Positions 1 through 64,000 of a stretch of 64,000 bases of DNA are shown here, in pieces; the first letter of the stretch is position 1, and each line of letters opens with the position of its first letter. Source of the DNA: Moraxella haemolytica (lineage in GTDB: Bacteria > Pseudomonadota > Gammaproteobacteria > Pseudomonadales > Moraxellaceae); the NCBI RefSeq assembly GCF_030177935.1, contig NZ_CP089974.1:1054001-1118000 (forward strand), written 5' to 3'. Made by a program: the position numbers and the translations under genes. Under the pieces are notes generated by a model, which did no database searches, was not told the origin of the DNA, and saw nothing but the letters and a program-made list of their open reading frames with translations.

Positions 1-2
1 AT

Positions 3-419
3 ACTTATAAAGTCTATATCAATCACACAGACGCAGGTGGCATCGTCTATCATGCCAATCACCTGACCTTTTTTGAAAATTGTCGCAGAGATTGGCTAAG
101 CTCGCTTGGGTTTCATGGTTATTTTTTTGATGCTGATGGTGTGGCAGGTGGTACAGACAGCCATGATGGAAAAATTCACTTTGTGGTCGCTCGTGCCGAT
201 TTGACCTATAAATTACCACTCTTTGTTGATGATGTGCTGATTGTTACCGTGCAAAAGATGACAAAAAAGTCCGCCAGTCTTATTCTAACCCAACATATTT
301 ATCGCTCGTATGATGATTTTAAAAGCGGTAAGGTTGCAAGTACTGGCGTGATTACCTTAGCTTGCGTTATCAATAGCGATGATGGCATTCGCCCCTGTCG
401 ACTGCCTCGCACCTTTTAA
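3..419 (+). CDS. YbgC-like acyl-CoA thioesterase (5' partial)
   Basis: Hotdog-fold thioesterase. The frame is open from the window edge, so the start codon lies upstream. Near the N-terminus the segment T-D-A-G-G-I-V-Y-H-A-N-H, followed by F-F-E-N-C-R-R-D-W-L, matches the 4-hydroxybenzoyl-CoA thioesterase/YbgC signature, in which the Asp is the active-site residue. The visible 138 residues are close to the usual family length of about 135, so only a few residues are missing. YbgC proteins hydrolyse short acyl-CoA or acyl-ACP esters in the cytoplasm and are often linked to tol-pal genes; the neighbours that would show this are outside the window. Confidence 0.85.
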   Translation, partial: TYKVYINHTDAGGIVYHANHLTFFENCRRDWLSSLGFHGYFFDADGVAGGTDSHDGKIHFVVARADLTYKLPLFVDDVLIVTVQKMTKKSASLILTQHIYRSYDDFKSGKVASTGVITLACVINSDDGIRPCRLPRTF

Positions 420-450
420 CAGCACCACCAACTCATTTGTTATCGCCTAG

Positions 451-484
451 AAAAAGGAGCGGTACTACCTACTGCTCTTTTTTA
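451..484 (+). terminator. Intrinsic terminator after the thioesterase gene
   Basis: Fourteen paired bases (two G-U wobbles) with the arms AAAAAGGAGCGGTA and TACTGCTCTTTTTT around a 5-base loop. It lies between convergent genes and has A and T runs on both sides, so it could serve both strands. Confidence 0.75.
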
Positions 485-540
485 TGCTCTTTATTTTAAA
501 GCAAGTCAGTTATCAAGACTACCAAATCACAACCACCAAA

Positions 541-1407
541 TCACAAAAACTTAGTAATCAATCGCAGTGGCAAATACTTCATGCCCAGACCAATTGGCAA
601 CCACGGCCATGCAGGCACATATGCTTCATCAACTTTCGCTTCAATCGCTTTGACAATCACATCAGCACCCTCCTCTTCTTCAACTTCAAAAGGTAGGTAT
701 TTTGCTCCAATATTTAAATCAGTACGAACATATCCTGGATAGATGGTTGATACCGTGATAGGCAGTTTTTCAGTGATGGCATCAGCACGAATTCCCTCTG
801 CCAATGTTGCAAGCCCTGCCTTAGCTGCAGCATAGGTGGTTAAATGGCGTGGCAGACCACGCACAGCCGACATGCTAGATATGACCACCAGATGACCACT
901 ATTTTGACGGCGGAAAATCTGCATGGCAGATTCACACTGTGCCAATGCAGAGATGAAGTTGGTCTCAGCGGTAGCACGGTTAATGGCAAAACGACCATAA
1001 CCAATCACACGGCTGTCCCCAACCCCTGCATTCACAATGATTTTATCAATGGTTGTGCCATTTGCCTGCACTTCTTTATCAAAGTCATCGAACACCAAGA
1101 ATACATCATCATAGATGGTAACATCAAGTGGGCGAACATAAACCTTGATGCCAAACTCTTGCTCAAGCTCTGCTTTTAGTGCCTCTAGGCGGTCAAGCCG
1201 TCTGGCACAGATTGCCAAATCATAACCTAAAAAAGCAAACTTACGAGCCATCATCGCCCCAAGTCCTGAGCTTGCCCCTGTAATTAGAACAACTTTACCT
1301 TGACCGATGCCACGAATGTCTTTTAAATCTTTAATTTTATTAAACCGGTTTGCCACCACACGACCAAACTTATCCGCTTTAGCAAACAACTCTTCTAATC
1401 TTTTCAT
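541..1407 (-). CDS. Short-chain dehydrogenase/reductase (SDR)
   Basis: NAD(P)-dependent oxidoreductase of the classical SDR family, 288 residues. The cofactor motif T-G-A-S-S-G-L-G lies at residues 43-50, N-A-G at about 126-128, catalytic Ser at about 177-178 and Y-x-x-x-K at 192-196. An N-terminal extension of about 35 residues precedes the Rossmann fold. R-R at 69-70, after the second strand, is compatible with NADP preference. The substrate cannot be read from the sequence. It stands alone between a convergent terminator and the broken sohB gene. The SDR assignment is firm, the substrate unknown. Confidence 0.88.
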   Translation of the reverse strand: MKRLEELFAKADKFGRVVANRFNKIKDLKDIRGIGQGKVVLITGASSGLGAMMARKFAFLGYDLAICARRLDRLEALKAELEQEFGIKVYVRPLDVTIYDDVFLVFDDFDKEVQANGTTIDKIIVNAGVGDSRVIGYGRFAINRATAETNFISALAQCESAMQIFRRQNSGHLVVISSMSAVRGLPRHLTTYAAAKAGLATLAEGIRADAITEKLPITVSTIYPGYVRTDLNIGAKYLPFEVEEEEGADVIVKAIEAKVDEAYVPAWPWLPIGLGMKYLPLRLITKFL

Positions 1408-1498
1408 AACTTACCCATAAAACAACTTAAAAAATAAGTAGCTATTTTAGCGTATTTTTTGGTAAAATTCTAATAATTTACTGTGTACAATCAATCAC

Positions 1499-2258
1499 TT
1501 AAGGGCGATTAATCTTCGCCAAAAACTCGGCAGCTCTTAAGCCAGCTTTACCAACAAAGTCTGTTATAGAAACGCCAATTTGCTCATCTAAGCCTAATTT
1601 TTCTAGCAAATTTGGCTTGGTGCGTAAGTTTAATGCAAAGACATTGTGATTATCCATTAATCCCAAAATATACGCATCTGATGTGCCAAGCTCATCAATC
1701 AAGCCCAAAGTATGGGCGTCTTTGCCAAACCAAAATTCACCTGTCGCTACTTTTTCAATATCTAGGCGTGGTCGATGATGCACCAATAATCTTATCAGCC
1801 ACGCACGCCATCATATAGCCACCACTGGCAGCGATTTTATCCACACAGACGGTTAAAGACAGCTGAGCTTCTTTAATTCTTTGCAACTGTTCAGCAGCCA
1901 GTCCATAAGCATGCACCTGACCACCACCACTTTCAAGACGAATCACCACCTCATCGTTGGCTTTAGCCACGCTAATAATGGCACTAATCTCTTCACGAAG
2001 CTGTGATACGGCACTTGCTTTGATGTCGCCATCAAAATCTAGCACATAGATGGTTTTGGCATCATCTTGCTTATTGGTTGTCTTATCCTGCCCTTTTTCT
2101 TTAGCATTTGACTTAGCCAAAGACAAAAGTTTAGATAGACAACCACCACAATCATCGGCAGTAACTACTTGCTCAAACTCTTGTCGTTGCTTTTTTTGGA
2201 CTTTGTTTAAGTGAGTGATTTGTAACTCTACTGGTTTTTTTGATGAAAAAAGTAGCAT
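1499..2258 (-). pseudogene. sohB: sohB-like S49 peptidase, internally deleted
   Basis: Remnant of a SohB-type signal peptide peptidase. The 5' part (ATG at 2258, with AAGGG just upstream) carries the family sequence up to A-A-S-G-G-Y-M-M-A-C-V-A-D-K-I-I, which contains the nucleophilic Ser. The reading then runs into a stop at about 1758. The 3' part resumes in another frame at R-P-R-L-D-I-E-K-V-A-T-G-E. Against E. coli SohB about 70 residues are missing exactly between these points, near 1775, including the G-x-Y-K-R segment expected to hold the catalytic Lys. A single out-of-frame deletion of about 200 bp explains everything seen. No N-terminal membrane anchor is visible either. The product would be inactive. 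Confidence 0.85.
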
Positions 2259-2362
2259 ATTAACCCTTAAAATTTTATAGCATGGTTGATAAAAACTTTT
2301 ATGCAAATTCACTAAAAATAAATTGGTGCGGTGTTTTTCAAGTTCAGCCAAACGGCAGACCC

Positions 2363-4216
2363 TTAGCTGTCTGTTGTATTTTTTAGACCTACGCCACGCA
2401 AGCGACCGTACCCATCAATATCACGAACAATCAGCGACCAAGCATCATTGAGTCTCACCTCATCGCCCTTGACAGGCTCCGCCTTAAAATGCGATAGCAT
2501 GAACTCTTCAACCGTCTGATCACGAGCATCGCTCAAAGTTTGCATCAACTCATCATCAATACCAGCCAAGCCTGTGGCACTAGGCGATAAAGTAAACATA
2601 TCTAAAGCACTGGCAACGGGTGCGATTTTACTAAAACGATTTTGACTAAGGCTACGAGTTGCCAAATTATAAAACGGTAAATCCATGATGCGTGCGTGTG
2701 GAGACAACAGCCAATCACCATAAAACTCACTGGTTTTTTGATATTGAGTAGCGGAGTTGTTAAAAACCTTAGCAATATTACCCGCCCAATCACCCAGCAA
2801 AGCATACCAAACAATATCGCCAACTTTAAGCACTGTATCATCGTCAACATGCACAAGATGACTGCCACGAACAACAGCGAAGACGCTGATTTCTTGAGGA
2901 TTTACCTTTCCTGAAATGTCTTGTGGGTGGCGACCAATGGCAAACGCACCGGGCTTAACCTCAAACTCATATAAAGTTATATTGGCTTGATCACCCACCC
3001 AAATTTCATGTTCAGCCTTAGGTTCAGCATCGGTTGGCACCCAAACTTTAAACAACCGAGACATGAATGGAATTGTTGTGCCTTGTGCCAGCAAAGATAA
3101 AATCACCACACCAAAGACGATGTCAAACGCTAAATTTGCCCCTACAACACCGCTGACCACAGGAATGATGGCCAGTGTGATTGGTACCGCACCTCTTAGA
3201 CCAACCCACGAGATAAAACCAATCTCTTTTAGACGAAAACCAAACGGTATTAGGCTTGTTGCCACCGCAATCGGACGAGCTACAAATAACAAGAATAAAA
3301 AGATTGCCAGTGAATAATACCACTCTTCAATCATTCTTGATGGTGTAACCAATAGACCCAACACCACAAATAGTACTGCTTGTGATAGCCAAGCAAAACT
3401 ATCCATGACACGCAAAACATGTTCTGTAGCACGGACTTTGGTATTGCCAATGATGACACCTGCCAAATACACCGCCAAAAATCCACTGCCCCCAAATAAG
3501 TTGGTCGCACCAAACACCGCCATACCTGCTGACATGATTAAAATGGCGTACATACCATCAGCCAAATGCACCTTTGGTAATAACTTAGATAACAACCAAC
3601 CTGCCGCCAATCCTGTAATCAGACCAACTAAAATCTGTTGGGTTAGCATTAGGATGATGCTGCCGATTGTTTGACTCTCTGGATTGAGATTCAAAGCAAT
3701 CATGACCGTAACCAACAAAATTGCCAAAGGGTCATTCGTGCCAGATTCCAACTCAAGTGTGGCCTGCACACGATCATTGAGCTTGACCCCGCCATTTCTA
3801 AGTAGGCTAAAAACCGCTGCAGCGTCAGTTGAACCAACAATCGCTGCCATCAAAAAACCCAATCGCCAATCAATATCAAGTAGCCAGCTAACAAAAAGAC
3901 CCAATGCACAAACCGTTGCAATAACGCCCCAAGTTGCCAGTGTAATCGCAGGTTTTAGACCGACACGAAAAGATTGGAATGAAGTGCGAAGTCCACCATC
4001 AAGCAAGATGCAGGCAAGTGCTGCCTGACCAATGAAATTTGCGGCAGAATACTCCTGAAATTCAATACCCAGCACCCCTTCTTCGCCAGCAAGCATGCCC
4101 ACACCCAAGAAAAACAACAACAAAGGCACACCCAAGCGTGCTGACAAGGTGTTTGTCATGATGCTGATAAAAATCAGCATAGAAGTAACAAGATAAATGA
4201 TATTTAAAGTATCCAT
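2363..4216 (-). CDS. K+/H+ antiporter, CPA1 family (NhaP2/CvrA-like)
   Basis: Inner-membrane cation/proton antiporter. Residues about 1-400 form a dozen hydrophobic segments with the CPA1 core (G-S-T-D-A-A-A-V-F-S-L and L-E-S-G-T-N-D-P). The C-terminal third is soluble, with a TrkA_C-like section and a transporter-associated CorC/HlyC-like end (G-D-E-V-R-L-N-D-A-W), the layout of E. coli NhaP2/CvrA (578 residues; 617 here). I chose the ATG at 4216 (M-D-T-L-N-I-I) because family members start there. A TTG at 4258 would add 14 poorly conserved residues. The AGGAG ahead of the ATG is rather far away, at 13 bases. Expected role: potassium extrusion and cell-volume or pH control. Confidence 0.88.
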   Translation of the reverse strand: MDTLNIIYLVTSMLIFISIMTNTLSARLGVPLLLFFLGVGMLAGEEGVLGIEFQEYSAANFIGQAALACILLDGGLRTSFQSFRVGLKPAITLATWGVIATVCALGLFVSWLLDIDWRLGFLMAAIVGSTDAAAVFSLLRNGGVKLNDRVQATLELESGTNDPLAILLVTVMIALNLNPESQTIGSIILMLTQQILVGLITGLAAGWLLSKLLPKVHLADGMYAILIMSAGMAVFGATNLFGGSGFLAVYLAGVIIGNTKVRATEHVLRVMDSFAWLSQAVLFVVLGLLVTPSRMIEEWYYSLAIFLFLLFVARPIAVATSLIPFGFRLKEIGFISWVGLRGAVPITLAIIPVVSGVVGANLAFDIVFGVVILSLLAQGTTIPFMSRLFKVWVPTDAEPKAEHEIWVGDQANITLYEFEVKPGAFAIGRHPQDISGKVNPQEISVFAVVRGSHLVHVDDDTVLKVGDIVWYALLGDWAGNIAKVFNNSATQYQKTSEFYGDWLLSPHARIMDLPFYNLATRSLSQNRFSKIAPVASALDMFTLSPSATGLAGIDDELMQTLSDARDQTVEEFMLSHFKAEPVKGDEVRLNDAWSLIVRDIDGYGRLRGVGLKNTTDS

Positions 4217-4412
4217 CGGCGAAGAAATGCTCCTTTTGGTAAATAACCCGCTTGACAAGTAACGGCTAATTTGGCTTTATTACCACAAATAAATCAGCTA
4301 ATACTATCACAATATACCGTCAAATTTCCATAACAAACTCATCAATTTAATCGGTTTTTTTATATTAAACATAGTTATTGATTATACTAATTGTATTTAG
4401 TACATAGAATAT

Positions 4413-4454
4413 CAAAAACCACCTAAGCCGATATTCCGACAAAGGTGGTTTTAT
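4413..4454 (-). terminator. Terminator after oppDF
   Basis: On the minus strand, AAACCACCT and AGGTGGTT form the arms of a hairpin with a long loop, followed by TTTTTG. It lies 27 bases beyond the oppDF stop codon. Confidence 0.6.
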
Positions 4455-4480
4455 GGTAGTGATTTAAAGAGTTAAGTCAA

Positions 4481-6079
4481 TCAAGATAGGTTTGATGCCT
4501 GTACCAAAATCTTGGTATACTCTTCTTGTGGGTTTTCAAAAATCTGCTCGGCAGTACCCTCTTCGATAACTTCGCCTTTACTCATCACCATCACACGGTC
4601 AGATAAAGCACGAACCACAGACAAATCATGGCTGATGAAAATATAGCTTAGTCCATATTTGCGTTGCAGGTCATTTAACAGCTCAACCACCATAATTTGG
4701 GTTGATCGGTCAAGTGCTGAAGTTGGCTCGTCCAGAAGAACAAACTTAGGTTCTAAAATAATTGCACGAGCAATGGCGATGCGTTGACGCTGACCGCCTG
4801 AAAACTCATGCGGATAGCGGTTAATCATTATAGGTGATAGATTAACCTCTTTGAGCATCTTCACCACTTTTTGACGACGCTCCTCTTTGGTCATCTGCGG
4901 AAAATGTACCGTCAGACCCTCACCAACAATCTCCCCCACCGTTAAGCGTGGCGACAGCGAGTTAAATGGGTCTTGAAAAACAATTTGCATATCACGGCGA
5001 AGCACATCACGCTCTTTGGCATTCATCTGCTTGATGGGTCTGCCACCAAAGCTGATTTCTCCTGTAGATTCCACAATTTGCATGATGGCACGACCAATGG
5101 TTGATTTACCAGAACCAGATTCACCCACAATCCCTAAAGTCTCCCCCTCTTTTAGGTGAAGAGAGATGCCCTTGACCGCACTAAAGGTCTTGGTTGGTTT
5201 ACCAAAGAAACTACGCTCCATCACATAATCTACATGCACTTTGTTAGCAGTAATGATATCTGGCACACCCTCTCCCAATAACGGCTTTTGATTCATTGGG
5301 ATTGGCATCAGCAGCTCTTTGGTGTATTTATGCTGTGGTTGATTAAATACGCTTTGAGTATCACCTCGTTCGATAATCACCCCATGTTGCATGACACACA
5401 CTTGATGGCTATACCTTCTAACCAAACGCAAATCATGAGAAATCAAGATGATTGCCATGCCAAGATCTTTTTGTAATTGCATGAGCAAATCTAAAATCTC
5501 AGCTTGAGTGGTAACATCAAGTGCTGTGGTTGGTTCGTCAGCAATGAGCAAGTCAGGCTTATTGATGATTGTCATTGCAATCATAATACGCTGGAGCTGA
5601 CCGCCTGAAAACTCATGCGGATAACAGTCCATCTTACGCTCAGCATCAGGGATTTTCACCGTTTCAAGGGTTTCCAATGCCATTTGACGAGCCTGTTTTT
5701 GGCTGATGTTTGGGTTGTGAATACACACCGCTTCGGCAACTTGTTTACCGATTTTCACAAAAGGATTAAGACTGGTCATTGGCTCTTGGAAAATCATGCC
5801 AATGCGGTCGCCCCTTAAGGATCGCATTTGTTTTTCAGACAGTTTTAAAATCTCTTTGCCATCAAAAACAACCGAAGAATTCTGACCAAATGTAGCAATC
5901 TTTTTGGGCAATAACTGCATGATTGCCATACTGGTAACTGACTTACCTGAACCTGATTCACCCACAATGGCAAGTGTCTGCCCACGATTTAGGCTAAATG
6001 TCATGTCTTTGACAACATGAACATTTTCCTCATCAGTCTTTAAAAATATATCTAAGTCTTGAACTTCTAATAGTGCCAT
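4481..6079 (-). CDS. Oligopeptide ABC transporter, fused OppD-OppF ATPase
   Basis: Cytoplasmic energy-coupling subunit, 532 residues, with two complete ABC domains in one chain. Domain 1 (about 1-260) has Walker A G-E-S-G-S-G-K-S, signature F-S-G-G-Q-L-Q-R and Walker B L-L-I-A-D-E-P. Domain 2 (about 275-532) has G-E-S-G-S-G-K-S, S-G-G-Q-R-Q-R and L-L-D-E-P. E. coli encodes OppD and OppF separately; the fused form resembles YejF and GsiA, but the linked permeases are clearly OppB and OppC. It is the last gene of the minus-strand permease operon, 20 bases after oppC. It should hydrolyse ATP to drive peptide import. Confidence 0.9.
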   Translation of the reverse strand: MALLEVQDLDIFLKTDEENVHVVKDMTFSLNRGQTLAIVGESGSGKSVTSMAIMQLLPKKIATFGQNSSVVFDGKEILKLSEKQMRSLRGDRIGMIFQEPMTSLNPFVKIGKQVAEAVCIHNPNISQKQARQMALETLETVKIPDAERKMDCYPHEFSGGQLQRIMIAMTIINKPDLLIADEPTTALDVTTQAEILDLLMQLQKDLGMAIILISHDLRLVRRYSHQVCVMQHGVIIERGDTQSVFNQPQHKYTKELLMPIPMNQKPLLGEGVPDIITANKVHVDYVMERSFFGKPTKTFSAVKGISLHLKEGETLGIVGESGSGKSTIGRAIMQIVESTGEISFGGRPIKQMNAKERDVLRRDMQIVFQDPFNSLSPRLTVGEIVGEGLTVHFPQMTKEERRQKVVKMLKEVNLSPIMINRYPHEFSGGQRQRIAIARAIILEPKFVLLDEPTSALDRSTQIMVVELLNDLQRKYGLSYIFISHDLSVVRALSDRVMVMSKGEVIEEGTAEQIFENPQEEYTKILVQASNLS

Positions 6080-6099
6080 CTTCTCATCCTACCATTCGA

Positions 6100-6993
6100 T
6101 TATTTATCTTTAGGGTCTAAGGCATCGCGTAAGCCATCGCCTAAAAAGTTAAAACAGAACAATGTCGCTACCAAAAATATTGATGGAATGAGAAGTTGCC
6201 ACGGTGCTACTTGCATACTTTGAGCTCCTTCTTGTAGCAATGCACCCCAACTGGTCATTGGTTCTTGTACTCCCAATCCTAAGAAACTTAGGAAGGATTC
6301 AAACAAAATCATGCCTGGCACAATGAGTGATGCATAAATTACAACCAACCCTAAGACATTTGGCACAATATGACGCATAATGATGCCAGTACTAGAGACG
6401 CCTGTGATTTTTGCAGCTTCAACAAATTCTTTATTTTTTAGGCTTAAAGTTTGTCCACGCACGATACGAGCGACATCCAACCATGACACCATACCAATTG
6501 CCACAAAGATTAAGAAAATATTTCTACCGAACAAAGTTACGAGTAAAATCACAAAAAACATAAAGGGGAAAGCGTTTAACACATCCAAAAAACGCATGAG
6601 CAACATATCCACTTTACCACCCAAGTAGCCTGATAAAGCACCATAGATAGTACCAATCAATACCGCAACGAACGCACCTGCCACACCTACCATAAGCGAA
6701 ATGCGACCACCAACAGCAACACGAACAAGCAAATCTCTACCAATCGGATCTGTGCCAAAATAATGTCCTGAGCTTAGTGAAGGTGCAGTACCCATACTTG
6801 CCCAATCAGTGTGGTCATAAGTATAAGGTATGAACATTGGTGCACAAATAACAAAAATGGTAATAATTAGCAGAATTAATGCACTAGCAATGGCGGCTTT
6901 ATTTCGGCGAAAGCGTCGCCACGCATCCTGCCAAAGACTGCGTCCTTTAACATCATCAAGGTTGTGAGGCTTTATGGTTGTATCAATAGACAT
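6100..6993 (-). CDS. oppC: Oligopeptide ABC transporter permease OppC
   Basis: Inner-membrane permease, 297 residues. The soluble N-terminus R-S-L-W-Q-D-A-W-R-R-F matches E. coli OppC almost residue for residue. It is followed by six predicted membrane helices and the EAA loop that contacts the ATPase (E-A-A-K-I-T-G-V-S), then a C-terminus ending D-G-L-R-D-A-L-D-P-K-D-K, also shared with E. coli. It lies 18 bases downstream of oppB and 20 upstream of the fused ATPase gene, consistent with one mRNA. Confidence 0.93.
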   Translation of the reverse strand: MSIDTTIKPHNLDDVKGRSLWQDAWRRFRRNKAAIASALILLIITIFVICAPMFIPYTYDHTDWASMGTAPSLSSGHYFGTDPIGRDLLVRVAVGGRISLMVGVAGAFVAVLIGTIYGALSGYLGGKVDMLLMRFLDVLNAFPFMFFVILLVTLFGRNIFLIFVAIGMVSWLDVARIVRGQTLSLKNKEFVEAAKITGVSSTGIIMRHIVPNVLGLVVIYASLIVPGMILFESFLSFLGLGVQEPMTSWGALLQEGAQSMQVAPWQLLIPSIFLVATLFCFNFLGDGLRDALDPKDK

Positions 6994-7011
6994 AAAACAT
7001 CCTTTTTTATT

Positions 7012-7932
7012 TTAATATTTGATTTTTGGATCAATGAGTGCGTATAAAATATCAACGATAGCATTAAATGTAATTGTTAGCACTCCCACCAGGATGGTTA
7101 GGCTTAGCACCAAACTATAATCACGGTTTAATGCCCCATTGACAAAGAGCTGACCAATGCCTGGCAGACCAAAAATTGACTCAATCACGATAGAGCCTGT
7201 AATAATACCTACAAAAGCAGGTCCCAAAAATGAGATAACAGGCAACATCGCAGGACGCAAAGCGTGTTTAAAGACAATGTGAGAGGTTGGCAAGCCTTTT
7301 GCTTTGGTGGTGCGGATATAAGGGCTGTTTAGCACTTCAATCATAGAACCCCTTGTTACCCTTGCGATGCTAGAGGCATAACCAAGAGCTAACGTGCCCA
7401 CAGGTAGGATAAGATTTGGCAATGCACCACTATTCCAACCCCCTGCTGGCAGTACCTGCCAAATAACAGCAAACAACAAGACAAGCAATGGACCTTTTAC
7501 AAAACTTGGCATGACCACACCTGTCATGGCAACCGTCATGAGTGCATAGTCAAAAAAGGTATTTTGTTTTAAGGCGGCGATAACGCCAAGCGTGATGCCC
7601 AATACAAGTGCTATCACGAAGGCGTAAATACCTATCTCCACCGAGACAGGCAAAGACTGAGCAAGCAATTCATTGATGGTGTAATCTTTGTACTTAAAAG
7701 AAGGGCCAAAATCCCCCATGAAGAGTTGCTTTAGATAATTTAGGTATTGAAGCCATAACGGATCGTTTAAATTATATTTAGCTTCAATATTAGCAAGTAC
7801 TGCAGGCGGTAAGTTACGCTCACCAGTAAATGGGCTACCAGGTGCCAAACGCATCATGAAAAATGACACAGTGATAAGAAACAACATGGTTGGTATCGCT
7901 TCTAAAAAACGCTTAAAAATCAGTTTTAACAT
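7012..7932 (-). CDS. oppB: Oligopeptide ABC transporter permease OppB
   Basis: Inner-membrane permease, 306 residues, the same length as E. coli OppB. The N-terminus (F-F-M-M-R-L-A-P-G-S-P-F-T-G-E-R) and the C-terminus (L-N-R-D-Y-S-L-V-L-S-L-T-I-L-V-G) are nearly identical to it. An EAA-type loop (T-K-A-K-G-L-P) lies near residue 205. It is first gene of the oppB-oppC-oppDF group. A terminator-like hairpin sits between it and the upstream oppA, so it needs its own promoter or depends on readthrough. Confidence 0.94.
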   Translation of the reverse strand: MLKLIFKRFLEAIPTMLFLITVSFFMMRLAPGSPFTGERNLPPAVLANIEAKYNLNDPLWLQYLNYLKQLFMGDFGPSFKYKDYTINELLAQSLPVSVEIGIYAFVIALVLGITLGVIAALKQNTFFDYALMTVAMTGVVMPSFVKGPLLVLLFAVIWQVLPAGGWNSGALPNLILPVGTLALGYASSIARVTRGSMIEVLNSPYIRTTKAKGLPTSHIVFKHALRPAMLPVISFLGPAFVGIITGSIVIESIFGLPGIGQLFVNGALNRDYSLVLSLTILVGVLTITFNAIVDILYALIDPKIKY

Positions 7933-8221
7933 AAAAAACCTTGTGTTCTAAATACCATGAACAAAAGCCAAAAACTTGCTAAATGCAGGTCTTGTCATCC
8001 ATCTCAGGCTTGCTTTTTATCCTTGAATAGCGAGCCGATCTTGTATCAATGCCACCAATCACTTATCATCATATCTGCTAAGTGATTCAATGATAAAGCT
8101 AGCGTATGATACCTAATTTATAGGAAATTGCACAAAATAATCATCAAGTTGTGCTAATTTATCCTGCTTTACGATCTATCTAATTATTCTAAATTACCAA
8201 TAAATTAGGTAGATTTAGCGA
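7933..8221. other. Gap between oppA and oppB
   Basis: About 290 AT-rich bases without a convincing gene. On the minus strand TATAAA at about 8116-8121 has only poorly spaced -35 candidates. A promoter for oppBC-DF is expected here, but I cannot place it with confidence. Confidence 0.4.
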
Positions 8222-8258
8222 ATAAAAACAAGCATATTATTCAACATGCTTGTTTTTT
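8222..8258 (-). terminator. Terminator between oppA and oppB
   Basis: CAAGCAT (8229-8235) and ATGCTTG (8246-8252) form a 7-bp stem, with A-U pairs extending it on either side. On the minus strand it is followed by TTTTTATT. It starts 10 bases after the oppA stop, upstream of the permease genes. Such a site usually keeps binding-protein mRNA in excess over permease mRNA. Confidence 0.75.
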
Positions 8259-8268
8259 CATACTTGCC

Positions 8269-9891
8269 TTATTTAACAGACCAATCTTTGACTAACCAGC
8301 CATTTAAAGGATCGGCCAATGAATCAGCATTAATATTGTTTTTAACCAAACGGTTGTAAACAGATACATACAAAAAGATTCCAGGGTTGTCTTTTTGTAG
8401 TATAGATTCTGCTTCATAATACAACTGCTTACGCTCTTCATCATTAGCCACCATCAATGTTTTATCAAGCACTTGATCAAAGACGGCACTTTGATATTTA
8501 CCTGTATTATTACCATTGTTTGTGCGTAACATGTTATAAAAACTTGATGGCTCATTATAATCAGCACACCAACCAGCCAGTGCCGAATCAAATTTTCCTT
8601 GACGGCGAGTATCTAATGAGGTTTTCCATTCTTGGTTGATGGTGCTAACATCCACCACACCATCTGACTGCTGTTTCATCATAGAAGCAATGGCGGTGGT
8701 TAAGCGTTTGGCAGATTCACTGGTACTATATAACAACTCAAATTGAAGAGGTTTACTGGTGCTATAGCCAGCTTCAGACAACAGCTTCATTGCCTGCTCG
8801 GTACGACCTTTCGCATCAAGAGATGCCCATATAGGATCAATTCTCTTCATGCCATTGATGATTTCAGGGGTAAACTGATAAGAAGAAATCTCACCTCTTC
8901 CTAAAATCTGTTGAGTGATGGTGTCTCTGTTTACCAACATGGTTAACGCTTGACGCACTTTAGGGTCAGAAAACTGTGGCTTGTTCATATTATATTCAAT
9001 ATAAAAACTGCACAAACGAGGCGTAGTGCCAACTTCATTTGGGTGTTCGGACTTGATTTTGGCAAACTGCTCTGGTGGTATGCCTGCTGTAATATCAAGC
9101 TCACCTGCCTTATAACGATTGATCTCATTCGCCCCTTGAATGGGTAAAAACGATACTGTCTCAATCTTGGTATTGGCATTATCATGGTAGGCAGTATTAC
9201 GCTCTAAGGTCAAATGACTATTAACCATCCACTCTTTGAGTTTATAAGCACCACTAACAACTATATTAGCAGGCTCAATCCATTTGTCGCCATGTTTTTC
9301 GATGACTGACTTTGGCACAGCATAAGTTACAGGCAGTAACATCAAGTCGGGCAAATACGGCACAGCTTCATCAAGTGTGATTTGTAGGGTATGATCGTCA
9401 AGAGCCTTAACACCCAAAGCATCAACTTGTGCCTTACCTAAACTCACCGCTTTGGCATTTCTAACCTTTGCATCAACCAAGTATTCGCCATAAGGTGCAC
9501 CTGTTTTAGGGTCAGTTAATCGTTGCATGGCATATACGAAGTCATGTGCTGTTAGCGGTTCTCCATTTGACCATGTTAGCCCTTGCTTAATGTTAAAAAC
9601 CCATACTTTTTGGTCAGCACTTTCCCAGCTTTCGGCTGCCGAAGGGATTGTTTTGCCATCAGCATCAGATGCTGTTAGACCCATGAACATCTGGCGGATG
9701 ATGTTGCCAGAGCCTACATCAGATGATTTTTGTGGATCTAAAGTTTCTGGCTCTGCACCATTACCAATATTTATATGACCTGTAGAGGCAGTGGACTGCA
9801 CTGCTGCCTTATCATCCGCACCGCCACAGCCAGCAAGCACTAGCATGGTGCCTAGTACCGCACTACCAAGCAGTTTTTTATGTAAATTCAT
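8269..9891 (-). CDS. Oligopeptide-binding lipoprotein, OppA family (second copy)
   Basis: Solute-binding protein of the SBP_bac_5 family, 540 residues. The signal peptide ends in a lipobox L-V-L-A-G-C (Cys at about 22), so the mature protein is lipid-anchored rather than soluble as in E. coli. The family signature is clear: G-A-E-P-E-T-L-D-P-Q near residue 45, then W-S-N-G-E-P-L-T-A-H-D-F-V-Y, and further on Q-E-W-K-T-S-L-D and W-C-A-D-Y-N-E-P. It follows the first oppA by 15 bases with AAAGGAG in the gap, and the two clearly descend from a duplication. It probably has a different peptide preference, using the same OppBC-DF channel. Confidence 0.92.
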   Translation of the reverse strand: MNLHKKLLGSAVLGTMLVLAGCGGADDKAAVQSTASTGHINIGNGAEPETLDPQKSSDVGSGNIIRQMFMGLTASDADGKTIPSAAESWESADQKVWVFNIKQGLTWSNGEPLTAHDFVYAMQRLTDPKTGAPYGEYLVDAKVRNAKAVSLGKAQVDALGVKALDDHTLQITLDEAVPYLPDLMLLPVTYAVPKSVIEKHGDKWIEPANIVVSGAYKLKEWMVNSHLTLERNTAYHDNANTKIETVSFLPIQGANEINRYKAGELDITAGIPPEQFAKIKSEHPNEVGTTPRLCSFYIEYNMNKPQFSDPKVRQALTMLVNRDTITQQILGRGEISSYQFTPEIINGMKRIDPIWASLDAKGRTEQAMKLLSEAGYSTSKPLQFELLYSTSESAKRLTTAIASMMKQQSDGVVDVSTINQEWKTSLDTRRQGKFDSALAGWCADYNEPSSFYNMLRTNNGNNTGKYQSAVFDQVLDKTLMVANDEERKQLYYEAESILQKDNPGIFLYVSVYNRLVKNNINADSLADPLNGWLVKDWSVK

Positions 9892-9906
9892 ATGATTCTC
9901 CTTTAA

Positions 9907-11565
9907 TCAATGCTTCAAAATTTTTATATCTTTGATATAGTAATTATTTAGTGGGTCTTTAGCTGAAAAGCCCTGCACATAAGGTTTAATTAGACGAGGT
10001 GAAACATATTGATACACGAAAATATTTGCCGAATCCTTATCTAACAAAGCCTCCGCTTGTCTATAGATATCGGCACGAGCCTCATCACTAACACCTGCTT
10101 CAAACGCACTATCCAATAGCTGGTCAAATGCTGGGTTATTGTACTTACCATTGTTGTTTGAGTCAGTAGAAAGAAGTGTATTTAGGAAAGTAGATGGTTC
10201 GTTGTAATCAGCACACCAACCACCACGAGCCATTTCATGATTTTGGTTGCGACGAGTCTCAAGATAGGTTTTCCACTCTTGGTTATTCAATGATACATCA
10301 ACAAAGCCCAAACTATCCTTCCAGAATGATGCCGCTGCCACTGCCAATGTTTTATGTTGTTCACTGGTGTTATACAATAGCTCAAATTTCAAAGGATTTG
10401 ATTCATTATAACCAGCTTCGTTTAATAAACGCTTAGCCTCGCTGATTCGCTTTGCATCATCCCAATTTTTCCATTCTGGCTCGTAAGGCTTGACACCATT
10501 AACTGCTTCTGGGGTGAATTGGTAGGCTACTTTTTGACCTTGTTTTAAGATGCTGTCTGTGATGATCTCACGACGCAGCGTCAAAGACAGTGCCTTACGC
10601 ACACGCACATCGTTAAATGGTGCTTTGGTGTGATTAAATTCATAATAATAAGTACATAGTTTTGGCTGTGCAACCACTTGATCGCCCAATTCTTTTTTTA
10701 GCTGCTCAAACTGAGTCGGAGGTAGAGCATCGGCTGTAATGTCTAATTCACCCGCTTTAAAGCGTGCAACATTAACCGTATCTTGAGGGATTACCAAAAA
10801 AGTCGCCTCATCAATGGTGGTGTTAGCATCATCAAAATAGCTTGGGTTACGCTTGAGTACAATGCTTTCATTCACACGCCAATCTTGTAGAATATAAGGA
10901 CCATTGCCCACAAAGTTGCCTACATTTGTCCATTTATCCCCCAGTGCTTCCACTGTTTTTTGATGTACAGGCTTAACAGATGTGTGGATCATCGCATCAG
11001 GAAAGTATGGCGTTGGCTGAGTCAATGTGATTTTAAGTGTCTTGTCATCAATCGCTTCTACACCTAGCGTTTCAGGCTTGGCTTTGCCATCAACAATCGC
11101 CTCTGCATTAAGTACTTTTAGACCTGACAGATAGGTAGCATAAGGAGATGAGGTTGCAGGATTTACCAAACGGCGAAAGCTATATACGAAGTCATGTGCT
11201 GTTACAGGCTCTCCATTAGACCAATTTGCATCACGCAGTTTAAATATCCATACTTTATTATCCTCAGATGACCATTCTAGTGCCATGGCTGGGATGGTTT
11301 TTCCATCTTGATCGGTCGTTGTTAGCCCCACAAGCATTTGACGCAGCAAGTTGGATTCTGGCACACCGCTAACTTTGTGTGGATCTAAAGACTCTGGCTC
11401 TGCACCATTGCTGATGGTAATTTTTTGAACTTCGCTAAGCTCGCCAATTTTTTCGGCAACGGCAGACTGAGCGTCCTTTGTCTTGTCCTCACTGCCACAC
11501 CCTGACAATGCAAACATACCGATTGCTACCATGCTTGCCAATAATGGTACTCTTAACTGCATCAT
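9907..11565 (-). CDS. oppA: Oligopeptide-binding lipoprotein OppA
   Basis: Periplasmic-face binding protein of the oligopeptide permease, 552 residues. Lipobox F-A-L-S-G-C near residue 23. It is the copy closer to E. coli OppA: S-L-D-P-H-K-V-S-G-V-P-E-S-N, L-C-T-Y-Y-Y-E-F-N and W-C-A-D-Y-N-E-P-S-T-F-L-N-T are shared. It is the promoter-proximal gene of the locus, with a good promoter about 40 bases upstream and TTCTCC-type complementarity (AGGAG) before the ATG. Moraxella OppA proteins have been studied as surface antigens; whether this one is surface-exposed cannot be told from sequence. Confidence 0.93.
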   Translation of the reverse strand: MMQLRVPLLASMVAIGMFALSGCGSEDKTKDAQSAVAEKIGELSEVQKITISNGAEPESLDPHKVSGVPESNLLRQMLVGLTTTDQDGKTIPAMALEWSSEDNKVWIFKLRDANWSNGEPVTAHDFVYSFRRLVNPATSSPYATYLSGLKVLNAEAIVDGKAKPETLGVEAIDDKTLKITLTQPTPYFPDAMIHTSVKPVHQKTVEALGDKWTNVGNFVGNGPYILQDWRVNESIVLKRNPSYFDDANTTIDEATFLVIPQDTVNVARFKAGELDITADALPPTQFEQLKKELGDQVVAQPKLCTYYYEFNHTKAPFNDVRVRKALSLTLRREIITDSILKQGQKVAYQFTPEAVNGVKPYEPEWKNWDDAKRISEAKRLLNEAGYNESNPLKFELLYNTSEQHKTLAVAAASFWKDSLGFVDVSLNNQEWKTYLETRRNQNHEMARGGWCADYNEPSTFLNTLLSTDSNNNGKYNNPAFDQLLDSAFEAGVSDEARADIYRQAEALLDKDSANIFVYQYVSPRLIKPYVQGFSAKDPLNNYYIKDIKILKH

Positions 11566-11607
11566 ATTTTCTCCTTTGTGATGATGTTTAATGAACTAGC
11601 AACATTC

Positions 11608-11636
11608 ATTGTACAATTAGTCAACCAAAATAACAA
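11608..11636 (-). promoter_or_regulatory. Predicted sigma-70 promoter of the opp locus
   Basis: On the minus strand TTGTTA, a 17-base spacer and TACAAT, placing the transcript start near 11601, about 36 bases before the oppA ATG. Confidence 0.55.
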
Positions 11637-11862
11637 GCATTTAATCTAAAGAATTACCGTTTATACCAACTCGTCAACAGTCCACTTCAGTTAAATATAA
11701 AGTTCATTTATATGTTAAGATTTTGGCAGTTAGGTGCATCACAAGTATCATGACAACCATTAACACAACGCCTTTTACTTTATCTTTTTTCATTCTAAGG
11801 CTCTTTTTTATTGTCAAAGCCGTCCCATTTTGTAAAATTCACAATTTTTAATCAATTTGGGA

Positions 11863-11891
11863 TTAACTTTTTGGTTTATTTTTGTTAAAAT
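11863..11891 (+). promoter_or_regulatory. Predicted promoter of aspS
   Basis: TTAACT, 17 bases, TAAAAT. The elements sit inside an inverted repeat GGGATTAAC...GTTAAAATCCC (about 11859-11894), which may be coincidence or an operator. The rest of the 382-base divergent oppA-aspS gap shows nothing further. Confidence 0.45.
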
Positions 11892-11947
11892 CCCAAAAGC
11901 ATATTTATTGGATTTATAGTTTCTACTTTATTTAAGGCAATTTATTT

Positions 11948-13744
11948 ATGATGCGTAGCCATTATTGCGGTCTTGTTACCGAAGAACTCATTGACCAAAC
12001 CATTACCATCGCAGGCTGGGTGCATCGCCGTCGAGACCACGGTGGGGTTATCTTTTTGGACATGCGAGACCGTGAGGGTCTACTACAAGTCGTGATTGAC
12101 CCAGATACGCCTGAAGCTTTTTCAACCGCTGACTCAGCTCGTTCTGAATACCTGCTAAAAATTACAGGTCGTGTTCGTCGTCGTTATGAAGGCACAGAAA
12201 ACAGCAACATGACCAGCGGTCAAGTAGAATTACTGGGTAAAGAGATTGAATTGCTTGCCAAAGCAGACACCCCACCTTTTCCATTAAACGATGACAACAT
12301 CAATGTATCAGAAGAGTTACGCCTAAAATATCGCTTTTTGGACATTCGCCGTCCAGAGATGTTAGACCGCCTGCGTTTTCGCTCAAAAGTTACCAATCTT
12401 ATTCGTAACTATTTAGATGAGCATGGCTTTTTGGATGTTGAAACGCCAATTTTAACTCGTGCCACTCCAGAGGGTGCAAGGGATTATCTGGTGCCGAGTC
12501 GTGTCTCCAATGGCGAGTTTTATGCTTTGCCACAATCACCCCAGCTATTTAAACAACTGTTGATGGTTGGCGGCGTTGATCGTTACTATCAAATCGCCAA
12601 ATGCTTCCGTGATGAGGACTTGCGTGCAGACCGTCAGCCAGAGTTTACCCAGATTGATATCGAAACTTCATTCCTAGATGATAATGACATCATGGACTTG
12701 ATGGAAGGTATGACTGTCAAACTATTTGATGAGTTGTTGGGCGTGAAGTTTGACAAATTCATCCGTATGCCATACAGCGAGGCAATGCGTGATTATGCTT
12801 CTGACAAGCCAGACTTACGCATTCCACTAAAACTTGTTGATGTTGCTGATATCATGCAAAATGTTGAGTTCAAAGTATTCTCCGCCCCAGCCCAAGACCC
12901 CAAAGGTCGTGTGGTTGCCTTGCGTGTGCCAAACGGTGCCGAGATCAGTCGTAAACAAATCGATGAGTACACCAAATTTGTTGGTATCTATGGTGCTAAA
13001 GGCTTAGCATACATTAAAGTCAATGATGCAAGCAATATCAACAATGGCGTAGACAAAGAGTCAGGACTGCAATCACCCATCATTAAGAACATGACTGATG
13101 AGGTATTGACAGAACTGATTGAGCGTACAGGTGCACAGTCTGGCGATTTAATTTTCTTTGGTGCAGATAAGGCTAAAGTTGTCAATGATGCAATGGGTGC
13201 GTTGCGTGTCAAGCTCGGTCATGACCTTAATTTATTAACTTGTGAATGGGCACCGTTATGGGTGGTTGATTTCCCAATGTTTGAAGAGACCGATGATGGC
13301 AAATGGACTTCAGTTCACCATCCATTCACCTTGCCAAAATCAAGCGTTGAGGAAGTGAAAAACAACCCAGGTGAAGCACTGTCTGTCGCTTATGACATGG
13401 TGCTAAATGGTACTGAAATCGGTGGTGGCTCACTGCGTATCTACACACTTGAAATGCAAAAAGCAATTTTTGAAGCATTGGGTATCAGCGAAGAGGAAGC
13501 TGAAGAAAAATTCTCATTCCTACTCAATGCTCTAAAATATGGTGCACCGCCACACGGTGGTTTGGCATTCGGTCTTGACCGCCTTATCATGCTAATGACA
13601 GGCTCATCATCAATTCGTGATGTCATCGCATTTCCAAAGACCAAAACAGCTGAATGTCCACTTACCCAAGCCCCTGCTGCTGTAGAAAGCAAACAGCTGC
13701 GTGAGCTAGGTCTTCGCATCCGTGAACAAAAAAGTGCAGAATAA
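11948..13744 (+). CDS. aspS: Aspartyl-tRNA synthetase
   Basis: Class II synthetase that charges tRNA-Asp, 598 residues, the usual size of the bacterial type. Domains in order: OB-fold anticodon-binding domain (about 1-110, [10 protein letters not shown]), catalytic core with motif 2 ([14 protein letters not shown]), the bacterial GAD insertion (about 290-430) and motif 3 (G-L-A-F-G-L-D-R). Two ATGs are adjacent; E. coli alignment favours the second (11951), a one-residue difference. The next gene, an acyltransferase, starts 12 bases after its stop, so they probably share an mRNA. Confidence 0.97.
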
Positions 13745-13756
13745 GGCATCATTTGG

Positions 13757-14683
13757 ATGTTGAGGTTGATTCGGTTTGTGCCATTGTCCTTACTTAGGAC
13801 TTTGGCACGAGCCATCGCTTGCTTGGCACTACTGATTGATGCAAGCATCTATCGCAGTATTCGCAAGAATTTACTGATAACCAGACCACTACTGTCTAAT
13901 GAGCAACGAAAAGCAATGGCTAAGCAACTGCTTTTTAATCAGCTCATCAGCACCGCAGACAGCCTAAAAAGCTGGGCAATGCCAACAGAGTGGTCAGTCA
14001 GTCAAATTAAGTCCGTACATCGTTTGGATATACTACAAGATGGCTTAAATCACCCCAACGGTATGCTTGCCATAGTACCGCACATTGGTACTTGGGAAAT
14101 GATGAACGCATGGATCAATCAGTTTGGTCAACCTGTCATCATGTATAAACCTGTCAAACAAAAAGCAATCGACAACTTCATCCGTGAAGGACGACAGCGT
14201 CTTAACGCCACACTTGTGCCAACAGACAGTACAGGCGTCAAAGCAATATTTAGGGTGCTAAAACAAGGTGGATTTAGTATCATCTTGCCCGACCATGTCC
14301 CTGACCCATCAGGTGGCGTAATTGTGCCTTTTTTTGGCATACCTACGCTAACTGGTACGCTTGCCCCTAAACTTGCCCAAAAAACAGGTTGTGCTTTGGT
14401 TGGATTAAGCTGTGTACGCTGCGATGATGGCAATGGGTTTGAGGTTCATTGCCACAACTTATTCGACCCGAAATTATATGACCCAGACATCAATATAGCT
14501 ACCCAAGCGTTAAACGATGCCATGCAAGGCATGATTGATGAGCATTTTACTCATTATATGTGGGGCTATCGCCGTTTTAAGTTTACATCCTTTGAGAACA
14601 ATCCCTACTTGCTTGATGAAAGTGAGCTACACCAACGAATACTTTCTTATCATGCTACACAGAATAATAAGGATAGGACATGA
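13757..14683 (+). CDS. Lipid A biosynthesis (LpxL/HtrB-like) acyltransferase
   Basis: Membrane-associated acyltransferase, 308 residues. An N-terminal hydrophobic stretch (about 5-30) anchors the protein, and H109-x4-E114 (H-I-G-T-W-E) is the catalytic motif of the LpxL/LpxM/HtrB family. A second conserved block, L-P-D-H-V-P, follows near residue 178. These enzymes add the secondary acyl chains to lipid A (lipooligosaccharide) from acyl-ACP. Which position this one modifies cannot be decided. Its stop overlaps the start of the following glycosyltransferase (ATGA), suggesting a joint cell-envelope role. Confidence 0.85.
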   Translation: MLRLIRFVPLSLLRTLARAIACLALLIDASIYRSIRKNLLITRPLLSNEQRKAMAKQLLFNQLISTADSLKSWAMPTEWSVSQIKSVHRLDILQDGLNHPNGMLAIVPHIGTWEMMNAWINQFGQPVIMYKPVKQKAIDNFIREGRQRLNATLVPTDSTGVKAIFRVLKQGGFSIILPDHVPDPSGGVIVPFFGIPTLTGTLAPKLAQKTGCALVGLSCVRCDDGNGFEVHCHNLFDPKLYDPDINIATQALNDAMQGMIDEHFTHYMWGYRRFKFTSFENNPYLLDESELHQRILSYHATQNNKDRT

Positions 14684-15432
14684 GTACAGCCAATACCAAT
14701 TACATCATCTGTATGAAATGGGGCAATAAATACGGTGCTGACTATGTAAACAGACTGTACAATATGGTACAGCGTAACATGACCCTACCCTTTACTTTCG
14801 TTTGTCTAACTGATGACAGTACAGGCATACGCTCGGAAGTCGTCTGCTACCCCATACCTGAGCTGAATCTACCGAGCAATATTCCTGAGCGTGGCTGGAA
14901 AAAGCTCACCACATTTAAGCCTGATTTATACGGCTTAAAAGGTACGGCACTATTTTTAGATATTGATATTGTCATTGTTGATAATATTGATTGTTTCTTT
15001 ATGCATCAATCACAACATGATGACAGTGTGATGATTATCCGAGACTGGAAAAAACCATGGCGAATGGTTGGTAATAGCTCAGTTTATCGCTTTAAGGTGG
15101 GACAAAATACTTACCCCAACCTACTGGCATATTTTGAACAAAACTTTGAAAAAATCCGCTCGGAAGTTCGCCATGAACAGGCGTTTTTATCTAACTACCT
15201 AAGAGAACATTATCATTTAGAGTATTGGGATGAATCGTGGTGTGTGAGTTACAAATATCACTGCCTACAAAAAATCCCTTTGGCGTATTTTAAGCCACCT
15301 GTTAAGCCAAAAGATGCCAAAATCATCATCTTTCATGGCGAGATCAATCCACCTGATGCCATCGCAGGTGGTGGTGGTAAATGGTATCGCCATGTATTGC
15401 CAAGCGATTGGATTAAGCAAGCATGGCAATAA
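14680..15432 (+). CDS. Putative glycosyltransferase
   Basis: Predicted cytoplasmic glycosyltransferase, 250 residues, of GT-A type. After an N-terminal strand-helix region, L-F-L-D-I-D at residues 91-96 supplies a D-x-D metal/nucleotide-sugar motif. There is no membrane segment. It overlaps the acyltransferase by 4 bases and is followed by a terminator, so it is the last gene of the aspS group. By position it could act in lipooligosaccharide synthesis. Donor and acceptor are unknown. Confidence 0.7.
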   Translation: MSTANTNYIICMKWGNKYGADYVNRLYNMVQRNMTLPFTFVCLTDDSTGIRSEVVCYPIPELNLPSNIPERGWKKLTTFKPDLYGLKGTALFLDIDIVIVDNIDCFFMHQSQHDDSVMIIRDWKKPWRMVGNSSVYRFKVGQNTYPNLLAYFEQNFEKIRSEVRHEQAFLSNYLREHYHLEYWDESWCVSYKYHCLQKIPLAYFKPPVKPKDAKIIIFHGEINPPDAIAGGGGKWYRHVLPSDWIKQAWQ

Positions 15433-15460
15433 GACCCATCAATTGTAGCAATCAAACTAA

Positions 15461-15487
15461 AAAAGCACCTATTAGGTGCTTTTTATT
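15461..15487. terminator. Bidirectional terminator
   Basis: AAAAGCACCT and AGGTGCTTTT form a perfect stem flanked by A and T runs. It ends the aspS-acyltransferase-glycosyltransferase transcript and, on the other strand, the small RHH gene 3 bases beyond it. Confidence 0.85.
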
Positions 15488-15489
15488 TA

Positions 15490-15660
15490 TTAGCGTTTGA
15501 ACATATCGCCTTGCCGATTTTTCTTGACATATTCAATCATGCAATCACGCAACAACTGGCTTGCAGTACGGTTATTATCTCGTGCTGCTTGTTTAAATTG
15601 CCCAATCAAATTCTTATCAACACGCATGTTAAAAGTAGTTTGTTCGTCTCGCTCCACCAT
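15490..15660 (-). CDS. Small ribbon-helix-helix DNA-binding protein
   Basis: A 56-residue protein starting M-V-E-R-D-E and ending G-D-M-F-K-R. T-T-F-N-M-R-V followed by two amphipathic helices (D-K-N-L-I-G-Q-F-K-Q-A-A and T-A-S-Q-L-L-R-D-C-M-I-E-Y-V) fits an RHH (Arc/MetJ-like) fold, as found in antitoxins and plasmid copy-control proteins. The gene has AAAAGGGG seven bases before its ATG, its own promoter and a terminator, so it is a complete monocistronic unit. No toxin lies beside it. Target unknown; it could be an orphan antitoxin. Confidence 0.75.
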   Translation of the reverse strand: MVERDEQTTFNMRVDKNLIGQFKQAARDNNRTASQLLRDCMIEYVKKNRQGDMFKR

Positions 15661-15700
15661 ATCTAGCCCCTTTTGCCTACAAGAAATAAAATAGGGCGTA

Positions 15701-15728
15701 ATTATAACAATCAGTATAGATTTTTCAA
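15701..15728 (-). promoter_or_regulatory. Predicted promoter of the small RHH gene
   Basis: On the minus strand TTGAAA, 16 bases, TATAAT. Transcription would start near 15694, leaving a 35-base leader with the AAAAGGGG ribosome site. Confidence 0.6.
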
Positions 15729-16119
15729 GTATTTGTTAAGATTTTTTTACTTTTTTTGCCAATTTTAATGAATCTTTTCATGATTTATTCAAAAAAAATT
15801 AACCAATCTCAAACCATGCTAGCAGTCAGACATTCTTAAAACATGATTCATGATAAATACAGGATAAGGTTTGAGTGTCATTATCAGACAACAAATCAAA
15901 TACTAGAAGCTCTCGCCAGTTCGTCATGGCGTTGGCAAGTATATTCAAAATAGCACTACAAAAGCCAAACTAAAAGGACTAAGCTCTGTTAAGTGCAGAA
16001 ACTTAGTCCAATCAAGTCTTTAAAAACCGACCACTTAATACAACCTAATATTTATTTCGTGTTGTATCAGTTGGTTTATTGGGTATTTGGATTTGTTGTT
16101 CATGCCCAATTTGGCAGTC
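15729..16119. other. Non-coding gap with one hairpin
   Basis: No gene seen. At 15976-16009 GGACTAAG and CTTAGTCC form an 8-bp stem that is followed on the minus strand by TTTTAG; this looks like the terminator of the permease pseudogene to the right. The rest is AT-rich without recognisable signals. Confidence 0.5.
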
Positions 16120-17631
16120 TTATACTCTAAACTGAGGCAAGAACGCTTCAACGCCTGGAAACATACCAACAGCACCCATCGCAAGACATAAGACAACAAA
16201 GCCAATCAGCGGAATCATCACACGCCCAGAAAAACCAAGTTCACGGCTGCGTTGTTTATCACCAATAAGACCTAAGTTATCTAACATCATGGTTAAAGAC
16301 CAACCAAAAACAGGGTTTACCAACGCTGATGCAAACACCACAATGGCAGCAGATTGCGTTGTCTTGCCCTTACGAGACATTTCCATACCTGCTTCTAACA
16401 AAGGTACGAATACCACCACAATCAACACTGTGCTTAGTACAGGTTGCCAAAAACCGCCAAATCCATCGGGGATAACCCCAAATCGCCGCTACAATACAAA
16501 ATACAGCGGTTAAAATTGTACCTGCAGGGATTGGACGCTTGGCAATGGCAGCTGGCACAATATAAGTACCCCACGATGAGGTAAAATTTGCACCGCCCAA
16601 CGCTGAGCCAACTGCTTGACGCACTGAACAGGAAATCATCGTATCGTCAATATTCATGTACGTGCGTTCTGAGCGTGGTGGATAGCTAATTTTTTGGAAT
16701 ACTTGATGACCCAAAAAGTCAGGCGACCACATGGCAACTGCCAACACCGCAAATGGGAAAGCAACGATATACGCCTTCAAATCTGACAGACCCAATGTCC
16801 AACCTGTATCTTCACCCCACCAGTACATTGGGTTTAATGGTGGTAGTCCTGGGTCGGTCTTAAATTCAAAGGTGCACCCAAGGCGAACGCCAACCCACCT
16901 GCAATGGCACAGCCAATCGGTACAGCCAACCAGCGTTTTTGCCAATGCTCAAGCAAAGCATACATAACAATGGTTGCTACAATGATAATAAAGGCGATGT
17001 GCGGTAAACCAATTTTATCCGCCCATGCAATCATTGCTTTTACCTGTCCTATCGTACCAACAAAACCCAGATACAAGAGTAAGCCGCCCGCCACGCTTAC
17101 TGGTTAGGCGTGCCATAAGGCTACCACCCTTACACAAGGCAAGAGCAATGCCAAACACTCCCATCAATACACCAAATGCTAGCGGATGTCCACCTGCGGC
17201 GACAACGATAGGAATGAGCGGAATGAGTGGTCCATGTGTACCAGGTAGATTTGAAGTAGGTAGGATAAAACCTGAAAGAATCAGGACAAAAAATGCCGCA
17301 ATTAACATCTCATAGCGAACATTCTCAAGAATGAAAGCATCGGATAGTCCCAAAGGCGTAGCAAATGCCGCCGCCATCGCCCCCCCACCATAACGATTTT
17401 ACCGATGGTGGCAGCAATTGCAGGAATGGTATCCTCCAACTCAAAACGATAATCACGAAACGGCAGGTTAATTTTCCAGCGTTTTGGCTGCATGATTTGC
17501 AGTTCGTGGTTTAGATATTCGTTGCGTGTGGCAAAATTAGAGCTTGGTCTATATAGCTCGGCATAACTTTTATTGCCCAAGTCGCTTGACTGACCATTGT
17601 TTGCCACTGAATTATCAATCATATCACTCAC
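16120..17631 (-). pseudogene. Multipass membrane permease (DUF3360-like), four frameshifts
   Basis: Joined across frames, the fragments give one protein of about 500 residues. It has a soluble N-terminus (L-Q-I-M-Q-P-K-R-W, then F-R-D-Y-R-F-E-L-E-D) and about ten hydrophobic segments (G-T-H-G-P-L-I-P-L-I-P among them). From memory this resembles the uncharacterised DUF3360 permease-like family; confidence in that name is moderate. Breaks lie near 17390 (a run of seven G where eight restore the frame), 17100 (one extra base), 16875 (one missing) and 16475 (one extra T). Four independent shifts mean the gene is dead rather than phase-variable, unless this stretch was badly sequenced. It would have been a transporter. 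Confidence 0.75.
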
Positions 17632-18057
17632 AATACATACTCCTTAACATTGTGATGACTAACGGCATTTAAGATTCATTTTTTCCATCGGCCTTGATGC
17701 CGAAAAAACACGCTTAAACACCACTGGTTGTTTACAATGAGCATAGAAGCTACTGTATTGTGCATTTTTTAAAATACATTTCTAAAAATAACCAAACCTA
17801 GATGACTAAAAATACTCAAAGCCGAACAGACAAATCTGCTCGGAAATTTGTTCATTTTTTGAAATACATTTAAAAGTATTTGATCCACAAATACAGCGTC
17901 ATCCATGTTCGGGCATGATTATATATTGGTTTTATTCATCTGTCATGCACTATTTTTATAATGATTAAAAAATTTGCAAATAAATCATCGCCAAAACATA
18001 ACAATTCCATCATTTATGGTACAATAAATCATCAGTATTTTTCAATCAATAAGCATC
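17632..18057. other. Non-coding gap upstream of yacG
   Basis: No gene seen. It holds a hairpin of CCGAACAGA and TCTGCTCGG (about 17822-17843, one mismatch) and two similar AT-rich segments sharing CATTTTTT-R-AAATACATTT (about 17763-17781 and 17852-17870), possibly binding sites. TACAAT at 18020-18025 is a likely -10 for yacG-argD, with only a weak -35. Confidence 0.4.
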
Positions 18058-18252
18058 ATGGCAATCACCACCACCTACCCCTGCCCCACCTGTAAGACAC
18101 TCACAACATGGGCAGATAATCCAGTCAAACCTTTTTGCTCCAAACGCTGTCAGCTTATCGACCTTGGCGAGTGGGCATCAGAAAACTACAAAATCCCCAC
18201 AGCAGACACCCCATTTAGCGAAGAAATAGAACATCACAGTCCAAATGCCTAG
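18058..18252 (+). CDS. yacG: DNA gyrase inhibitor YacG
   Basis: A 64-residue zinc protein. C-P-x-C near residue 9 and C-S-K-R-C near residue 30 form the four-Cys zinc site, followed by the family segment Q-L-I-D-L-G-E-W. In E. coli, YacG binds the GyrB C-terminal region and inhibits DNA binding by gyrase. It is usually linked to coaE and pilD; here it instead precedes an aminotransferase by 14 bases. Confidence 0.92.
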
Positions 18253-18266
18253 ACAGGAGTTTTTTT

Positions 18267-19433
18267 ATGAGTCATCTTATGCCCACCTATGCCCGACAGC
18301 CAGTCAATTTTGTGCGTGGTGAAGGGTCTTATTTGTACGATGATCATGGCAAGCGTTATCTGGACGCATTGACAGGCATTGCTGTATGCGGGCTTGGGCA
18401 TTGCCACCCTACCATCTCCAACGCCATTAAAGAACAAGCTGACACACTCATTCATACCAGCAATTTATTTGGCGTTCCATGGCAAGAAAAAGCAGCAGAT
18501 ATTCTATGCAAAAAAGCAGGCATGGAGCAGGTGTTTTTTGGCAACTCTGGGGCGGAAGCCAACGAATGTGCCTTAAAACTGGCTCGCTTATACGCCCATC
18601 AACAAGGCAAAACACGACCAAAAATAATCGTCATGACCAATGCCTTTCATGGTCGCACTTTACTGACCGTTACCGCCACTGCCAACCCCAAAGCACGAGA
18701 AGGATTTTATACCCTAGAAGATGACTTTATTCGTGTGCCATTTGGCGATGCTGCTGCCATATCTGCCCTAAGCGATGATAAGGATATTTGTGCGGTATTG
18801 GTTGAACCAATTCAAGGTGAAGGAGGGTTGCATACGCCACCTGATGGTTATCTTGAGGCATTGTCTAGTATCTGTGAGCGTAACAACTGGCTGTTGATGC
18901 TTGATGAAGTGCAAACAGGCAATGGTCGTACAGGCAAATATTTTGCTTATCAATACACCAGTATCCGCCCTGATGTTCTGACCACCGCAAAAGGTCTAGG
19001 CAATGGCTTTCCTGTGGGTGCGTGCATGGTGGCAGGTCGTGCTGTTGGACTTTTTGGGTATGGTTCGCATGGCTCTACTTATGGTGGCACACCACTTGGT
19101 AGCCGTATTGTCTGTGCTGTGTATGATGAGCTGACCGATGCCGTACTTGACAATGCCAAAAAACAAGGCGATGCCATCAGATGTGCCATCAACAAAAAAT
19201 TCTCTCATCAAGGCGTACAACTGCGAGGTCTTGGCATGATGATTGGCATCGTCTTGCCAGATGGCATTGATTGTAGTCAGTTGGTAGACATCGCACGAGA
19301 TGACCACCAACTCATCATCAATGTTACTGGTGGCAATGTCATACGCCTACTGCCCGCCCTTAACCTAAGCGATGCTGACACCACCTTGTTAATAGCCAAG
19401 CTAGAATTGCTATTAACAACGCTTTTATCTTAA
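18267..19433 (+). CDS. argD: Acetylornithine aminotransferase family protein
   Basis: PLP-dependent class III aminotransferase, 388 residues. G-N-S-G-A-E-A-N-E (92-100) binds the cofactor phosphate, D-E-V-Q-T-G (213-218) contacts the pyridine ring and K242 in T-T-A-K-G-L-G-N-G is the Schiff-base lysine. Length and motifs fit ArgD, which makes N-acetylornithine for arginine synthesis and in many bacteria also N-succinyl-diaminopimelate for lysine. It starts 14 bases after yacG with AGGAG before the ATG. Close relatives act on ornithine or 4-aminobutyrate, but the length and start favour ArgD. Confidence 0.88.
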   Translation: MSHLMPTYARQPVNFVRGEGSYLYDDHGKRYLDALTGIAVCGLGHCHPTISNAIKEQADTLIHTSNLFGVPWQEKAADILCKKAGMEQVFFGNSGAEANECALKLARLYAHQQGKTRPKIIVMTNAFHGRTLLTVTATANPKAREGFYTLEDDFIRVPFGDAAAISALSDDKDICAVLVEPIQGEGGLHTPPDGYLEALSSICERNNWLLMLDEVQTGNGRTGKYFAYQYTSIRPDVLTTAKGLGNGFPVGACMVAGRAVGLFGYGSHGSTYGGTPLGSRIVCAVYDELTDAVLDNAKKQGDAIRCAINKKFSHQGVQLRGLGMMIGIVLPDGIDCSQLVDIARDDHQLIINVTGGNVIRLLPALNLSDADTTLLIAKLELLLTTLLS

Positions 19434-19658
19434 GTCGTGCAATCAAGTCAGCCACAACCCACAGTCAGCTTTTGGGGTGTGCCTTGCTCTTTTTTGCACA
19501 GTTTTATTCAAATCAATCGTCAGTACACCCCAAGATAACAGCAAAATAAACAACAAATTGATTTTGGCCTTTTTTGTATTTACAATACTTATTCATCAGT
19601 GCTGAAATATTTTTTATAGTATAGGCAATTTTATAGCCACCAGATAGCCAGACCTGCC

Positions 19659-21227
19659 ATGCTCAATTCTAGTTTTTCCATCTACTCGTTGGTATCGCTA
19701 CTTACTCTTAGCGTGAGTATGACCGCCTGCCAAACCCTGCCAAGCAACGCTCACCTGAATAAAAGCACCCAACTCACCCAAAAAGCACATAGCCGTCAAC
19801 CAACCTTTTTGGCAAATACTGACAGTGGTCATTCAACGCCACATAGCACTTTTAAACACCTTATCAATTATCAGCAAAATAACCCACCATCAGGCTACTA
19901 TCCGATAGCCACAGGTGCAGATGCCCTAGATGCTCGTAGCTCATTGACCAAGATGGCAAAATCCACCATTGATATCCAATATTACATTTGGCACAATGAT
20001 AAAGCAGGACGCAAAATGATAAAGGAGTTATGGCAGGCGGCAGAGTGTGGGGTCGTTGTACGGCTATTGCTTGATGACTTTAATAGCTCGCCTACGCTTG
20101 ATGAGTTACTACTGGCATTTGATCAACACCCCAATGTCGCCGTCAGACTTAGCAATCCTTTTGCTCATCGCCGATTCAAAGCCATCGACTTTTTGACCAA
20201 CCCTACTCGAATCAATCGCCGTATGCACAACAAAAGCATGACTTTTGATAATGAGCTTAGTATCATCGGTGGTCGCAATATTGGCAACGAATACCTAAAT
20301 CATCACAAAAATAACAACTTTGCCGACTTAGATGTACTGCTAGCAGGTTCTGTGGTGAAAGACATCAATCAAAGTTTTGAGCAATATTGGTCATCGCCAT
20401 TAAGCTATGACATACGCACACTGGTCAAACCTTCGCCAAAAAAGCTGTCTGACCTCATTGAAGATGATATGACCGATGACACCAATTCCCGCACAAACCC
20501 ATTTACCCAGACCATTGCTTTTCGTTGGGCTGATATTGAATTTTTGGTTGATGATGTTGGCAAGCTAGATAAAAGTGCATCACTGGACGAGCATTTGGTC
20601 AGTTTACTACAACATAAGCTCGGTCATCCCAATAAACGCATCAGTATCATCTCATCATACTTTGTACCCACCAAAGATGGGGTGCTAACGCTTAGACGAT
20701 TGGCAAGAAGTGGTGTAAAAATTAACATTTTGACCAATTCTTTTGATGCCTCCGATGTAGGGGTGGTACATGCAGGGTATGGACATTGGCGACACGATTT
20801 ACTTGCAGCAGGGATTAATCTGTATGAAATAAAATCCACTGCCATCAATACCAAACAGAATGACAATAAATTTTGGCGTACCAAACAAATCACCACAACC
20901 AGTTTACACGCCAAAGCCTTTGCCATCGATGATGAGCAGGTATTTATCGGCTCATACAATATTGACCCTCGCTCGGCAAACATTAACACCGAGCTTGGTG
21001 TGCTGATTTATGATGAAAGATTGGCAATGCAGCTGCATAACGCCCTACAAAATCAAAAAATCCTAAACCAAGCCTATAAAGTTGTACTGACCAAACAAAA
21101 TACGCTAGAGTGGCACACCTTAGAAGATGGTAAATACACTGTTTATACCAATGAACCCAACATGAGCCTAAAAGACCGAGCAGGCGTGGCATTGATGGCA
21201 ATAATGCCAATAGACTGGTTATTATGA
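19659..21227 (+). CDS. Phospholipase D-family lipoprotein (ClsC-like cardiolipin synthase)
   Basis: A 522-residue envelope protein. The signal peptide ends at a lipobox M-T-A-C (Cys 24). Two HKD motifs are complete: H-N-K-S-M-T-F-D near residue 190 and H-A-K-A-F-A-I-D near 417, the latter followed by G-S-Y-N-I-D-P-R-S. This matches YmdC/ClsC-type enzymes, which transfer a phosphatidyl group to phosphatidylglycerol or use phosphatidylethanolamine to make cardiolipin. The lipid anchor would place the active sites on the periplasmic side. The gene stands alone, with a bidirectional terminator downstream. Confidence 0.85.
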   Translation: MLNSSFSIYSLVSLLTLSVSMTACQTLPSNAHLNKSTQLTQKAHSRQPTFLANTDSGHSTPHSTFKHLINYQQNNPPSGYYPIATGADALDARSSLTKMAKSTIDIQYYIWHNDKAGRKMIKELWQAAECGVVVRLLLDDFNSSPTLDELLLAFDQHPNVAVRLSNPFAHRRFKAIDFLTNPTRINRRMHNKSMTFDNELSIIGGRNIGNEYLNHHKNNNFADLDVLLAGSVVKDINQSFEQYWSSPLSYDIRTLVKPSPKKLSDLIEDDMTDDTNSRTNPFTQTIAFRWADIEFLVDDVGKLDKSASLDEHLVSLLQHKLGHPNKRISIISSYFVPTKDGVLTLRRLARSGVKINILTNSFDASDVGVVHAGYGHWRHDLLAAGINLYEIKSTAINTKQNDNKFWRTKQITTTSLHAKAFAIDDEQVFIGSYNIDPRSANINTELGVLIYDERLAMQLHNALQNQKILNQAYKVVLTKQNTLEWHTLEDGKYTVYTNEPNMSLKDRAGVALMAIMPIDWLL

Positions 21228-21388
21228 TGTCATTCTAATAAAAGCGGTTTTGTTGTTAGTTCTTGATGGTCTATTGGAAGGGAAAGTAAGACAAGTTTAA
21301 ATTATAACACCTTTATCACTCATCAACAATGCAGAAAATGCCCCACTCAATGCTATACCAATCAAGTGAATGCTTATGCTTAGCCCTT

Positions 21389-21428
21389 AAATAACAAAAA
21401 ACCCATCAAAACGGGTTTTTTGTTATTT
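21389..21428. terminator. Bidirectional terminator between convergent genes
   Basis: AAATAACAAAAAACCC and CGGGTTTTTTGTTATTT form a long stem around ATCAAAA, serving the phospholipase gene and rpiA. Confidence 0.85.
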
Positions 21429-21462
21429 GGGAATTTCTTTACTAAAAGTATCTTTTGATCAG

Positions 21463-22128
21463 TTAGAAGCTGACGGTCTCAACGCTCGCATCTGATGCTT
21501 TTAGCATGATGTTGGCAGATTGGTGGGCAAATATGCCGTTACAGACCACACCAACAATGTTGTTTAACGCTTCTTCTAGCTGTACTGGTGATACAATATC
21601 CAAATCATAAGTATCTAAAATGACATTACCATAATCAGTAACAAAACCTTCACGATATACAGGGTCGCCACCCAACTTGACAAGCTCTCTGGCGACATAG
21701 GAACGAGCCTGTGGCAACACTTCTATGGCAACGGGGAATTTACCCAGCTTTTGTACAATTTTTGACTCATCAACCATGCACACAAACGACTTAGAAGCAG
21801 CAGCGACAATCTTCTCACGAGTCAAAGCACCGCCACCACCTTTAATCATGTTACCCTGAGCATCAATTTCATCTGCACCATCAATGTACAAATCAAGCTC
21901 GCCAACCGTATTTAAATCAAAAATCTCAATACCGAGTGCCACAAGTTTTTCTTCGGTAACCTTAGATGACGATACCGCACCTTTTAGTTTGACTTGTGGC
22001 AAAAGCTCAATTAAGCAATTTACCGTACTGCCTGTACCCACGCCTAAAATCATACCATCTTGAATATAGTTTAGGGCAGCTTTGGCAGCAGCTTGTTTTT
22101 GTGCCAGCTTTGGGTCGACTATCGTCAT
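21463..22128 (-). CDS. rpiA: Ribose-5-phosphate isomerase A
   Basis: Interconverts ribose 5-phosphate and ribulose 5-phosphate in the pentose phosphate pathway; 221 residues (E. coli 219). G-V-G-T-G-S-T-V near residue 29 binds phosphate, and D-G-A-D-E-I-D and [11 protein letters not shown] are the catalytic segments. I chose the ATG at 22128 (M-T-I-V-D-P-K) because AGGTG lies 6 bases upstream and the family begins there. The frame is open for 23 more codons to 22197 without conservation. Confidence 0.96.
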
Positions 22129-22240
22129 ATCACACCTATTGGATAAAAAATAAATGCTTGGTAAGTAGCCATAAGATTTTAACTCATTAAAAAGCAACGA
22201 ATAAAATCATAAACTTAGCTTAATTTTAAATAAAAAAAAT

Positions 22241-22344
<104 letters not shown>

Positions 22345-22421
22345 AAGCCATTATTATACTTAATAATTTAAAATATGCAAGGGGATTTTAAATTTTTTAA
22401 GTCAAAATAACATACAAATCA

Positions 22422-22922
22422 TTAAGGCTGTATCGGCACAAATCTTCTTATCTGATGTGCTAGCCCTTCTGCAATGATTTCTGCTTGTAACACTCGGCAT
22501 TCTGCCAGTTCAAAATGACTAGGACAATCCCCTTCAAGGATTGCTGTCATGTGTGCCACAATTGGCATATGGCATACGATGGCAACGGTTAAACCGTTCA
22601 TCTGGGTACCATATTTATGACGAAGGGCGTACTCAATATCATTTATTCCAATCTTTGGATTGTCATCAGGGGTGATGCGATTGACCGTGATAAAATCAAG
22701 CTCTTGACCTGCTACCACAAGCTCATCAAAAATAATGCTCGCAGTTTGGTTGGCACGATTATAAGGGCTTGTAATAATAACATCAATCAAACCTTCGCTG
22801 ACCAAAAACTCTGCCGTTTGCTTGGCTTGCTGTCTGCCAAAATCAGTTAAATCACGCCCTGCATCATCATGATGTGGCACAGCCTGCCCATGTCGAACAA
22901 AAATTAATTTCATTGTCATCAC
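22422..22922 (-). CDS. sixA: Phosphohistidine phosphatase SixA
   Basis: Histidine phosphatase superfamily (phosphoglycerate mutase fold), 166 residues. F-V-R-H-G-Q-A at the N-terminus supplies the catalytic His, T-S-P-Y-N-R-A near residue 52 the second phosphate contact, and V-C-H-M-P near 118 the second His. SixA removes phosphate from HPt domains or phosphocarriers. ATG at 22922 overlaps the gpsA stop (ATGA). An internal ATG three codons later (22913) matches family starts better. Probably co-translated with gpsA. Confidence 0.88.
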   Translation of the reverse strand: MMTMKLIFVRHGQAVPHHDDAGRDLTDFGRQQAKQTAEFLVSEGLIDVIITSPYNRANQTASIIFDELVVAGQELDFITVNRITPDDNPKIGINDIEYALRHKYGTQMNGLTVAIVCHMPIVAHMTAILEGDCPSHFELAECRVLQAEIIAEGLAHQIRRFVPIQP

Positions 22923-24241
22923 TTGTCTTCTGCTTCTTTATCAATACCACTTAGCGTGCTTGGTTTGGCATCTTTACTGGTTCTTAGCACTTCACTAAAC
23001 TCTTGGCTTAATCGCTGATTACTCTCATCATGTGGCATGACAAACTCCACATCACTTCTAAAGCCTGTCTCCATCAAGTTCAACGCCACACCCAGCGGAG
23101 CTTTATCTTCATATAATACGGCATGCAGAGCGTGCGTGATGGGCATATACACACCCATTGCTTTAGCACGCTCATGCACTTGTAAGATGGTATTCACCCC
23201 TTCTGCAGTTTGTCCGAGTTTTTTTGCGGCATTATTCAAACTTGTGCCTTTGCCCAACATATTGCCAATACGATAGTTACGACTCAGCACTGAATTACAG
23301 GTTGCATACAGATCGCCAACACCTGACAACCCCAAGAAGGTCAAAGGATTAGCTCCCATCGCCACCCCAAATCGGCTCATCTCCGCCAATGCACGAGTTA
23401 ATAACATGGCTCTAGTGTTATCGCCCACATCATAGGCAGCTGCCATACCCATGGCAATGGCATAAATGTTTTTTAAGGTGCCGCCAAGCTCCACACCCTT
23501 AACATCATCAGATGCAAACACCCGAAAAAATGCACTATGTAATGCCTCTTGCACCGCTGTACGCAACAGCTCTGATGGTGATGCGATGACAGTCGCTGAT
23601 GGCATATTGTCCATGATTTCAAGGGCTAAATTTGGACCACTCATCACACCATAATTGACCTGTGGTAGCACTTGTTGAATGATATCGCTCATCATGGCAA
23701 AGGTCTGTTTTTCCATTCCTTTGGTCAAGGATATCACTGCTTGATGTGTGATGAACGGCTTGATTTGTGTCAGCATCTCACGAAATGCCGAGCTTGGCAC
23801 TGCCACAAAGATAATATCTTTACCCTTGACCACAGATTCTAGGTCATGGCTGAATTTTAAAGCATCGTCTAGCTTATGATTAGGTAGGTATTTTTTGTTG
23901 ATGCGGGTTTTCTTCATTGCCTTGACAGCAGCCTTATCACGCACCCATAGCGTAGCATCACAGCCGTTGCGTGCCGCCATGTTCGCCATCGCCGTACCAA
24001 AACTACCACCCCCTAAAAACACCAGTCTTAAGGCATTGGTGCGAGATGTTTTTTGTTCATCTATTGGTGCTGTTAGATTTTTTTTCTTGCCAAGCCGTGC
24101 TAATTGTGCAATATTTGCGATGATGGGTGTATTTTCAAGACCTACATCTTTGATGGCATGTATTGCATCATCAATGCCACTACTTGCCGCATTGACAATT
24201 TGTTTTACCGCTGTGCCGCTTATTGGTTTTGGTAATTTCAT
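22919..24241 (-). CDS. gpsA: Glycerol-3-phosphate dehydrogenase [NAD(P)+]
   Basis: Makes sn-glycerol 3-phosphate for phospholipid synthesis. The NAD-binding motif F-L-G-G-G-S-F-G-T-A starts near residue 75, the conserved lysine segment G-G-T-L-K-N-I-Y-A-I follows, and N-T-R-A-M-L-L-T-R fits the substrate site. The protein is 440 residues against about 340 in E. coli. About 70 extra residues at the N-terminus (K-Q-I-V-N-A-A-S-S-G-I-D-D, rich in small amphipathic segments) and about 30 at the C-terminus are not part of the known fold. No better start with conserved sequence is available downstream. sixA overlaps its end. Confidence 0.93.
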   Translation of the reverse strand: MKLPKPISGTAVKQIVNAASSGIDDAIHAIKDVGLENTPIIANIAQLARLGKKKNLTAPIDEQKTSRTNALRLVFLGGGSFGTAMANMAARNGCDATLWVRDKAAVKAMKKTRINKKYLPNHKLDDALKFSHDLESVVKGKDIIFVAVPSSAFREMLTQIKPFITHQAVISLTKGMEKQTFAMMSDIIQQVLPQVNYGVMSGPNLALEIMDNMPSATVIASPSELLRTAVQEALHSAFFRVFASDDVKGVELGGTLKNIYAIAMGMAAAYDVGDNTRAMLLTRALAEMSRFGVAMGANPLTFLGLSGVGDLYATCNSVLSRNYRIGNMLGKGTSLNNAAKKLGQTAEGVNTILQVHERAKAMGVYMPITHALHAVLYEDKAPLGVALNLMETGFRSDVEFVMPHDESNQRLSQEFSEVLRTSKDAKPSTLSGIDKEAEDK

Positions 24242-24295
24242 AAATTAAGCCTTTATTTGTGGTAGTAATGGCAACAGCCATACAGCACATAAACA

Positions 24296-24877
24296 TCAAT
24301 GTCTAAACTCAGTCAATTCATCAAAATCAATGGCTTCTCGAGCAGGCACTTTAATATCACTAGAACCCACATACACAAAACCACAAATCATATCTTTATC
24401 CGCCACCTTAAAATACGCCTTAACAGCAGGTTCATTACAAAGCGGACCTGTACGCCATACGGTACGATAACCCAACGACTCAAAAGCAAGCAACATATTT
24501 TGAACCAATGCTCCTGTACTTAGTAACTGCTCAAAAGATGGCACCTTTTCATGTTTTTTGATATCGGTAGCAACCGTGATGATCATTGGTGCTCTTAGTG
24601 GCATATTTAATAGTTTTTGCTTGGCGGTATCATCAAGTGGCTCTTTAGATGCTTCTTCACCTGACTGTAGCAACGCCCGACCAAACGCCACCAATGCATC
24701 ACCTGTCATCACGGTCAGACGCCAAGGCTTTAGTTGCATATGGTCAGGAGCGGTTACAGCCGCCCGTAAGACATGGGCAAGCTCATCATCGCTTGGCATG
24801 GGTAAGATGAGTTTGCCAATGCTACGGCGAGCGTGCATGACATCAGTGATGGGGTTGATTAGGGTATCGTATTTCAT
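24296..24877 (-). CDS. Nitroreductase family protein (YdjA-like)
   Basis: FMN-dependent oxidoreductase, 193 residues. R-R-S-I-G-K near residue 16 and A-P-D-H-M-Q-L-K-P-W-R near 43 are the flavin and dimer-interface segments of the small YdjA group. The late G-Y-R-T-V-W-R-T-G is also typical. The physiological substrate is unknown for this group. It lies between gpsA and zapE on the same strand, with 54-base and 23-base gaps. Confidence 0.87.
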   Translation of the reverse strand: MKYDTLINPITDVMHARRSIGKLILPMPSDDELAHVLRAAVTAPDHMQLKPWRLTVMTGDALVAFGRALLQSGEEASKEPLDDTAKQKLLNMPLRAPMIITVATDIKKHEKVPSFEQLLSTGALVQNMLLAFESLGYRTVWRTGPLCNEPAVKAYFKVADKDMICGFVYVGSSDIKVPAREAIDFDELTEFRH

Positions 24878-24900
24878 TACTTATCCTTGTTGCATTCATA

Positions 24901-26001
24901 TTATTCCACACGATGCTCTTCGGCAAGATAGTCTTCTGACTGCATCTCAAGTAGGCGTGAACGAGTGCGTTCAATCTCAAAGGCAAGTTTTTGCCCTTGA
25001 TATAACTCCAAGATGGATTGATCGGCACGCACCAACAGTTTGACACGGCGGTCATAAAATTCATCCACCAAATAAATAAAGCGTCTGACAGGATCCATCA
25101 GTGTATCTGTCAAAGCAGGAACATTGTCCACCATCACCGTATCAAAATCATTGGCAATCTCAATAAAATCCGCTGCAGAGCGAGGCTGCATACACAAAGC
25201 ACGAAAATCAGCCAACAAAATAGTTTCGGTTCGCTTAACAATCTCTATCTCACGCCCTGCCACCACAATGGGAGCGGTTGTGATCGATTGTCCTGCCGAC
25301 AAGGAATCAAATCGCTCAGATAGCCAGTCTTTGGTGTCGTCCGTCAAAGGATAACTGTATAGTTTGGCCTGTTTTAATAACCTTAAACGATAATCAACGC
25401 CGATGTCAATATTCATGACGGTATTATTTTTCTCAACTTGAGCAATGGCAGGTAAAAAGCGGTTACGATGAATGCCGTTCTTGTACAGCCCTGATGGCTC
25501 AATGTTTGATGTCGCCACCAAAGTGATGCCACGCTCAAATAGCATGGTAAATAAATCTCCTAAGATCATCGCATCAGATACATTAGAAACAAAGAATTCA
25601 TCAAAACAGATGACGACTGCTTCTGAATGAATGATGTCTGCCACCTTCTGCAATGGATCGGTCTGCCCTTGTAGCTTGACCAGTTCAGACTGTACACGCT
25701 GCATGAAGTGATGAAAATGCATACGCATCTTGCGTTTGATGGGCAAACTTTCATAAAACATATCCATCATCCATGTTTTACCACGACCGACACCACCCCA
25801 CATATAAAGCCCTTTTGGGGGGGTTGGCTTAGATTTAAATAAGCTAGCAAAAAACCCTTGCTTGGTAGCACCATCAGCCGTAATAAGCTCGTGATATAGG
25901 TTATCCAAATAGGTCATGGCTTGGCGTTGCACTTCATCTTCGCTAAAATTACCTGTTGCCAATGCCGCATGATAACGCTCAAGGGGCGTTTGATTGCTCA
26001 T
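24901..26001 (-). CDS. zapE: Cell division protein ZapE (AFG1-like ATPase)
   Basis: ATPase of 366 residues. Walker A is G-G-V-G-R-G-K-T at 69-76, with the family-specific M-H-F-H-H-F-M and the Walker B-like V-I-C-F-D-E-F-F. E. coli ZapE associates with the Z ring under oxygen-poor conditions and changes FtsZ assembly. Length and motifs agree with the family. It is followed by the nitroreductase gene on the same strand. Confidence 0.93.
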   Translation of the reverse strand: MSNQTPLERYHAALATGNFSEDEVQRQAMTYLDNLYHELITADGATKQGFFASLFKSKPTPPKGLYMWGGVGRGKTWMMDMFYESLPIKRKMRMHFHHFMQRVQSELVKLQGQTDPLQKVADIIHSEAVVICFDEFFVSNVSDAMILGDLFTMLFERGITLVATSNIEPSGLYKNGIHRNRFLPAIAQVEKNNTVMNIDIGVDYRLRLLKQAKLYSYPLTDDTKDWLSERFDSLSAGQSITTAPIVVAGREIEIVKRTETILLADFRALCMQPRSAADFIEIANDFDTVMVDNVPALTDTLMDPVRRFIYLVDEFYDRRVKLLVRADQSILELYQGQKLAFEIERTRSRLLEMQSEDYLAEEHRVE

Positions 26002-26072
26002 GATTATCCTTAAAACTTAACTTGCAATGATAGATAAAATATAAAACCCAAAATATTGTACATACTCATGAC

Positions 26073-26744
26073 TTAATACAACTTAGATGGTTTGGTATTT
26101 TGGATTAAGGCTTGCTTTAGGTCGGTCAGCTTGCCATGAAAAAGATGACCAGCACCTGCAATAATCGCTTGATTAAAGCCACGATGAACAGCAAATTGAT
26201 GTAACAAAGCAGGTGCAACAAGCCCATCGTTATCACCATAAATAACAAAGGCATGACCAGCGTTAATCGTCAGACGACTTGCATCATTACGCACAACCGA
26301 TGGGGCAATTAAAGCCAGATTATCAAGGCGTAATGACTCAAAGACACCGCCCGTCCGCTGATGCTCATCAAGCAAATCCGCCATACGACAAGCAATAAAA
26401 CCCCCAAAAGAAAAACCGCCAAGCCAAAGCACTCTAGCATTCGTACGGCTCATCGCCCATTTTAATACCGTCTGTGCATCCATAAATTCGCCATCGCCAT
26501 ATTCTGATACACCTGATGAGCGACCTACGCCACGATAATTAAAACGCACCACATCCATATTAGCATCACGACAAAATCGATACATGGTGCTTACCACCTT
26601 GTTCATCATCGTACCGCCATCTATTGGATTTGGGTGGCATAGTAAAGCAAGCGTATCTGTCGGTTGTCGGTATCCCTTTTGCCATATAGCATCTACTTCT
26701 AATACGCCATGGGGTGCATCTATTAAGGTGGTCTCGTTATTCAT
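26073..26744 (-). CDS. Alpha/beta hydrolase (YsxC/dienelactone-like, small)
   Basis: Cytoplasmic serine hydrolase of 223 residues, the size of the small alpha/beta hydrolases often annotated as serine aminopeptidase S33 or DUF-type. C-H-P-N-P near residue 36 shapes the oxyanion region, G-F-S-F-G-G near 104 holds the nucleophile Ser, D near 171 (Y-G-D-N-D) and H near 199 (A-G-H-L-F-H-G) complete the triad. There is no signal peptide. Substrate unknown. Confidence 0.82.
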   Translation of the reverse strand: MNNETTLIDAPHGVLEVDAIWQKGYRQPTDTLALLCHPNPIDGGTMMNKVVSTMYRFCRDANMDVVRFNYRGVGRSSGVSEYGDGEFMDAQTVLKWAMSRTNARVLWLGGFSFGGFIACRMADLLDEHQRTGGVFESLRLDNLALIAPSVVRNDASRLTINAGHAFVIYGDNDGLVAPALLHQFAVHRGFNQAIIAGAGHLFHGKLTDLKQALIQNTKPSKLY

Positions 26745-27059
26745 GATAAAAATTTTCCTAAATCCTCACATTATAACACAGTTTTGGTTATGGTGCATTT
26801 ATCTAAGTTTTAAGCTCGTCTGGCTTTGCCATTTCCTTTTTTCAGCTAAAAATCTGTTAAGTACCCAAAAAAGCAGTATAAAATCAAAAATAACCCACTC
26901 TTTATTAAAAACCCATTATGCTCCAAATAAATAAGTGTATGACCATCTCTTATTAGTCCACTAATTCTAAAATGGAATAATAATTTGTATTTTTGCACTT
27001 AATCATTTGCACGCAACTATCATATAATGATTTACCTGTTTAACAAATTGGAACAATTC
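26745..27059. other. Intergenic region with sbp promoter
   Basis: No gene seen in the 315 bases. TATAAT at 27023-27028 is a good -10, about 30 bases before the sbp ATG, with only a weak -35 (TTAATC, 18-base spacer). No clear CysB-type site can be recognised by eye. Confidence 0.4.
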
Positions 27060-28124
27060 ATGAAAAAACAACTACTTCCCCTAACGCTTACCATTGCCAC
27101 CCTTACCCTAACCGCCTGCGGTAGCAATCAAGACAAAGAAAACACTACCGCTAAGACAACAGACACCAAGATTGAGCTTTTGAATGTCTCTTATGATGTG
27201 GCAAGAGATTTTTATAAAGACTATAATCCCTTGTTTATTGAGCATTACAAGAGCATCAATCCCAATGCTAGCATTGATATCAAGCAATCTCACGGCGGTT
27301 CTAGCAAACAAGCCCTATCGGTTAAAAACAGTCTTGAAGCTGATGTGGTTACCATGAATCAAGGCTCTGATGTTGAGCTACTTGCTGACAGTCAGCTTGT
27401 TGATAGCAAATGGCGTCAAAATTTTCCAAATAACGCTATTCCATTTACCAGTACCATTGTCTTTATTGTACGAGATGGCAACCCTAAGGGCATTAAAGAC
27501 TGGCCAGACCTAGCCACACAAGGCAAAGAAATCGTCATTGCCAACCCAAAAACTACAGGTAACGGTCGTTATGCTTTTTTGGGTGCTTATGGCTATGGTT
27601 TGCACACCTTTAATAAAGACGAAGTCAAGACCCAAGAGCTTGTTAAGGGTCTGTTGAGTAATGTCAAAGTATTTGATAATGGCGGACGAGCAGCGACCAC
27701 AACTTTTGCCCAGCGACAAATTGGCGATGTACTCATCACCTTTGAAAACGAAGCTAATGTCATCAAAGAAAAATTCGGCAATGTGCAAATCATCTATCCA
27801 AGCTACACCGTCAATGCCGAAAACCCTGTGGCGGTCGTCAATGCCATCGCTGAAAAGAAAGGCACAACTGAAGTCGCCAAAGAGTACCTAAACTACCTAT
27901 ACAGCGATGCAGGTCAAGAGCTTGCAGTGAAATACTTCTTACGCCCAAGCAACCCCGATATTTTGGCTAAATATCAAGATAGATTCCCAACCATGCAGAC
28001 TTTTTTCCCAAATGATGTGTTTAGCGATTGGAAATTTATTATGGATACCTACTTTAAAGAAGGCGGTATTTATGACAAATTGGCAGTCGGTGCTACAGGC
28101 GAAGTAGTCAAAGCCAATAAATAA
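27060..28124 (+). CDS. sbp: Sulfate-binding lipoprotein of the sulfate ABC transporter
   Basis: Extracytoplasmic sulfate/thiosulfate-binding protein, 354 residues. Signal peptide with lipobox L-T-A-C (Cys about 20), so it is lipid-anchored. Family blocks are clear: L-L-N-V-S-Y-D-V-A-R-D-F-Y, S-H-G-G-S-S-K-Q and N-P-K-T-T-G-N-G-R-Y-A-F-L-G. I start at the ATG at 27060 (M-K-K-Q-L-L) because it begins a perfect signal peptide. An in-frame ATG at 27027 would precede it with 11 unrelated residues and overlaps the -10. A terminator follows, before the permease genes. Confidence 0.94.
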   Translation: MKKQLLPLTLTIATLTLTACGSNQDKENTTAKTTDTKIELLNVSYDVARDFYKDYNPLFIEHYKSINPNASIDIKQSHGGSSKQALSVKNSLEADVVTMNQGSDVELLADSQLVDSKWRQNFPNNAIPFTSTIVFIVRDGNPKGIKDWPDLATQGKEIVIANPKTTGNGRYAFLGAYGYGLHTFNKDEVKTQELVKGLLSNVKVFDNGGRAATTTFAQRQIGDVLITFENEANVIKEKFGNVQIIYPSYTVNAENPVAVVNAIAEKKGTTEVAKEYLNYLYSDAGQELAVKYFLRPSNPDILAKYQDRFPTMQTFFPNDVFSDWKFIMDTYFKEGGIYDKLAVGATGEVVKANK

Positions 28125-28143
28125 TTAGCCCCAATACGCTGAT

Positions 28144-28180
28144 GACAAGCTCGCTTTTTATGGTGAGCTTATCTTTTTTT
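28144..28180 (+). terminator. Terminator between sbp and cysT
   Basis: GACAAGCTC (28144-28152) and GAGCTTATC (28165-28173) pair over 9 positions with one mismatch, followed by seven T. It separates the binding-protein gene from the rest of the transporter. The gap to cysT (28181-28387) shows no clear second promoter. Confidence 0.8.
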
Positions 28181-28387
28181 AGACCGCCTAAGTTCATCAG
28201 TATCTTGAGTTTGTCAAATGTCATATCTATACAATAAAAATAAATCATTAAATCGCATTGGTCATTTGCCCAAATCAAATCAACACTCAATCATTCCAAA
28301 AAGGAAAAAGCATATTCCATATTAACCATAGCATAACGCCATCAATATTTTACAATACACTCAAATTTTTATAAAAAGACAGCAGTC

Positions 28388-29269
28388 ATGACAGCATCAG
28401 CCATACACCAACCAAAAAACAAACAAAGACGCATCATGCCATTTTTTGGACTAAGTTTGGGAGTAAGTGTGTTTTCGCTATCGTTACTTGTGGTATTGCC
28501 TTTTGTGATGATGATTTTTACGACACTCAACATGGGGTTTGGTGAAATCATTGACACCATCAAAGAACCACAAGTCTTTGCTGCCATTAAATTATCGCTA
28601 TCTATGGCAATTTTAGCGACCTTGACCAACCTTGTCTTTGGCACACTGATTGCTTGGGTGCTGGTACGCTATGATTTTTGGGGCAAATCGCTCATCAATG
28701 CTTTGGTAGATTTACCCTTTGCTCTACCAACCGCTGTAACAGGCATCGCTCTTGCCACACTTTATGCTCCCAATGGGTTTTTTGGACAATGGTTTACCAA
28801 AATAGGCATGGCTTTAACAGGAGAGCCTATTCGCATTGCCTTTACCCCAATAGGCATATGGCTTGCCCTGATTGTGGTGAGTTTTCCTTTTATTGTGCGT
28901 GCAGTACAGCCCGTACTTGCCGAGATGTTGGTTGAATTTGAAGAAGCGGCGGCTGTGATGGGAGCAAATCGCCTGACAACTTTTACAAAGGTCATCTTAC
29001 CTGAGATTGCTCCTGCCATGCTAATCGGTGCAGGCATGATGTTTGCTCGTGCTACAGGCGAATACGGTTCGGTGATTTTTATTGCAGGTAATATCCCCAT
29101 GAAATCTGAAATCCTACCACTCATCATCGTCTCAAAATTAGAGCAGTTTGATGTAGCAGGGGCATCATGTGCAGCACTCTTTATGCTACTGGTCTCCATG
29201 GTTGTATTGCTTGCCATCAACTTTACTCAATGGAAACTTTCTGCCAAACTTGGGGCAAAAACCAATTAA
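28388..29269 (+). CDS. cysT: Sulfate ABC transporter permease CysT (CysU)
   Basis: Inner-membrane permease, 293 residues, with six predicted helices. The EAA loop (E-E-A-A-A-V-M-G-A-N near residue 187) contacts CysA, and D-L-P-F-A-L-P-T-A-V-T-G-I-A-L near 109 is typical of CysT. It pairs with CysW, 89 bases downstream. Confidence 0.93.
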   Translation: MTASAIHQPKNKQRRIMPFFGLSLGVSVFSLSLLVVLPFVMMIFTTLNMGFGEIIDTIKEPQVFAAIKLSLSMAILATLTNLVFGTLIAWVLVRYDFWGKSLINALVDLPFALPTAVTGIALATLYAPNGFFGQWFTKIGMALTGEPIRIAFTPIGIWLALIVVSFPFIVRAVQPVLAEMLVEFEEAAAVMGANRLTTFTKVILPEIAPAMLIGAGMMFARATGEYGSVIFIAGNIPMKSEILPLIIVSKLEQFDVAGASCAALFMLLVSMVVLLAINFTQWKLSAKLGAKTN

Positions 29270-29358
29270 GACAGCTCATCAAACACCCCTTAATTCATTA
29301 AAGTAAATCAGCAAACACGATAAAGCATCATCATTTAAGCAAAAATTGGAAAAACGAC

Positions 29359-30204
29359 ATGGCAAGCCAATCCACCTACGACTATCAAGCCCACCCTGCC
29401 ACCAAAGATGCCACATGGATGAAATGGCTGCTTATTGCTTTTGCGGTTGGCTTTATGACCATTATGCTAGTGATACCACTCATTACAGTATTTTATGAGG
29501 CCCTAAAAGAAGGTTGGGAAGCGTATGTTATTGCACTATCCGACCCAGATGCTCTGCACGCCATCAAGCTGACACTCATGACCACTGCCATCGTCCTACC
29601 CATCAACATCATCATTGGGGTGGCACTCGCCTATCTCATCACACGGCATAAATTTCGTGGTAAATTTATCATCACCACCCTACTTGACCTACCTTTTGCC
29701 GTCTCTCCTGTTGTGGCAGGTCTTATGTTTGTACTACTGTTTGGGGCAAATACACTAATTGGGGGATTTTTTGAAAGCATGGGCGTTAAAATCATTTTTG
29801 CCACAACAGGAATCGTGCTTGCCACGCTATTTGTTACCTTTCCTTTTATTGCACGAGAAATCATACCGCTTATGCAATCCATTGGCGACAGCGAAGAAGA
29901 AGCTGCCCTAACCTTAGGTGCTAATGGTTGGCAGATGTTTTGGCACATCACCCTACCAAACATCAAATGGGCATTGCTCTACGGAATCATTTTGACTAAT
30001 GCTCGTGCAATGGGGGAATTTGGTGCGGTATCAGTAGTCTCTGGACACATTCGTGGTCAGACCAATACCATGCCATTAATGATTGAAATCGCTTATAACG
30101 AATACGCTTTTACGACCGCTTTTGCCATGTCAAGCCTGCTAGTCTTACTTGCTTTGATTACTTTGGCGGTACAAAATATCATGGCTCGCAAGAAAGCTAC
30201 ATAA
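29359..30204 (+). CDS. cysW: Sulfate ABC transporter permease CysW
   Basis: Second permease subunit, 281 residues, six predicted helices. The markers D-L-P-F-A-V-S-P-V-V-A-G-L near residue 110, the EAA loop (E-E-E-A-A-L-T-L-G-A-N) near 178 and A-R-A-M-G-E-F-G-A-V-S-V-V-S-G-H distinguish CysW from CysT. It is followed by cysA after 52 bases. Confidence 0.94.
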   Translation: MASQSTYDYQAHPATKDATWMKWLLIAFAVGFMTIMLVIPLITVFYEALKEGWEAYVIALSDPDALHAIKLTLMTTAIVLPINIIIGVALAYLITRHKFRGKFIITTLLDLPFAVSPVVAGLMFVLLFGANTLIGGFFESMGVKIIFATTGIVLATLFVTFPFIAREIIPLMQSIGDSEEEAALTLGANGWQMFWHITLPNIKWALLYGIILTNARAMGEFGAVSVVSGHIRGQTNTMPLMIEIAYNEYAFTTAFAMSSLLVLLALITLAVQNIMARKKAT

Positions 30205-30256
30205 AACCAACCTGCCCCATGATAGACATTAGATATTAACTTGCACTGGAAAAAAT

Positions 30257-30970
30257 ATGAGCATTGATATTAAAAACATCTACAAACAATTTGGCAGTTT
30301 TACCGCTTTAAATAACATCAACTTTACCGTTAATACAGGCGAACTGACTACTCTACTAGGACCATCTGGCTGCGGAAAAACCACACTGCTTCGCATCATC
30401 GCAGGTCTTGAGACGGCGGATTTAGGAGACATATGGTTTGATGACATCAATGTTACCAACCTGCCCGTACAAAAGCGTGGCATTGGCTTTGTGTTTCAAA
30501 ACTACGCCCTATTTCGCCACAAAACCGTTGCCCAAAACATTGCCTTTGGTCTTACTTTACTAAAAAACAGACCAAGTACCGCTAACATTGATGCACGAGT
30601 GGCAGAGCTTTTAGAATTGGTGCAACTTGGTCATACCAAAGACCGTTATCCACACGAACTATCAGGCGGTCAGCGTCAGCGTATTGCTTTGGCACGAGCC
30701 TTAGCAACATCACCCAAACTATTACTACTCGATGAACCTTTTGGGGCATTAGACGCCAAAGTGCGTAAAGAACTGCGTACTTCACTTAAACAAATTCAAA
30801 AAGACATCGGCATCACTTCCATCATGGTAACACATGACCAAGAAGAAGCAATCGCCATCTCTGATAAAATCATCATCATGAATCACGGTGTGGTTGAGCA
30901 AATTGGCACGCCTGATGAACTATTTGCTCGCCCAAATAGCGAATTTGTGGTGGACTTTTTGGGTTTATAG
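30257..30970 (+). CDS. cysA: Sulfate ABC transporter ATPase CysA, C-terminally short
   Basis: ATP-binding subunit, 237 residues. Walker A G-P-S-G-C-G-K-T-T, signature L-S-G-G-Q-R-Q-R and Walker B L-L-L-D-E-P-F-G-A-L-D are intact, and V-F-Q-N-Y-A-L-F-R-H is typical of CysA. The chain stops at F-V-V-D-F-L-G-L, exactly where E. coli CysA (365 residues) continues into the regulatory TOBE-type domain. About 125 residues are therefore absent. The nucleotide-binding domain alone is complete, so transport may persist without the regulatory part. The following 167 bases contain no recognisable TOBE sequence in any frame. Confidence 0.9.
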   Translation: MSIDIKNIYKQFGSFTALNNINFTVNTGELTTLLGPSGCGKTTLLRIIAGLETADLGDIWFDDINVTNLPVQKRGIGFVFQNYALFRHKTVAQNIAFGLTLLKNRPSTANIDARVAELLELVQLGHTKDRYPHELSGGQRQRIALARALATSPKLLLLDEPFGALDAKVRKELRTSLKQIQKDIGITSIMVTHDQEEAIAISDKIIIMNHGVVEQIGTPDELFARPNSEFVVDFLGL

Positions 30971-31137
30971 TAAAACAAAATTGGGGGTAGATTGGCTAAA
31001 TTTAACCACACTTAGGTTAAATACTGGCGAATTTTTATTAGCCAATCCACCCAAAAAGAACAATGGTTTACTAATATTTTTTTGCTAATAACGCAAAAAA
31101 TTTGTTACAATGGTTAAAATTTTAATCCTGATTTGAC

Positions 31138-31941
31138 ATGATGCAACAAGAACACACTTTTAACCACTCATCAGATAACGCTTCACAAAAACCACAATCC
31201 ACGCTAGAGAATTTTGCTCAGATCAGCGGTTTTGACGGCGATAGACTGATTGAAGATATTTTTATCAGTTGGCAACAAACCCTAAGTAGCCTAAAGCACA
31301 CTTATGCTAACGCTACTAGCCAATTTATTGATGAGATTAAAATACCCATCAGTCAAAATCAAATCAACGATGCACTATTTACCTATGTCGTTAAAAATGT
31401 TGATATGGTGCACGATTTAAGACTTGATGTTCACGATGGTTGGTTGCGACTATATACCACGGTTCATGTTCAAGGGATATTTGCCAGTCTCGCTAGCAAT
31501 TTTGAATTGGTGCATTTGCAACTAGACAAACACACTCAACGACTGGTGCTACGCCAGACTGGCGATACCGATGTATTAGAACTACACAGTAAAAAATGGT
31601 GGCAAGCACCTTTGGCAAAATTTGCCCTAAATAGCTACCGTGCGATCTTCAGAAAAGACCCGCTACCTGTCATTTTAAATAATATTAAAATTAAACAAGT
31701 GCCATTCGTTGAATACAAAGGCAATATCGTCTATTTAGAAATCGGACGATGGCTAAAAAACAGCGAACTTGTCATGAACGCCATTAAAAAAGTACAGGTA
31801 AATCAAGGCGTTCTAGAAAAGCAGCAGCTGTCTTTATACATTGAGCCAAACTTCGCTGAGATTTTAAGTTTTGGCGATCCTAACACTCCCATCATCACCG
31901 AACAAGACAATCCAAACCCAGATGACGACAAGAAGGATTGA
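31138..31941 (+). CDS. Conserved-looking hypothetical protein
   Basis: Not recognised. A 267-residue soluble protein with no signal peptide or membrane segment. The N-terminus is polar, rich in Asn, Gln and Ser. The middle (about 85-140) alternates hydrophobic residues in a beta-like pattern (L-R-L-D-V-H-D-G-W-L-R-L-Y-T-T-V). The C-terminus is acidic and basic (P-D-D-D-K-K-D). Codon use and a plausible GAC ATG start make it a real gene. It begins 167 bases after cysA and may be separately expressed; TTACAATGG upstream could be a -10. Confidence 0.65.
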   Translation: MMQQEHTFNHSSDNASQKPQSTLENFAQISGFDGDRLIEDIFISWQQTLSSLKHTYANATSQFIDEIKIPISQNQINDALFTYVVKNVDMVHDLRLDVHDGWLRLYTTVHVQGIFASLASNFELVHLQLDKHTQRLVLRQTGDTDVLELHSKKWWQAPLAKFALNSYRAIFRKDPLPVILNNIKIKQVPFVEYKGNIVYLEIGRWLKNSELVMNAIKKVQVNQGVLEKQQLSLYIEPNFAEILSFGDPNTPIITEQDNPNPDDDKKD

Positions 31942-32030
31942 TGATTGTAGAGATTTTGGCAGTTTGATTATGCCATGACACACGACTTTTCCATCACAGA
32001 CGGCTAAAGCCTACTTCATACTTACTAAGA

Positions 32031-32064
32031 AAATACCCCAAAGCCAGAGTTCTAGCTTTAGGGT
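32031..32064. terminator. Hairpin between convergent genes
   Basis: ACCCCAAAGC and GCTTTAGGGT form a 10-position stem with one mismatch. The T run is short on either strand, so it is a weak terminator candidate for the hypothetical gene or for cydC. Confidence 0.45.
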
Positions 32065-32143
32065 GTGGCTTAAAGACAGACTGGTTTTTCAAGCCCATGA
32101 CTGGTCAGTCTATTGGATTAAACGCACTTGGTCAATCCATCTA

Positions 32144-33838
32144 TTATTGACCGACTTTCATGATATTGATATCACTCATTTCATCGCCAATCTGATGCGT
32201 AGCAATGGCAAGTACGCCAATCTGCCCATTAGTTTGTAACTGAACAAGGCTATGCCAAACTGTTTGGCGAGTACTTTGATCAAGCCCTGCAAATGGTTCA
32301 TCAAGTAACAGCACCGCCTTTGGAGCAAGTAGTAGCCGTGCCAAAGCCACACGCCTGCCTTGACCGCCAGAAATTGCCGTGCCATATTCGCCAAGCGGAG
32401 TATCTAGTCCTTTTGGTTGGGATTTTGCCCAGTCAAGCAGTCCCACCTTATCTAACACCGACCACAGTTCATCGTCATTTGCAGATGGCTTACCCAGTCG
32501 TAGATTATCCGCTAATGTTTGATCAAAGATATCGACATTCTGCCCCAAATAGCCAAGAGAGCTACCAAAATCCACCGCATCAATATCCACACCATTAACC
32601 AAAATTTCACCACCAACACGAGCAATCTCTCCTGCCAATGTAGCAAGCAAAGTGGATTTACCTGCACCTGATGCACCAACAATGAGTGTTGGCTTAGTGG
32701 GAGTTAATACGCCATTGATGTTGGTTGTAGCCATCAGCCCTTTTGGCATTTTTACGGATACACCATGCAGATGAATCGTGGGCGTGCTGGCTATTGACTG
32801 CTTTTGGGGAATTGACTCACCATCAATCAAGGTGTTAATGCGAGTTTTAGCAAGCAGGCTTCTACCCCAAGCCAATGGCTCGCCAACCAGTCCGAGCAAG
32901 ATTTCTATCAGACCTAGTAAACCAAGTAACAGTGCCAGAACAACAGCAGGAGTTGGAGTTAAGGCTTGATTGCTTAGTAACTGTATGACAAATGATTTAG
33001 CCTGACCATCAAACAGACTGCCTGCCACCATCAGCAGTGCAACCGAAGCAATGGCGATGATGACTTGAATGAGTGCTTGACGGTTGCGTCTTAATCGCAT
33101 GGCTTGGCGTGTGGTTTGGGCGTATGCTTCATCTTGTGCCGACAAAGTCGCTACTTGCTCTTGCCACCTATTCCATGTCAATAGTGCGGTTAAAGCAGGC
33201 AAAGTATCCAATAGCTTACTCTTTTTTTGGGTTAATAGTATACTTTCACGCTCTGCTAGCCTTACCCCTTGTTTTAGCGTCCAAAGTGCCACAAGCAAAG
33301 ATGCTAGCAGACACAGCACGGTAAATAATGCCGTTGGTAACACCAAAAGTATCAACACCGATAATACACCAACCGCCAAAGTGGCCACAATAAATGGCGA
33401 AATCAGCCGTAGTGGTAATTCATCAAGTATATCAATATCTCGCACGAGCCGTTGCATGGTCTCGCTACTACTTTGAACATCTTGTCTATTCATACGAACT
33501 GACAGTGGCAGACTTGCCCAACGAGCAAAAAATCTCACCCTTAGTTCTTTTAATAGACCAAATACCGCATGATGCGACACCATCAAATCACCATAACGAG
33601 CAAAAGTACGCACGATGGCAAAACCACGAATCATCACAGATGGTATCAGATAATTAAAGGTTGCACCAAGAACAAGTACACCTGCCACACCTGCCATCGT
33701 AATAAACCATCCTGAGAGCATCACCAAGCCCAATACAGACAGAACGGTTGCAATGCCCAAAAGCCATGCAATGCCCCACAATAACTTTTGACTTAACAAA
33801 AGCTGTCTTAGGCGAAACTTATCATTTTGCCCTCTCAT
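32144..33838 (-). CDS. cydC: Thiol reductant ABC exporter subunit CydC
   Basis: Half of the heterodimeric CydDC exporter, 564 residues. Six transmembrane helices occupy about 1-320. The ATPase domain has Walker A G-A-S-G-A-G-K-S-T, signature S-G-G-Q-G-R-R and Walker B V-L-L-L-D-E-P-F-A-G-L-D. CydDC exports glutathione and cysteine to the periplasm, which is needed for assembly of cytochrome bd and c-type cytochromes. The start overlaps the cydD stop (ATGA), so the subunits are translationally coupled. cydAB is not in this window. Confidence 0.9.
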   Translation of the reverse strand: MRGQNDKFRLRQLLLSQKLLWGIAWLLGIATVLSVLGLVMLSGWFITMAGVAGVLVLGATFNYLIPSVMIRGFAIVRTFARYGDLMVSHHAVFGLLKELRVRFFARWASLPLSVRMNRQDVQSSSETMQRLVRDIDILDELPLRLISPFIVATLAVGVLSVLILLVLPTALFTVLCLLASLLVALWTLKQGVRLAERESILLTQKKSKLLDTLPALTALLTWNRWQEQVATLSAQDEAYAQTTRQAMRLRRNRQALIQVIIAIASVALLMVAGSLFDGQAKSFVIQLLSNQALTPTPAVVLALLLGLLGLIEILLGLVGEPLAWGRSLLAKTRINTLIDGESIPQKQSIASTPTIHLHGVSVKMPKGLMATTNINGVLTPTKPTLIVGASGAGKSTLLATLAGEIARVGGEILVNGVDIDAVDFGSSLGYLGQNVDIFDQTLADNLRLGKPSANDDELWSVLDKVGLLDWAKSQPKGLDTPLGEYGTAISGGQGRRVALARLLLAPKAVLLLDEPFAGLDQSTRQTVWHSLVQLQTNGQIGVLAIATHQIGDEMSDINIMKVGQ

Positions 33839-35640
33839 GGTGCCTCTCCATTAACCAAATCCTGATTGTTATCCTTGCCTAAATAATACACCTCATCAAA
33901 TGCCACGCCCGCCTTATCATGCGTTACCCAAATCACGGTTTTATCCCTACTAATATGGCTAAGTAACGCCTTGATATGCCCTGCTGTCTCGCCATCTAGG
34001 TGCTCGGTTGGTTCATCAAGTAGCCATACTTTGGCATCTTGAAGTAACAACTGAGCGATGGCAATACGCTGACCCTGACCACCTGATAGACCACCGCCAC
34101 GCTCGCTAAGCATGGTATGAATACCGCTAGGCAACCCATCAATCACCTCTTTTAGACCGACCGCCTGCAACACTGACACCAACTCATCATCACAAGCATC
34201 AGGCTTGGCTAGGCGTAAGTTATCTGCAATACTCATCGGCAACAGTGGCACGGTCTGCGACAGATAACCAAATTGTTCTCGTAGTGTAGCAACATCTATG
34301 TCATCATAGCGTACCGACTTACCATCAGCATGAATAATAATATCGCCCTCAAAATCGCCAAAACCCAATAAAATCTGCAAAATCGTAGATTTACCCACAC
34401 CACTTTCACCCATGAACGCTGTGCATTGACCTGCCTGACAAGTCAGCGTAGTTGGCGACAGTCTCACTCGACCATCATCACCAAAGACTTGCACATTTTT
34501 TAATTCAAAAGCAGGAGATGAATCAAAGATAAAAGGAGTACCACCGATTTGTTTTACCTTAAAATTCAATATAGGAGCAATCGCCTTAGCACAAGCTACC
34601 GCTTGACCTTTCACATGATATTCCGCCCCCAATCTGCGAAGCGGAGCATAAAATTCAGGGACGAGTAGCAAGATAAACAATGCTTCGCCATAACTGGTCA
34701 GCACCTGCCCTTTAGCCCATGGCAGCACACCCATCAAACCAAAGCCCAAATACATGGCAACCAAAGCGATTGATAAAGCCGATAAAAACTCAAGCACTGC
34801 ACTGTTTAAAAAAGCAATCTTTAGCACTTCCATCGTCCGCTTGCGATAGTTGTCCGAGCTTCGTTCAAGGTCTGATGTTGCAATATCTACCACACCAAGT
34901 CGTGAAAGTGTATTCACCCCACGAATCCAATCCAAGAACCGACCGCCAAGCTGTGCTAAAGCATCCATCTGCTCACGACTCTTGCGAGCAGTTGCTATGC
35001 CAATCAGCATCATAAAAATCGGTACAAGCGGTGCAGTGGCAAGCAGTATCACTGCCACTGTCAAGTTATAATACGCCACACATCCTGCCAGTATGATGGG
35101 CGTAGCTATGGCAGTCATCTTTTGGACATTAAAACGAGCGTAACCAACCAGACGGTCAGGTTCATCAATGATTTTGCTTGATAACGCCCCATCAGAACCA
35201 AAGTAGCGTCTGGCTTGTCCCAATTTACCTAACTTATCAAACAGCCTTGCTCGCACACGCCCAGCAATATCAATACCAATATTTGTCAGCACAACATCTT
35301 TGATATAACCAAGCCCAATGCGTATCAGCATACAACCAAGTAGCACCGCCAAACTCGTCCAAAGCCCCCTTGCCCGATATGGCACATCATGCACAAAAAC
35401 ATCAAACCAGCCACCAAACAACACCATCAATTCATACGACTGCACCACAAACACCAATACGCTTGCCACATCCAGTAGCCATACCATCATCATGGGTTTT
35501 TTAGCGGTGGCGAAAGTCGTGCGTAAAAATTTATTTGCCATGATGTCATCTTGACTGCGTTTGGACTTTCGTTTTGATTGTCTTATGGGCTTTTGAATAG
35601 TTGTTCGGCTATGGCTGTTATTTGGGGATTGATCGGTCAT
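33835..35640 (-). CDS. cydD: Thiol reductant ABC exporter subunit CydD
   Basis: Partner of CydC, 601 residues. A basic N-terminus precedes six membrane helices (about 50-340). The ATPase domain contains G-E-S-G-V-G-K-S-T, S-G-G-Q-G-Q-R and V-W-L-L-D-E-P-T-E-H-L-D. The N-terminal about 33 residues (rich in Ser, Arg, Lys and Gln) are unlike the family, so translation may begin at an internal ATG (M-A-N-K-F-L-R, residue 34). It is the first gene of the pair. Confidence 0.9.
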   Translation of the reverse strand: MTDQSPNNSHSRTTIQKPIRQSKRKSKRSQDDIMANKFLRTTFATAKKPMMMVWLLDVASVLVFVVQSYELMVLFGGWFDVFVHDVPYRARGLWTSLAVLLGCMLIRIGLGYIKDVVLTNIGIDIAGRVRARLFDKLGKLGQARRYFGSDGALSSKIIDEPDRLVGYARFNVQKMTAIATPIILAGCVAYYNLTVAVILLATAPLVPIFMMLIGIATARKSREQMDALAQLGGRFLDWIRGVNTLSRLGVVDIATSDLERSSDNYRKRTMEVLKIAFLNSAVLEFLSALSIALVAMYLGFGLMGVLPWAKGQVLTSYGEALFILLLVPEFYAPLRRLGAEYHVKGQAVACAKAIAPILNFKVKQIGGTPFIFDSSPAFELKNVQVFGDDGRVRLSPTTLTCQAGQCTAFMGESGVGKSTILQILLGFGDFEGDIIIHADGKSVRYDDIDVATLREQFGYLSQTVPLLPMSIADNLRLAKPDACDDELVSVLQAVGLKEVIDGLPSGIHTMLSERGGGLSGGQGQRIAIAQLLLQDAKVWLLDEPTEHLDGETAGHIKALLSHISRDKTVIWVTHDKAGVAFDEVYYLGKDNNQDLVNGEAP

Positions 35641-35855
35641 GGCGTTATTGTTATATAAAAGATGCTATTAAAGAATTTTAGGATAAATAATGACGAAAAA
35701 CAAAATGTTTCATTATCGCTAAATTTACCCAACTTTTCAAGATAGCATGACAAAATATAGAAAAATAGACCATTATTGATGATGCTTTATTGGTTATATT
35801 GCCACCTTACTATCATTCCATTTATAAATGAGTCATTGAATTAAAATACCAAAAT

Positions 35856-35886
35856 AAAATAAGGGTCGTTACCAACCCTTATTTTC
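35856..35886 (-). terminator. Terminator after fumC
   Basis: AATAAGGGT and ACCCTTATT form a 9-bp stem 18 bases past the fumC stop, with a T-rich tail on the minus strand. Confidence 0.8.
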
Positions 35887-35903
35887 AGACATCAAATGAA
35901 AAA

Positions 35904-37304
35904 TTATTTTGGCGAGACCATCTGTTCTGGACGAACAATCTCATCAAACTCTTCGCTTGTCAATAAACCCAACTCAATGGCGGTCTCTTTTAGCGATTTG
36001 TCATTTTTATAGGCAGTTTTTGCAACTTTGGCTGCATTTTCGTAGCCGATTTTGCGGTTCAGTGCCGTAACAAGCATGAGCGAATGATGCAAGAAATAAT
36101 CAATCTTCTCGTGATTTGGCTCAATACCTATTGCACAGTTATCATTAAAACTATTAATGCCATCACTTAGCAGACGAATGGATTGCAATAAATTATAACC
36201 AATCACTGGCATATAGACATTAAGTTCAAAATTGCCACTTGCTCCAGCCATCGAGATGGTTGTGTCATTACCAATCACTTGACAGCACACCATCGTCATC
36301 GCTTCAGATTGGGTAGGATTTACCTTGCCTGGCATGATGGATGATCCAGGTTCATTCTCAGGAATGCGTAGCTCACCCAATCCACATCTAGGGCCACTGG
36401 ATAGCCAACGGATATCATTGGCGATTTTATTCAAGCTGACGGCCAAAGTTTTTAGAGCGCCACTGGCAAACACTTCAGCATCACGAGCCGCCAGTGCCTC
36501 AAATTTATTCGGAGCGGTAACAAAGGGCAATTTGGTCAAATTAGAGATTGTTTGAGCAACTTCAATAGCGTACTTTGGGTGACTGTTTAACCCCGTCCCA
36601 ACCGCTGTTCCACCCAGTGGCAGCTGATATAGACCAGTTAAAGCATCATCAATGCGACTAAGTGCCAAATCAAGCTGTGCCACATACCCACTAAACTCTT
36701 GCCCCAAAGTTAAAGGGGTGGCATCTTGCAAATGAGTGCGTCCGATTTTGACAATATCGGCAAAGTCAGCGGATTTTTTAGCAAGGGTTTCACGCAATGA
36801 TTTAACGGCAGGAATGAGCTTATGGTTAATCTCTATGGCACTTGCCACACGAATGGCAGTAGGAAAGCTGTCGTTAGTAGATTGGGCATGATTGACATCA
36901 TCGTTCGGATGAATCGGCTGATACAAACCTTTTGGACTGCCTGCAAGTTCATTGGCACGATTAGCAAGAACTTCATTCATGTTCATATTAGACTGCGTAC
37001 CAGAACCTGTCTGCCAGACCACAAGCGGGAATTGATCCATAAGCCCGCCTGATAAAATTTCATCACAAGCCTTAACAATCAGCTCCGCCTTATCACCATC
37101 AATACGACCTAAATTGCTATTAGTGATGGCAGCTGCTTTTTTGACGATTGCCATTGCTTGAATGAGTGGAACTGGCAAGGTTTCACCACCGATTTTAAAA
37201 TTCTCACGACTGCGTTGAGTCTGTGCACCAAAGTAAGCATCGCTAGGGACAGCAATCTCACCCATCGTGTCTTTTTCTATGCGAATATTGGTCATATCAG
37301 TCAT
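35904..37304 (-). CDS. fumC: Fumarate hydratase, class II
   Basis: Iron-independent fumarase of the TCA cycle, 466 residues, about the E. coli FumC length. The superfamily signature [11 protein letters not shown] is present near residue 316, as are [12 protein letters not shown] near 103 and G-R-T-H-L-Q-D-A near 188 with the catalytic His. The gene has its own terminator and a promoter overlapped by a Fur-like sequence, consistent with induction when iron is short. Confidence 0.96.
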
Positions 37305-37362
37305 TGCATTTTCCTTCTAAGTGAATTTAAGATAAAATAAGTGCTTGGTATATTCACCAAAT

Positions 37363-37391
37363 ACTATACCACCATTAAAAATAATTCTCAA
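37363..37391 (-). promoter_or_regulatory. Predicted fumC promoter
   Basis: On the minus strand TTGAGA, exactly 17 bases, TATAGT. Transcription would start near 37356, about 50 bases before the fumC ATG. Confidence 0.6.
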
Positions 37392-37410
37392 TCATTAGTT
37401 ATTATCATTT
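37379..37410 (-). promoter_or_regulatory. Fur-box-like operator upstream of fumC
   Basis: On the minus strand ATGATAATAACTAATGATT continuing GAGAATTATT gives repeated NAT(A/T)AT-type hexamers, as in Fur boxes. It covers the -35 element. It is a partial match to the consensus, judged by eye. Confidence 0.4.
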
Positions 37411-37447
37411 AATCATTAAACGCCTAGCTTGGTTAATTGGAAGCCCT

Positions 37448-38014
37448 ATGGACAACGCCACACTCAGAAAAAACATCAAAAAACAACGAAAGGCACTCAC
37501 TCAAAAACAACGGCAAAGATTCGCTTTTCTTGCCGGCTTGCACCTACCCAAGTTATTACTACATCTGCCTAAGCACGCTAACATTGGGCTGTATTTGGAC
37601 GATTTTGGCGAATTGCCAACAGCTCCCATCATGAAGTTCTGCCAAAAATATGGCTTTACGCCCTACTTGCCCATCACCAAGCAAGGCAAACCCTTAACAT
37701 TCGCTCCTTGTTTTTATCAGCCAACCAAAACCCCCTTAAAACGCCACACGCTCGGCATGAAAGAACCCATGACCAAGCCATCATTAACAGCAAAGCAAAT
37801 GGACTGCATCATCTGCCCTTTGGTGGCGGTGGATCAGCTGGGTCATCGGCTGGGCATGGGTGGTGGATTTTATGACAGAACTTTTGCCAATTTTCACGGC
37901 TTAAAGGTCGGTTGGTGCTACCACTTTCAAATGGTAGATAGATTGGCGGTCAATGATTGGGATCAAAGGGTGGATCTGGTGATTACAGATAGCAATATTC
38001 TCAGATTTTTCTAG
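37448..38014 (+). CDS. 5-formyltetrahydrofolate cyclo-ligase
   Basis: Converts 5-formyl-THF to 5,10-methenyl-THF using ATP, 188 residues. The N-terminal basic helix (R-K-N-I-K-K-Q-R-K-A-L) binds ATP phosphates and G-M-G-G-G-F-Y-D-R near residue 138 is the family signature. P-L-V-A-V-D precedes it as expected. E. coli homologue is YgfA (fau). It is the last chromosomal gene before the prophage on this side. Confidence 0.92.
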   Translation: MDNATLRKNIKKQRKALTQKQRQRFAFLAGLHLPKLLLHLPKHANIGLYLDDFGELPTAPIMKFCQKYGFTPYLPITKQGKPLTFAPCFYQPTKTPLKRHTLGMKEPMTKPSLTAKQMDCIICPLVAVDQLGHRLGMGGGFYDRTFANFHGLKVGWCYHFQMVDRLAVNDWDQRVDLVITDSNILRFF

Positions 38015-38297
38015 GGTTAGCTCCATCTTATCCAATAACTCGCCCTATTTGTTGTCATGTGATGACAATATAATGACAAAGAATATATTTTATAATTACT
38101 CGTTCCATCTCATAACCGCTAAACTTTTTGGCTAAAATGTCATGCAAGTAGATGGGTTTTTTATGACTAAATCTTCCCCAATAAAAAACCGCCCACGATG
38201 AATCATGAGCGGTTAAAATCACTGTTTTTTTGATAACAAAAAAGCCAAATAACCCATACATTTTTTAACATTTTTGCAAAAAAAGTGTATAAATTAC
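38015..38297. other. Left prophage boundary region
   Basis: No convincing gene. TTGTCAT-GTG-ATGACAA (38052-38068) is a perfect 7-3-7 inverted repeat directly abutting TATAAT (38069-38074), suggesting a repressed promoter of unknown purpose. A terminator for leftward phage transcription follows at 38181-38214. No tRNA or obvious attachment-site repeat could be found here. Confidence 0.4.
38181..38214 (-). terminator. Leftward terminator at the end of the phage late region
   Basis: AACCGC and GCGGTT close a hairpin followed on the minus strand by TTTTATT. Leftward transcription from tail genes would cross the toxin-like module in antisense and stop here. Confidence 0.6.
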
Positions 38298-38326
38298 TTG
38301 ACTTTTAATGTAGTTTAAACTATAAT
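38298..38326 (+). promoter_or_regulatory. Strong promoter of the Ibs-like module 1
   Basis: TTGACT, exactly 17 bases, TATAAT. The transcript would begin near 38332, at the foot of the first leader hairpin. The upstream sequence (AAAAAAGCCAAATAA, and AAATTACTTG into the -35) is shared with module 2. Confidence 0.75.
38311..38322. promoter_or_regulatory. Palindromic operator candidate in module 1
   Basis: TAGTTTAAACTA is a perfect 12-base palindrome spanning the end of the spacer and the first bases of the -10. A dimeric RHH protein, such as the one encoded downstream, could bind it. Confidence 0.5.
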
Positions 38327-38331
38327 ATGTT

Positions 38332-38401
38332 TATCAAGACAAGGTGTTGCAGCACCAAGCCTTGATAGGTTATCCGCCACCGACCTTGTGAAGTGGTGGC
38401 G
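38332..38401 (+). promoter_or_regulatory. Two-hairpin leader of module 1
   Basis: Hairpin 1 (38332-38367) has outer arms TATCAAG and CTTGATA with an inner GGTG/CACC stem. Hairpin 2 (38375-38401) has CGCCACC and GGTGGCG. The AGGAG ribosome site (38407-38411) follows at once. A capped 5' end and structured leader are typical of stable type I toxin mRNAs. Confidence 0.55.
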
Positions 38402-38419
38402 ACCTTAGGAGATAAGACA

Positions 38420-38485
38420 ATGAAGGCAGTCGTAAAGCTAATTATCATTGTTATCCTGCTACTACTAAGCAACAACGCTTACTAA
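38420..38485 (+). CDS. 21-residue Ibs-like hydrophobic peptide, module 1
   Basis: ATG is 8 bases after AGGAG. The product begins M-K-A-V-V-K-L, continues with nine aliphatic residues (I-I-I-V-I-L-L-L-L) and ends S-N-N-A-Y. E. coli Ibs toxins are 18-19 residues with the same plan: charged residue, L, aliphatic stretch, S-F-S-A-Y. The peptide would sit in the inner membrane and could depolarise it. A homologous peptide with nearly the same ending lies at 56874. Very short hydrophobic peptides can look alike by chance; the duplicated context and antisense promoter are what make this convincing. Confidence 0.65.
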   Translation: MKAVVKLIIIVILLLLSNNAY

Positions 38486-38551
38486 TGGCAGGTAGCCTGT
38501 AAAGGCTGGGGCGGTGGGCAAGCACACCGCCTTCTCCTAAAACTTATGATT

Positions 38552-38580
38552 ATCTTACCAATAATGTAAGGATTTGTCAA
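38552..38580 (-). promoter_or_regulatory. Antisense promoter of module 1
   Basis: On the minus strand TTGACA (consensus), exactly 17 bases, TAAGAT. It directs transcription back across the peptide gene. The -35 abuts the ATG of the RHH gene. Confidence 0.65.
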
Positions 38581-38778
38581 ATGCCTAAGATTGTCAAAAC
38601 CCCAAAAAGCCGTGCCGAAACTCAGCGTGAGAGTGATGAACGCCGTGGCGTAAAACCGATTGGTTTTAAAGTGCCGATAGAATTTGCCGAACTGCTTGAT
38701 GACCTTGCTAAACAAACAGGCAAAACCAAAAACATCATTATCATGGAGGCGGTGGAGCTTTGGGCTAAGCAAGTTTAG
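38581..38778 (+). CDS. Ribbon-helix-helix protein of module 1
   Basis: A 65-residue protein with a basic N-terminal tail (K-T-P-K-S-R-A-E-T-Q-R). A strand (V-K-P-I-G-F-K-V-P) and two helices (F-A-E-L-L-D-D-L-A-K-Q and T-K-N-I-I-I-M-E-A-V-E-L-W-A-K-Q) are the RHH/CopG arrangement. It starts 95 bases after the peptide gene, with TAAGGA upstream. It is a candidate repressor of the module promoter or of the antisense promoter that touches its start. Its 3' end overlaps the convergent tail K gene by 14 bases. Confidence 0.7.
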   Translation: MPKIVKTPKSRAETQRESDERRGVKPIGFKVPIEFAELLDDLAKQTGKTKNIIIMEAVELWAKQV

Positions 38779-39538
38779 CATGACGCACGACAAGCCCAAC
38801 CCTATCCGCCCACCCCTTGCCATAAATCTCACGCACCGACTGCCGTCCGTAGGGGTGGTGCAGGATTAGAGTGTTGCCCACGCAAGGCGGTGTAACTTCG
38901 CTTTTGAGTGTGTCATTGTTGCCGAGCCAAATTAAGGCATGATTAACATGGTGCGTGCGTCCGACACGGCAAAGCAGGACATCGCCGTATTGCAGGTTGT
39001 CTTTGTCCACTTCCACAAAGCCTGCTTTTTCAAAGTTCTGCTCATACAGTGGGGCGTGATTGAGGTCTTCCCACCAAGCGTCTGTGCGGTCAAAATCAGG
39101 CAATTCAATCTCAAACTCACGGCGATAAAAATCACGGACAATGGCATAACAATCTTGCACACCGTGAATGTAATTTCGCCCCAACAGTGGCGGTTTATAC
39201 CCACACGGTTCATAAATACCAAAAGCAGGCTCATCACCATAATCTTGCTTGGACACTGCCACGATGACCCACGCCACACCGTGCAGTTCAATTTGTAATT
39301 TATCCAAATCAGACGGCAACACACCGCCGTCAGGGTGGTTATGGACGATGGCTTGTATCTGCCCCATACTTTCAGCACGGGCATACTCTTTTGGACAAAG
39401 AGTAAATTGCTCATTGTCATGGGCGGTGTTGGTGCAGGGTATGTATTTGTTATTCACAATCACGCCACAGCACTCGGCAGGGTAGCAGTCAAGGGCGTGG
39501 GAGGTAATGTCCGATTTTAATTGTTTGGTTAATTTCAT
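38765..39538 (-). CDS. Phage tail assembly protein K (JAB + NlpC/P60)
   Basis: Lambda gpK-like protein, 257 residues, with two enzyme domains. The JAB/MPN metalloprotease-like N-terminus has E22 and H-N-H-P-D-G-G at 66-72. The NlpC/P60 domain has catalytic Cys at 130 (Q-D-C-Y) and His near 200 (H-V-N-H-A). In lambda-like phages this protein takes part in tail-tip assembly and can cut peptidoglycan. The catalytic residues are all present. It follows L after 8 bases and is the last surviving leftward late gene; I and J are missing. Confidence 0.88.
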   Translation of the reverse strand: MKLTKQLKSDITSHALDCYPAECCGVIVNNKYIPCTNTAHDNEQFTLCPKEYARAESMGQIQAIVHNHPDGGVLPSDLDKLQIELHGVAWVIVAVSKQDYGDEPAFGIYEPCGYKPPLLGRNYIHGVQDCYAIVRDFYRREFEIELPDFDRTDAWWEDLNHAPLYEQNFEKAGFVEVDKDNLQYGDVLLCRVGRTHHVNHALIWLGNNDTLKSEVTPPCVGNTLILHHPYGRQSVREIYGKGWADRVGLVVRHAKLA

Positions 39539-39546
39539 CTTAATTC

Positions 39547-40050
39547 CTATGAGCCAATCAAACTACTGGCAGGACAGCCGCCAAAGGGCAAAGGCTTGTT
39601 TTTACCAAATCGGCGAACGCACGATTTCATGCGACCACCGCATTTGTCCAAAATTGGGTTGTCGGTTGGTTTGTCGTGTTCGTCAAACATTGTCGCCCCT
39701 GTATAGCCGCATTCTTCGCCACGATACTTGCCCACGACCGCCCAATGGCAATAATTGGTAATCTCTCTGACTGGGATTTTTAAGCCCTCTAAATCAATCG
39801 GATTTGACAGCTCAAAAGTAACTTGTTGGGCATTTTCCGATGTTTTTTGTTCCACAAACCAAATCTGCTCTTTACATTCATCGCTTGCCGTAGGGTTGCC
39901 GTTGTCAAAAAAGGTAATTACAACATCGTTTTTGTCGTGATTATGTCCGTGAAAGCGTAAAGTGCCCGCTCCAAGACGGCTTGCATCCAGTTCAAACAAG
40001 GTAATTAGTCCATCTACGGATAATTTTTGAAAGTCGCTGTTTAATGGCAT
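39547..40050 (-). CDS. Phage minor tail protein L, internally shortened
   Basis: Lambda gpL-like tail-tip protein, 167 residues (lambda gpL is 232). Four Cys at 101, 114, 137 and 144 (Y-C-H-W, E-E-C-G-Y, D-K-C-G-G-R, K-S-C) match those that hold the iron-sulfur cluster of gpL. The N-terminal strand region (L-F-E-L-D-A-S) is present, but about 70 residues seem to be missing in frame after residue 47. The truncated copy at 57262 retains part of that region. Likely a non-functional internal deletion. Confidence 0.82.
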   Translation of the reverse strand: MPLNSDFQKLSVDGLITLFELDASRLGAGTLRFHGHNHDKNDVVITFFDNGNPTASDECKEQIWFVEQKTSENAQQVTFELSNPIDLEGLKIPVREITNYCHWAVVGKYRGEECGYTGATMFDEHDKPTDNPILDKCGGRMKSCVRRFGKNKPLPFGGCPASSLIGS

Positions 40051-40060
40051 AAGCCCTCCA

Positions 40061-40090
40061 AATAAAAAACGGAAAAATCACTTTTTCCGT
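40061..40090 (-). terminator. Intrinsic terminator upstream of tail gene L
   Basis: ACGGAAAAA and TTTTTCCGT form a perfect 9-bp stem, then TTTTTATT and the GGAGGG ribosome site of L. Confidence 0.8.
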
Positions 40091-40099
40091 CTTTGTGTG

Positions 40100-40495
40100 T
40101 TATACTTCTTCGTCTGCCAGTTCGTCGGTTGGCTCGGTTTCGCTTGCCAGACTTGTCGTCGGCACAACTTCCACCGCCACGCCAAATTCATCATTAGCAT
40201 AGACTAAATGCAGGACGGTAACAGCTTTGTCATTACCCCAACCTTTAAGCTGGTTAAGTTGGTTGGTCGCCCATGCTAGAATCTCGGCACGAAATGCGGT
40301 GGTGCGGTTACGCTTTAATACGCCATTGTCTTTTTCTCCATTGACGACTTCAAAGCCGTCATCTTCGGGGTAGTAGATAATTTCAATATGATTGGCTTTG
40401 TCGCCGTGCTGAGCCTGCCAAGCGTCCACTTGGTAGATAAAGTCTTGCAAGGTCTTGGCTTCGGTGCGGTTTAGGGTGGTTAGGGTTTGGGTCAT
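40100..40495 (-). CDS. Phage tail-region hypothetical protein
   Basis: Not recognised. A 131-residue acidic soluble protein, with a predicted helical N-terminus (T-L-Q-D-F-I-Y-Q-V-D-A-W), a beta-rich middle and an acidic tail (E-T-E-P-T-D-E-L-A-D-E-E-V). It lies between tail genes M and L and has a terminator on either side. GGAGAT precedes the ATG. Possibly a cargo (moron) gene or a tail chaperone. Confidence 0.6.
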   Translation of the reverse strand: MTQTLTTLNRTEAKTLQDFIYQVDAWQAQHGDKANHIEIIYYPEDDGFEVVNGEKDNGVLKRNRTTAFRAEILAWATNQLNQLKGWGNDKAVTVLHLVYANDEFGVAVEVVPTTSLASETEPTDELADEEV

Positions 40496-40510
40496 GGTTT
40501 ATCTCCGTTA

Positions 40511-40568
40511 AAAAAATACCACCTTGCCAGGTGGCAAAAAATAAAACCCATTAAAATCAATGGGTTTT
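40511..40568 (-). terminator. Two tandem terminators upstream of the 131-residue gene
   Basis: AAAACCCATT/AATGGGTTTT (40543-40568) then TTTTTT, and CCACCT/AGGTGG (40519-40534) then TTTTTTT. Both read on the minus strand. Confidence 0.8.
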
Positions 40569-40598
40569 GGCTTGAGTTGTCAAATTTTACTTAACAAC

Positions 40599-40928
40599 TT
40601 AAAAGGTTTGCTCGAATTTTAGGCTAATTTCCCAAAAATTACCTTTTCTTTGAGAAATTTCATAATCTTGGCAAATGTATTTGGCGGTCGTGCCATGCGG
40701 ATCAGCCCAATAAAAGGGCGTAACACCACCATGCTCATCAAGAAAATCTTTGATGGGCTTGATGACGGTCGCCCAGTCGCCTGTCTTAGTACCACTCCAA
40801 TCGGTGCGTTTATTGTTAATACCAAAACTCACACGCTGGGCGTAGCCGTCGCCAAACTGGGCTTTTGCCACAGAGTGCTTGACGCTGGCAGACGCTCCCA
40901 TGTTCATTTTCCATTTAAAGGTTTTCAT
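40599..40928 (-). CDS. Phage minor tail protein M
   Basis: Lambda gpM-like protein, 109 residues, the family length. The repeated beta pattern and the markers A-Q-F-G-D-G-Y-A-Q-R and F-L-D-E-H-G-G-V-T-P-F-Y-W are typical. It forms part of the tail tip next to the tape measure. It lies after the small 89-residue gene, separated by a terminator. Confidence 0.88.
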   Translation of the reverse strand: MKTFKWKMNMGASASVKHSVAKAQFGDGYAQRVSFGINNKRTDWSGTKTGDWATVIKPIKDFLDEHGGVTPFYWADPHGTTAKYICQDYEISQRKGNFWEISLKFEQTF

Positions 40929-40942
40929 GCACTACTCCAAAA

Positions 40943-40974
40943 TAAAAAATCCCATCAAATGATAGGATTTTTTA
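40943..40974 (-). terminator. Intrinsic terminator upstream of tail gene M
   Basis: AAAAAATCCTATCA and TGATGGGATTTTTT pair with one wobble, followed by ATT and the GGAG ribosome site of M. Confidence 0.75.
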
Positions 40975-40987
40975 TTCAAGTCATTTT

Positions 40988-41257
40988 CTATTTTTTGAAT
41001 TTAGATTGATAAAAATCAAATTCTTGTTCAATAGCATCTTTAGTTTCTTGACTATAATCGGGTGATTGCATCAATCTTTCTTTTAAATCATCCATATAAT
41101 TTAAATAATCATCCAAATCAATAATACCTTTTTCGGCTAAGTAAAGCACCGTACCAGCACTAAACAAACTGTTTGCGTGTAATTGTGTAGCTATCGGCTT
41201 TGCAACACCTTCCGCCAATAGTGCCAAACCTTTCATGTGTTGTTCATTCATAATCAT
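40988..41257 (-). CDS. Phage hypothetical protein after the tape measure
   Basis: Not recognised. An 89-residue, mostly helical protein (L-A-L-L-A-E-G-V-A-K, Y-L-N-Y-M-D-D-L-K-E-R-L) that overlaps the tape-measure stop by 4 bases (ATGA), so it is translationally coupled to it. An internal ATG (residue 3) is an alternative start. Confidence 0.6.
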   Translation of the reverse strand: MIMNEQHMKGLALLAEGVAKPIATQLHANSLFSAGTVLYLAEKGIIDLDDYLNYMDDLKERLMQSPDYSQETKDAIEQEFDFYQSKFKK

Positions 41258-44200
41258 CTCCCATAAAGCTCACCGCCTTGTCGGCGTGCTTGCATAAAAC
41301 GTTGATTGACCATGGCATTCACCTTGTTATCAATCATCTTACCAATAGTTACCATCATATCACCATTTGGCATTTGTTGCACATCTGTTTTTTCACCTGT
41401 ATAGTTATTGATAATCACTTTGGCTTCACCACGACCCTGCAAACGATTGAGCGTATTATCAAGGTTTTGGGCGGTGTGTTTAGGCAGTACTCGTTCGCCT
41501 TTTTCAAGATTCCAAGTGCCAGACTTGGGGACGGACATGATGCCGTCGTGGGCTTGACCGACTGGCATGACCACCGACTTGATAGCACTGATGATTTTCG
41601 CCCCATGCGACACCGCCAACGCCATATCAGCAAGTCCTGTCGGAAAGCCTTTGGCGAGACCCTGTGAAACGGCTTGTTGCATGGCAAGACCTGCCTGTGC
41701 AATCGCAAAACCCTGCTGCATGGCAAACATCGCACGGTAGACCTTAGATTGCTTGCCAAGTCCGTCTCTGGCGATGTTGGCAAGTGAGCCAAACAGACTT
41801 TCAGACTCTGTCAGTATGAGCTTGTTTTTGGTCTCCTCGTAGTGCTGTTTTGCCGTCGCTCGTGCCTGTTCGCCTTGCTTGGTGATGCGTGTCAAAGCGT
41901 CTTCGTTGCCCTTGTACAGCTCTTGTTGCCGTTCCAAAAAACCCTCAATCATATCAAGTCTGCTTTGATGCTCTGATTCTAGTTGCTCAATAGCATTCAT
42001 CGGCACGCTTGGCAAATCAAGGGCTTGTTTGAGCACGCCAAAGCTGGCATCGAGCGGATCGATGGCACTACTCATCTGCGGCATACTCTGCATGAGCTTG
42101 TGCTGCTTGGCGATGACATCAAGCTGGTTTTGCAATGTGCCAAGTTTTTTACTCTCTTCATCTTGCAAGCCATCAAGTATGTCTTGATAAGCGGTCTGTG
42201 TAGCAAGCATCTGTTGGCGTAGCTTGAGCTGTTCGGCTTGATTTTTTATGAGTGTGTATGCTTCGGTATCATCAAGCTCTGCTAAGTGGGCATATTTATC
42301 CAAGGTGGCTTGGTATTCATGCTCAAACACAAGCAGCTCTTTACTAAAATCCCCCTTAGCCTTGACCAGCTCGATTTGCTTGTCAAGCTCACCGATGCTC
42401 TGATTGGACGCATGAGCGTATTCGTGCCAATCTGCCAACGCCATCTGCGATAAAGCAACGCCCAGCTTGCCTGTGGTCTTGATAACCCGTTTGCCTTGTT
42501 CGTTAAACTCAATCACTTCATCTTTGAGTAAGGAGAACTTATGGCGTGAGTTGTCAAGATGTCCTAACAGCTCAGCCAATTTGCCTGTCTGCCCACGGTT
42601 CATGTTATCGATGGCGGTCTGCTGTACCAGCTTGTCCAGCTCATCATGAATGATGTCAATGTCCATCGCTCGCGCGGCGTCTTGCAGCTGCTTTTTTAGT
42701 GCCTTATCAATGCCCTTAAACTTGCCGTTGGCAATCTCCCAGTTTACCTTGTCGATTTCAAGATTTAAGGGGTGTGCCATCTCATAGCGTAGCTTTTCCC
42801 ATTCTGACCGCTGTTCCTTGATGGCATCGGTCAAAGACTTTTGGGTGTTTTCGTTTTTCTTGGTGTTCTTGGTGGCGTTTTCGCTCGCCTTGCTGGTGGC
42901 ATCCAGTGAACCAGCCAAACCATCGTGAGCGTCTTTGGATTGGTTGGCGGCATCTGTTATTTTGTCGTGGGCGGCAAGTAATTTGCCTTCAAGATACTGG
43001 TTATTGTTTGATTTGACTGCATCAAAAAATCCAGCCACGCCAAAGTCTATGCTGCCATAGCTCAATCGCCCAAAGGACACCGAATCTAATCGCTTGATTT
43101 GCCCACCACCAAAAAAATCGGACACGGCGTTCATGCCATCGATGAGAAAATTGATATTTTTGCTGATGTGGTTGACTAAGCCTTCAAAGACAGAGATGGC
43201 AAAATTACCAATGCCCTTGAACACATTAGCGATTGCCGTGCCAAGTGAGCTGATGTTTTTCCAAGCGTACTGCACAAAGGTCTTGATGGTCGCAGCTGCC
43301 AAATCAAACACCCGAGCGATGATTTGTAATACCCCCACAAAGCCACCACGAGTGCCTTTAAACAGCCCACCAAAAAAGCCCAAGACCTGATTGGTGGACT
43401 GTTTGCCATCTGATCTAAAACGGCTAAAAAAATCCAGCGTAACATCGCCAAGCCATTTAAATCCTTTAATGCCAGCATCGACCATCTGCCCTAGCAGCTC
43501 ACCTAGCACCGCCGTCGCCTCAGACAGGCTCTCCATCGCCTTTTGTAGTCCCATCGTGCGCACGACAATCGCAGCGATGACAGCACCGATTGCCATTAAC
43601 GGGTGGGCTAGGATAATGCGACCAACAGCGGTAAAGGCGGTGCCAATACGATTGACCGCACCAGCAGCAAGGGTGGCTGTCCCAACAAAAGCTCGTTTGG
43701 CGACGGTGCTGGTAACAATTGCACGAGTGTAGCCAGCCAAGCCTATCGTCCCTGCCTTAATCGCTGCACCAAATCCCACCACGCCACTGACAGTGGAGCG
43801 TGTGATGTTAATAAAGGCGGTCTTTGCTCCATTGATTGTCAAAAGACTTCTGGTGTAGCTGGCAGCTGAACCAATATTGGCAATCGTCGCCTGAGCAAAT
43901 CCTGTCATCGCAGCACTGGCACGAGTGATGGCTGATGCAGTCACATTCTTGATGTTAGTAAGGCTAAGGTTTGTGTGAAGGTAAGTCGTCAAAGCAACCT
44001 GCACACTTGCCAATCTTGCCCCAAAGCCATCAATCGCCATCGTCGCACGAGCCACACCGCCCACCATCGCTGCGCCAATCGTTTCGGCAAATCTGGCGGT
44101 GGTTGCGGTGGCAGTGTTTTTAAAGTGGGTTAAGATGGCAACTTTTTCGGTATAGGTTTGTACCCCATAAGCTGATGTTATCCAAGATTTTGCATTATCC

Positions 44201-45135
44201 AAAGTGGTTAAAGTTGATTTTTTAATTGAGACAACAAGACTTTCGGTATTTAATTTTGCCAATACCCATGCATGAGCCATTTTGACCCCAATCGCAGTCG
44301 CTGCTGCCCCTGCGATTGTTGCAATGGTTTTTAGGTTTTGTCCCACAAAGGTAAGCACATCAGAGATTGCCCCAGCGATGCCTGTGGTCTCATTGATGAT
44401 GTCATGCACCAAATAGCCGAAGTTGTCTTTGATGACTTGCCAGCCTTGCGACATGGTAAAGTTGGTTTTGCCCACCATCTCTTCAAGAGCCTGCGTCGAA
44501 CCTGACACAGCTTCATAGACCACATCGGCGGTGATTTTACCTTCTTTGGCAAGGTCTCTTAGGGCAGCTGTCGCCACACCCATTCGCTTGGCAATCAGCT
44601 CCATCAAGATGGGGGCTTGCTCGGCAACCGAATTAAATTCATCACCACGCAACGCCCCAGAACCCAGCGCCTGACCCAGCTGGGTAAGGGCGGCAGCTTG
44701 AGCCTGTGCCGAACCACCGCCAAGATTCATCGCCATGGTCATATTTCGGGTAAAATCAATCACATTTTGCTGTGATTTGCCCAGCTGTGATAAGGCACGC
44801 TGGCTACTGGCATATAAATCCACAACACCTTCAAAGCTAGACCGCTGCTCATTGGCGATATTGCGTAGCTGGCGTTGTACAGCGTTAAACTGCTCACTGC
44901 CATCGGTAGCGAGCTTAACTTTACTTGCCAAAGATTGCATTTTGTCGGCAGCGGCAGCGATGGTGGTTAATGTGCCAGCCCCAATGAGCGTACCTGCGTT
45001 GATTTTGTCTAGGGCTTTTTGGGCAAAACCTGCAAAGCCTTTTAGTTGCTGTTCGGCTTGCTTGGTGGCTTTTTGGATATTACGGCTAAAATTAACCGTA
45101 TTTGCACCAAGTACAATGTTAATTGCCAATGCCAT
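41254..45135 (-). CDS. Phage tail tape measure protein
   Basis: Sets tail length and is ejected with the DNA; 1293 residues. The N-terminal domain (about 1-280) carries the tape-measure core (F-N-S-V-A-E-Q-A-P, then G-K-I-T-A-D-V-V-Y-E-A). Long helices follow, with hydrophobic Ala/Gly-rich segments (about 270-600) that could cross a membrane during ejection, then coiled-coil regions to about 1150. The C-terminal K-G-E-R-V-L-P-K-H-T-A-Q-N-L is a common tape-measure end. It is intact, the largest gene of the prophage. A terminator and CAAAGGAAAT precede its ATG, and the same 5' sequence is repeated at 45838. Confidence 0.92.
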   Translation of the reverse strand: MALAINIVLGANTVNFSRNIQKATKQAEQQLKGFAGFAQKALDKINAGTLIGAGTLTTIAAAADKMQSLASKVKLATDGSEQFNAVQRQLRNIANEQRSSFEGVVDLYASSQRALSQLGKSQQNVIDFTRNMTMAMNLGGGSAQAQAAALTQLGQALGSGALRGDEFNSVAEQAPILMELIAKRMGVATAALRDLAKEGKITADVVYEAVSGSTQALEEMVGKTNFTMSQGWQVIKDNFGYLVHDIINETTGIAGAISDVLTFVGQNLKTIATIAGAAATAIGVKMAHAWVLAKLNTESLVVSIKKSTLTTLDNAKSWITSAYGVQTYTEKVAILTHFKNTATATTARFAETIGAAMVGGVARATMAIDGFGARLASVQVALTTYLHTNLSLTNIKNVTASAITRASAAMTGFAQATIANIGSAASYTRSLLTINGAKTAFINITRSTVSGVVGFGAAIKAGTIGLAGYTRAIVTSTVAKRAFVGTATLAAGAVNRIGTAFTAVGRIILAHPLMAIGAVIAAIVVRTMGLQKAMESLSEATAVLGELLGQMVDAGIKGFKWLGDVTLDFFSRFRSDGKQSTNQVLGFFGGLFKGTRGGFVGVLQIIARVFDLAAATIKTFVQYAWKNISSLGTAIANVFKGIGNFAISVFEGLVNHISKNINFLIDGMNAVSDFFGGGQIKRLDSVSFGRLSYGSIDFGVAGFFDAVKSNNNQYLEGKLLAAHDKITDAANQSKDAHDGLAGSLDATSKASENATKNTKKNENTQKSLTDAIKEQRSEWEKLRYEMAHPLNLEIDKVNWEIANGKFKGIDKALKKQLQDAARAMDIDIIHDELDKLVQQTAIDNMNRGQTGKLAELLGHLDNSRHKFSLLKDEVIEFNEQGKRVIKTTGKLGVALSQMALADWHEYAHASNQSIGELDKQIELVKAKGDFSKELLVFEHEYQATLDKYAHLAELDDTEAYTLIKNQAEQLKLRQQMLATQTAYQDILDGLQDEESKKLGTLQNQLDVIAKQHKLMQSMPQMSSAIDPLDASFGVLKQALDLPSVPMNAIEQLESEHQSRLDMIEGFLERQQELYKGNEDALTRITKQGEQARATAKQHYEETKNKLILTESESLFGSLANIARDGLGKQSKVYRAMFAMQQGFAIAQAGLAMQQAVSQGLAKGFPTGLADMALAVSHGAKIISAIKSVVMPVGQAHDGIMSVPKSGTWNLEKGERVLPKHTAQNLDNTLNRLQGRGEAKVIINNYTGEKTDVQQMPNGDMMVTIGKMIDNKVNAMVNQRFMQARRQGGELYGR

Positions 45136-45163
45136 AATATTTCCTTTGAGTAATAAAAAACCC
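45116..45163 (-). repeat. 48-base direct repeat, copy 1 (tape-measure start)
   Basis: Covers the first codons of the tape measure, its ribosome site and the base of the terminator. It is identical to 45838-45885. Confidence 0.9.
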
Positions 45164-45178
45164 TGCCAAGGCAGGGTT
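45153..45178 (-). terminator. Intrinsic terminator upstream of the tape measure
   Basis: AACCCTGCC and GGCAGGGTT form a perfect 9-bp stem with a 2-base loop, followed by TTTTATTACTC and the CAAAGGAAAT ribosome site. Confidence 0.82.
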
Positions 45179-45192
45179 AAGAAAAGTTGTGA

Positions 45193-45636
45193 TTAATTGT
45201 AAAATACATCTATATCAATCGGCGTACTACAAGCGATGGGGTAGCAGTCTTGCATTCGTTTTAATGCTTTGTCATCTGCCTTGAGCGTTAAAAAACGCCC
45301 ATCTTTTAGCAATACACCCACATAGTGCCAAATTTGTTGTTTGACATCTGTACCGCCCACCGCAATTGTCGCACCAATCCCAAGCAGCGGATTAACGCCT
45401 ATCAGTATTGCACCAGCACCCATTGCGGTAAGATTGCGTTTGGTGCGTGCAAAGTCATTATCTCCATAATCACTTTGTAGCAATGCCATGCCTAAAATGT
45501 CATCCGTTGGTATTTTAATCGTTTTACCCCAAAATTTAGGTAACAAAGCGATGCCTGTGTCTGTTAATGAGACAAAGACATGCTCTGGAAAGCCTTTGGT
45601 GTAAAACAATTTGCAATTCATTGTAAGAAAATTCAA
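45193..45636 (-). CDS. Glycine-zipper phage protein C
   Basis: Not recognised by name. 147 residues (an internal ATG at 45621 is an alternative). A beta-rich N-terminus (I-A-L-L-P-K-F-W-G-K-T-I-K-I-P) is followed by a Gly/Ala-rich hydrophobic hairpin (about 72-95, M-G-A-G-A-I-L-I-G-V-N-P-L-L-G-I-G-A-T-I) and a C-terminal strand K-D-G-R-F-L-T-L-K-A. The plan is shared with the proteins at 45922 and 46802. It ends in its own terminator just before the tape measure. Possibly membrane-associated. Confidence 0.6.
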   Translation of the reverse strand: MNFLTMNCKLFYTKGFPEHVFVSLTDTGIALLPKFWGKTIKIPTDDILGMALLQSDYGDNDFARTKRNLTAMGAGAILIGVNPLLGIGATIAVGGTDVKQQIWHYVGVLLKDGRFLTLKADDKALKRMQDCYPIACSTPIDIDVFYN

Positions 45637-45752
45637 AAAACAGATACCTTAATTATACCCACTTTTGATTTTCTTGCAAGTCTGCAGTTAAATTAAGTAA
45701 GGTAGAATTTTCCCATTCTGTAATCCTGCAATCCGTAGGACGCTTCACCCTA

Positions 45753-45857
45753 CTACTTTTTTTGATATTTGGCAAACATCGCCATCAGTGCCTTAGCATC
45801 TTTTTGGGCTTGTCGCTCTGCTTGATACTGCTCAACGATGTTAATTGCCAATGCCAT
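45753..45857 (-). pseudogene. Tape-measure start remnant (34 codons)
   Basis: M-A-L-A-I-N-I-V identical to the tape-measure N-terminus, then switching after codon 8 to E-Q-Y-Q-A-E-R-Q-A-Q-K-D-A-K and ending M-F-A-K-Y-Q-K-K. It looks like the 5' end of a tape measure joined to the 3' end of another phage gene. Confidence 0.6.
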
Positions 45858-45885
45858 AATATTTCCTTTGAGTAATAAAAAACCC
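45838..45885 (-). repeat. 48-base direct repeat, copy 2
   Basis: Identical to 45116-45163. The two copies are 722 bases apart and enclose glycine-zipper gene C, so they could recombine to excise it. Confidence 0.9.
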
Positions 45886-45906
45886 ACCGACTAAGGTGGG
45901 TTTTTT
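45877..45906. terminator. Intrinsic terminator after glycine-zipper gene B
   Basis: AAAAAACCCACC and GGTGGGTTTTTT form a perfect stem around GACTAA, usable on both strands. Confidence 0.85.
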
Positions 45907-45921
45907 AAATTATGTTGTGAT

Positions 45922-46323
45922 TTAAGAAATATATTTTAAAAACTGATCATATTTTTTCTTATCAAGCTGCACAATAGCGGATTTTCCATCGGTAAATTCA
46001 ATACAAGCAACATAAACATCTTTGGTGTGGTTTGGCAACTTACTACCAAACCACAATGTCGCAAGTGCAGGAAAGACACCTGCACCAAACAGCATTGCTC
46101 CCACAGTCATGCTTAATGCACCATTTTGAACTGAATTTGCCAAGGTTTCTACTTTTTCGGTATCGACCAGCTCAAATTTATGTACTTGGGTGGATAAATT
46201 ATATACTTGGCTTTTGTTTGTTTCTTTATCAGTCATGGCAAAGAAACGACCAGTTGAAGCCCCACCATAAAGCACAAAATCATCAGAATGCAATATTTTA
46301 ATACCAAAAATAGCAAATCCCAT
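45922..46323 (-). CDS. Glycine-zipper phage protein B
   Basis: Not recognised by name. About 133 residues from M-G-F-A-I-F-G at 46323 (frame open to 46329). Same plan as C and A: beta-rich N-terminus (K-S-Q-V-Y-N-L-S), a hydrophobic Gly-rich hairpin (about 75-97, M-T-V-G-A-M-L-F-G-A-G-V-F-P-A-L) and T-D-G-K-S-A-I-V-Q-L near the end. It starts 28 bases after the tape-measure remnant at 46352 and ends in a strong terminator. Confidence 0.55.
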   Translation of the reverse strand: MGFAIFGIKILHSDDFVLYGGASTGRFFAMTDKETNKSQVYNLSTQVHKFELVDTEKVETLANSVQNGALSMTVGAMLFGAGVFPALATLWFGSKLPNHTKDVYVACIEFTDGKSAIVQLDKKKYDQFLKYIS

Positions 46324-46351
46324 CAGCAAAGGTTGTCTGTACCAGACTAAC

Positions 46352-46744
46352 TTAGGTTGATAAAAAAAGCAAGAAGTTTTTTAGCTTGTCCATTTGCTCG
46401 GACGCTGCCTGTGCCGAACCTGTGGCAGTAATCAGGCTTGCATTTAAAACATCAAACTCACGGCGTACAGACACCATGCTACTGACAGAAGCAAATACAC
46501 CTGTAGCAGCTGCAATTCCTTTGGCAATAATACCACCCATCTTAGATAGCTTGTTAAGACCCAAGGTGGCTTTTTGGGTGTGCTGTGTTAAGTTATTCAT
46601 GCCTTTAGACGCTTGGCTTGTGGCATGAGTGATGGAAGATTGCATCTGCTGGGCGACTTGCTTTGATTGCTTGCCGACTTTGCTGATGTTTTTGGTGAAT
46701 TGTGCGGTGTTTGCCGCCACATGAATCTCAATACCCAATGACAT
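46352..46744 (-). pseudogene. Truncated second tape-measure gene (5' part)
   Basis: 130 codons starting M-S-L-G-I-E-I-H-V-A-A-N-T-A-Q-F-T-K-N-I-S, a tape-measure N-terminus different from the full gene. It reaches the family segment L-I-T-A-T-G-S-A-Q-A-A and stops shortly after at F-L-L-F-L-S-T. The rest of the gene is absent. I start at 46744 because TTGGAG lies 9 bases upstream; the frame is open for 9 more codons through the terminator. Confidence 0.75.
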
Positions 46745-46756
46745 GAATTTCTCCAA

Positions 46757-46783
46757 TAAAAAAGCACTCATTACGAGTGCTTT
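46757..46783 (-). terminator. Intrinsic terminator between gene A and the truncated tape measure
   Basis: AAAGCACTC and GAGTGCTTT form a 9-bp stem, followed on the minus strand by TTTATT. Confidence 0.78.
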
Positions 46784-46801
46784 GCGTTGATTTTGTCGGC
46801 A

Positions 46802-47212
46802 TTATCCACCCAAAGTTAGGTAGTCTGTGCTTTTGGCGTGATGCTTGATTTTTTGGGTATCTTTACTGCTGGCTTTAACAATTAAACTGCGTCCATCATC
46901 AAAAATAAGCTGCAATAAGTGCATTTTTTTCGCACCCAATAATGAGCCAACCACAGCACCTGCCATACCAGCAAACATACTCTCGGTAGCGATTGCCAGT
47001 GCACCACCAAGTAACGCACCATCTATCATTGATGGTTGATAATCGCCATCTTGAGTGATGATTTCATTGACATGAGCAAGGTTTTCTTGACGCAGTACGA
47101 TATTTTTGCCAGTGTGAATACACTTTAAGGAAAAACCACCCAGCATATAATATAAAGGTTGTTTTTTGTCAAAATCATCAGAGGCAATAAAGTCTAATCG
47201 CATGGCGACCAC
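46802..47212 (-). CDS. Glycine-zipper phage protein A
   Basis: Not recognised by name. 136 residues (an internal ATG at residue 4 is possible). A beta-rich N-terminus (F-S-L-K-C-I-H-T-G-K-N-I-V-L), a long Gly/Ala hairpin (about 65-93, G-A-L-L-G-G-A-L-A-I and G-M-A-G-A-V-V-G-S-L-L-G) and D-D-G-R-S-L-I-V-K-A give the plan shared with B and C. It ends at a terminator just before a tape-measure start. Confidence 0.58.
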   Translation of the reverse strand: MVAMRLDFIASDDFDKKQPLYYMLGGFSLKCIHTGKNIVLRQENLAHVNEIITQDGDYQPSMIDGALLGGALAIATESMFAGMAGAVVGSLLGAKKMHLLQLIFDDGRSLIVKASSKDTQKIKHHAKSTDYLTLGG

Positions 47213-47279
47213 CTAAAATAAAGATACTTCATACCATACCTCAAATTATCCTAAAATTCAAGCAATGGCAAGCAAATGC

Positions 47280-47564
47280 CTAATGCAAATAATGCTGTTT
47301 TTTGGCACGATGCTTATCAAGGAAATCTTGGGCTTGCTTACGCCTTTCGGCAAAAGGCATGAGACTACCTGTCGCCTGTTCGTTTAATGCATCAAAGATT
47401 AGCCCTGTGCTTTTGGATAGCTTAAAGAATTTTTGACTCAGTACATCAAGGCATCTTTGTAGCTCCCTGATTTCTGTGGTAACTCGGTCATACTCCATCA
47501 AGCCCACCGTCCGCCAAAAGGCGGTCAGCACGAAAGCCCCACAAGCGTGCTTGCAGGGTTTCAT
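47280..47564 (-). CDS. Phage hypothetical protein with structured leader
   Basis: Not recognised. The frame runs for 94 codons, but the first 22 read through two hairpins (CCTGCAAGC... and CCGCC/GGCGG), so the protein more likely begins M-E-Y-D-R-V-T-T at 47498 (72 residues). That part is helical and charged (E-I-R-E-L-Q-R-C-L-D-V-L, F-L-D-K-H-R-A-K-K). A related hairpin core, ACAAGC..GCTTGCAGGGT, occurs at 55143-55162. Confidence 0.5.
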   Translation of the reverse strand: MKPCKHACGAFVLTAFWRTVGLMEYDRVTTEIRELQRCLDVLSQKFFKLSKSTGLIFDALNEQATGSLMPFAERRKQAQDFLDKHRAKKQHYLH

Positions 47565-47582
47565 AATGAAAAGTTTAGTTAA

Positions 47583-48396
47583 TTAATAATAACGACCAAC
47601 ATCCCAATGTTTATTGGTAATCATGTCAGGGTTCATGCCATCATAGCCCAAATGTTTGCCGATGGTGTTGGCTTCTATTGCCGCATGAATGATATGGTCA
47701 TGGATTTGTCCTGATAAGCGTGGCGACAAGGCACGGAAGGCTCTTCGATGGCTTTATACCAAGAATAAATAAACTGTGTATGCCACGCTAGGTGTTGGGC
47801 ACTGATGGATAAGCGTTCATTCATACCGCCTTTTGATTTTACCATCAGTTCATGCACATATTCCACCGCTTGTAGGATTTGTTCTTTTGACAGTTCTTTG
47901 ATTTCATCAATACCAAATCTTTGATGCACCATTTTATAAATCGTGGCATAGTCCAATCTCAACACCCCAGTGGCTAGACTGACAGCGTTACGGAGCGGTA
48001 GCGTATCGTCTGATGACAGTTTGGGCAAGCAAAGTATCGCCCTGTGTTTAGATTGTCAAATGCTCGGATAACCATTAGGCTGAATTTTGCACTTATCCAC
48101 ATACCGTAACGGATTACCAGTTCACGGCAAACGAATGTACCACCTTTTTTGCCTTCTGTTGTTGTATATGCGATACTCATCAAATTTGATGAGTTTGATT
48201 TTTCAAGCTCAATTTCTTTGATAAGCTCTTGTGTTTCAGCATTACGCATAAAGTTTGATGGTTGGTGTTTGCTTGCACCGCCAGAAACTTTATGCAGATC
48301 GTTTAGGGAAAATAAGCCGTTATGTTGGCTAATTGAAGTGTTTGCAACAATAAGATGACATAGTACATTACCTTTTTCAGTTGGTAGAAAGCCCAA
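47583..48396 (-). pseudogene. KilA-N-type phage antirepressor, two frameshifts
   Basis: The first part has the KilA-N signature (L-F-S-L-N-D-L-H-K-V-S-G-G, then G-G-T-F-V-C-R-E-L-V-I-R-Y-G-M-W-I-S). Near 48025 the frame must shift to reach D-T-L-P-L-R-N-A-V-S, the start of the C-terminal antirepressor domain. Near 47735 a second shift is needed to reach G-Q-I-H-D-H-I-I-H-A and the final K-H-W-D-V-G-R-Y-Y. No ATG is in frame at the start; TTG at 48396 is the outermost candidate. In an intact phage it would oppose the lysogeny repressor. Confidence 0.78.
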
Positions 48397-48945
48397 AAGG
48401 GCGGATAGGAAGCTGAAAAACCGCTGTACTAACGGCGTGTGGTATTGGGTATTTCCACACCTTCCTACCCATAAAAAAGGTAATCGTAAGGATTGGCAAT
48501 TTTTGTGGGCACAAAAAAATCACAGATTTCGCTTGTGATTGGCGAGTACAAAAGAAGTTTTTCAGGCTTTGTGTGGTTATTCTATAAAAATCAAAATTTA
48601 TTGTCAAGATATTTTTTGATTATTTTTAAATGCTCAAATTTGAGCATTTAAACTTAATTTTCTGAAATTTCCCCAATTAAGGGGGCTAGGGGGTTCAGAA
48701 ACCGAAAACAAGAACGGTTGGATTTATTCGTGTAGCAAGCTACCTTATTTCATCGCCCCCCTAACATAATTTTAGCGATGGCGGAAATCCGCCAACGGTT
48801 ATTTTTTGAGCGATACGCAAATTTGCGTATGTCATGAAAGGGAATTTTTGACAATAAAAAACCGCTTGGGCTTTCGGGTGCGGTTATCCGCTAGTTACTA
48901 AGGTTCTGACACCTTACGCACATCATACCCAACCCACAGCCTTTG
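48397..48945. other. Non-coding prophage segment with palindrome and terminator
   Basis: No convincing gene. ATACGCAAATTTGCGTAT (48813-48830) is a perfect 18-base palindrome, a strong operator candidate. GGCGGAAATCCGCC (48779-48793 region) is a small hairpin. A terminator on the minus strand at 48855-48885 (AACCGC/GCGGTT, then TTTTTTATT) lies downstream of the Doc gene. The remaining sequence shows nothing recognisable. Confidence 0.45.
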
Positions 48946-48984
48946 TCAATCCAAATCATTAAAAATCAGTTCAGAAGCATTCAT
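48946..48984 (-). pseudogene. 12-codon remnant of a phage gene start
   Basis: M-N-A-S-E-L-I-F-N-D-L-D then TGA. It has the AAAGGAAAT ribosome site and an upstream terminator (49001-49026, ACCGCTC/GAGTGGT then TTTTTATTA), the same design as the tape-measure start. It may be what is left of a tail gene removed by deletion. Confidence 0.3.
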
Positions 48985-49000
48985 AGATTTCCTTTGGGTA

Positions 49001-49026
49001 ATAAAAACCACTCACGATGGAGCGGT
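49001..49026 (-). terminator. Intrinsic terminator after doc
   Basis: ACCGCTC and GAGTGGT pair over 7 positions with one wobble, followed on the minus strand by TTTTTATTA. Confidence 0.6.
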
Positions 49027-49047
49027 GGTAAATAAGCAGCAATACTG

Positions 49048-49425
49048 TCATTGTGCCAGTTGATACAGACAGTCAGCGACAGTCCTAGCAAGCATCTCGT
49101 GTGGCTCGTCATTTTCTACAATCTCCACCATCAAATCATCCAAGCCGACATTGGCAGGAATGGAAATGCCTTGCACTTCTAGGAATGCCAGCATCACGGA
49201 TAAGCCTGTGCGTTTATTGGCATCGACAAAAGCGTGTCCTTTGGCAATAGCAACGCCATACCAAGCAGCAATCTCAAAAGCATCATCAATGCAATTGTAG
49301 TGCATTTGTTGGTCTATGCGACCAAGTACACTTTCAAGTCTGTCAAGATGAACGCCTGCACGCCCCACGCCTGTTTGGGCAAGGATTTCATCGTGAACCG
49401 TGATGACAAAAGCTGTGCTAATCAT
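49048..49425 (-). CDS. doc: Doc/Fic-family toxin (death on curing)
   Basis: 125 residues. The Fic active site H-A-F-V-D-A-N-K-R-T-G starts at His 64, with the A-K-G-H lead-in typical of Doc. Phage P1 Doc phosphorylates EF-Tu and stops translation. The motif is intact, so the toxin should be active. It overlaps its antitoxin gene by 4 bases (ATGA). Located among late structural genes on the same strand, where tail genes would normally lie, it probably entered as a cargo gene. Confidence 0.9.
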   Translation of the reverse strand: MISTAFVITVHDEILAQTGVGRAGVHLDRLESVLGRIDQQMHYNCIDDAFEIAAWYGVAIAKGHAFVDANKRTGLSVMLAFLEVQGISIPANVGLDDLMVEIVENDEPHEMLARTVADCLYQLAQ

Positions 49426-49583
49426 CGATATGCCAGTTTTTGCAGCTCTTCTTTATGGGCTTTGATCACACGCTGAGTTGCATGAGCAACCAGTCGGCGA
49501 GTTGCTTCGTCGTCGCTTAATTGCATTGGGACAATCGGTGTGGTTGGGCGTTTGATGGGTTCGGTTGCCAATTTTTTAAGCAT
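49422..49583 (-). CDS. Antitoxin of the Doc toxin
   Basis: 53 residues, ATG at 49583 with AAAAGGAGT 5 bases upstream, stop overlapping doc. The N-terminus is basic (M-L-K-K-L-A-T-E-P-I-K-R-P) and the C-terminus helical (E-A-T-R-R-L-V-A-H-A-T-Q-R-V-I-K-A-H-K-E-E-L). It does not show a clear Phd fold. The helical tail may plug the Doc active site. The role is inferred from the coupled arrangement. Confidence 0.7.
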   Translation of the reverse strand: MLKKLATEPIKRPTTPIVPMQLSDDEATRRLVAHATQRVIKAHKEELQKLAYR

Positions 49584-49660
49584 TGGCGACTCCTTTTAAG
49601 TTATTGTGAATCAATTGAACTATTTTAGCCAAAAAACAATAGTTTTGCAATCATCGCCAT

Positions 49661-50089
49661 CTAACCCTTCAATTTATCAATCCGCTCGCCCAATTTCTTT
49701 TTAAATCGCCGCACCGCTTCGTCTTTGTTATGATCAAAAGCAGGTCGCAAAAATGGCACAATGTTTTTTAACACTAAAGTCAGATACTCTCGCCCACTTG
49801 CATTGTCTGCCAGTGGTTCGCCCACAATCTCATACATTCGCCCTATGTGTTCTACTCGCATTGTGTTATCAATATCCGTGCGATAACGGATTTTGGCTCT
49901 TGCTGTGATTTGGCTGTCCTGTGCCTGCCCTGCGATGATGTCTTTGACCGATAAGGGGGTAAATTGCCCCCATAAGGTCAAACTATGCTCCCATTGGCTG
50001 ACTCTTCCTGCCCCTGTCAAAGATGAACGGCTGGCGGTAGGGCGGTAGAGTTTTAGGCGGTGGCGTAATTGACCTGCTTGGATTGCCAT
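49661..50089 (-). CDS. Fused phage head-closure / HK97 gp10-like protein
   Basis: 142 residues. Residues 1-108 are a head-closure (SPP1 gp16-like, Phage_H_T_join) protein: L-R-H-R-L-K-L-Y-R-P, then R-V-E-H-I-G-R-M-Y-E-I-V. The last 34 residues (P-F-L-R-P-A-F-D-H-N-K-D-E-A-V) are instead the typical C-terminus of HK97 gp10-type tail-completion proteins. This is best explained by an in-frame deletion of roughly 100 codons that joined two neighbouring genes. The tail terminator and major tail genes that should follow are missing. Confidence 0.8.
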   Translation of the reverse strand: MAIQAGQLRHRLKLYRPTASRSSLTGAGRVSQWEHSLTLWGQFTPLSVKDIIAGQAQDSQITARAKIRYRTDIDNTMRVEHIGRMYEIVGEPLADNASGREYLTLVLKNIVPFLRPAFDHNKDEAVRRFKKKLGERIDKLKG

Positions 50090-50386
50090 TTACACCCCCA
50101 TCACATGATAAGGGGTAAGCAGGTACTGTACGCCAAATGGCACTTGAGTGATTGTTACCATGTTTGTTTTTGTTGCTTCTCGATTCTCATACCAATGAGC
50201 AATAAGCATCAAGCAGGCTTGATTGATTGATGGCGTGTACTCTAAATCACCGCCATTATCTTCAAACTCTCGGCTAGTAAAATTGCTGACATAGTCATAA
50301 GCAGCACTAATATAGCTACGCAACAGCTCATCTTCATCGTCATGCTCAATGCGACACTGATGCTTGACTTGTTCAAGGGTAATCAT
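50090..50386 (-). CDS. Phage head-tail connector protein (gp6-like)
   Basis: 98 residues, the HK97 gp6 size. An N-terminal helix pair (L-E-Q-V-K-H-Q-C-R-I and D-E-L-L-R-S-Y-I-S-A-A-Y-D-Y-V) and I-A-H-W-Y-E-N-R-E are family marks. It forms the ring between portal and tail. It ends one base before the next gene starts. TTACCC-rich leader sequence with AAAAGAATG start. Confidence 0.88.
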   Translation of the reverse strand: MITLEQVKHQCRIEHDDEDELLRSYISAAYDYVSNFTSREFEDNGGDLEYTPSINQACLMLIAHWYENREATKTNMVTITQVPFGVQYLLTPYHVMGV

Positions 50387-50467
50387 TCTTTTGCTTTACC
50401 TTTTGTTTTTTTCTCAATATCTGCTATTTTCCCCCATACACCCCAAGCCTTGCTTGGGGCTTTTATG

Positions 50468-51649
50468 TTATTTTGCTTGCAAAGTGCCGTAAATAAATGC
50501 TTCTGGTCTATACACTGCTAAAGCTAATCGCTCTTCACACAGCACGGTTACTAAGTTTTTAACAAAATCATCTTCATTTTCCGTTGCAACAGCGACAGAA
50601 GACAGTTGTCTATCAAAGATTTGTGCACCCAAATTAAACGCACCAGTTAAAAATTTACCCGCCTCCATGGCGGTCGTCTCAACGACAGGCAACCCCCACA
50701 AAGTGCGGTTGGCTGAACCTTGAGGCAAGCCGATAATGTGTCTGCCATCTTTGTCTTTTTCTAGCTCAATCTTCGCTCAATCAATTGGATTTAGCACCAA
50801 ACCAGATGCTGGATATTCCGCCAAATAAGCCTGCAAGACTGCCAAGCGGATCTGATCAATGATGCTATAATTTGCCATCGATGCCTTGTCAGAAAAAGCC
50901 GTGGCTTGTGGAATAATGCCTTTTAGATTGCCATTTTCGCCATCGCCATTGAGCAATTGTCTATCTTCAACCAGTTTTAAACCGTACATCAAGCGACCGT
51001 TGATATAGCTTGATAACATTGATGCGTCATCAAGAATTTGTCGGCTTGCTTTGACAAAGTGAGCAAGCGTACGCACTGACACAGTCTCTGTACCAAATTT
51101 GATGTGCGACTGAGCTTTTTTATCGCCTTCGTTTTCTTGTGCTGCCGCCGAGTTTGTAAAACCAGTCTCTTTGACATACTCAACAGCGTTGCTATCAGTC
51201 GTGCCTGCCATCAACAAATCACGCACACGCAACTTTTGATTTGGTGGTGCGATGATGCCTTGTAGTCTTTGCGTTTGCACCAACGCACCTGCTGCACCAT
51301 CTGTGTCTGTTGTCGCCGATGTGATTGTTGCTTTTACCTACAAAGACGCACGGTTGCCTTTTACTGGATTTTGGGCAAATTGTTTGAACGATTCAGATTC
51401 AAACAGCTTTCGTCCTAACGGTTGATCTGGTACAGACGCACTGCTACGACGAGCTTGTTTTTGTTCAACATCAGCCAAGCGTGTGGTTACCTCGTTGATA
51501 CTTTGCAGTACAGCATCAACATCGCCTTTGATGTTGTCTAGTTTTTGTTCACCCAAGCTCATGCGACCTTTTAGCTCTTCGCCCAAGCCCTTGACTTTTT
51601 CTGTTGCTTTTTGTAGTTCTAAAGCAAGCTCTTTACTTGATTGTGTCAT
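50468..51649 (-). pseudogene. HK97-type major capsid protein, two in-frame stop codons
   Basis: One continuous frame of 393 codons interrupted by TAG at 51338-51340 and TGA near 50777-50779. The first 103 residues form the helical delta (scaffold) domain (E-L-A-L-E-L-Q-K-A-T-E-K-V). The capsid fold follows (V-K-A-S-R-Q-I-L-D-D, L-V-L-N-P-I-D-[stop]-A-K-I-E-L-E, G-L-P-V-V). The second stop stands where HK97-type capsids have Trp, so TGG to TGA. The first probably replaced Gln (CAG to TAG). Both are transitions. No frameshift is present. Confidence 0.85.
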
Positions 51650-51650
51650 A

Positions 51651-52280
51651 TTACACCTTGATTGATTTTAAGATTTCTAATGCCATGTCATCATCATTTA
51701 GCATTTTTTTTAGTCCGCCATCGGCAATTTTGGCAGCCTGCTCTTGATTAAATCCTGCATCAACCAAAAATGCTTTAAAGTCTTGCAGGCTTAGCAACGC
51801 TCCTTTATGTAGCGTACTTTTGATTGAATTGATACGGCTTTCTTGGTTGGCTGGCATCGTAACGATCGATATTTCTTTTAGGTCAATATCGATCAGCTCA
51901 TGTGCTTTTTGCTCTTCGTTGTATTGCCAACGATTAAGTTGATAGCCGATTGATAACCCATCAATTGCGTTGTTTTTTAGCAGTGCGTAAGTCTCTTTTG
52001 CTTTACTGATGTCATCAATAAACAGCTGACCTTCGCCATACAAGCCATTTTCGTCTTCATACAGCTTATGCCATACGCCGATGACTTCATCCGTCTTGTG
52101 TTGCTACAAAATTGGCAACTTCTTAGACTTTACGGACAATTCATTGATTGACTCTAAAAAAGCACCTTTTTTCACGATGTCGCCATAACTGTCTTTTACA
52201 TCAAACACGCTAGCATAACCGCTAAAAAAGCCGTCATCTTGAACGGCTTTGGCTTTAAACTCTATTGATTTTGTCTTCAT
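51651..52280 (-). pseudogene. HK97-type prohead protease, one in-frame stop codon
   Basis: ATG at 52280 (M-K-T-K-S-I-E-F-K-A) overlaps the portal gene end by 26 bases. The frame continues through a TAG at 52104-52106 that stands where the family has Trp (L-P-I-L-[stop]-Q-H-K-T-D-E-V-I-G-V-W). It then goes on in the same frame to the stop at 51651, with the catalytic segment D-G-L-S-I-G-Y. Only TGG to TAG is needed. The protease would trim capsid delta domains in an intact phage. Confidence 0.85.
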
Positions 52281-53481
52281 CTTTACCCACATTTTCTATT
52301 GTTGTTAAGTTCAACTGTACAGTCAGACCATCACCACCAGCAATCGGTGGCAAATCTTCTAACACACGCACTTCGTTTCTTGTCATCCAACCATTTTGTA
52401 GGGCTGACATATAAAACTGTGAGCGACCTTGGCTGTCAGCACGCAACAAGCCTTCAACGCTAAATTTTGGCTTGTACTTTTCACGCTCGGATGCTGTAAG
52501 TAGCTTTTTGGTGATGGCTTGCTCAATACGCACCAGATTTGGACGCAACGAGTACATCAAAAAGCCCAAATTCATGCCCTCCAAGCTAGATGCCCAGCTA
52601 GATGCCTTGTCAGTGTGATAAACCAACTGTGGCGGAACACCAAAAGCTCGGCAAATTTCCTCAATACCAAAATATCGGCTTTCTAACAACTGAGCATCGG
52701 CAGGGTTCATCTTAACTGCGTTGTTTGATACGGTCATACCAGCTTCTAGCACCATGTACTTACCTGCATTTTCTGGCTGAGCAAAAAATTCAAGATTTTG
52801 TCTTAGTTTGTCTCTTTGCTCGGTTGTCAGCACCTCTTGACCTGTCTGCAAAAAACCACCAGCTTTTAGGTTATTACTAAATGTATGACCAGCTGCGTTG
52901 TTTGCATCAATTTGGCTACCCATCACACTTGCTTGATAGCGTATGGGCGATAAACCAACCAAACCATCAAGCGTAAAGCCCTTGATATGTAGCACTTCAT
53001 CAGCATGATGAGTGTCATTGCCAACCAAGTAACTTATCTCGCCTGCTTCGTCTCGCTTAACCGTTGTGATAGAAGAGTCTAATATTTCAAGACTGACGAT
53101 TTGCCCCTGTTTGTTTCTGCTAATGAGTGTGTACGCATTGCCCCACAAATCCAGCGACACAATCCTCGCCTCCCAAAACTCTGATGCTGTCATATCTGCA
53201 TTGGGTGCATCATGTAAAATTCGATGCAAAGGATGTTTACTTGCTGATGTGTTATCAATGCTACGCAAATGCAAAGGTAGGCTTGATATGATTTGCGACC
53301 TTAGCCTCACACAAGCCCAAACTGCAGACAACTTTAAGGCGGTATCAGCAGTAACCGCTGTGCCTGATGGCATATACACACTGTCAAATGGCTGAGCGGT
53401 ACTACCTTTTGACAGTCGTTTACCACCGCCAAGCCACTTGCTATAAAAGCGTTGCCACCAGTTTTTATCATTTGTTGTCAT
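52255..53481 (-). CDS. Phage portal protein (HK97 type)
   Basis: 408 residues (HK97 portal about 424). A-L-K-L-S-A-V-W-A-C-V-R-L-R-S-Q near residue 45, H-P-L-H-R-I-L and W-G-N-A-Y-T are classical. The C-terminal crown contains M-T-R-N-E-V-R. The frame is intact. It forms the dodecameric DNA gate of the head. It follows terL by 8 bases and overlaps the protease start, as in HK97. Confidence 0.92.
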   Translation of the reverse strand: MTTNDKNWWQRFYSKWLGGGKRLSKGSTAQPFDSVYMPSGTAVTADTALKLSAVWACVRLRSQIISSLPLHLRSIDNTSASKHPLHRILHDAPNADMTASEFWEARIVSLDLWGNAYTLISRNKQGQIVSLEILDSSITTVKRDEAGEISYLVGNDTHHADEVLHIKGFTLDGLVGLSPIRYQASVMGSQIDANNAAGHTFSNNLKAGGFLQTGQEVLTTEQRDKLRQNLEFFAQPENAGKYMVLEAGMTVSNNAVKMNPADAQLLESRYFGIEEICRAFGVPPQLVYHTDKASSWASSLEGMNLGFLMYSLRPNLVRIEQAITKKLLTASEREKYKPKFSVEGLLRADSQGRSQFYMSALQNGWMTRNEVRVLEDLPPIAGGDGLTVQLNLTTIENVGKDEDKINRV

Positions 53482-53488
53482 AGTCTCC

Positions 53489-55113
53489 TCAAAAAATAAT
53501 TGGATTGTCTAAAAAGTCATTGATATTACCCTTATCTTGATGCGTGATTGCTCGGCTCATCGCCATAATCAGTGCAACCACGCCATCAATCTTATTCTCG
53601 GCTCGCTCTTTGTTTGGATAAATGTTATCTTTTTTGTCAACTTGTGCAACAACATTACTCATCATCCAAGTCATTACTGGGTCGTCACCATGGGCTAAGC
53701 GTTTTTGTAATACGACAGCCTCAAGCTCCTTCATTGGTTCACTCATGTTTTGAACGGTGTGCCGAAGCTCAACCATGGTCATGCCCTCTTTTTCCATTTC
53801 TTGAGCAAGCTGTGTTGCCTGCCAAGGGTCATAGGCGATTTGGCGAACATCAAAGCGACCCATAAACTCACGCAAATCGTCTTTGATGACTTCAAAATCC
53901 ACGACTTCGCCCATTGTGAGTGTCAAAAGCCCCATTGTGTCCCACGCACGGTAGCGGTCAGCATTGCCGTCCATACTTTCTAGCACCCGAGCATCTGGCA
54001 GATAATACCGCCCCGTGAATGTGATAATAAGGGTCATCATTGGTGGGCGGAAATAGCAATATTAGAGCGTTTAAGTCAATCTTTGTCGCCAAATCAAGCC
54101 CAATGTAACAGGGGCGGTTTTCCAGCTCGTGTAAAGACTTGCGAACAGGGGCGTTTTGCCATTTTGCCATATTCATCCATGCGTTTTTTGCACCAACCCA
54201 TTCATTTAAATGCTTTGTTCTAAAAATCGTTTGCTTGGCTGACGATGCGATGGCATCTCGTTGCCTTGCCTTTAAAAACTCACCCGACACAGAGATATCG
54301 TAGTTTGGATTGGCTTTCATCAGTGCTATGTCGCCTGTCCATTCATCGTCTTTGTCTTTGCCGTATAGCACCGCCCACAAATCAGGAATATCAAGGCGGT
54401 GGTAATGACAAGCATCACAGGCTGTTCCCTTGCCCCCATGCCTGTCTCCATCGTGTCATACAGCGTATCATCTTTATGCTCGTGGTATTCATCGATGATG
54501 GCACAGCTGGGGCTGGCACCATCGCCAGGCTTACCGATAACTGGCTCAAAGCGTGAACCGTCCATCACACGGTTCATGTTTGACGCATTAACTTCAACGC
54601 CATAATATTCTTTGAGCTGTGGGGTGCGTTCGACCATAATTTTGGCCGGTCTAAAACTTCCCACGCCTGCTTTTCTGTTGTTGCACCGCTATAGACTTCT
54701 GCACCAAATTCCCCATCAGCACAAAACATATAATTTGTCAAGCCAGCTGCAATCGCTGATTTGCCATTTTTGCGACACACAAAAATCAAAATTTTACGGT
54801 AGCGTCTTAAGCCATCTGATTTTTTTACCCATCCAAAAGGCAAGCAACAGGCGAACAGTTGCCACGGTTCTAGCTTGATTTTTTCGCCCTTAGCTGCCCA
54901 TTTGCCTTTAGTGTGTGGCAACAACTGAATGAACTTCGCCAATTTTTCGGCTTTATCAGCGTCAAATTGATAAGGATAATCCTTATTTTTACTTAATTCT
55001 TTATCGCCAAAATGCCTTTGGCACGCTAATTTTATCCATTTGTTTGTGATGATTTTCCCATTGATGACATCACGAGCGTACTTTTCGGCTTTTTTTACAT
55101 TGTGATAGATCAT
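53489..55113 (-). pseudogene. Terminase large subunit, three frameshifts
   Basis: Together the fragments give a complete TerL of about 540 residues. Fragment 1 has the ATPase Walker A variant R-K-N-G-K-S. Fragment 2 has Walker B ([10 protein letters not shown]). Fragment 3 contains the linker and the first nuclease acidic residue (Y-I-G-L-D-L-A). Fragment 4 holds the rest of the nuclease (A-Y-D-P-W-Q-A and E-N-K-I-D-G-V-V-A). Frame breaks lie near 54650, 54370 and 54030. DNA packaging by this prophage is therefore impossible as sequenced. Confidence 0.88.
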
Positions 55114-55134
55114 GAGTTAAATTTTTGATACGCC

Positions 55135-55166
55135 AAATACCCTACAAGCACGCTTGCAGGGTATTT
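55135..55166. terminator. Long hairpin between terS and terL
   Basis: AAATACCCT and AGGGTATTT form a 9-bp outer stem with an inner CAAGC/GCTTG stem. The T run is poor. It may be a processing or attenuation hairpin rather than a full terminator. Confidence 0.5.
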
Positions 55167-55201
55167 AAGATTTTAAGAAAATTTAGTTAGTAATAACCAA
55201 A

Positions 55202-55684
55202 TCACAAATCCGCAAATGGATTGCTTACATTTTCTTGCTTTGCCCCACCTGTTAATCTTGCTCTACTACTCGGATCAAGCCCTAATAGCGAACCGAACTG
55301 CACCAATTGACGAGCTGTCTCATTCATCACAGTAGCCGCAGGGTTTTTTGCCATCGAGCCAGTTTCTTCATTCGTGATGACAATGCCGTTGTATTTTATG
55401 TGCTCTTGTGCTTCTCGCCATCTTGCATAAGCAACACAAAAGCACTCAATATTGTGTACATCTGCAATCGTCAAAACCTTATTGCTCAATAGCTCTGGCA
55501 TGACAAGTCGCCACATCTCAAATGCCAACGGTGGCAACCACTCAGGCGGCTCAATGTTGGTTATCGCACCAAACTTGGGTTCATTTTTATTTAATGCACG
55601 CTTACCAGCATTGCCGTTTAACTCTTTCAACTTTGTTGGCTTAGGTTTTCGCCCACGCCCTGCAACTGTCGCAATTCCGCCCAT
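55202..55684 (-). CDS. Terminase small subunit, P27 family
   Basis: 160 residues. R-G-R-K-P-K-P-T near the start is the basic DNA-contact segment, and L-K-E-L-N-G-N-A-G-K-R and P-P-E-W-L are characteristic of P27-type TerS. It recognises packaging sites and loads TerL. The frame is intact although its partner is broken. It lies next to the HNH gene, as in HK97-like phages. Confidence 0.9.
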   Translation of the reverse strand: MGGIATVAGRGRKPKPTKLKELNGNAGKRALNKNEPKFGAITNIEPPEWLPPLAFEMWRLVMPELLSNKVLTIADVHNIECFCVAYARWREAQEHIKYNGIVITNEETGSMAKNPAATVMNETARQLVQFGSLLGLDPSSRARLTGGAKQENVSNPFADL

Positions 55685-55770
55685 TCTTGCCCTACCCCCT
55701 AAACTTTTAATTTTGCGGTCGTAAAAATTTTAGCAGGGGGTCGGTCATACCGCTTGATGCCGTGAACTTT

Positions 55771-56067
55771 TTACCCACCCCCATATCTCTCTGCCTTCGT
55801 TTTTATTTGGTGACAGGCATGGCAGACGGCTTGTAGGTTTGTTAAGTCGTCTGTACCGCCTTGTGCCTTACTGACAATATGGTCCACTTCGGTGGCAGGT
55901 GTGTACCTGCCTGAATGCTGGCAAACTTGGCAGATATAACCATCTTGTTGCATGACTTGCTTGCGAAGTTTTCTCCACGCCTGCCCATAGCCACGCTCGG
56001 ATGCGGTGCGACCTTTCTGACTCTTGTGCCAGCCATACCTTTGATGGGCGTGTTCATCACAATGCAT
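55771..56067 (-). CDS. Phage HNH endonuclease
   Basis: 98 residues from the ATG at 56067 (M-H-C-D-E-H). The frame extends to 56166 but would overlap the previous gene by about 90 bases and has no conservation there. C-Q-V-C near residue 50 and C-H-A-C near 84 form the zinc site, and E-V-D-H-I-V with N-L-Q-A-V-C-H is the HNH motif. HNH proteins beside terS help terminase cut cos DNA in HK97-type phages. Confidence 0.9.
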   Translation of the reverse strand: MHCDEHAHQRYGWHKSQKGRTASERGYGQAWRKLRKQVMQQDGYICQVCQHSGRYTPATEVDHIVSKAQGGTDDLTNLQAVCHACHQIKTKAERYGGG

Positions 56068-56077
56068 TATTATCTTG

Positions 56078-56581
56078 TCAAGACCGATGACCCCAATTAC
56101 CGCCCCATGCCTTATACTGTGCAATTTGCCATTGAGTGTTTGGCAGCCACACCCAATCCAACTCACTAGGCACGGTTAAAGTTAGCCCTTGGCCAAACGC
56201 CCAAATCTCAATTTTGTTTAGATACTCACTCATTTGTTTTATGCTCGCTTTTGTTGTGCTGATGTTTTTAATGACATTGTTTGCTAAATTCTCATACTGC
56301 CAATCGTCAAGTAAGCCTTTGCACTGTGCGACACTCTCTACCATTTGGGCAAAATCGCCGTCATCTCGTGCATAAATCTTACTCAAAACTTGCCCTGTTT
56401 GCTGTTTTAACTGGTGCAACCATTTCCAGTAAAGGCGGTTTTGAGCAAGGCTTCTTGCCTTATCATCATCAATACCAATGGTTACAACAACCTTGTTTGG
56501 TGTGTCTAAAAAGTGGTTTAAAAAATCAAAAGCCAAATCATTACTCCGATAGGGATTGCTCCACCTAATAGCATTGAGCAA
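56078..56581 (-). CDS. NinB/YbcN-like phage recombination protein
   Basis: Up to 167 residues. S-L-A-Q-N-R-L-Y-W-K-W-L near residue 44 resembles S-L-D-Q-N-R-K-L-W of lambda NinB (Orf). S-T-T-K-A-S-I-K-Q-M-S-E-Y-L-N-K-I matches its C-terminal helix. NinB binds single-stranded DNA and SSB in phage recombination. The frame begins with TTG at 56581 and no ATG is available near the expected start, so the N-terminus may be cut. It is the only early-type gene left. It lies 10 bases before the HNH gene. Confidence 0.6.
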   Translation of the reverse strand: MLNAIRWSNPYRSNDLAFDFLNHFLDTPNKVVVTIGIDDDKARSLAQNRLYWKWLHQLKQQTGQVLSKIYARDDGDFAQMVESVAQCKGLLDDWQYENLANNVIKNISTTKASIKQMSEYLNKIEIWAFGQGLTLTVPSELDWVWLPNTQWQIAQYKAWGGNWGHRS

Positions 56582-56617
56582 AAACTAACCCAAATCCTAA
56601 CCGAAATCCAATCATTA

Positions 56618-56645
56618 AAAAAACCGCCCAACTAAGCAGTTTTTA
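56618..56645. terminator. Hairpin upstream of the NinB-like gene
   Basis: AAACCGC and GCAGTTT pair over 7 positions with one wobble, followed on the plus strand by TTATTTT and on the minus strand by TTTAATG. Possible two-way terminator. Confidence 0.5.
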
Positions 56646-56671
56646 TTTTAGTTGTCTCATTTTGCACCCAT

Positions 56672-56700
56672 AAAAAACCGCCCAAGTTGCACTTGGACGG
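56672..56700 (-). terminator. Leftward terminator beyond module 2
   Basis: CCGTCCAAGT and ACTTGGGCGG pair over 10 positions (one wobble), followed on the minus strand by TTTTTTATGG. It stands in the same relation to module 2 as the terminator at 38181 to module 1. Confidence 0.82.
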
Positions 56701-56776
56701 CTGAATATGTGTTTATAATTCAATGGCTTATAAAATAAAAAAGCCAAATAATTTTGCGAAAAAACGCAGAAATTAC

Positions 56777-56805
56777 TTGGCTTTATTTGTATATTGTAAT
56801 ACAAT
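56777..56805 (+). promoter_or_regulatory. Promoter of the Ibs-like module 2
   Basis: TTGGCT, exactly 17 bases, TACAAT. The upstream AAAAAAGCCAAATAA and AAATTACTTG blocks are shared with module 1. Here they also form a long hairpin, AAGCCAAATAATTT with AAATTACTTGGCTT (56741-56784). Confidence 0.65.
56793..56805. promoter_or_regulatory. Palindromic operator candidate in module 2
   Basis: ATTGT-AAT-ACAAT is an inverted repeat that spans spacer and -10, at the same place as the palindrome of module 1 but with a different sequence. Two differing RHH proteins would fit two differing operators. Confidence 0.45.
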
Positions 56806-56812
56806 ACATTCC

Positions 56813-56852
56813 ATCAACACAAGGGGTGTTGATTGGGCTAGGACAAGCCTAG
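56813..56852 (+). promoter_or_regulatory. Two-hairpin leader of module 2
   Basis: ATCAACAC and GTGTTGAT (56813-56833) form a perfect 8-bp stem near the predicted 5' end. CTAGG and CCTAG (56838-56852) form the second. AAGGAAAAG follows as ribosome site. Confidence 0.5.
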
Positions 56853-56873
56853 TGATAAATAAGGAAAAGAACG

Positions 56874-56939
56874 ATGTACAAGTTAATCCAAATCATCGTC
56901 CTTATTGTCTTACTACTTATTAGCATAAATGCTTGGTAA
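56874..56939 (+). CDS. 21-residue Ibs-like hydrophobic peptide, module 2
   Basis: Begins M-Y-K-L-I-Q and ends L-I-V-L-L-L-I-S-I-N-A-W. The run L-I-V-L-L-L-I-S is identical to the core of E. coli IbsC as I remember it, and the ending S-x-N-A-aromatic matches module 1 and the S-x-S-A-Y of Ibs. The same length (21) and position relative to promoter, leader and RHH gene as module 1 make chance unlikely. Predicted inner-membrane toxin controlled by an antisense RNA. Confidence 0.65.
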   Translation: MYKLIQIIVLIVLLLISINAW

Positions 56940-56978
56940 GCAATAAGCCAGTGAGTTAGCTACCAACTAACAAACTGG

Positions 56979-57010
56979 GTGCTAAGTGGGATAGCCGTCC
57001 TACTTAGCAC
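56979..57010 (-). promoter_or_regulatory. Strong hairpin downstream of peptide 2
   Basis: GTGCTAAGT and ACTTAGCAC form a perfect 9-bp stem, extended by GGA/TCC. It would be the first structure in the antisense RNA and the last in the sense mRNA, as with the GGCGGTG/CACCGCC hairpin of module 1 (38510-38531). Confidence 0.6.
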
Positions 57011-57024
57011 ATTCCTTACCCATT

Positions 57025-57052
57025 ATCATAGCACCATTTTTATAAAAATCAA
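57025..57052 (-). promoter_or_regulatory. Antisense promoter of module 2
   Basis: On the minus strand TTGATT, 16 bases, TATGAT, just ahead of the RHH start codon, as in module 1. Transcription would start near 57018 and cross the hairpin and the peptide gene. Confidence 0.55.
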
Positions 57053-57061
57053 GGATTTTTT

Positions 57062-57265
57062 ATGGCAGATAAAGCAAGCCCACAAGCACGCAAAAAAGCA
57101 ACCGCTAACTATTTTGATAAGTCATTGGCACGCATCGGACTTGTCATCAGTCATACCGAGCCAGAAGTCCTAGCAGCCCTTGAGAGCATTGTAGCACGCA
57201 AGGGCTGCTCAAAGGCAATGGCAATCAAAACCGCTTTGGTTGAGTATGCCAAAACGCTTGACTAA
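57062..57265 (+). CDS. Ribbon-helix-helix protein of module 2
   Basis: 67 residues. Basic N-terminal tail (S-P-Q-A-R-K-K-A), strand A-R-I-G-L-V-I-S-H and helices E-V-L-A-A-L-E-S-I-V-A-R-K and S-K-A-M-A-I-K-T-A-L-V-E-Y. Same fold and position as the protein of module 1 but little sequence identity, so the DNA-binding partner has diverged faster than the peptide. Its end overlaps the convergent tail L fragment by 4 bases. Confidence 0.7.
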   Translation: MADKASPQARKKATANYFDKSLARIGLVISHTEPEVLAALESIVARKGCSKAMAIKTALVEYAKTLD

Positions 57266-57675
57266 CCCACCAAACTACTGGCAGGAAAACCGCCAAATCG
57301 TTGTTCATTGTCTCTTAGTTGACAGTCAGTCAATCGCCCACCACATCTGTCTAGTTCTGGGTTGTCGGTGGGCTTGCCATCTGTGGTAAAGCGGTTGGTG
57401 CCGATATAGCCACATTCTTCGCCACGATAACGACCACACACCGCCCAATGGCAGTAGCTGGTGATTTGACGCACTGGGATTTTTAAGCCCTCAAAGTCCA
57501 CAGGGTTTGACAGCTCAAAGGTGGTGGTGGCATTGGTTTCTGATGTTTTTTGTTCAATGTACCAGTTTTGGATTTTATAATTTTGTTCATCAGCACTGGT
57601 CAGATATTCTGCTAATGTGTGAATGACTTTTAATTTAGCCCCTACAAAATCACTAAACTTTAGGCATAAGCTCAT
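57262..57675 (-). pseudogene. Second phage minor tail protein L, N-terminally truncated
   Basis: 137 codons. The C-terminal two thirds of a gpL-like protein, with all four cluster Cys (Y-C-H-W, E-E-C-G-Y-I-G, D-R-C-G-G-R, T-D-C). It is close to the copy at 39547 in F-E-L-S-N-P and G-L-K-I-P-V-R. The N-terminal domain is missing, but residues just before I-E-Q-K-T-S-E, absent from the other copy, are kept. It probably belongs to a second prophage that has otherwise been lost. Confidence 0.8.
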
Positions 57676-57690
57676 CTTTTTTGGGTGCGG

Positions 57691-57867
57691 TTACTGCTCC
57701 AAGTGCCAACGCCCCCAGCCCATTGCCATGCCACCTACACCACCTAAAATACCTGCTGTAATCGCAGTGCCGGCACCGTGTGCAATGCCTGTTAAAGAAG
57801 TAAAATTGTTCTGTCTCATCAAGCAATCGTAGGACTGGTTTGTAGAGAGTAAAATAAATCTTTTCAT
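57691..57867 (-). CDS. Small Gly-rich hydrophobic protein
   Basis: 58 residues from the ATG at 57867, in a frame with a hydrophobic glycine-rich stretch (G-I-A-H-G-A-G-T-A-I-T-A-G-I-L-G-G-V-G-G-M-A-M-G split around residue 40). It recalls the central hairpin of the glycine-zipper genes near the tape measure. The overlapping frame on this strand is rich in Cys, His and Arg and looks artificial. Weak AGG site. May be a remnant. Confidence 0.35.
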   Translation of the reverse strand: MKRFILLSTNQSYDCLMRQNNFTSLTGIAHGAGTAITAGILGGVGGMAMGWGRWHLEQ

Positions 57868-58061
57868 GACCTACCAAAATACCACCTTCTTTTGGTAGTA
57901 AAAATACAGGGCATCATCATATTTGTGATTGGAAAAACTTGCAGGTATTGTTTTCTTTAAAATCTTGCGACTGACTGACGGTAATCATGCCATCCACAAA
58001 TGGTTGCATATCATGACTAGATTATAAAACCAGACAAAGACTGTTGCAACCTTTGTTCGGT

Positions 58062-58565
58062 TTAATACTCTGATGGTTTGACCTCAACCGTGATGACATA
58101 ATCCATCACCGCAGGCTGACGCTCAAATGCGTCATATTCCAAACGAATGACATGGCGACCGTTCGCCACCACTTGATAATCGCCATTGGCAAAATCGTGA
58201 TAATAAGGGGTATTTAGATACGGCTTCAAACGACGATCAGACACCGCCACACTGACCACATCACCAATAGCAGGATAAATAAAATAATCGCAAGTACTAC
58301 TCAAAATACTGTCTTTGCGAGAAATAACCGTATTATCAATGCGTTTTTGCACCAATCTTGGGCATTCATCTTGTGCTTTTGTACGCCTATTTAGCGGAGT
58401 GGCACTTGGCAACTGCTTTATGCCAACACTCACCCTTTCGCTAGCGTCTTGATCTGTATGACTTGGGGTAATTTCAAGTGGCTGTTCGTCTAGCTTACAC
58501 CCATACAGCAATGCCGATAACGCAAAGATCCATGCGGTCGGCTGTTTCACCCATCTTTTTTTCAT
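58062..58565 (-). CDS. Hypothetical lipoprotein
   Basis: 167 residues from the ATG at 58565 (M-K-K-R-W-V). The signal peptide ends at L-L-Y-G-C (Cys about 23), so it is lipid-anchored. The body is beta-rich with Cys pairs (D-E-C-P-R, S-T-C-D-Y-F) and a fibronectin-like end (V-I-R-L-E-Y-D-A-F-E-R). The frame runs on to 58646 without a better start. Not recognised. First chromosomal gene to the right of the prophage. Confidence 0.65.
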   Translation of the reverse strand: MKKRWVKQPTAWIFALSALLYGCKLDEQPLEITPSHTDQDASERVSVGIKQLPSATPLNRRTKAQDECPRLVQKRIDNTVISRKDSILSSTCDYFIYPAIGDVVSVAVSDRRLKPYLNTPYYHDFANGDYQVVANGRHVIRLEYDAFERQPAVMDYVITVEVKPSEY

Positions 58566-58715
58566 GTTCACAAATACCATACCATCATAAACCCTACTTG
58601 CGTCCATTGACCATAATGTCTGACAACCCACAAGAACTTGGTGCATCAGTCAAATGCCATACAATAGCATTATAACATACTTTATGATAGACTTTTTATC
58701 CAAACCAAGACCTTA

Positions 58716-59183
58716 TCAGTCATCAATAATATCCACAAAACTTGCTCCAAGCACCTTAGCAAGATGAGCAGGAATCATTCCCACATCAAGCCCACGCCGT
58801 CCACCACTAACATACATTTTATTTAGGCTTTGGGCGGTGCGGTCTATCACACTAGGCAGTCGTTTCTTTTGAGCGATAGGACTGATACCGCCAACCAGAT
58901 AGCCTGTGATACGCTCAGCACTGGCAATATCCGCCATTCTTAGTTTCTTAACACCCACTGCTTTGGCAAATTTTCCCAGATTTAGCTGATATGCCACAGG
59001 CAATACTGCCACAAAATAACTCTTGCCATCTGTTGCCAGTAAAGTTTTAAAAACTTCGATATCAGCCAAACCTAGTTTTTCGCACGCCTCTTGCCCAAAA
59101 TTAGTATTGCTTGGGTCGTGGTCGTATTCATGAATACTAAACTCAGCTTTAGCCCTTTTTAATAAAGTTATGGCAGGTGTCAT
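58716..59183 (-). CDS. ybaK: Cys-tRNA(Pro) deacylase YbaK
   Basis: Editing domain that hydrolyses Cys-tRNA-Pro, 155 residues. The N-terminus A-I-T-L-L-K-R-A-K and V-F-K-T-L-L-A near residue 43 carry the catalytic Lys (K-T-L). G-Y-L-V-G-G-I-S-P and V-S-G-G-R-R-G are typical of bacterial YbaK. Single-domain, free-standing, as usual. Confidence 0.92.
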   Translation of the reverse strand: MTPAITLLKRAKAEFSIHEYDHDPSNTNFGQEACEKLGLADIEVFKTLLATDGKSYFVAVLPVAYQLNLGKFAKAVGVKKLRMADIASAERITGYLVGGISPIAQKKRLPSVIDRTAQSLNKMYVSGGRRGLDVGMIPAHLAKVLGASFVDIIDD

Positions 59184-59217
59184 TGCTTATATCGCTTGCT
59201 AATAAGGATAGTTAGGG

Positions 59218-59769
59218 TTAATGAGTGGGTGAATCTTGGTTGAGCTGATGAATTCTTTGGCGTACAGCTTTGTGAAAGTCGCTATTATCATGAGTACCGT
59301 TTGCTCGATTTTCTATGATGCGTTGCCATGCTTGTTTCTCAGTCATGAAAAAGCCGTAACGGTCTGAAGCCAATAAGATATTATAAATACCATAAACATC
59401 TTCGTGATCTTGGCATAATTGTAAAATATGATCAGAAATATCATCTAGGTCATCATACATTAGGCTTAATCGATGATATCCCCAAACCATACAATGATAA
59501 TAGGCCCCTTCGGACAATTTCGCCCCAAGCTGTATTTTTTGTGAACTAAGTCGTTCATCTGAAAATTGTTGCTCGCTACTGGGGCGAAAAGTCTGTGAAA
59601 ACACCATATTGTCCAAATCCGAACCATACAATTGTTGGAATTGAGCATAATTAGGGGTAATCATTTTGTACCAGTCCATCAACATTGATTCGTTGGCAAT
59701 ACTTAACTGACCAACAAACAGTAGTGGCAAACTCAAGGCTTTAAAAATCAGTTTTATGTCAAAAAACAT
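59218..59769 (-). CDS. Hypothetical secreted protein
   Basis: 183 residues from M-F-F-D-I-K at 59769. A hydrophobic N-terminus (L-I-F-K-A-L-S-L-P-L-L-F-V) ending A-N-E could be a signal peptide. The rest is helical, with W and Y-rich segments (Y-Y-H-C-M-V-W-G-Y-H-R-L). Not recognised. The frame is open to 59787, which would overlap the aroC stop by 4 bases, so an ATGA-coupled start is the alternative. Confidence 0.55.
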   Translation of the reverse strand: MFFDIKLIFKALSLPLLFVGQLSIANESMLMDWYKMITPNYAQFQQLYGSDLDNMVFSQTFRPSSEQQFSDERLSSQKIQLGAKLSEGAYYHCMVWGYHRLSLMYDDLDDISDHILQLCQDHEDVYGIYNILLASDRYGFFMTEKQAWQRIIENRANGTHDNSDFHKAVRQRIHQLNQDSPTH

Positions 59770-59783
59770 ATCACACCAAGCAC

Positions 59784-60872
59784 TCACTCAATCGGTCTTA
59801 ATGGATAAGCAACATCGGCATTTTGGCCACGATGACGCAGGTAATGATCAAGCAGAACAATGGCAAGCATGGCTTCAGCAATAGGAGTTGCTCGCACACC
59901 CACGCAAGGGTCATGACGACCTTTAGTAATGACATCAGTTGCCTGACCGTCTAGGTCAATCGTCCTGCCTGCGGTTGTGATACTGGCGGTTGGTTTTAGA
60001 GCAATGGCGACACGGATGGTCTGCCCACTACTAATACCGCCTAAAATCCCGCCTGCGTGATTGGCACAAAAGCCATCAGGGGTGAGTTCATCTCGACTGT
60101 CATGGCCAAACTGCTCAATCACACCAAAGCCATCACCAATTTCCACACCCTTAACAGCATTGATAGACATCATTGCATGGGCAATATCGGCATCTAAACG
60201 ATCAAAGATTGGCTCTCCCAAACCAACAGGAACATTATGAGCAAGAATCTCTAGCCTCGCCCCACAGCTTGTGCCTTGCTCACGAAGTGAGATAATCAGT
60301 TTTTCAAATCTGGGTATAGCATCACTATCTCCACAAAAAAACGGGTTTTGGTTGACAATATCCCAATCTAGCTTTTCTGCTTTTTCGGTGCCAATCTGCG
60401 TAACATGACCACGAATAATAATGCCCAAACGCTCTTTTAAATACTTTTTAGCGATCGCCCCTGCTGCCACACGCATGGCGGTTTCACGAGCGGAAGAACG
60501 ACCACCGCCTCGATAATCCCGAAAACCGTATTTCATCGTGTAGGTGTAATCGGCATGATTAGGACGAAAGGTCTTGGCGATATTGCCATAATCTTTGGAT
60601 TTTTGGTCGGTATTGCGGATTAACAGTCCAATCGGTGTGCCTGTGGTTCGCCCCTCAAATACCCCAGAGATAATCTCTACTTTATCGTCTTCTTTTCGTT
60701 GGGTGGCGAATTTAGATGTGCCAGGTTTTCGGCGATCAAGCTCGGCTTGCAAATCTTCTTCACACAAGGGTAAATTAGGCGGTACACCGTCCACGATTGC
60801 CATAAGTCCCACACCATGCGACTCGCCACAAGTGGTTACACTAAAAAGTTGCCCTATGGTATTACCTGACAT
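59784..60872 (-). CDS. aroC: Chorismate synthase
   Basis: Last step of the shikimate pathway, FMN-dependent, 362 residues. The start M-S-G-N-T-I-G and signature G-E-S-H-G-V-G (C-G-E-S-H), [11 protein letters not shown] and R-H-D-P-C-V-G-V-R are all family sites. I chose the ATG at 60872 since family proteins begin there and AGAGGGGG lies just ahead; the frame is open to 60917. It is the upstream gene of a group with the secreted hypothetical protein. Confidence 0.97.
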
Positions 60873-61031
60873 ATTACCCCCTCTAAATGATTTAAAACAA
60901 AGTGGCAAGATAACCACCTATCTTTGTTATTTTCATTACGCTGTTATTTATAAAAGGCGTATCGCTAAACAGACTTACCTTTTATCTCATAAAAATTTGG
61001 TTGCTAAGTTGCTAAATGATGGCTACCTGTG

Positions 61032-62147
61032 TTATTTCAGCCACGATTCGCCTTTTACTCTCTCAACCTGTCTTGCAAATTCCTCTCGATACTCCAAAAG
61101 CTCCTCACAAGTAATCGCAAATACCCCATTACCACCTTTTTGGAAAGTCAACCAATCAAACTGAATCTCAGGATAAGCCTGTCGTAGATGCCATTCACTA
61201 TTGCCCACCTCACAAACCAGCAGTCCATCACGGGTTAAGTAGTCTGGGGCATGATAGAGAATTTGATGCACCAAATCCAAGCCATCTTGTCCTGCTGCCA
61301 AAGCGTGTTCTGGCTCATGTAGAAACTCTGGCGGTAATTCTGCCATATCCTCAGCATCAACATAAGGTGGGTTGGTAACAATCAATTCGTATTGATTCTC
61401 AGCAGGGATTTTTTCAAATAAATCGCTTTGGAGTAAATTCATCTGATGCTCTAGATTATGATGCTCCACATTCGTCCATGCCACTTCCAATGCGTCTTTA
61501 TCAATGTCTGCCCCATCGACATTCGCATCAGGAAAAGCTACTGCCAAAGCAATGGCAATACAACCAGAACCTGTACACAAATCTAAAATTCGCTCAGGGG
61601 GTGATAACTGCAACTCTTGTAATCCGTGTAAGAAAAACTTGCTTTTGCCCACATTGTCCACATCAAAATAAGGATAAAACTGCTGACTGATCAGCTCGGC
61701 AATGGGTGAACGAGGAATAAGCACTCTCTCGTCCACATAAAAAGGCAAATTGCAAAAGTACGCCAAATTGATGAGATAAGACAAGGGTTTACGCTCAGTA
61801 ATACGGCGACCCAATAAATCTAGTACTGCCTGTTTTTCACCGTCAGTTAGTCGGCAATCAAGAATTTCAGGGTTTGCCTCCCAATCCAGATTAAGAGTAT
61901 GTAGCACAATCGCAGAACTTTCAGCAAATTCATCAGTTGTCCCCTGTGCCACCACCACATCATATTCACGCAGTTTGCTCACACAAAAACGGATAAAATC
62001 ACGAATGCTACGCAGATTACGCCCTGCTTCATCAAGTTTCGCATACAACGCATCTATCTGTGCTTGGTTTAATTTACCATCTTCCAAGTCAAACTCTTGC
62101 TCGTATTCGTCATAAAATTCATCGTGTTTATAGGTGGTATCCGACAT
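61032..62147 (-). CDS. prmB: Ribosomal protein L3 glutamine methyltransferase
   Basis: SAM-dependent enzyme that methylates the L3 glutamine side chain, 371 residues (E. coli 310). The SAM motif D-L-C-T-G-S-G-C-I-A-I-A and the N-P-P-Y substrate motif (T-N-P-P-Y-V-D-A-E-D-M) are intact. N-P-P-Y enzymes also include PrmC; the long N-terminal domain and V-D-A-E-D-M favour PrmB. An acidic N-terminal extension (D-E-F-Y-D-E-Y-E-Q-E-F-D) of about 40 residues is unusual. Confidence 0.9.
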   Translation of the reverse strand: MSDTTYKHDEFYDEYEQEFDLEDGKLNQAQIDALYAKLDEAGRNLRSIRDFIRFCVSKLREYDVVVAQGTTDEFAESSAIVLHTLNLDWEANPEILDCRLTDGEKQAVLDLLGRRITERKPLSYLINLAYFCNLPFYVDERVLIPRSPIAELISQQFYPYFDVDNVGKSKFFLHGLQELQLSPPERILDLCTGSGCIAIALAVAFPDANVDGADIDKDALEVAWTNVEHHNLEHQMNLLQSDLFEKIPAENQYELIVTNPPYVDAEDMAELPPEFLHEPEHALAAGQDGLDLVHQILYHAPDYLTRDGLLVCEVGNSEWHLRQAYPEIQFDWLTFQKGGNGVFAITCEELLEYREEFARQVERVKGESWLK

Positions 62148-62326
62148 GCTATTGCCTTTTTAATAGGTAGAAACTAAATTGCCATTATAAAGAAAATTTT
62201 ATTTTTTTTAAACCAGTTTTTGCACATCACCTAAAAAATCAATCAATAAGTTTTTAGCCATTTACATAGTTTTTTTGGTTAAAAATTGCTAAAATAGCCC
62301 ATTGTTTTAACCAAAGAAATGACATT

Positions 62327-63472
62327 ATGAGCGATAAACTACCCTTTTGCCTTCCTACCGATATCACGCCAGAGATTTTCCTGCAAGAATACTGGCAAAA
62401 AAAACCTTTGCTGATTAAAAACGGTCTGCCCGCTTTAGTTGGTATGTTTGAGCCAACCGATGTACTAGACTTGGCAATAGAAGACGGTGTATCAGCTCGT
62501 CTCATCACCCAGCAAGACAACAACCCAACAGTATGGACACTCAAAAATTCGCCCCTAAACGAGCAGGATTTGCAAAACACACCCAAACTCTGGACGGTCT
62601 TGGTACAAAACCTAGAACAATGGTCGCCTGAGCTTGGTGAACTTTGGCAGGTCTTTGATTTTATTCCAAGATGGCAACAAGATGACATCATGGTATCAGT
62701 TGCTCAAGCTGGCGGTAGCGTAGGCGAGCATTATGACGAATATGATGTGTTTTTGGCACAAGGCTACGGCAAACGCCGTTGGCAACTGGGTAAAATGTGT
62801 GATAGCGACACACCATTCATCGAAGGTCAACCCATTCGACTGCTTGATGACATGGGAGAAATCATTTTTGACGAAATCTTAGAAGCTGGCGATGTTTTAT
62901 ATGTGCCGCCACGCCTTAGTCATTATGGTGTTGCGATTGATGACTGCCTGACTTTTTCGTTTGGTTTTCGCCGCCCAAACATGGTGCAAATCCTAGATGA
63001 AATCGCTGATATCGCCACTGGTGAACACGCCCTGTTTTCTCCGCTGGTTTTGCCCCAAAATGTGCAAAACAGCCCTCATGAATTATCCAATGATAGCATC
63101 AACGCCATCAAAGATGAGCTGATTAACCTACTAAATTCCGATCAAGGCAACGCCATCTTAACTCAAGCAATCAGTGAGCTGGTTAGTAAGCGAGGGTACA
63201 ATCTGATTTCTTTTGATGATGAATTAAGCCCTAATGAACTTGCTAAGCGACTACACAATGGCGAGTGCTTGATGATCAATCCTGCGTGCCGTTTTGTATT
63301 ACAAAATAATGACTGGTACATCAACGGCGAGCATATTTGCTTTAATGACCAAGAGTTAATACTCATTGAGCGGTTTACCAATAATGAAGCAATCATCTTT
63401 GATGATTTAAATGATCAACTGTTGGCAAGCTGTACAAATTGGCTAAATGACAATTGGCTGATTTTGATTTAA
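62327..63472 (+). CDS. roxA: Ribosomal protein L16 arginine hydroxylase RoxA (YcfD)
   Basis: JmjC-type, Fe(II)- and 2-oxoglutarate-dependent oxygenase, 381 residues (E. coli YcfD 373). W-Q-K-K-P-L-L-I-K near residue 23 is the family start. H-Y-D-E-Y-D holds the H-x-D iron ligands near residue 132, with the second His in S-H-Y-G-V-A. A C-terminal winged-helix-like region follows. Hydroxylates Arg 81 of L16. It stands divergent to prmB. Confidence 0.93.
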   Translation: MSDKLPFCLPTDITPEIFLQEYWQKKPLLIKNGLPALVGMFEPTDVLDLAIEDGVSARLITQQDNNPTVWTLKNSPLNEQDLQNTPKLWTVLVQNLEQWSPELGELWQVFDFIPRWQQDDIMVSVAQAGGSVGEHYDEYDVFLAQGYGKRRWQLGKMCDSDTPFIEGQPIRLLDDMGEIIFDEILEAGDVLYVPPRLSHYGVAIDDCLTFSFGFRRPNMVQILDEIADIATGEHALFSPLVLPQNVQNSPHELSNDSINAIKDELINLLNSDQGNAILTQAISELVSKRGYNLISFDDELSPNELAKRLHNGECLMINPACRFVLQNNDWYINGEHICFNDQELILIERFTNNEAIIFDDLNDQLLASCTNWLNDNWLILI

Positions 63473-63530
63473 AGTTTGACAATGGCATGGCAAGTACTTT
63501 TGCAAGTATGTTTATAAGTCCATATCCAAC

Positions 63531-63560
63531 AAAAATGAGCCAACTTCGGCTCATTTTTTA
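63531..63560. terminator. Terminator between roxA and the AEC transporter gene
   Basis: AAAAATGAGCC and GGCTCATTTTT form a perfect 11-bp stem with a 6-base loop, usable from either side. Confidence 0.85.
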
Positions 63561-63574
63561 TACCCCACTCATCA

Positions 63575-64000
63575 CTATACCAAAGCCAAAATCCGAAGCC
63601 ACGCCATACCCACTGCCATGCCTATCATGCCAACCACAGTAGTAAACGCCAAAATATTCGCCGCCAAGACATCATTACCACCCATTGCTTTTACCATCAC
63701 ATAGCTTGCCGCTGCCGCAGGGCTTGCCACCATGACAAACAGCACACCAAATTGCACAGGAGACAATTTTAATAAAATACCCACCAACACTGCCAACAAT
63801 GGAGCAATGATAATCCGACCAATACTCGCCTGCATAGATAAGCCAGACAAACCCAACATGGATTTAATCTCTAAAGTCGCCCCTGCACAGATAAGGGCAA
63901 GTGGCAGAGCAATGTTTGAAAGCAGCTCACCTGTTTTGGTAATGGGTGTAGGTGGTAAGGGCAGATTGGCTATTTTATAAACAAAAGCGGACACCAACGC
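63575..64000 (-). CDS. AEC-family (auxin efflux carrier-like) transporter, 5' partial
   Basis: The frame stays open at the window edge. 142 codons are visible, about the C-terminal half of a 300-residue carrier. Five hydrophobic segments, with N-I-A-L-P-L-A-L-I-C-A-G-A-T-L and V-A-S-P-A-A-A-A-S-Y-V-M, match the second five-helix repeat of AEC permeases. The substrate is unknown; bacterial members export or import malate and other small acids. Confidence 0.85.
   Translation of the reverse strand, partial: ALVSAFVYKIANLPLPPTPITKTGELLSNIALPLALICAGATLEIKSMLGLSGLSMQASIGRIIIAPLLAVLVGILLKLSPVQFGVLFVMVASPAAAASYVMVKAMGGNDVLAANILAFTTVVGMIGMAVGMAWLRILALV

Follow-up and report, generated by a model that had tools for sequence, protein, structure and literature searches.

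To our knowledge, the purpose of the Ibs/Sib toxin-antitoxin loci of Escherichia coli is unsettled. Strain MG1655 carries five ibs copies, whose Shine-Dalgarno sequence (SD) and coding sequence (CDS) are covered by the antisense RNA Sib, and the part of the account drawn on here describes ibs/sib as toxin and antisense RNA only (PMC4147584). According to part of a second account, IbsC depolarises membranes and its C-terminal part is needed (PMC8309996). More generally, the relevant part of a third source counts a non-translatable primary transcript, in which the SD is paired to an anti-SD, among the major hallmarks of type I systems (PMC6733600).

The window analysed here, the whole stretch of 64,000 nucleotides from Moraxella haemolytica, contains at 38298-38580 a locus that a first-pass annotation had likened to ibs/sib. 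The promoter, two leader hairpins, AGGAG, 21-codon gene for a hydrophobic peptide and facing antisense promoter listed in that annotation are all present, and our analysis goes beyond it with a ribbon-helix-helix (RHH) gene at 38581-38778, an anti-SD at 38534-38540, a second copy of the module, a probable operator and the association of the toxin with a partner gene. We consider it likely that the locus is an Ibs/Sib-type toxin module in a phage form, in which three controls (a repressor, an antisense RNA and a locked mRNA) would act on a membrane-active peptide. The features of copy 1 are as follows.

38187-38214, minus strand: terminator-like hairpin that could end leftward transcripts (number of such sites in the scan at chance level)
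38298-38326, plus strand: toxin-operon promoter TTGACT-17-TATAAT (11 of 12 consensus matches; comparable promoters before most related copies)
38311-38322: palindrome TAGTTTAAACTA overlapping the -10 box, probable RHH operator (taken alone, p 0.11)
about 38335-38366, plus strand: leader hairpin 1 (sequence and RNA folding)
about 38375-38401, plus strand: leader hairpin 2 (sequence and RNA folding)
38405-38411, plus strand: SD TTAGGAG (predicted to be locked by the 3'UTR)
38420-38485, plus strand: Ibs-like toxin CDS, 21 aa, peptide MKAVVKLIIIVILLLLSNNAY (PF13956 match, codon-position signal)
38510-38531, plus strand: 3'UTR hairpin (sequence and RNA folding)
38534-38540, plus strand: anti-SD CTCCTAA (predicted to pair with the SD at 38405-38411)
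38552-38580, minus strand: antisense (Sib-like RNA) promoter TTGACA-17-TAAGAT with TG before the -10 box (conservation over modules)
38414-38570, minus strand: putative Sib-like antisense RNA (match to SIB_RNA, RF00113, model positions 1-147)
38581-38778, plus strand: 65-aa RHH protein, probable autorepressor (phrog_3887, E 9.7e-17; structure model)

The 21-aa peptide matched the Pfam family Ibs_toxin (PF13956) with 22.3 bits (E 1.2e-4), below the gathering score of 27, and gave no match in NCBIfam or PHROGs. Among the related peptides of at least 20 aa, which make up 56 of the 87 distinct ones, 20 matched PF13956 at E 0.01. Identity at codon positions 1, 2 and 3 was 0.44, 0.75 and 0.38 over the 87 distinct peptides, with flat flanks of about 0.32 and 0.28 on either side of the CDS, in a set chosen partly by hydrophobicity, which alone favours codon position 2. 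The K-12 Ibs/Sib loci resemble the module in their short hydrophobic peptide with an S-x-x-[AV]-Y end, in the antisense RNA over SD and CDS (putative here), in the presence of several copies per genome and, as seen in an intermediate described below (L215), in the leader. They differ from it in that no RHH neighbour was found at the annotated loci ibsA-E, and the scores in the window lie below the curated cut-offs.

On the opposite strand, 38570-38414 matched the full Rfam SIB_RNA model with 24 bits (E 0.036; gathering score 56); the match begins within the antisense promoter and need not mark the ends of the transcript. Statistics of single promoter sites were close to chance (a scan of copy 1 found 5 sites in 2 kb against 3.3 +/- 1.9 in shuffles), and the case for the promoters thus rests on conservation. 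In 64 modules, obtained from 87 distinct toxin-partner modules by removing duplicates and stretches of unsuitable length, the antisense promoter scored 10.27 against 8.23 in shuffles (mean z 2.51; individually above p 0.1 in 13 of the 64), and the opposite strand of the same stretch, serving as control, scored 8.30 against 8.18. By sequence comparison, a convergent antisense promoter over SD and CDS is kept across these modules. This bears on the proposal that the peptide is non-toxic and serves the RHH gene as leader peptide or attenuator, a reading suggested by a short same-strand open reading frame (ORF) that separates the promoter from the regulator gene. It appears very improbable to us, given the conserved antisense promoter, the existence of partner-less tandem copies, and a conserved hydrophobic peptide (S at -5 in 78 and Y as the last residue in 68 of the 87 distinct peptides) that is like toxic Ibs.

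Two intermediates connect the window with E. coli. The IMG/VR locus L215 carries the peptide MMKLIIILIVLLVISWPAY and an RHH gene, with a leader and 3'UTR that by eye plainly resemble those of E. coli ibs; used as a query, it matched 5375 of 5426 E. coli genomes, and reached a coverage of at least 80% only in strain D53-1 (94%). In the D53-1 prophage (NZ_CM161506.1) two adjacent genes are annotated by PGAP as an Ibs family toxin and an RHH protein. L215 matched SIB_RNA with 111.2 bits and D53-1 with 103.6 bits, and the other eight of the ten sources, the window included, gave no match at the gathering score. Both intermediates have RHH partners belonging to the same family, and they tie the peptide and antisense strand of the window to true Ibs/Sib. 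The D53-1 module has the same parts as that of the window, a palindromic promoter (by eye) and a direction opposite to the flanking phage genes; it differs in a SIB_RNA score far above the cut-off and in that its two genes are named separately by PGAP. Two STnc100 sRNA matches lie near it (L289, 8606-8785 and 9737-9918).

Seven strong copies occur in the genome to which the window belongs (2.12 Mb, one contig). The window contains two of these, and copy 2 (56777-57265) has the following features.

56777-56805, plus strand: promoter TTGGCT-17-TACAAT (promoter scan)
56794-56804: palindrome TTGTAATACAA at the -10 box (p 0.093)
56874-56939, plus strand: toxin CDS, peptide MYKLIQIIVLIVLLLISINAW (SIB_RNA match of 33.5 bits on the opposite strand, below cut-off)
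57012-57018, plus strand: anti-SD TTCCTTA (p 0.080)
57025-57052, minus strand: antisense promoter TTGATT-16-TATGAT (p 0.060)
57062-57265, plus strand: partner protein of group B (phrog_9399; fold not established)

A model, R1, was built from 25 of the copies, so that the scores of these training copies follow by construction. RNAalifold gave no pair on the 25-copy alignment, probably because the 3' parts align badly, and R1 is therefore a sequence-only model. Within the genus there were 25 strong matches (E < 1e-11) in 10 of 22 genomes, and at E 1 matches in 21 of 22, mostly noise; 31 of 348 genomes of the family matched at E 1e-3, the weaker ones uncertainly. Independently of R1, nine sites spread over seven genomes had a Pfam match overlapped by an Rfam match on the other strand, and in 199 genomes of the family neither PF13956 nor RF00113 gave a match above its curated cut-off. 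Class-wide matches of R1 were mostly chance-like, and among the 12 genomes other than the window's own only one (G598, another family of the class) looked real by eye. It contains a lone peptide, MIKIIILVVLLLLLSFPTY (L184), very like IbsE and without a partner, near a stretch that is tRNA-like by eye. Elsewhere, L069 (G063 contig 15) consists of three partner-less toxin modules in tandem, about 400 nt apart, in a genome that holds more copies, and at L191, L201 and L302 the toxin frame is altered (C for the final Y, or frame-shifted) and the partner gene still matches.

The view in the first-pass annotation that the family is known only from enterics proved too narrow, since we found the module in Moraxella, Mannheimia phages, Gilliamella, Pasteurellaceae and a Kingella plasmid. 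A group A or B partner is present in 13 distinct M. catarrhalis phages. The annotation had proposed looking for the peptide in Moraxellaceae phages, and it was found in all six of the M. catarrhalis phages examined (one ending in C). The partner also occurs in ten Mannheimia phage records (duplicates included), of which the one examined, PHL101, has the peptide; the plasmid of Kingella potus carries two modules in tandem. A published account of M. catarrhalis prophages names HicB antitoxins, and a whole-word search of it returned no Ibs, ribbon-helix-helix, CopG, Arc or antisense (PMC4619438). In the wider literature, as far as titles and abstract starts among the matches listed go and with subscription papers mostly outside the scope, we found neither a Moraxellaceae Ibs/Sib locus nor a link between Ibs and RHH.

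All seven copies in the window's genome are followed by a partner gene. In 41 distinct copies examined, a small gene whose start is close to the antisense promoter follows the toxin in 31 and ten are partner-less, the latter including the L069 tandem triplet and five weak or outlying matches (L180-L184). Partners were flagged mechanically, with the three tandem L157 copies and L184 set to partner-less by hand; the E. coli copies are excluded from both counts, and the strong copy L170 (G092 contig 53) is in neither set. The partner proteins form four sequence groups, A to D, of which only group A is confirmed as RHH: five proteins of groups B to D gave no Pfam match over the cut-off, the model of the group B partner at 57062-57265 (pLDDT 76.8) matched no RHH structure, and a profile comparison of groups A and B gave a match over two helices with a probability of 11%.

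The association was also evident when the search started from the RHH gene alone. In IMG/VR this yielded 127 relatives, of which 79 loci were kept, 74 with at least 250 nt upstream and five without. A hydrophobic peptide of at most 27 aa lay upstream in 74 of 74 loci under a loose rule and in 71 of 74 under a strict one, against 5.3% and 0.64% of control windows (n=2332), the 74 loci including many near-identical contigs; distinct peptides number 38, of which one (L201) is frame-shifted. Group B relatives gave the same picture, with a peptide (one frame-shifted, three ending in C) at each of the 22 loci that had upstream sequence out of 23 found. Of 13 partner loci in GTDB genomes (Gilliamella, nine; Pasteurellaceae, four), 12 had the peptide, the exception (L277, Gilliamella) being a partial match. 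Across the class the partner gene is rare, occurring in 2 of 274 genomes, one of them the window's own.

The locus might nonetheless be a plain two-part Ibs/Sib type I pair, to which an unrelated phage regulator is a neighbour by chance. Such a pair would agree with E. coli K-12, where ibs/sib has no RHH neighbour and is described, in the part of the source used, as toxin plus antisense RNA only (PMC4147584), and with the ten distinct copies that have no partner. The peptide found upstream of all 74 RHH relatives and all 22 group B relatives with upstream sequence, and a promoter palindrome that in 31 copies follows the partner and not the toxin, speak against a chance neighbour, and we regard this explanation as unlikely. 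The Ibs/Sib architecture proposed in the first-pass annotation finds good support in homology and conserved anatomy, and is incomplete as a two-part unit because of the small gene after 31 of 41 copies and the likely operator on the toxin promoter.

An AlphaFold2 model of the 65-aa protein had a pLDDT of 91.6, and its best Foldseek match was DNA-bound CopG (1ea4; prob 0.97, rmsd 1.0 over 40 columns, E 0.3), followed by Arc, with no match at E 0.001. PDB sequence searches gave nothing useful. As modelled, the protein of 38581-38778 has a CopG-like RHH fold. CopG and Arc are small autorepressors at palindromic promoters; the partner protein is like them in its predicted fold, and unlike them it adjoins a type I toxin and matches Pfam RHH_1 below the cut-off (16.4 of 20.5 bits).

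A palindrome encloses the toxin -10 box in many copies. Relative to promoter shuffles, its mean z was 1.64 in partner-plus copies (n=31) and 0.15 in partner-less ones (Mann-Whitney p 9e-4), the latter being a small control set (n=10) with several weak promoter matches. Symmetry is centred 4 nt upstream of the -10 box, where 66% of arm positions are paired (profile mean 33%, sd 9%), compared with 45% in partner-less copies, which have their maximum of 56% at -6. Over the 31 copies, distances between partners correlated with distances between -10 regions (r 0.58, p 5e-4), and toxin distances were uncorrelated with those of partner (0.04) or operator (-0.01). The correlation of partner with DNA peaked sharply at -14 to +10 (0.41, 0.63, 0.47), other promoter windows giving at most 0.18. 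Copy 2 and phage Mcat9 have operator and partner type in common and different toxins, as do the pairs L151/L177 and L167/L168, and these natural toxin exchanges fit a palindrome that tracks the partner protein and not the toxin.

When only RHH group A was considered (n=72), partner and operator correlated weakly (0.107 at -13 to +5, 0.127 at -8 to +4) and less than at -40 to -28 (0.185), so that the strong correlation over 31 copies lies largely between partner groups. A CC before the -10 box occurred with a ribbon Lys in 25 of 50 distinct pairs and with a non-Lys residue in none of 8 (Fisher p 0.008). In a scan of 23 windows in group A, the ribbon window was best (partial r 0.189, p 0.015 uncorrected, n=47), and a C-terminal window also scored (0.145, p 0.005). 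The comparison with K-12 is not clean, as a mechanical promoter search of the five copies gave only weak matches, one of them (ibsE) with a palindrome. Altogether, these patterns suggest that the palindrome on the toxin -10 box is probably the operator of the partner protein. RHH proteins are also common type II antitoxins, and in copy 1 the ATG of the RHH gene abuts the antisense -35 box, both of which would suit an RHH protein acting otherwise on the toxin, as protein antitoxin or as driver of the antisense promoter. We find this improbable, as it is the DNA around the sense -10 box that correlates with the partner, with windows wholly upstream of the RHH start reaching at most 0.15, and the two RHH helices of the 65-aa model end at residue 64 with no further domain.

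The third control would lie in the mRNA itself. The RNA 38333-38600 had a folding z of -5.3, and its SD is predicted to pair with 38534-38540 at a probability of 0.62 for the first base and 0.96-1.00 for the others. The mean unpaired value over 38406-38412 was 0.03 at full length and 0.76 if the RNA ends at 38528. For 79 of the 87 distinct modules the means were 0.13 at full length, 0.46 with a 3'UTR of 22 nt and 0.29 with a shuffled 3'UTR; copy 2 goes against the trimming trend (0.19 full, 0.09 trimmed). Helices between SD and 3'UTR scored 16.59 in cognate and 14.50 in exchanged combinations (p 2e-4, n=94), and two-sided changes such as TAGGAG/CTCCTA, AAGGAG/CTCCTT and GGAACAG/CTGTTCC were seen, the pairing often being not significant in single copies. 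In K-12 the corresponding helix has 5-6 bp, individually not significant in a widened scan (p 0.14-0.39 each). Taken over the set of modules, the 3'UTR is predicted to pair with the SD and co-varies with it. We know of no relation of the AapA/IsoA and Hok/Sok peptides to the Ibs-like toxin, and of no RHH partner in these systems. Their mRNAs resemble that of the module in an SD sequestered by an anti-SD, sometimes far downstream, as described in part of one source (PMC6733600).

Among ORFs of at least 80 aa, called mechanically and not taken from annotation, the closest one downstream is opposite in direction in 26 of 31 partner-plus copies, the closest one upstream in 23 and both in 19; in PHROG, the neighbours scanned matched tail, head and replication genes, among others. 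With the module head-on to its neighbours, the surrounding phage transcription would run antisense through it. In the window, a prophage (38187-57675) is bounded by the two Ibs modules and by two similar minor tail gene stretches (39554-39874 and 57266-57577, 72-88% alike), and it looks broken, since the terminase large subunit is in separate pieces (53489-54040 and 54574-55113). Just left of copy 1 lies a 5-formyltetrahydrofolate cyclo-ligase gene (37448-38014); E. coli sibC/ibsC likewise adjoins the equivalent gene fau, possibly by coincidence. The window also contains a bacterial small SRP RNA (22243-22339, minus strand, 68.7 bits).

From homology, anatomy, partner association and co-variation, all obtained by computation, we infer the following course of transcription and repression, the toxicity of the peptide and a role for the module. 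One promoter would produce the mRNA for the peptide and probably also for the downstream RHH protein, a dimer of which would bind the -10-box palindrome and repress its own operon. The facing promoter would give a Sib-like antisense RNA over the toxin SD and coding region, possibly joined by antisense transcripts from the flanking phage operons, to which the module is often head-on. In the full-length mRNA the 3'UTR anti-SD would lock the SD, and translation would proceed only from trimmed or refolded mRNA. A probable role of the module is to stabilise the prophage, or to arrest the cell on failure of the repressor or antisense RNA.

It is tempting to speculate that Ibs/Sib first arose in phages as a module with three brakes, mixing type I with type II-like control and often lying head-on in phage operons, and that the E. 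coli chromosomal loci are derived copies minus repressor and operator; we give this origin about even chances, the opposite direction being also possible. That the same toxin recurs in prophages beside a regular repressor-like partner points to an origin in mobile elements and to a testable switch. One type I module would then combine protein repression with antisense control, and the RHH gene provides a search key for a toxin that is too short for ordinary searches.
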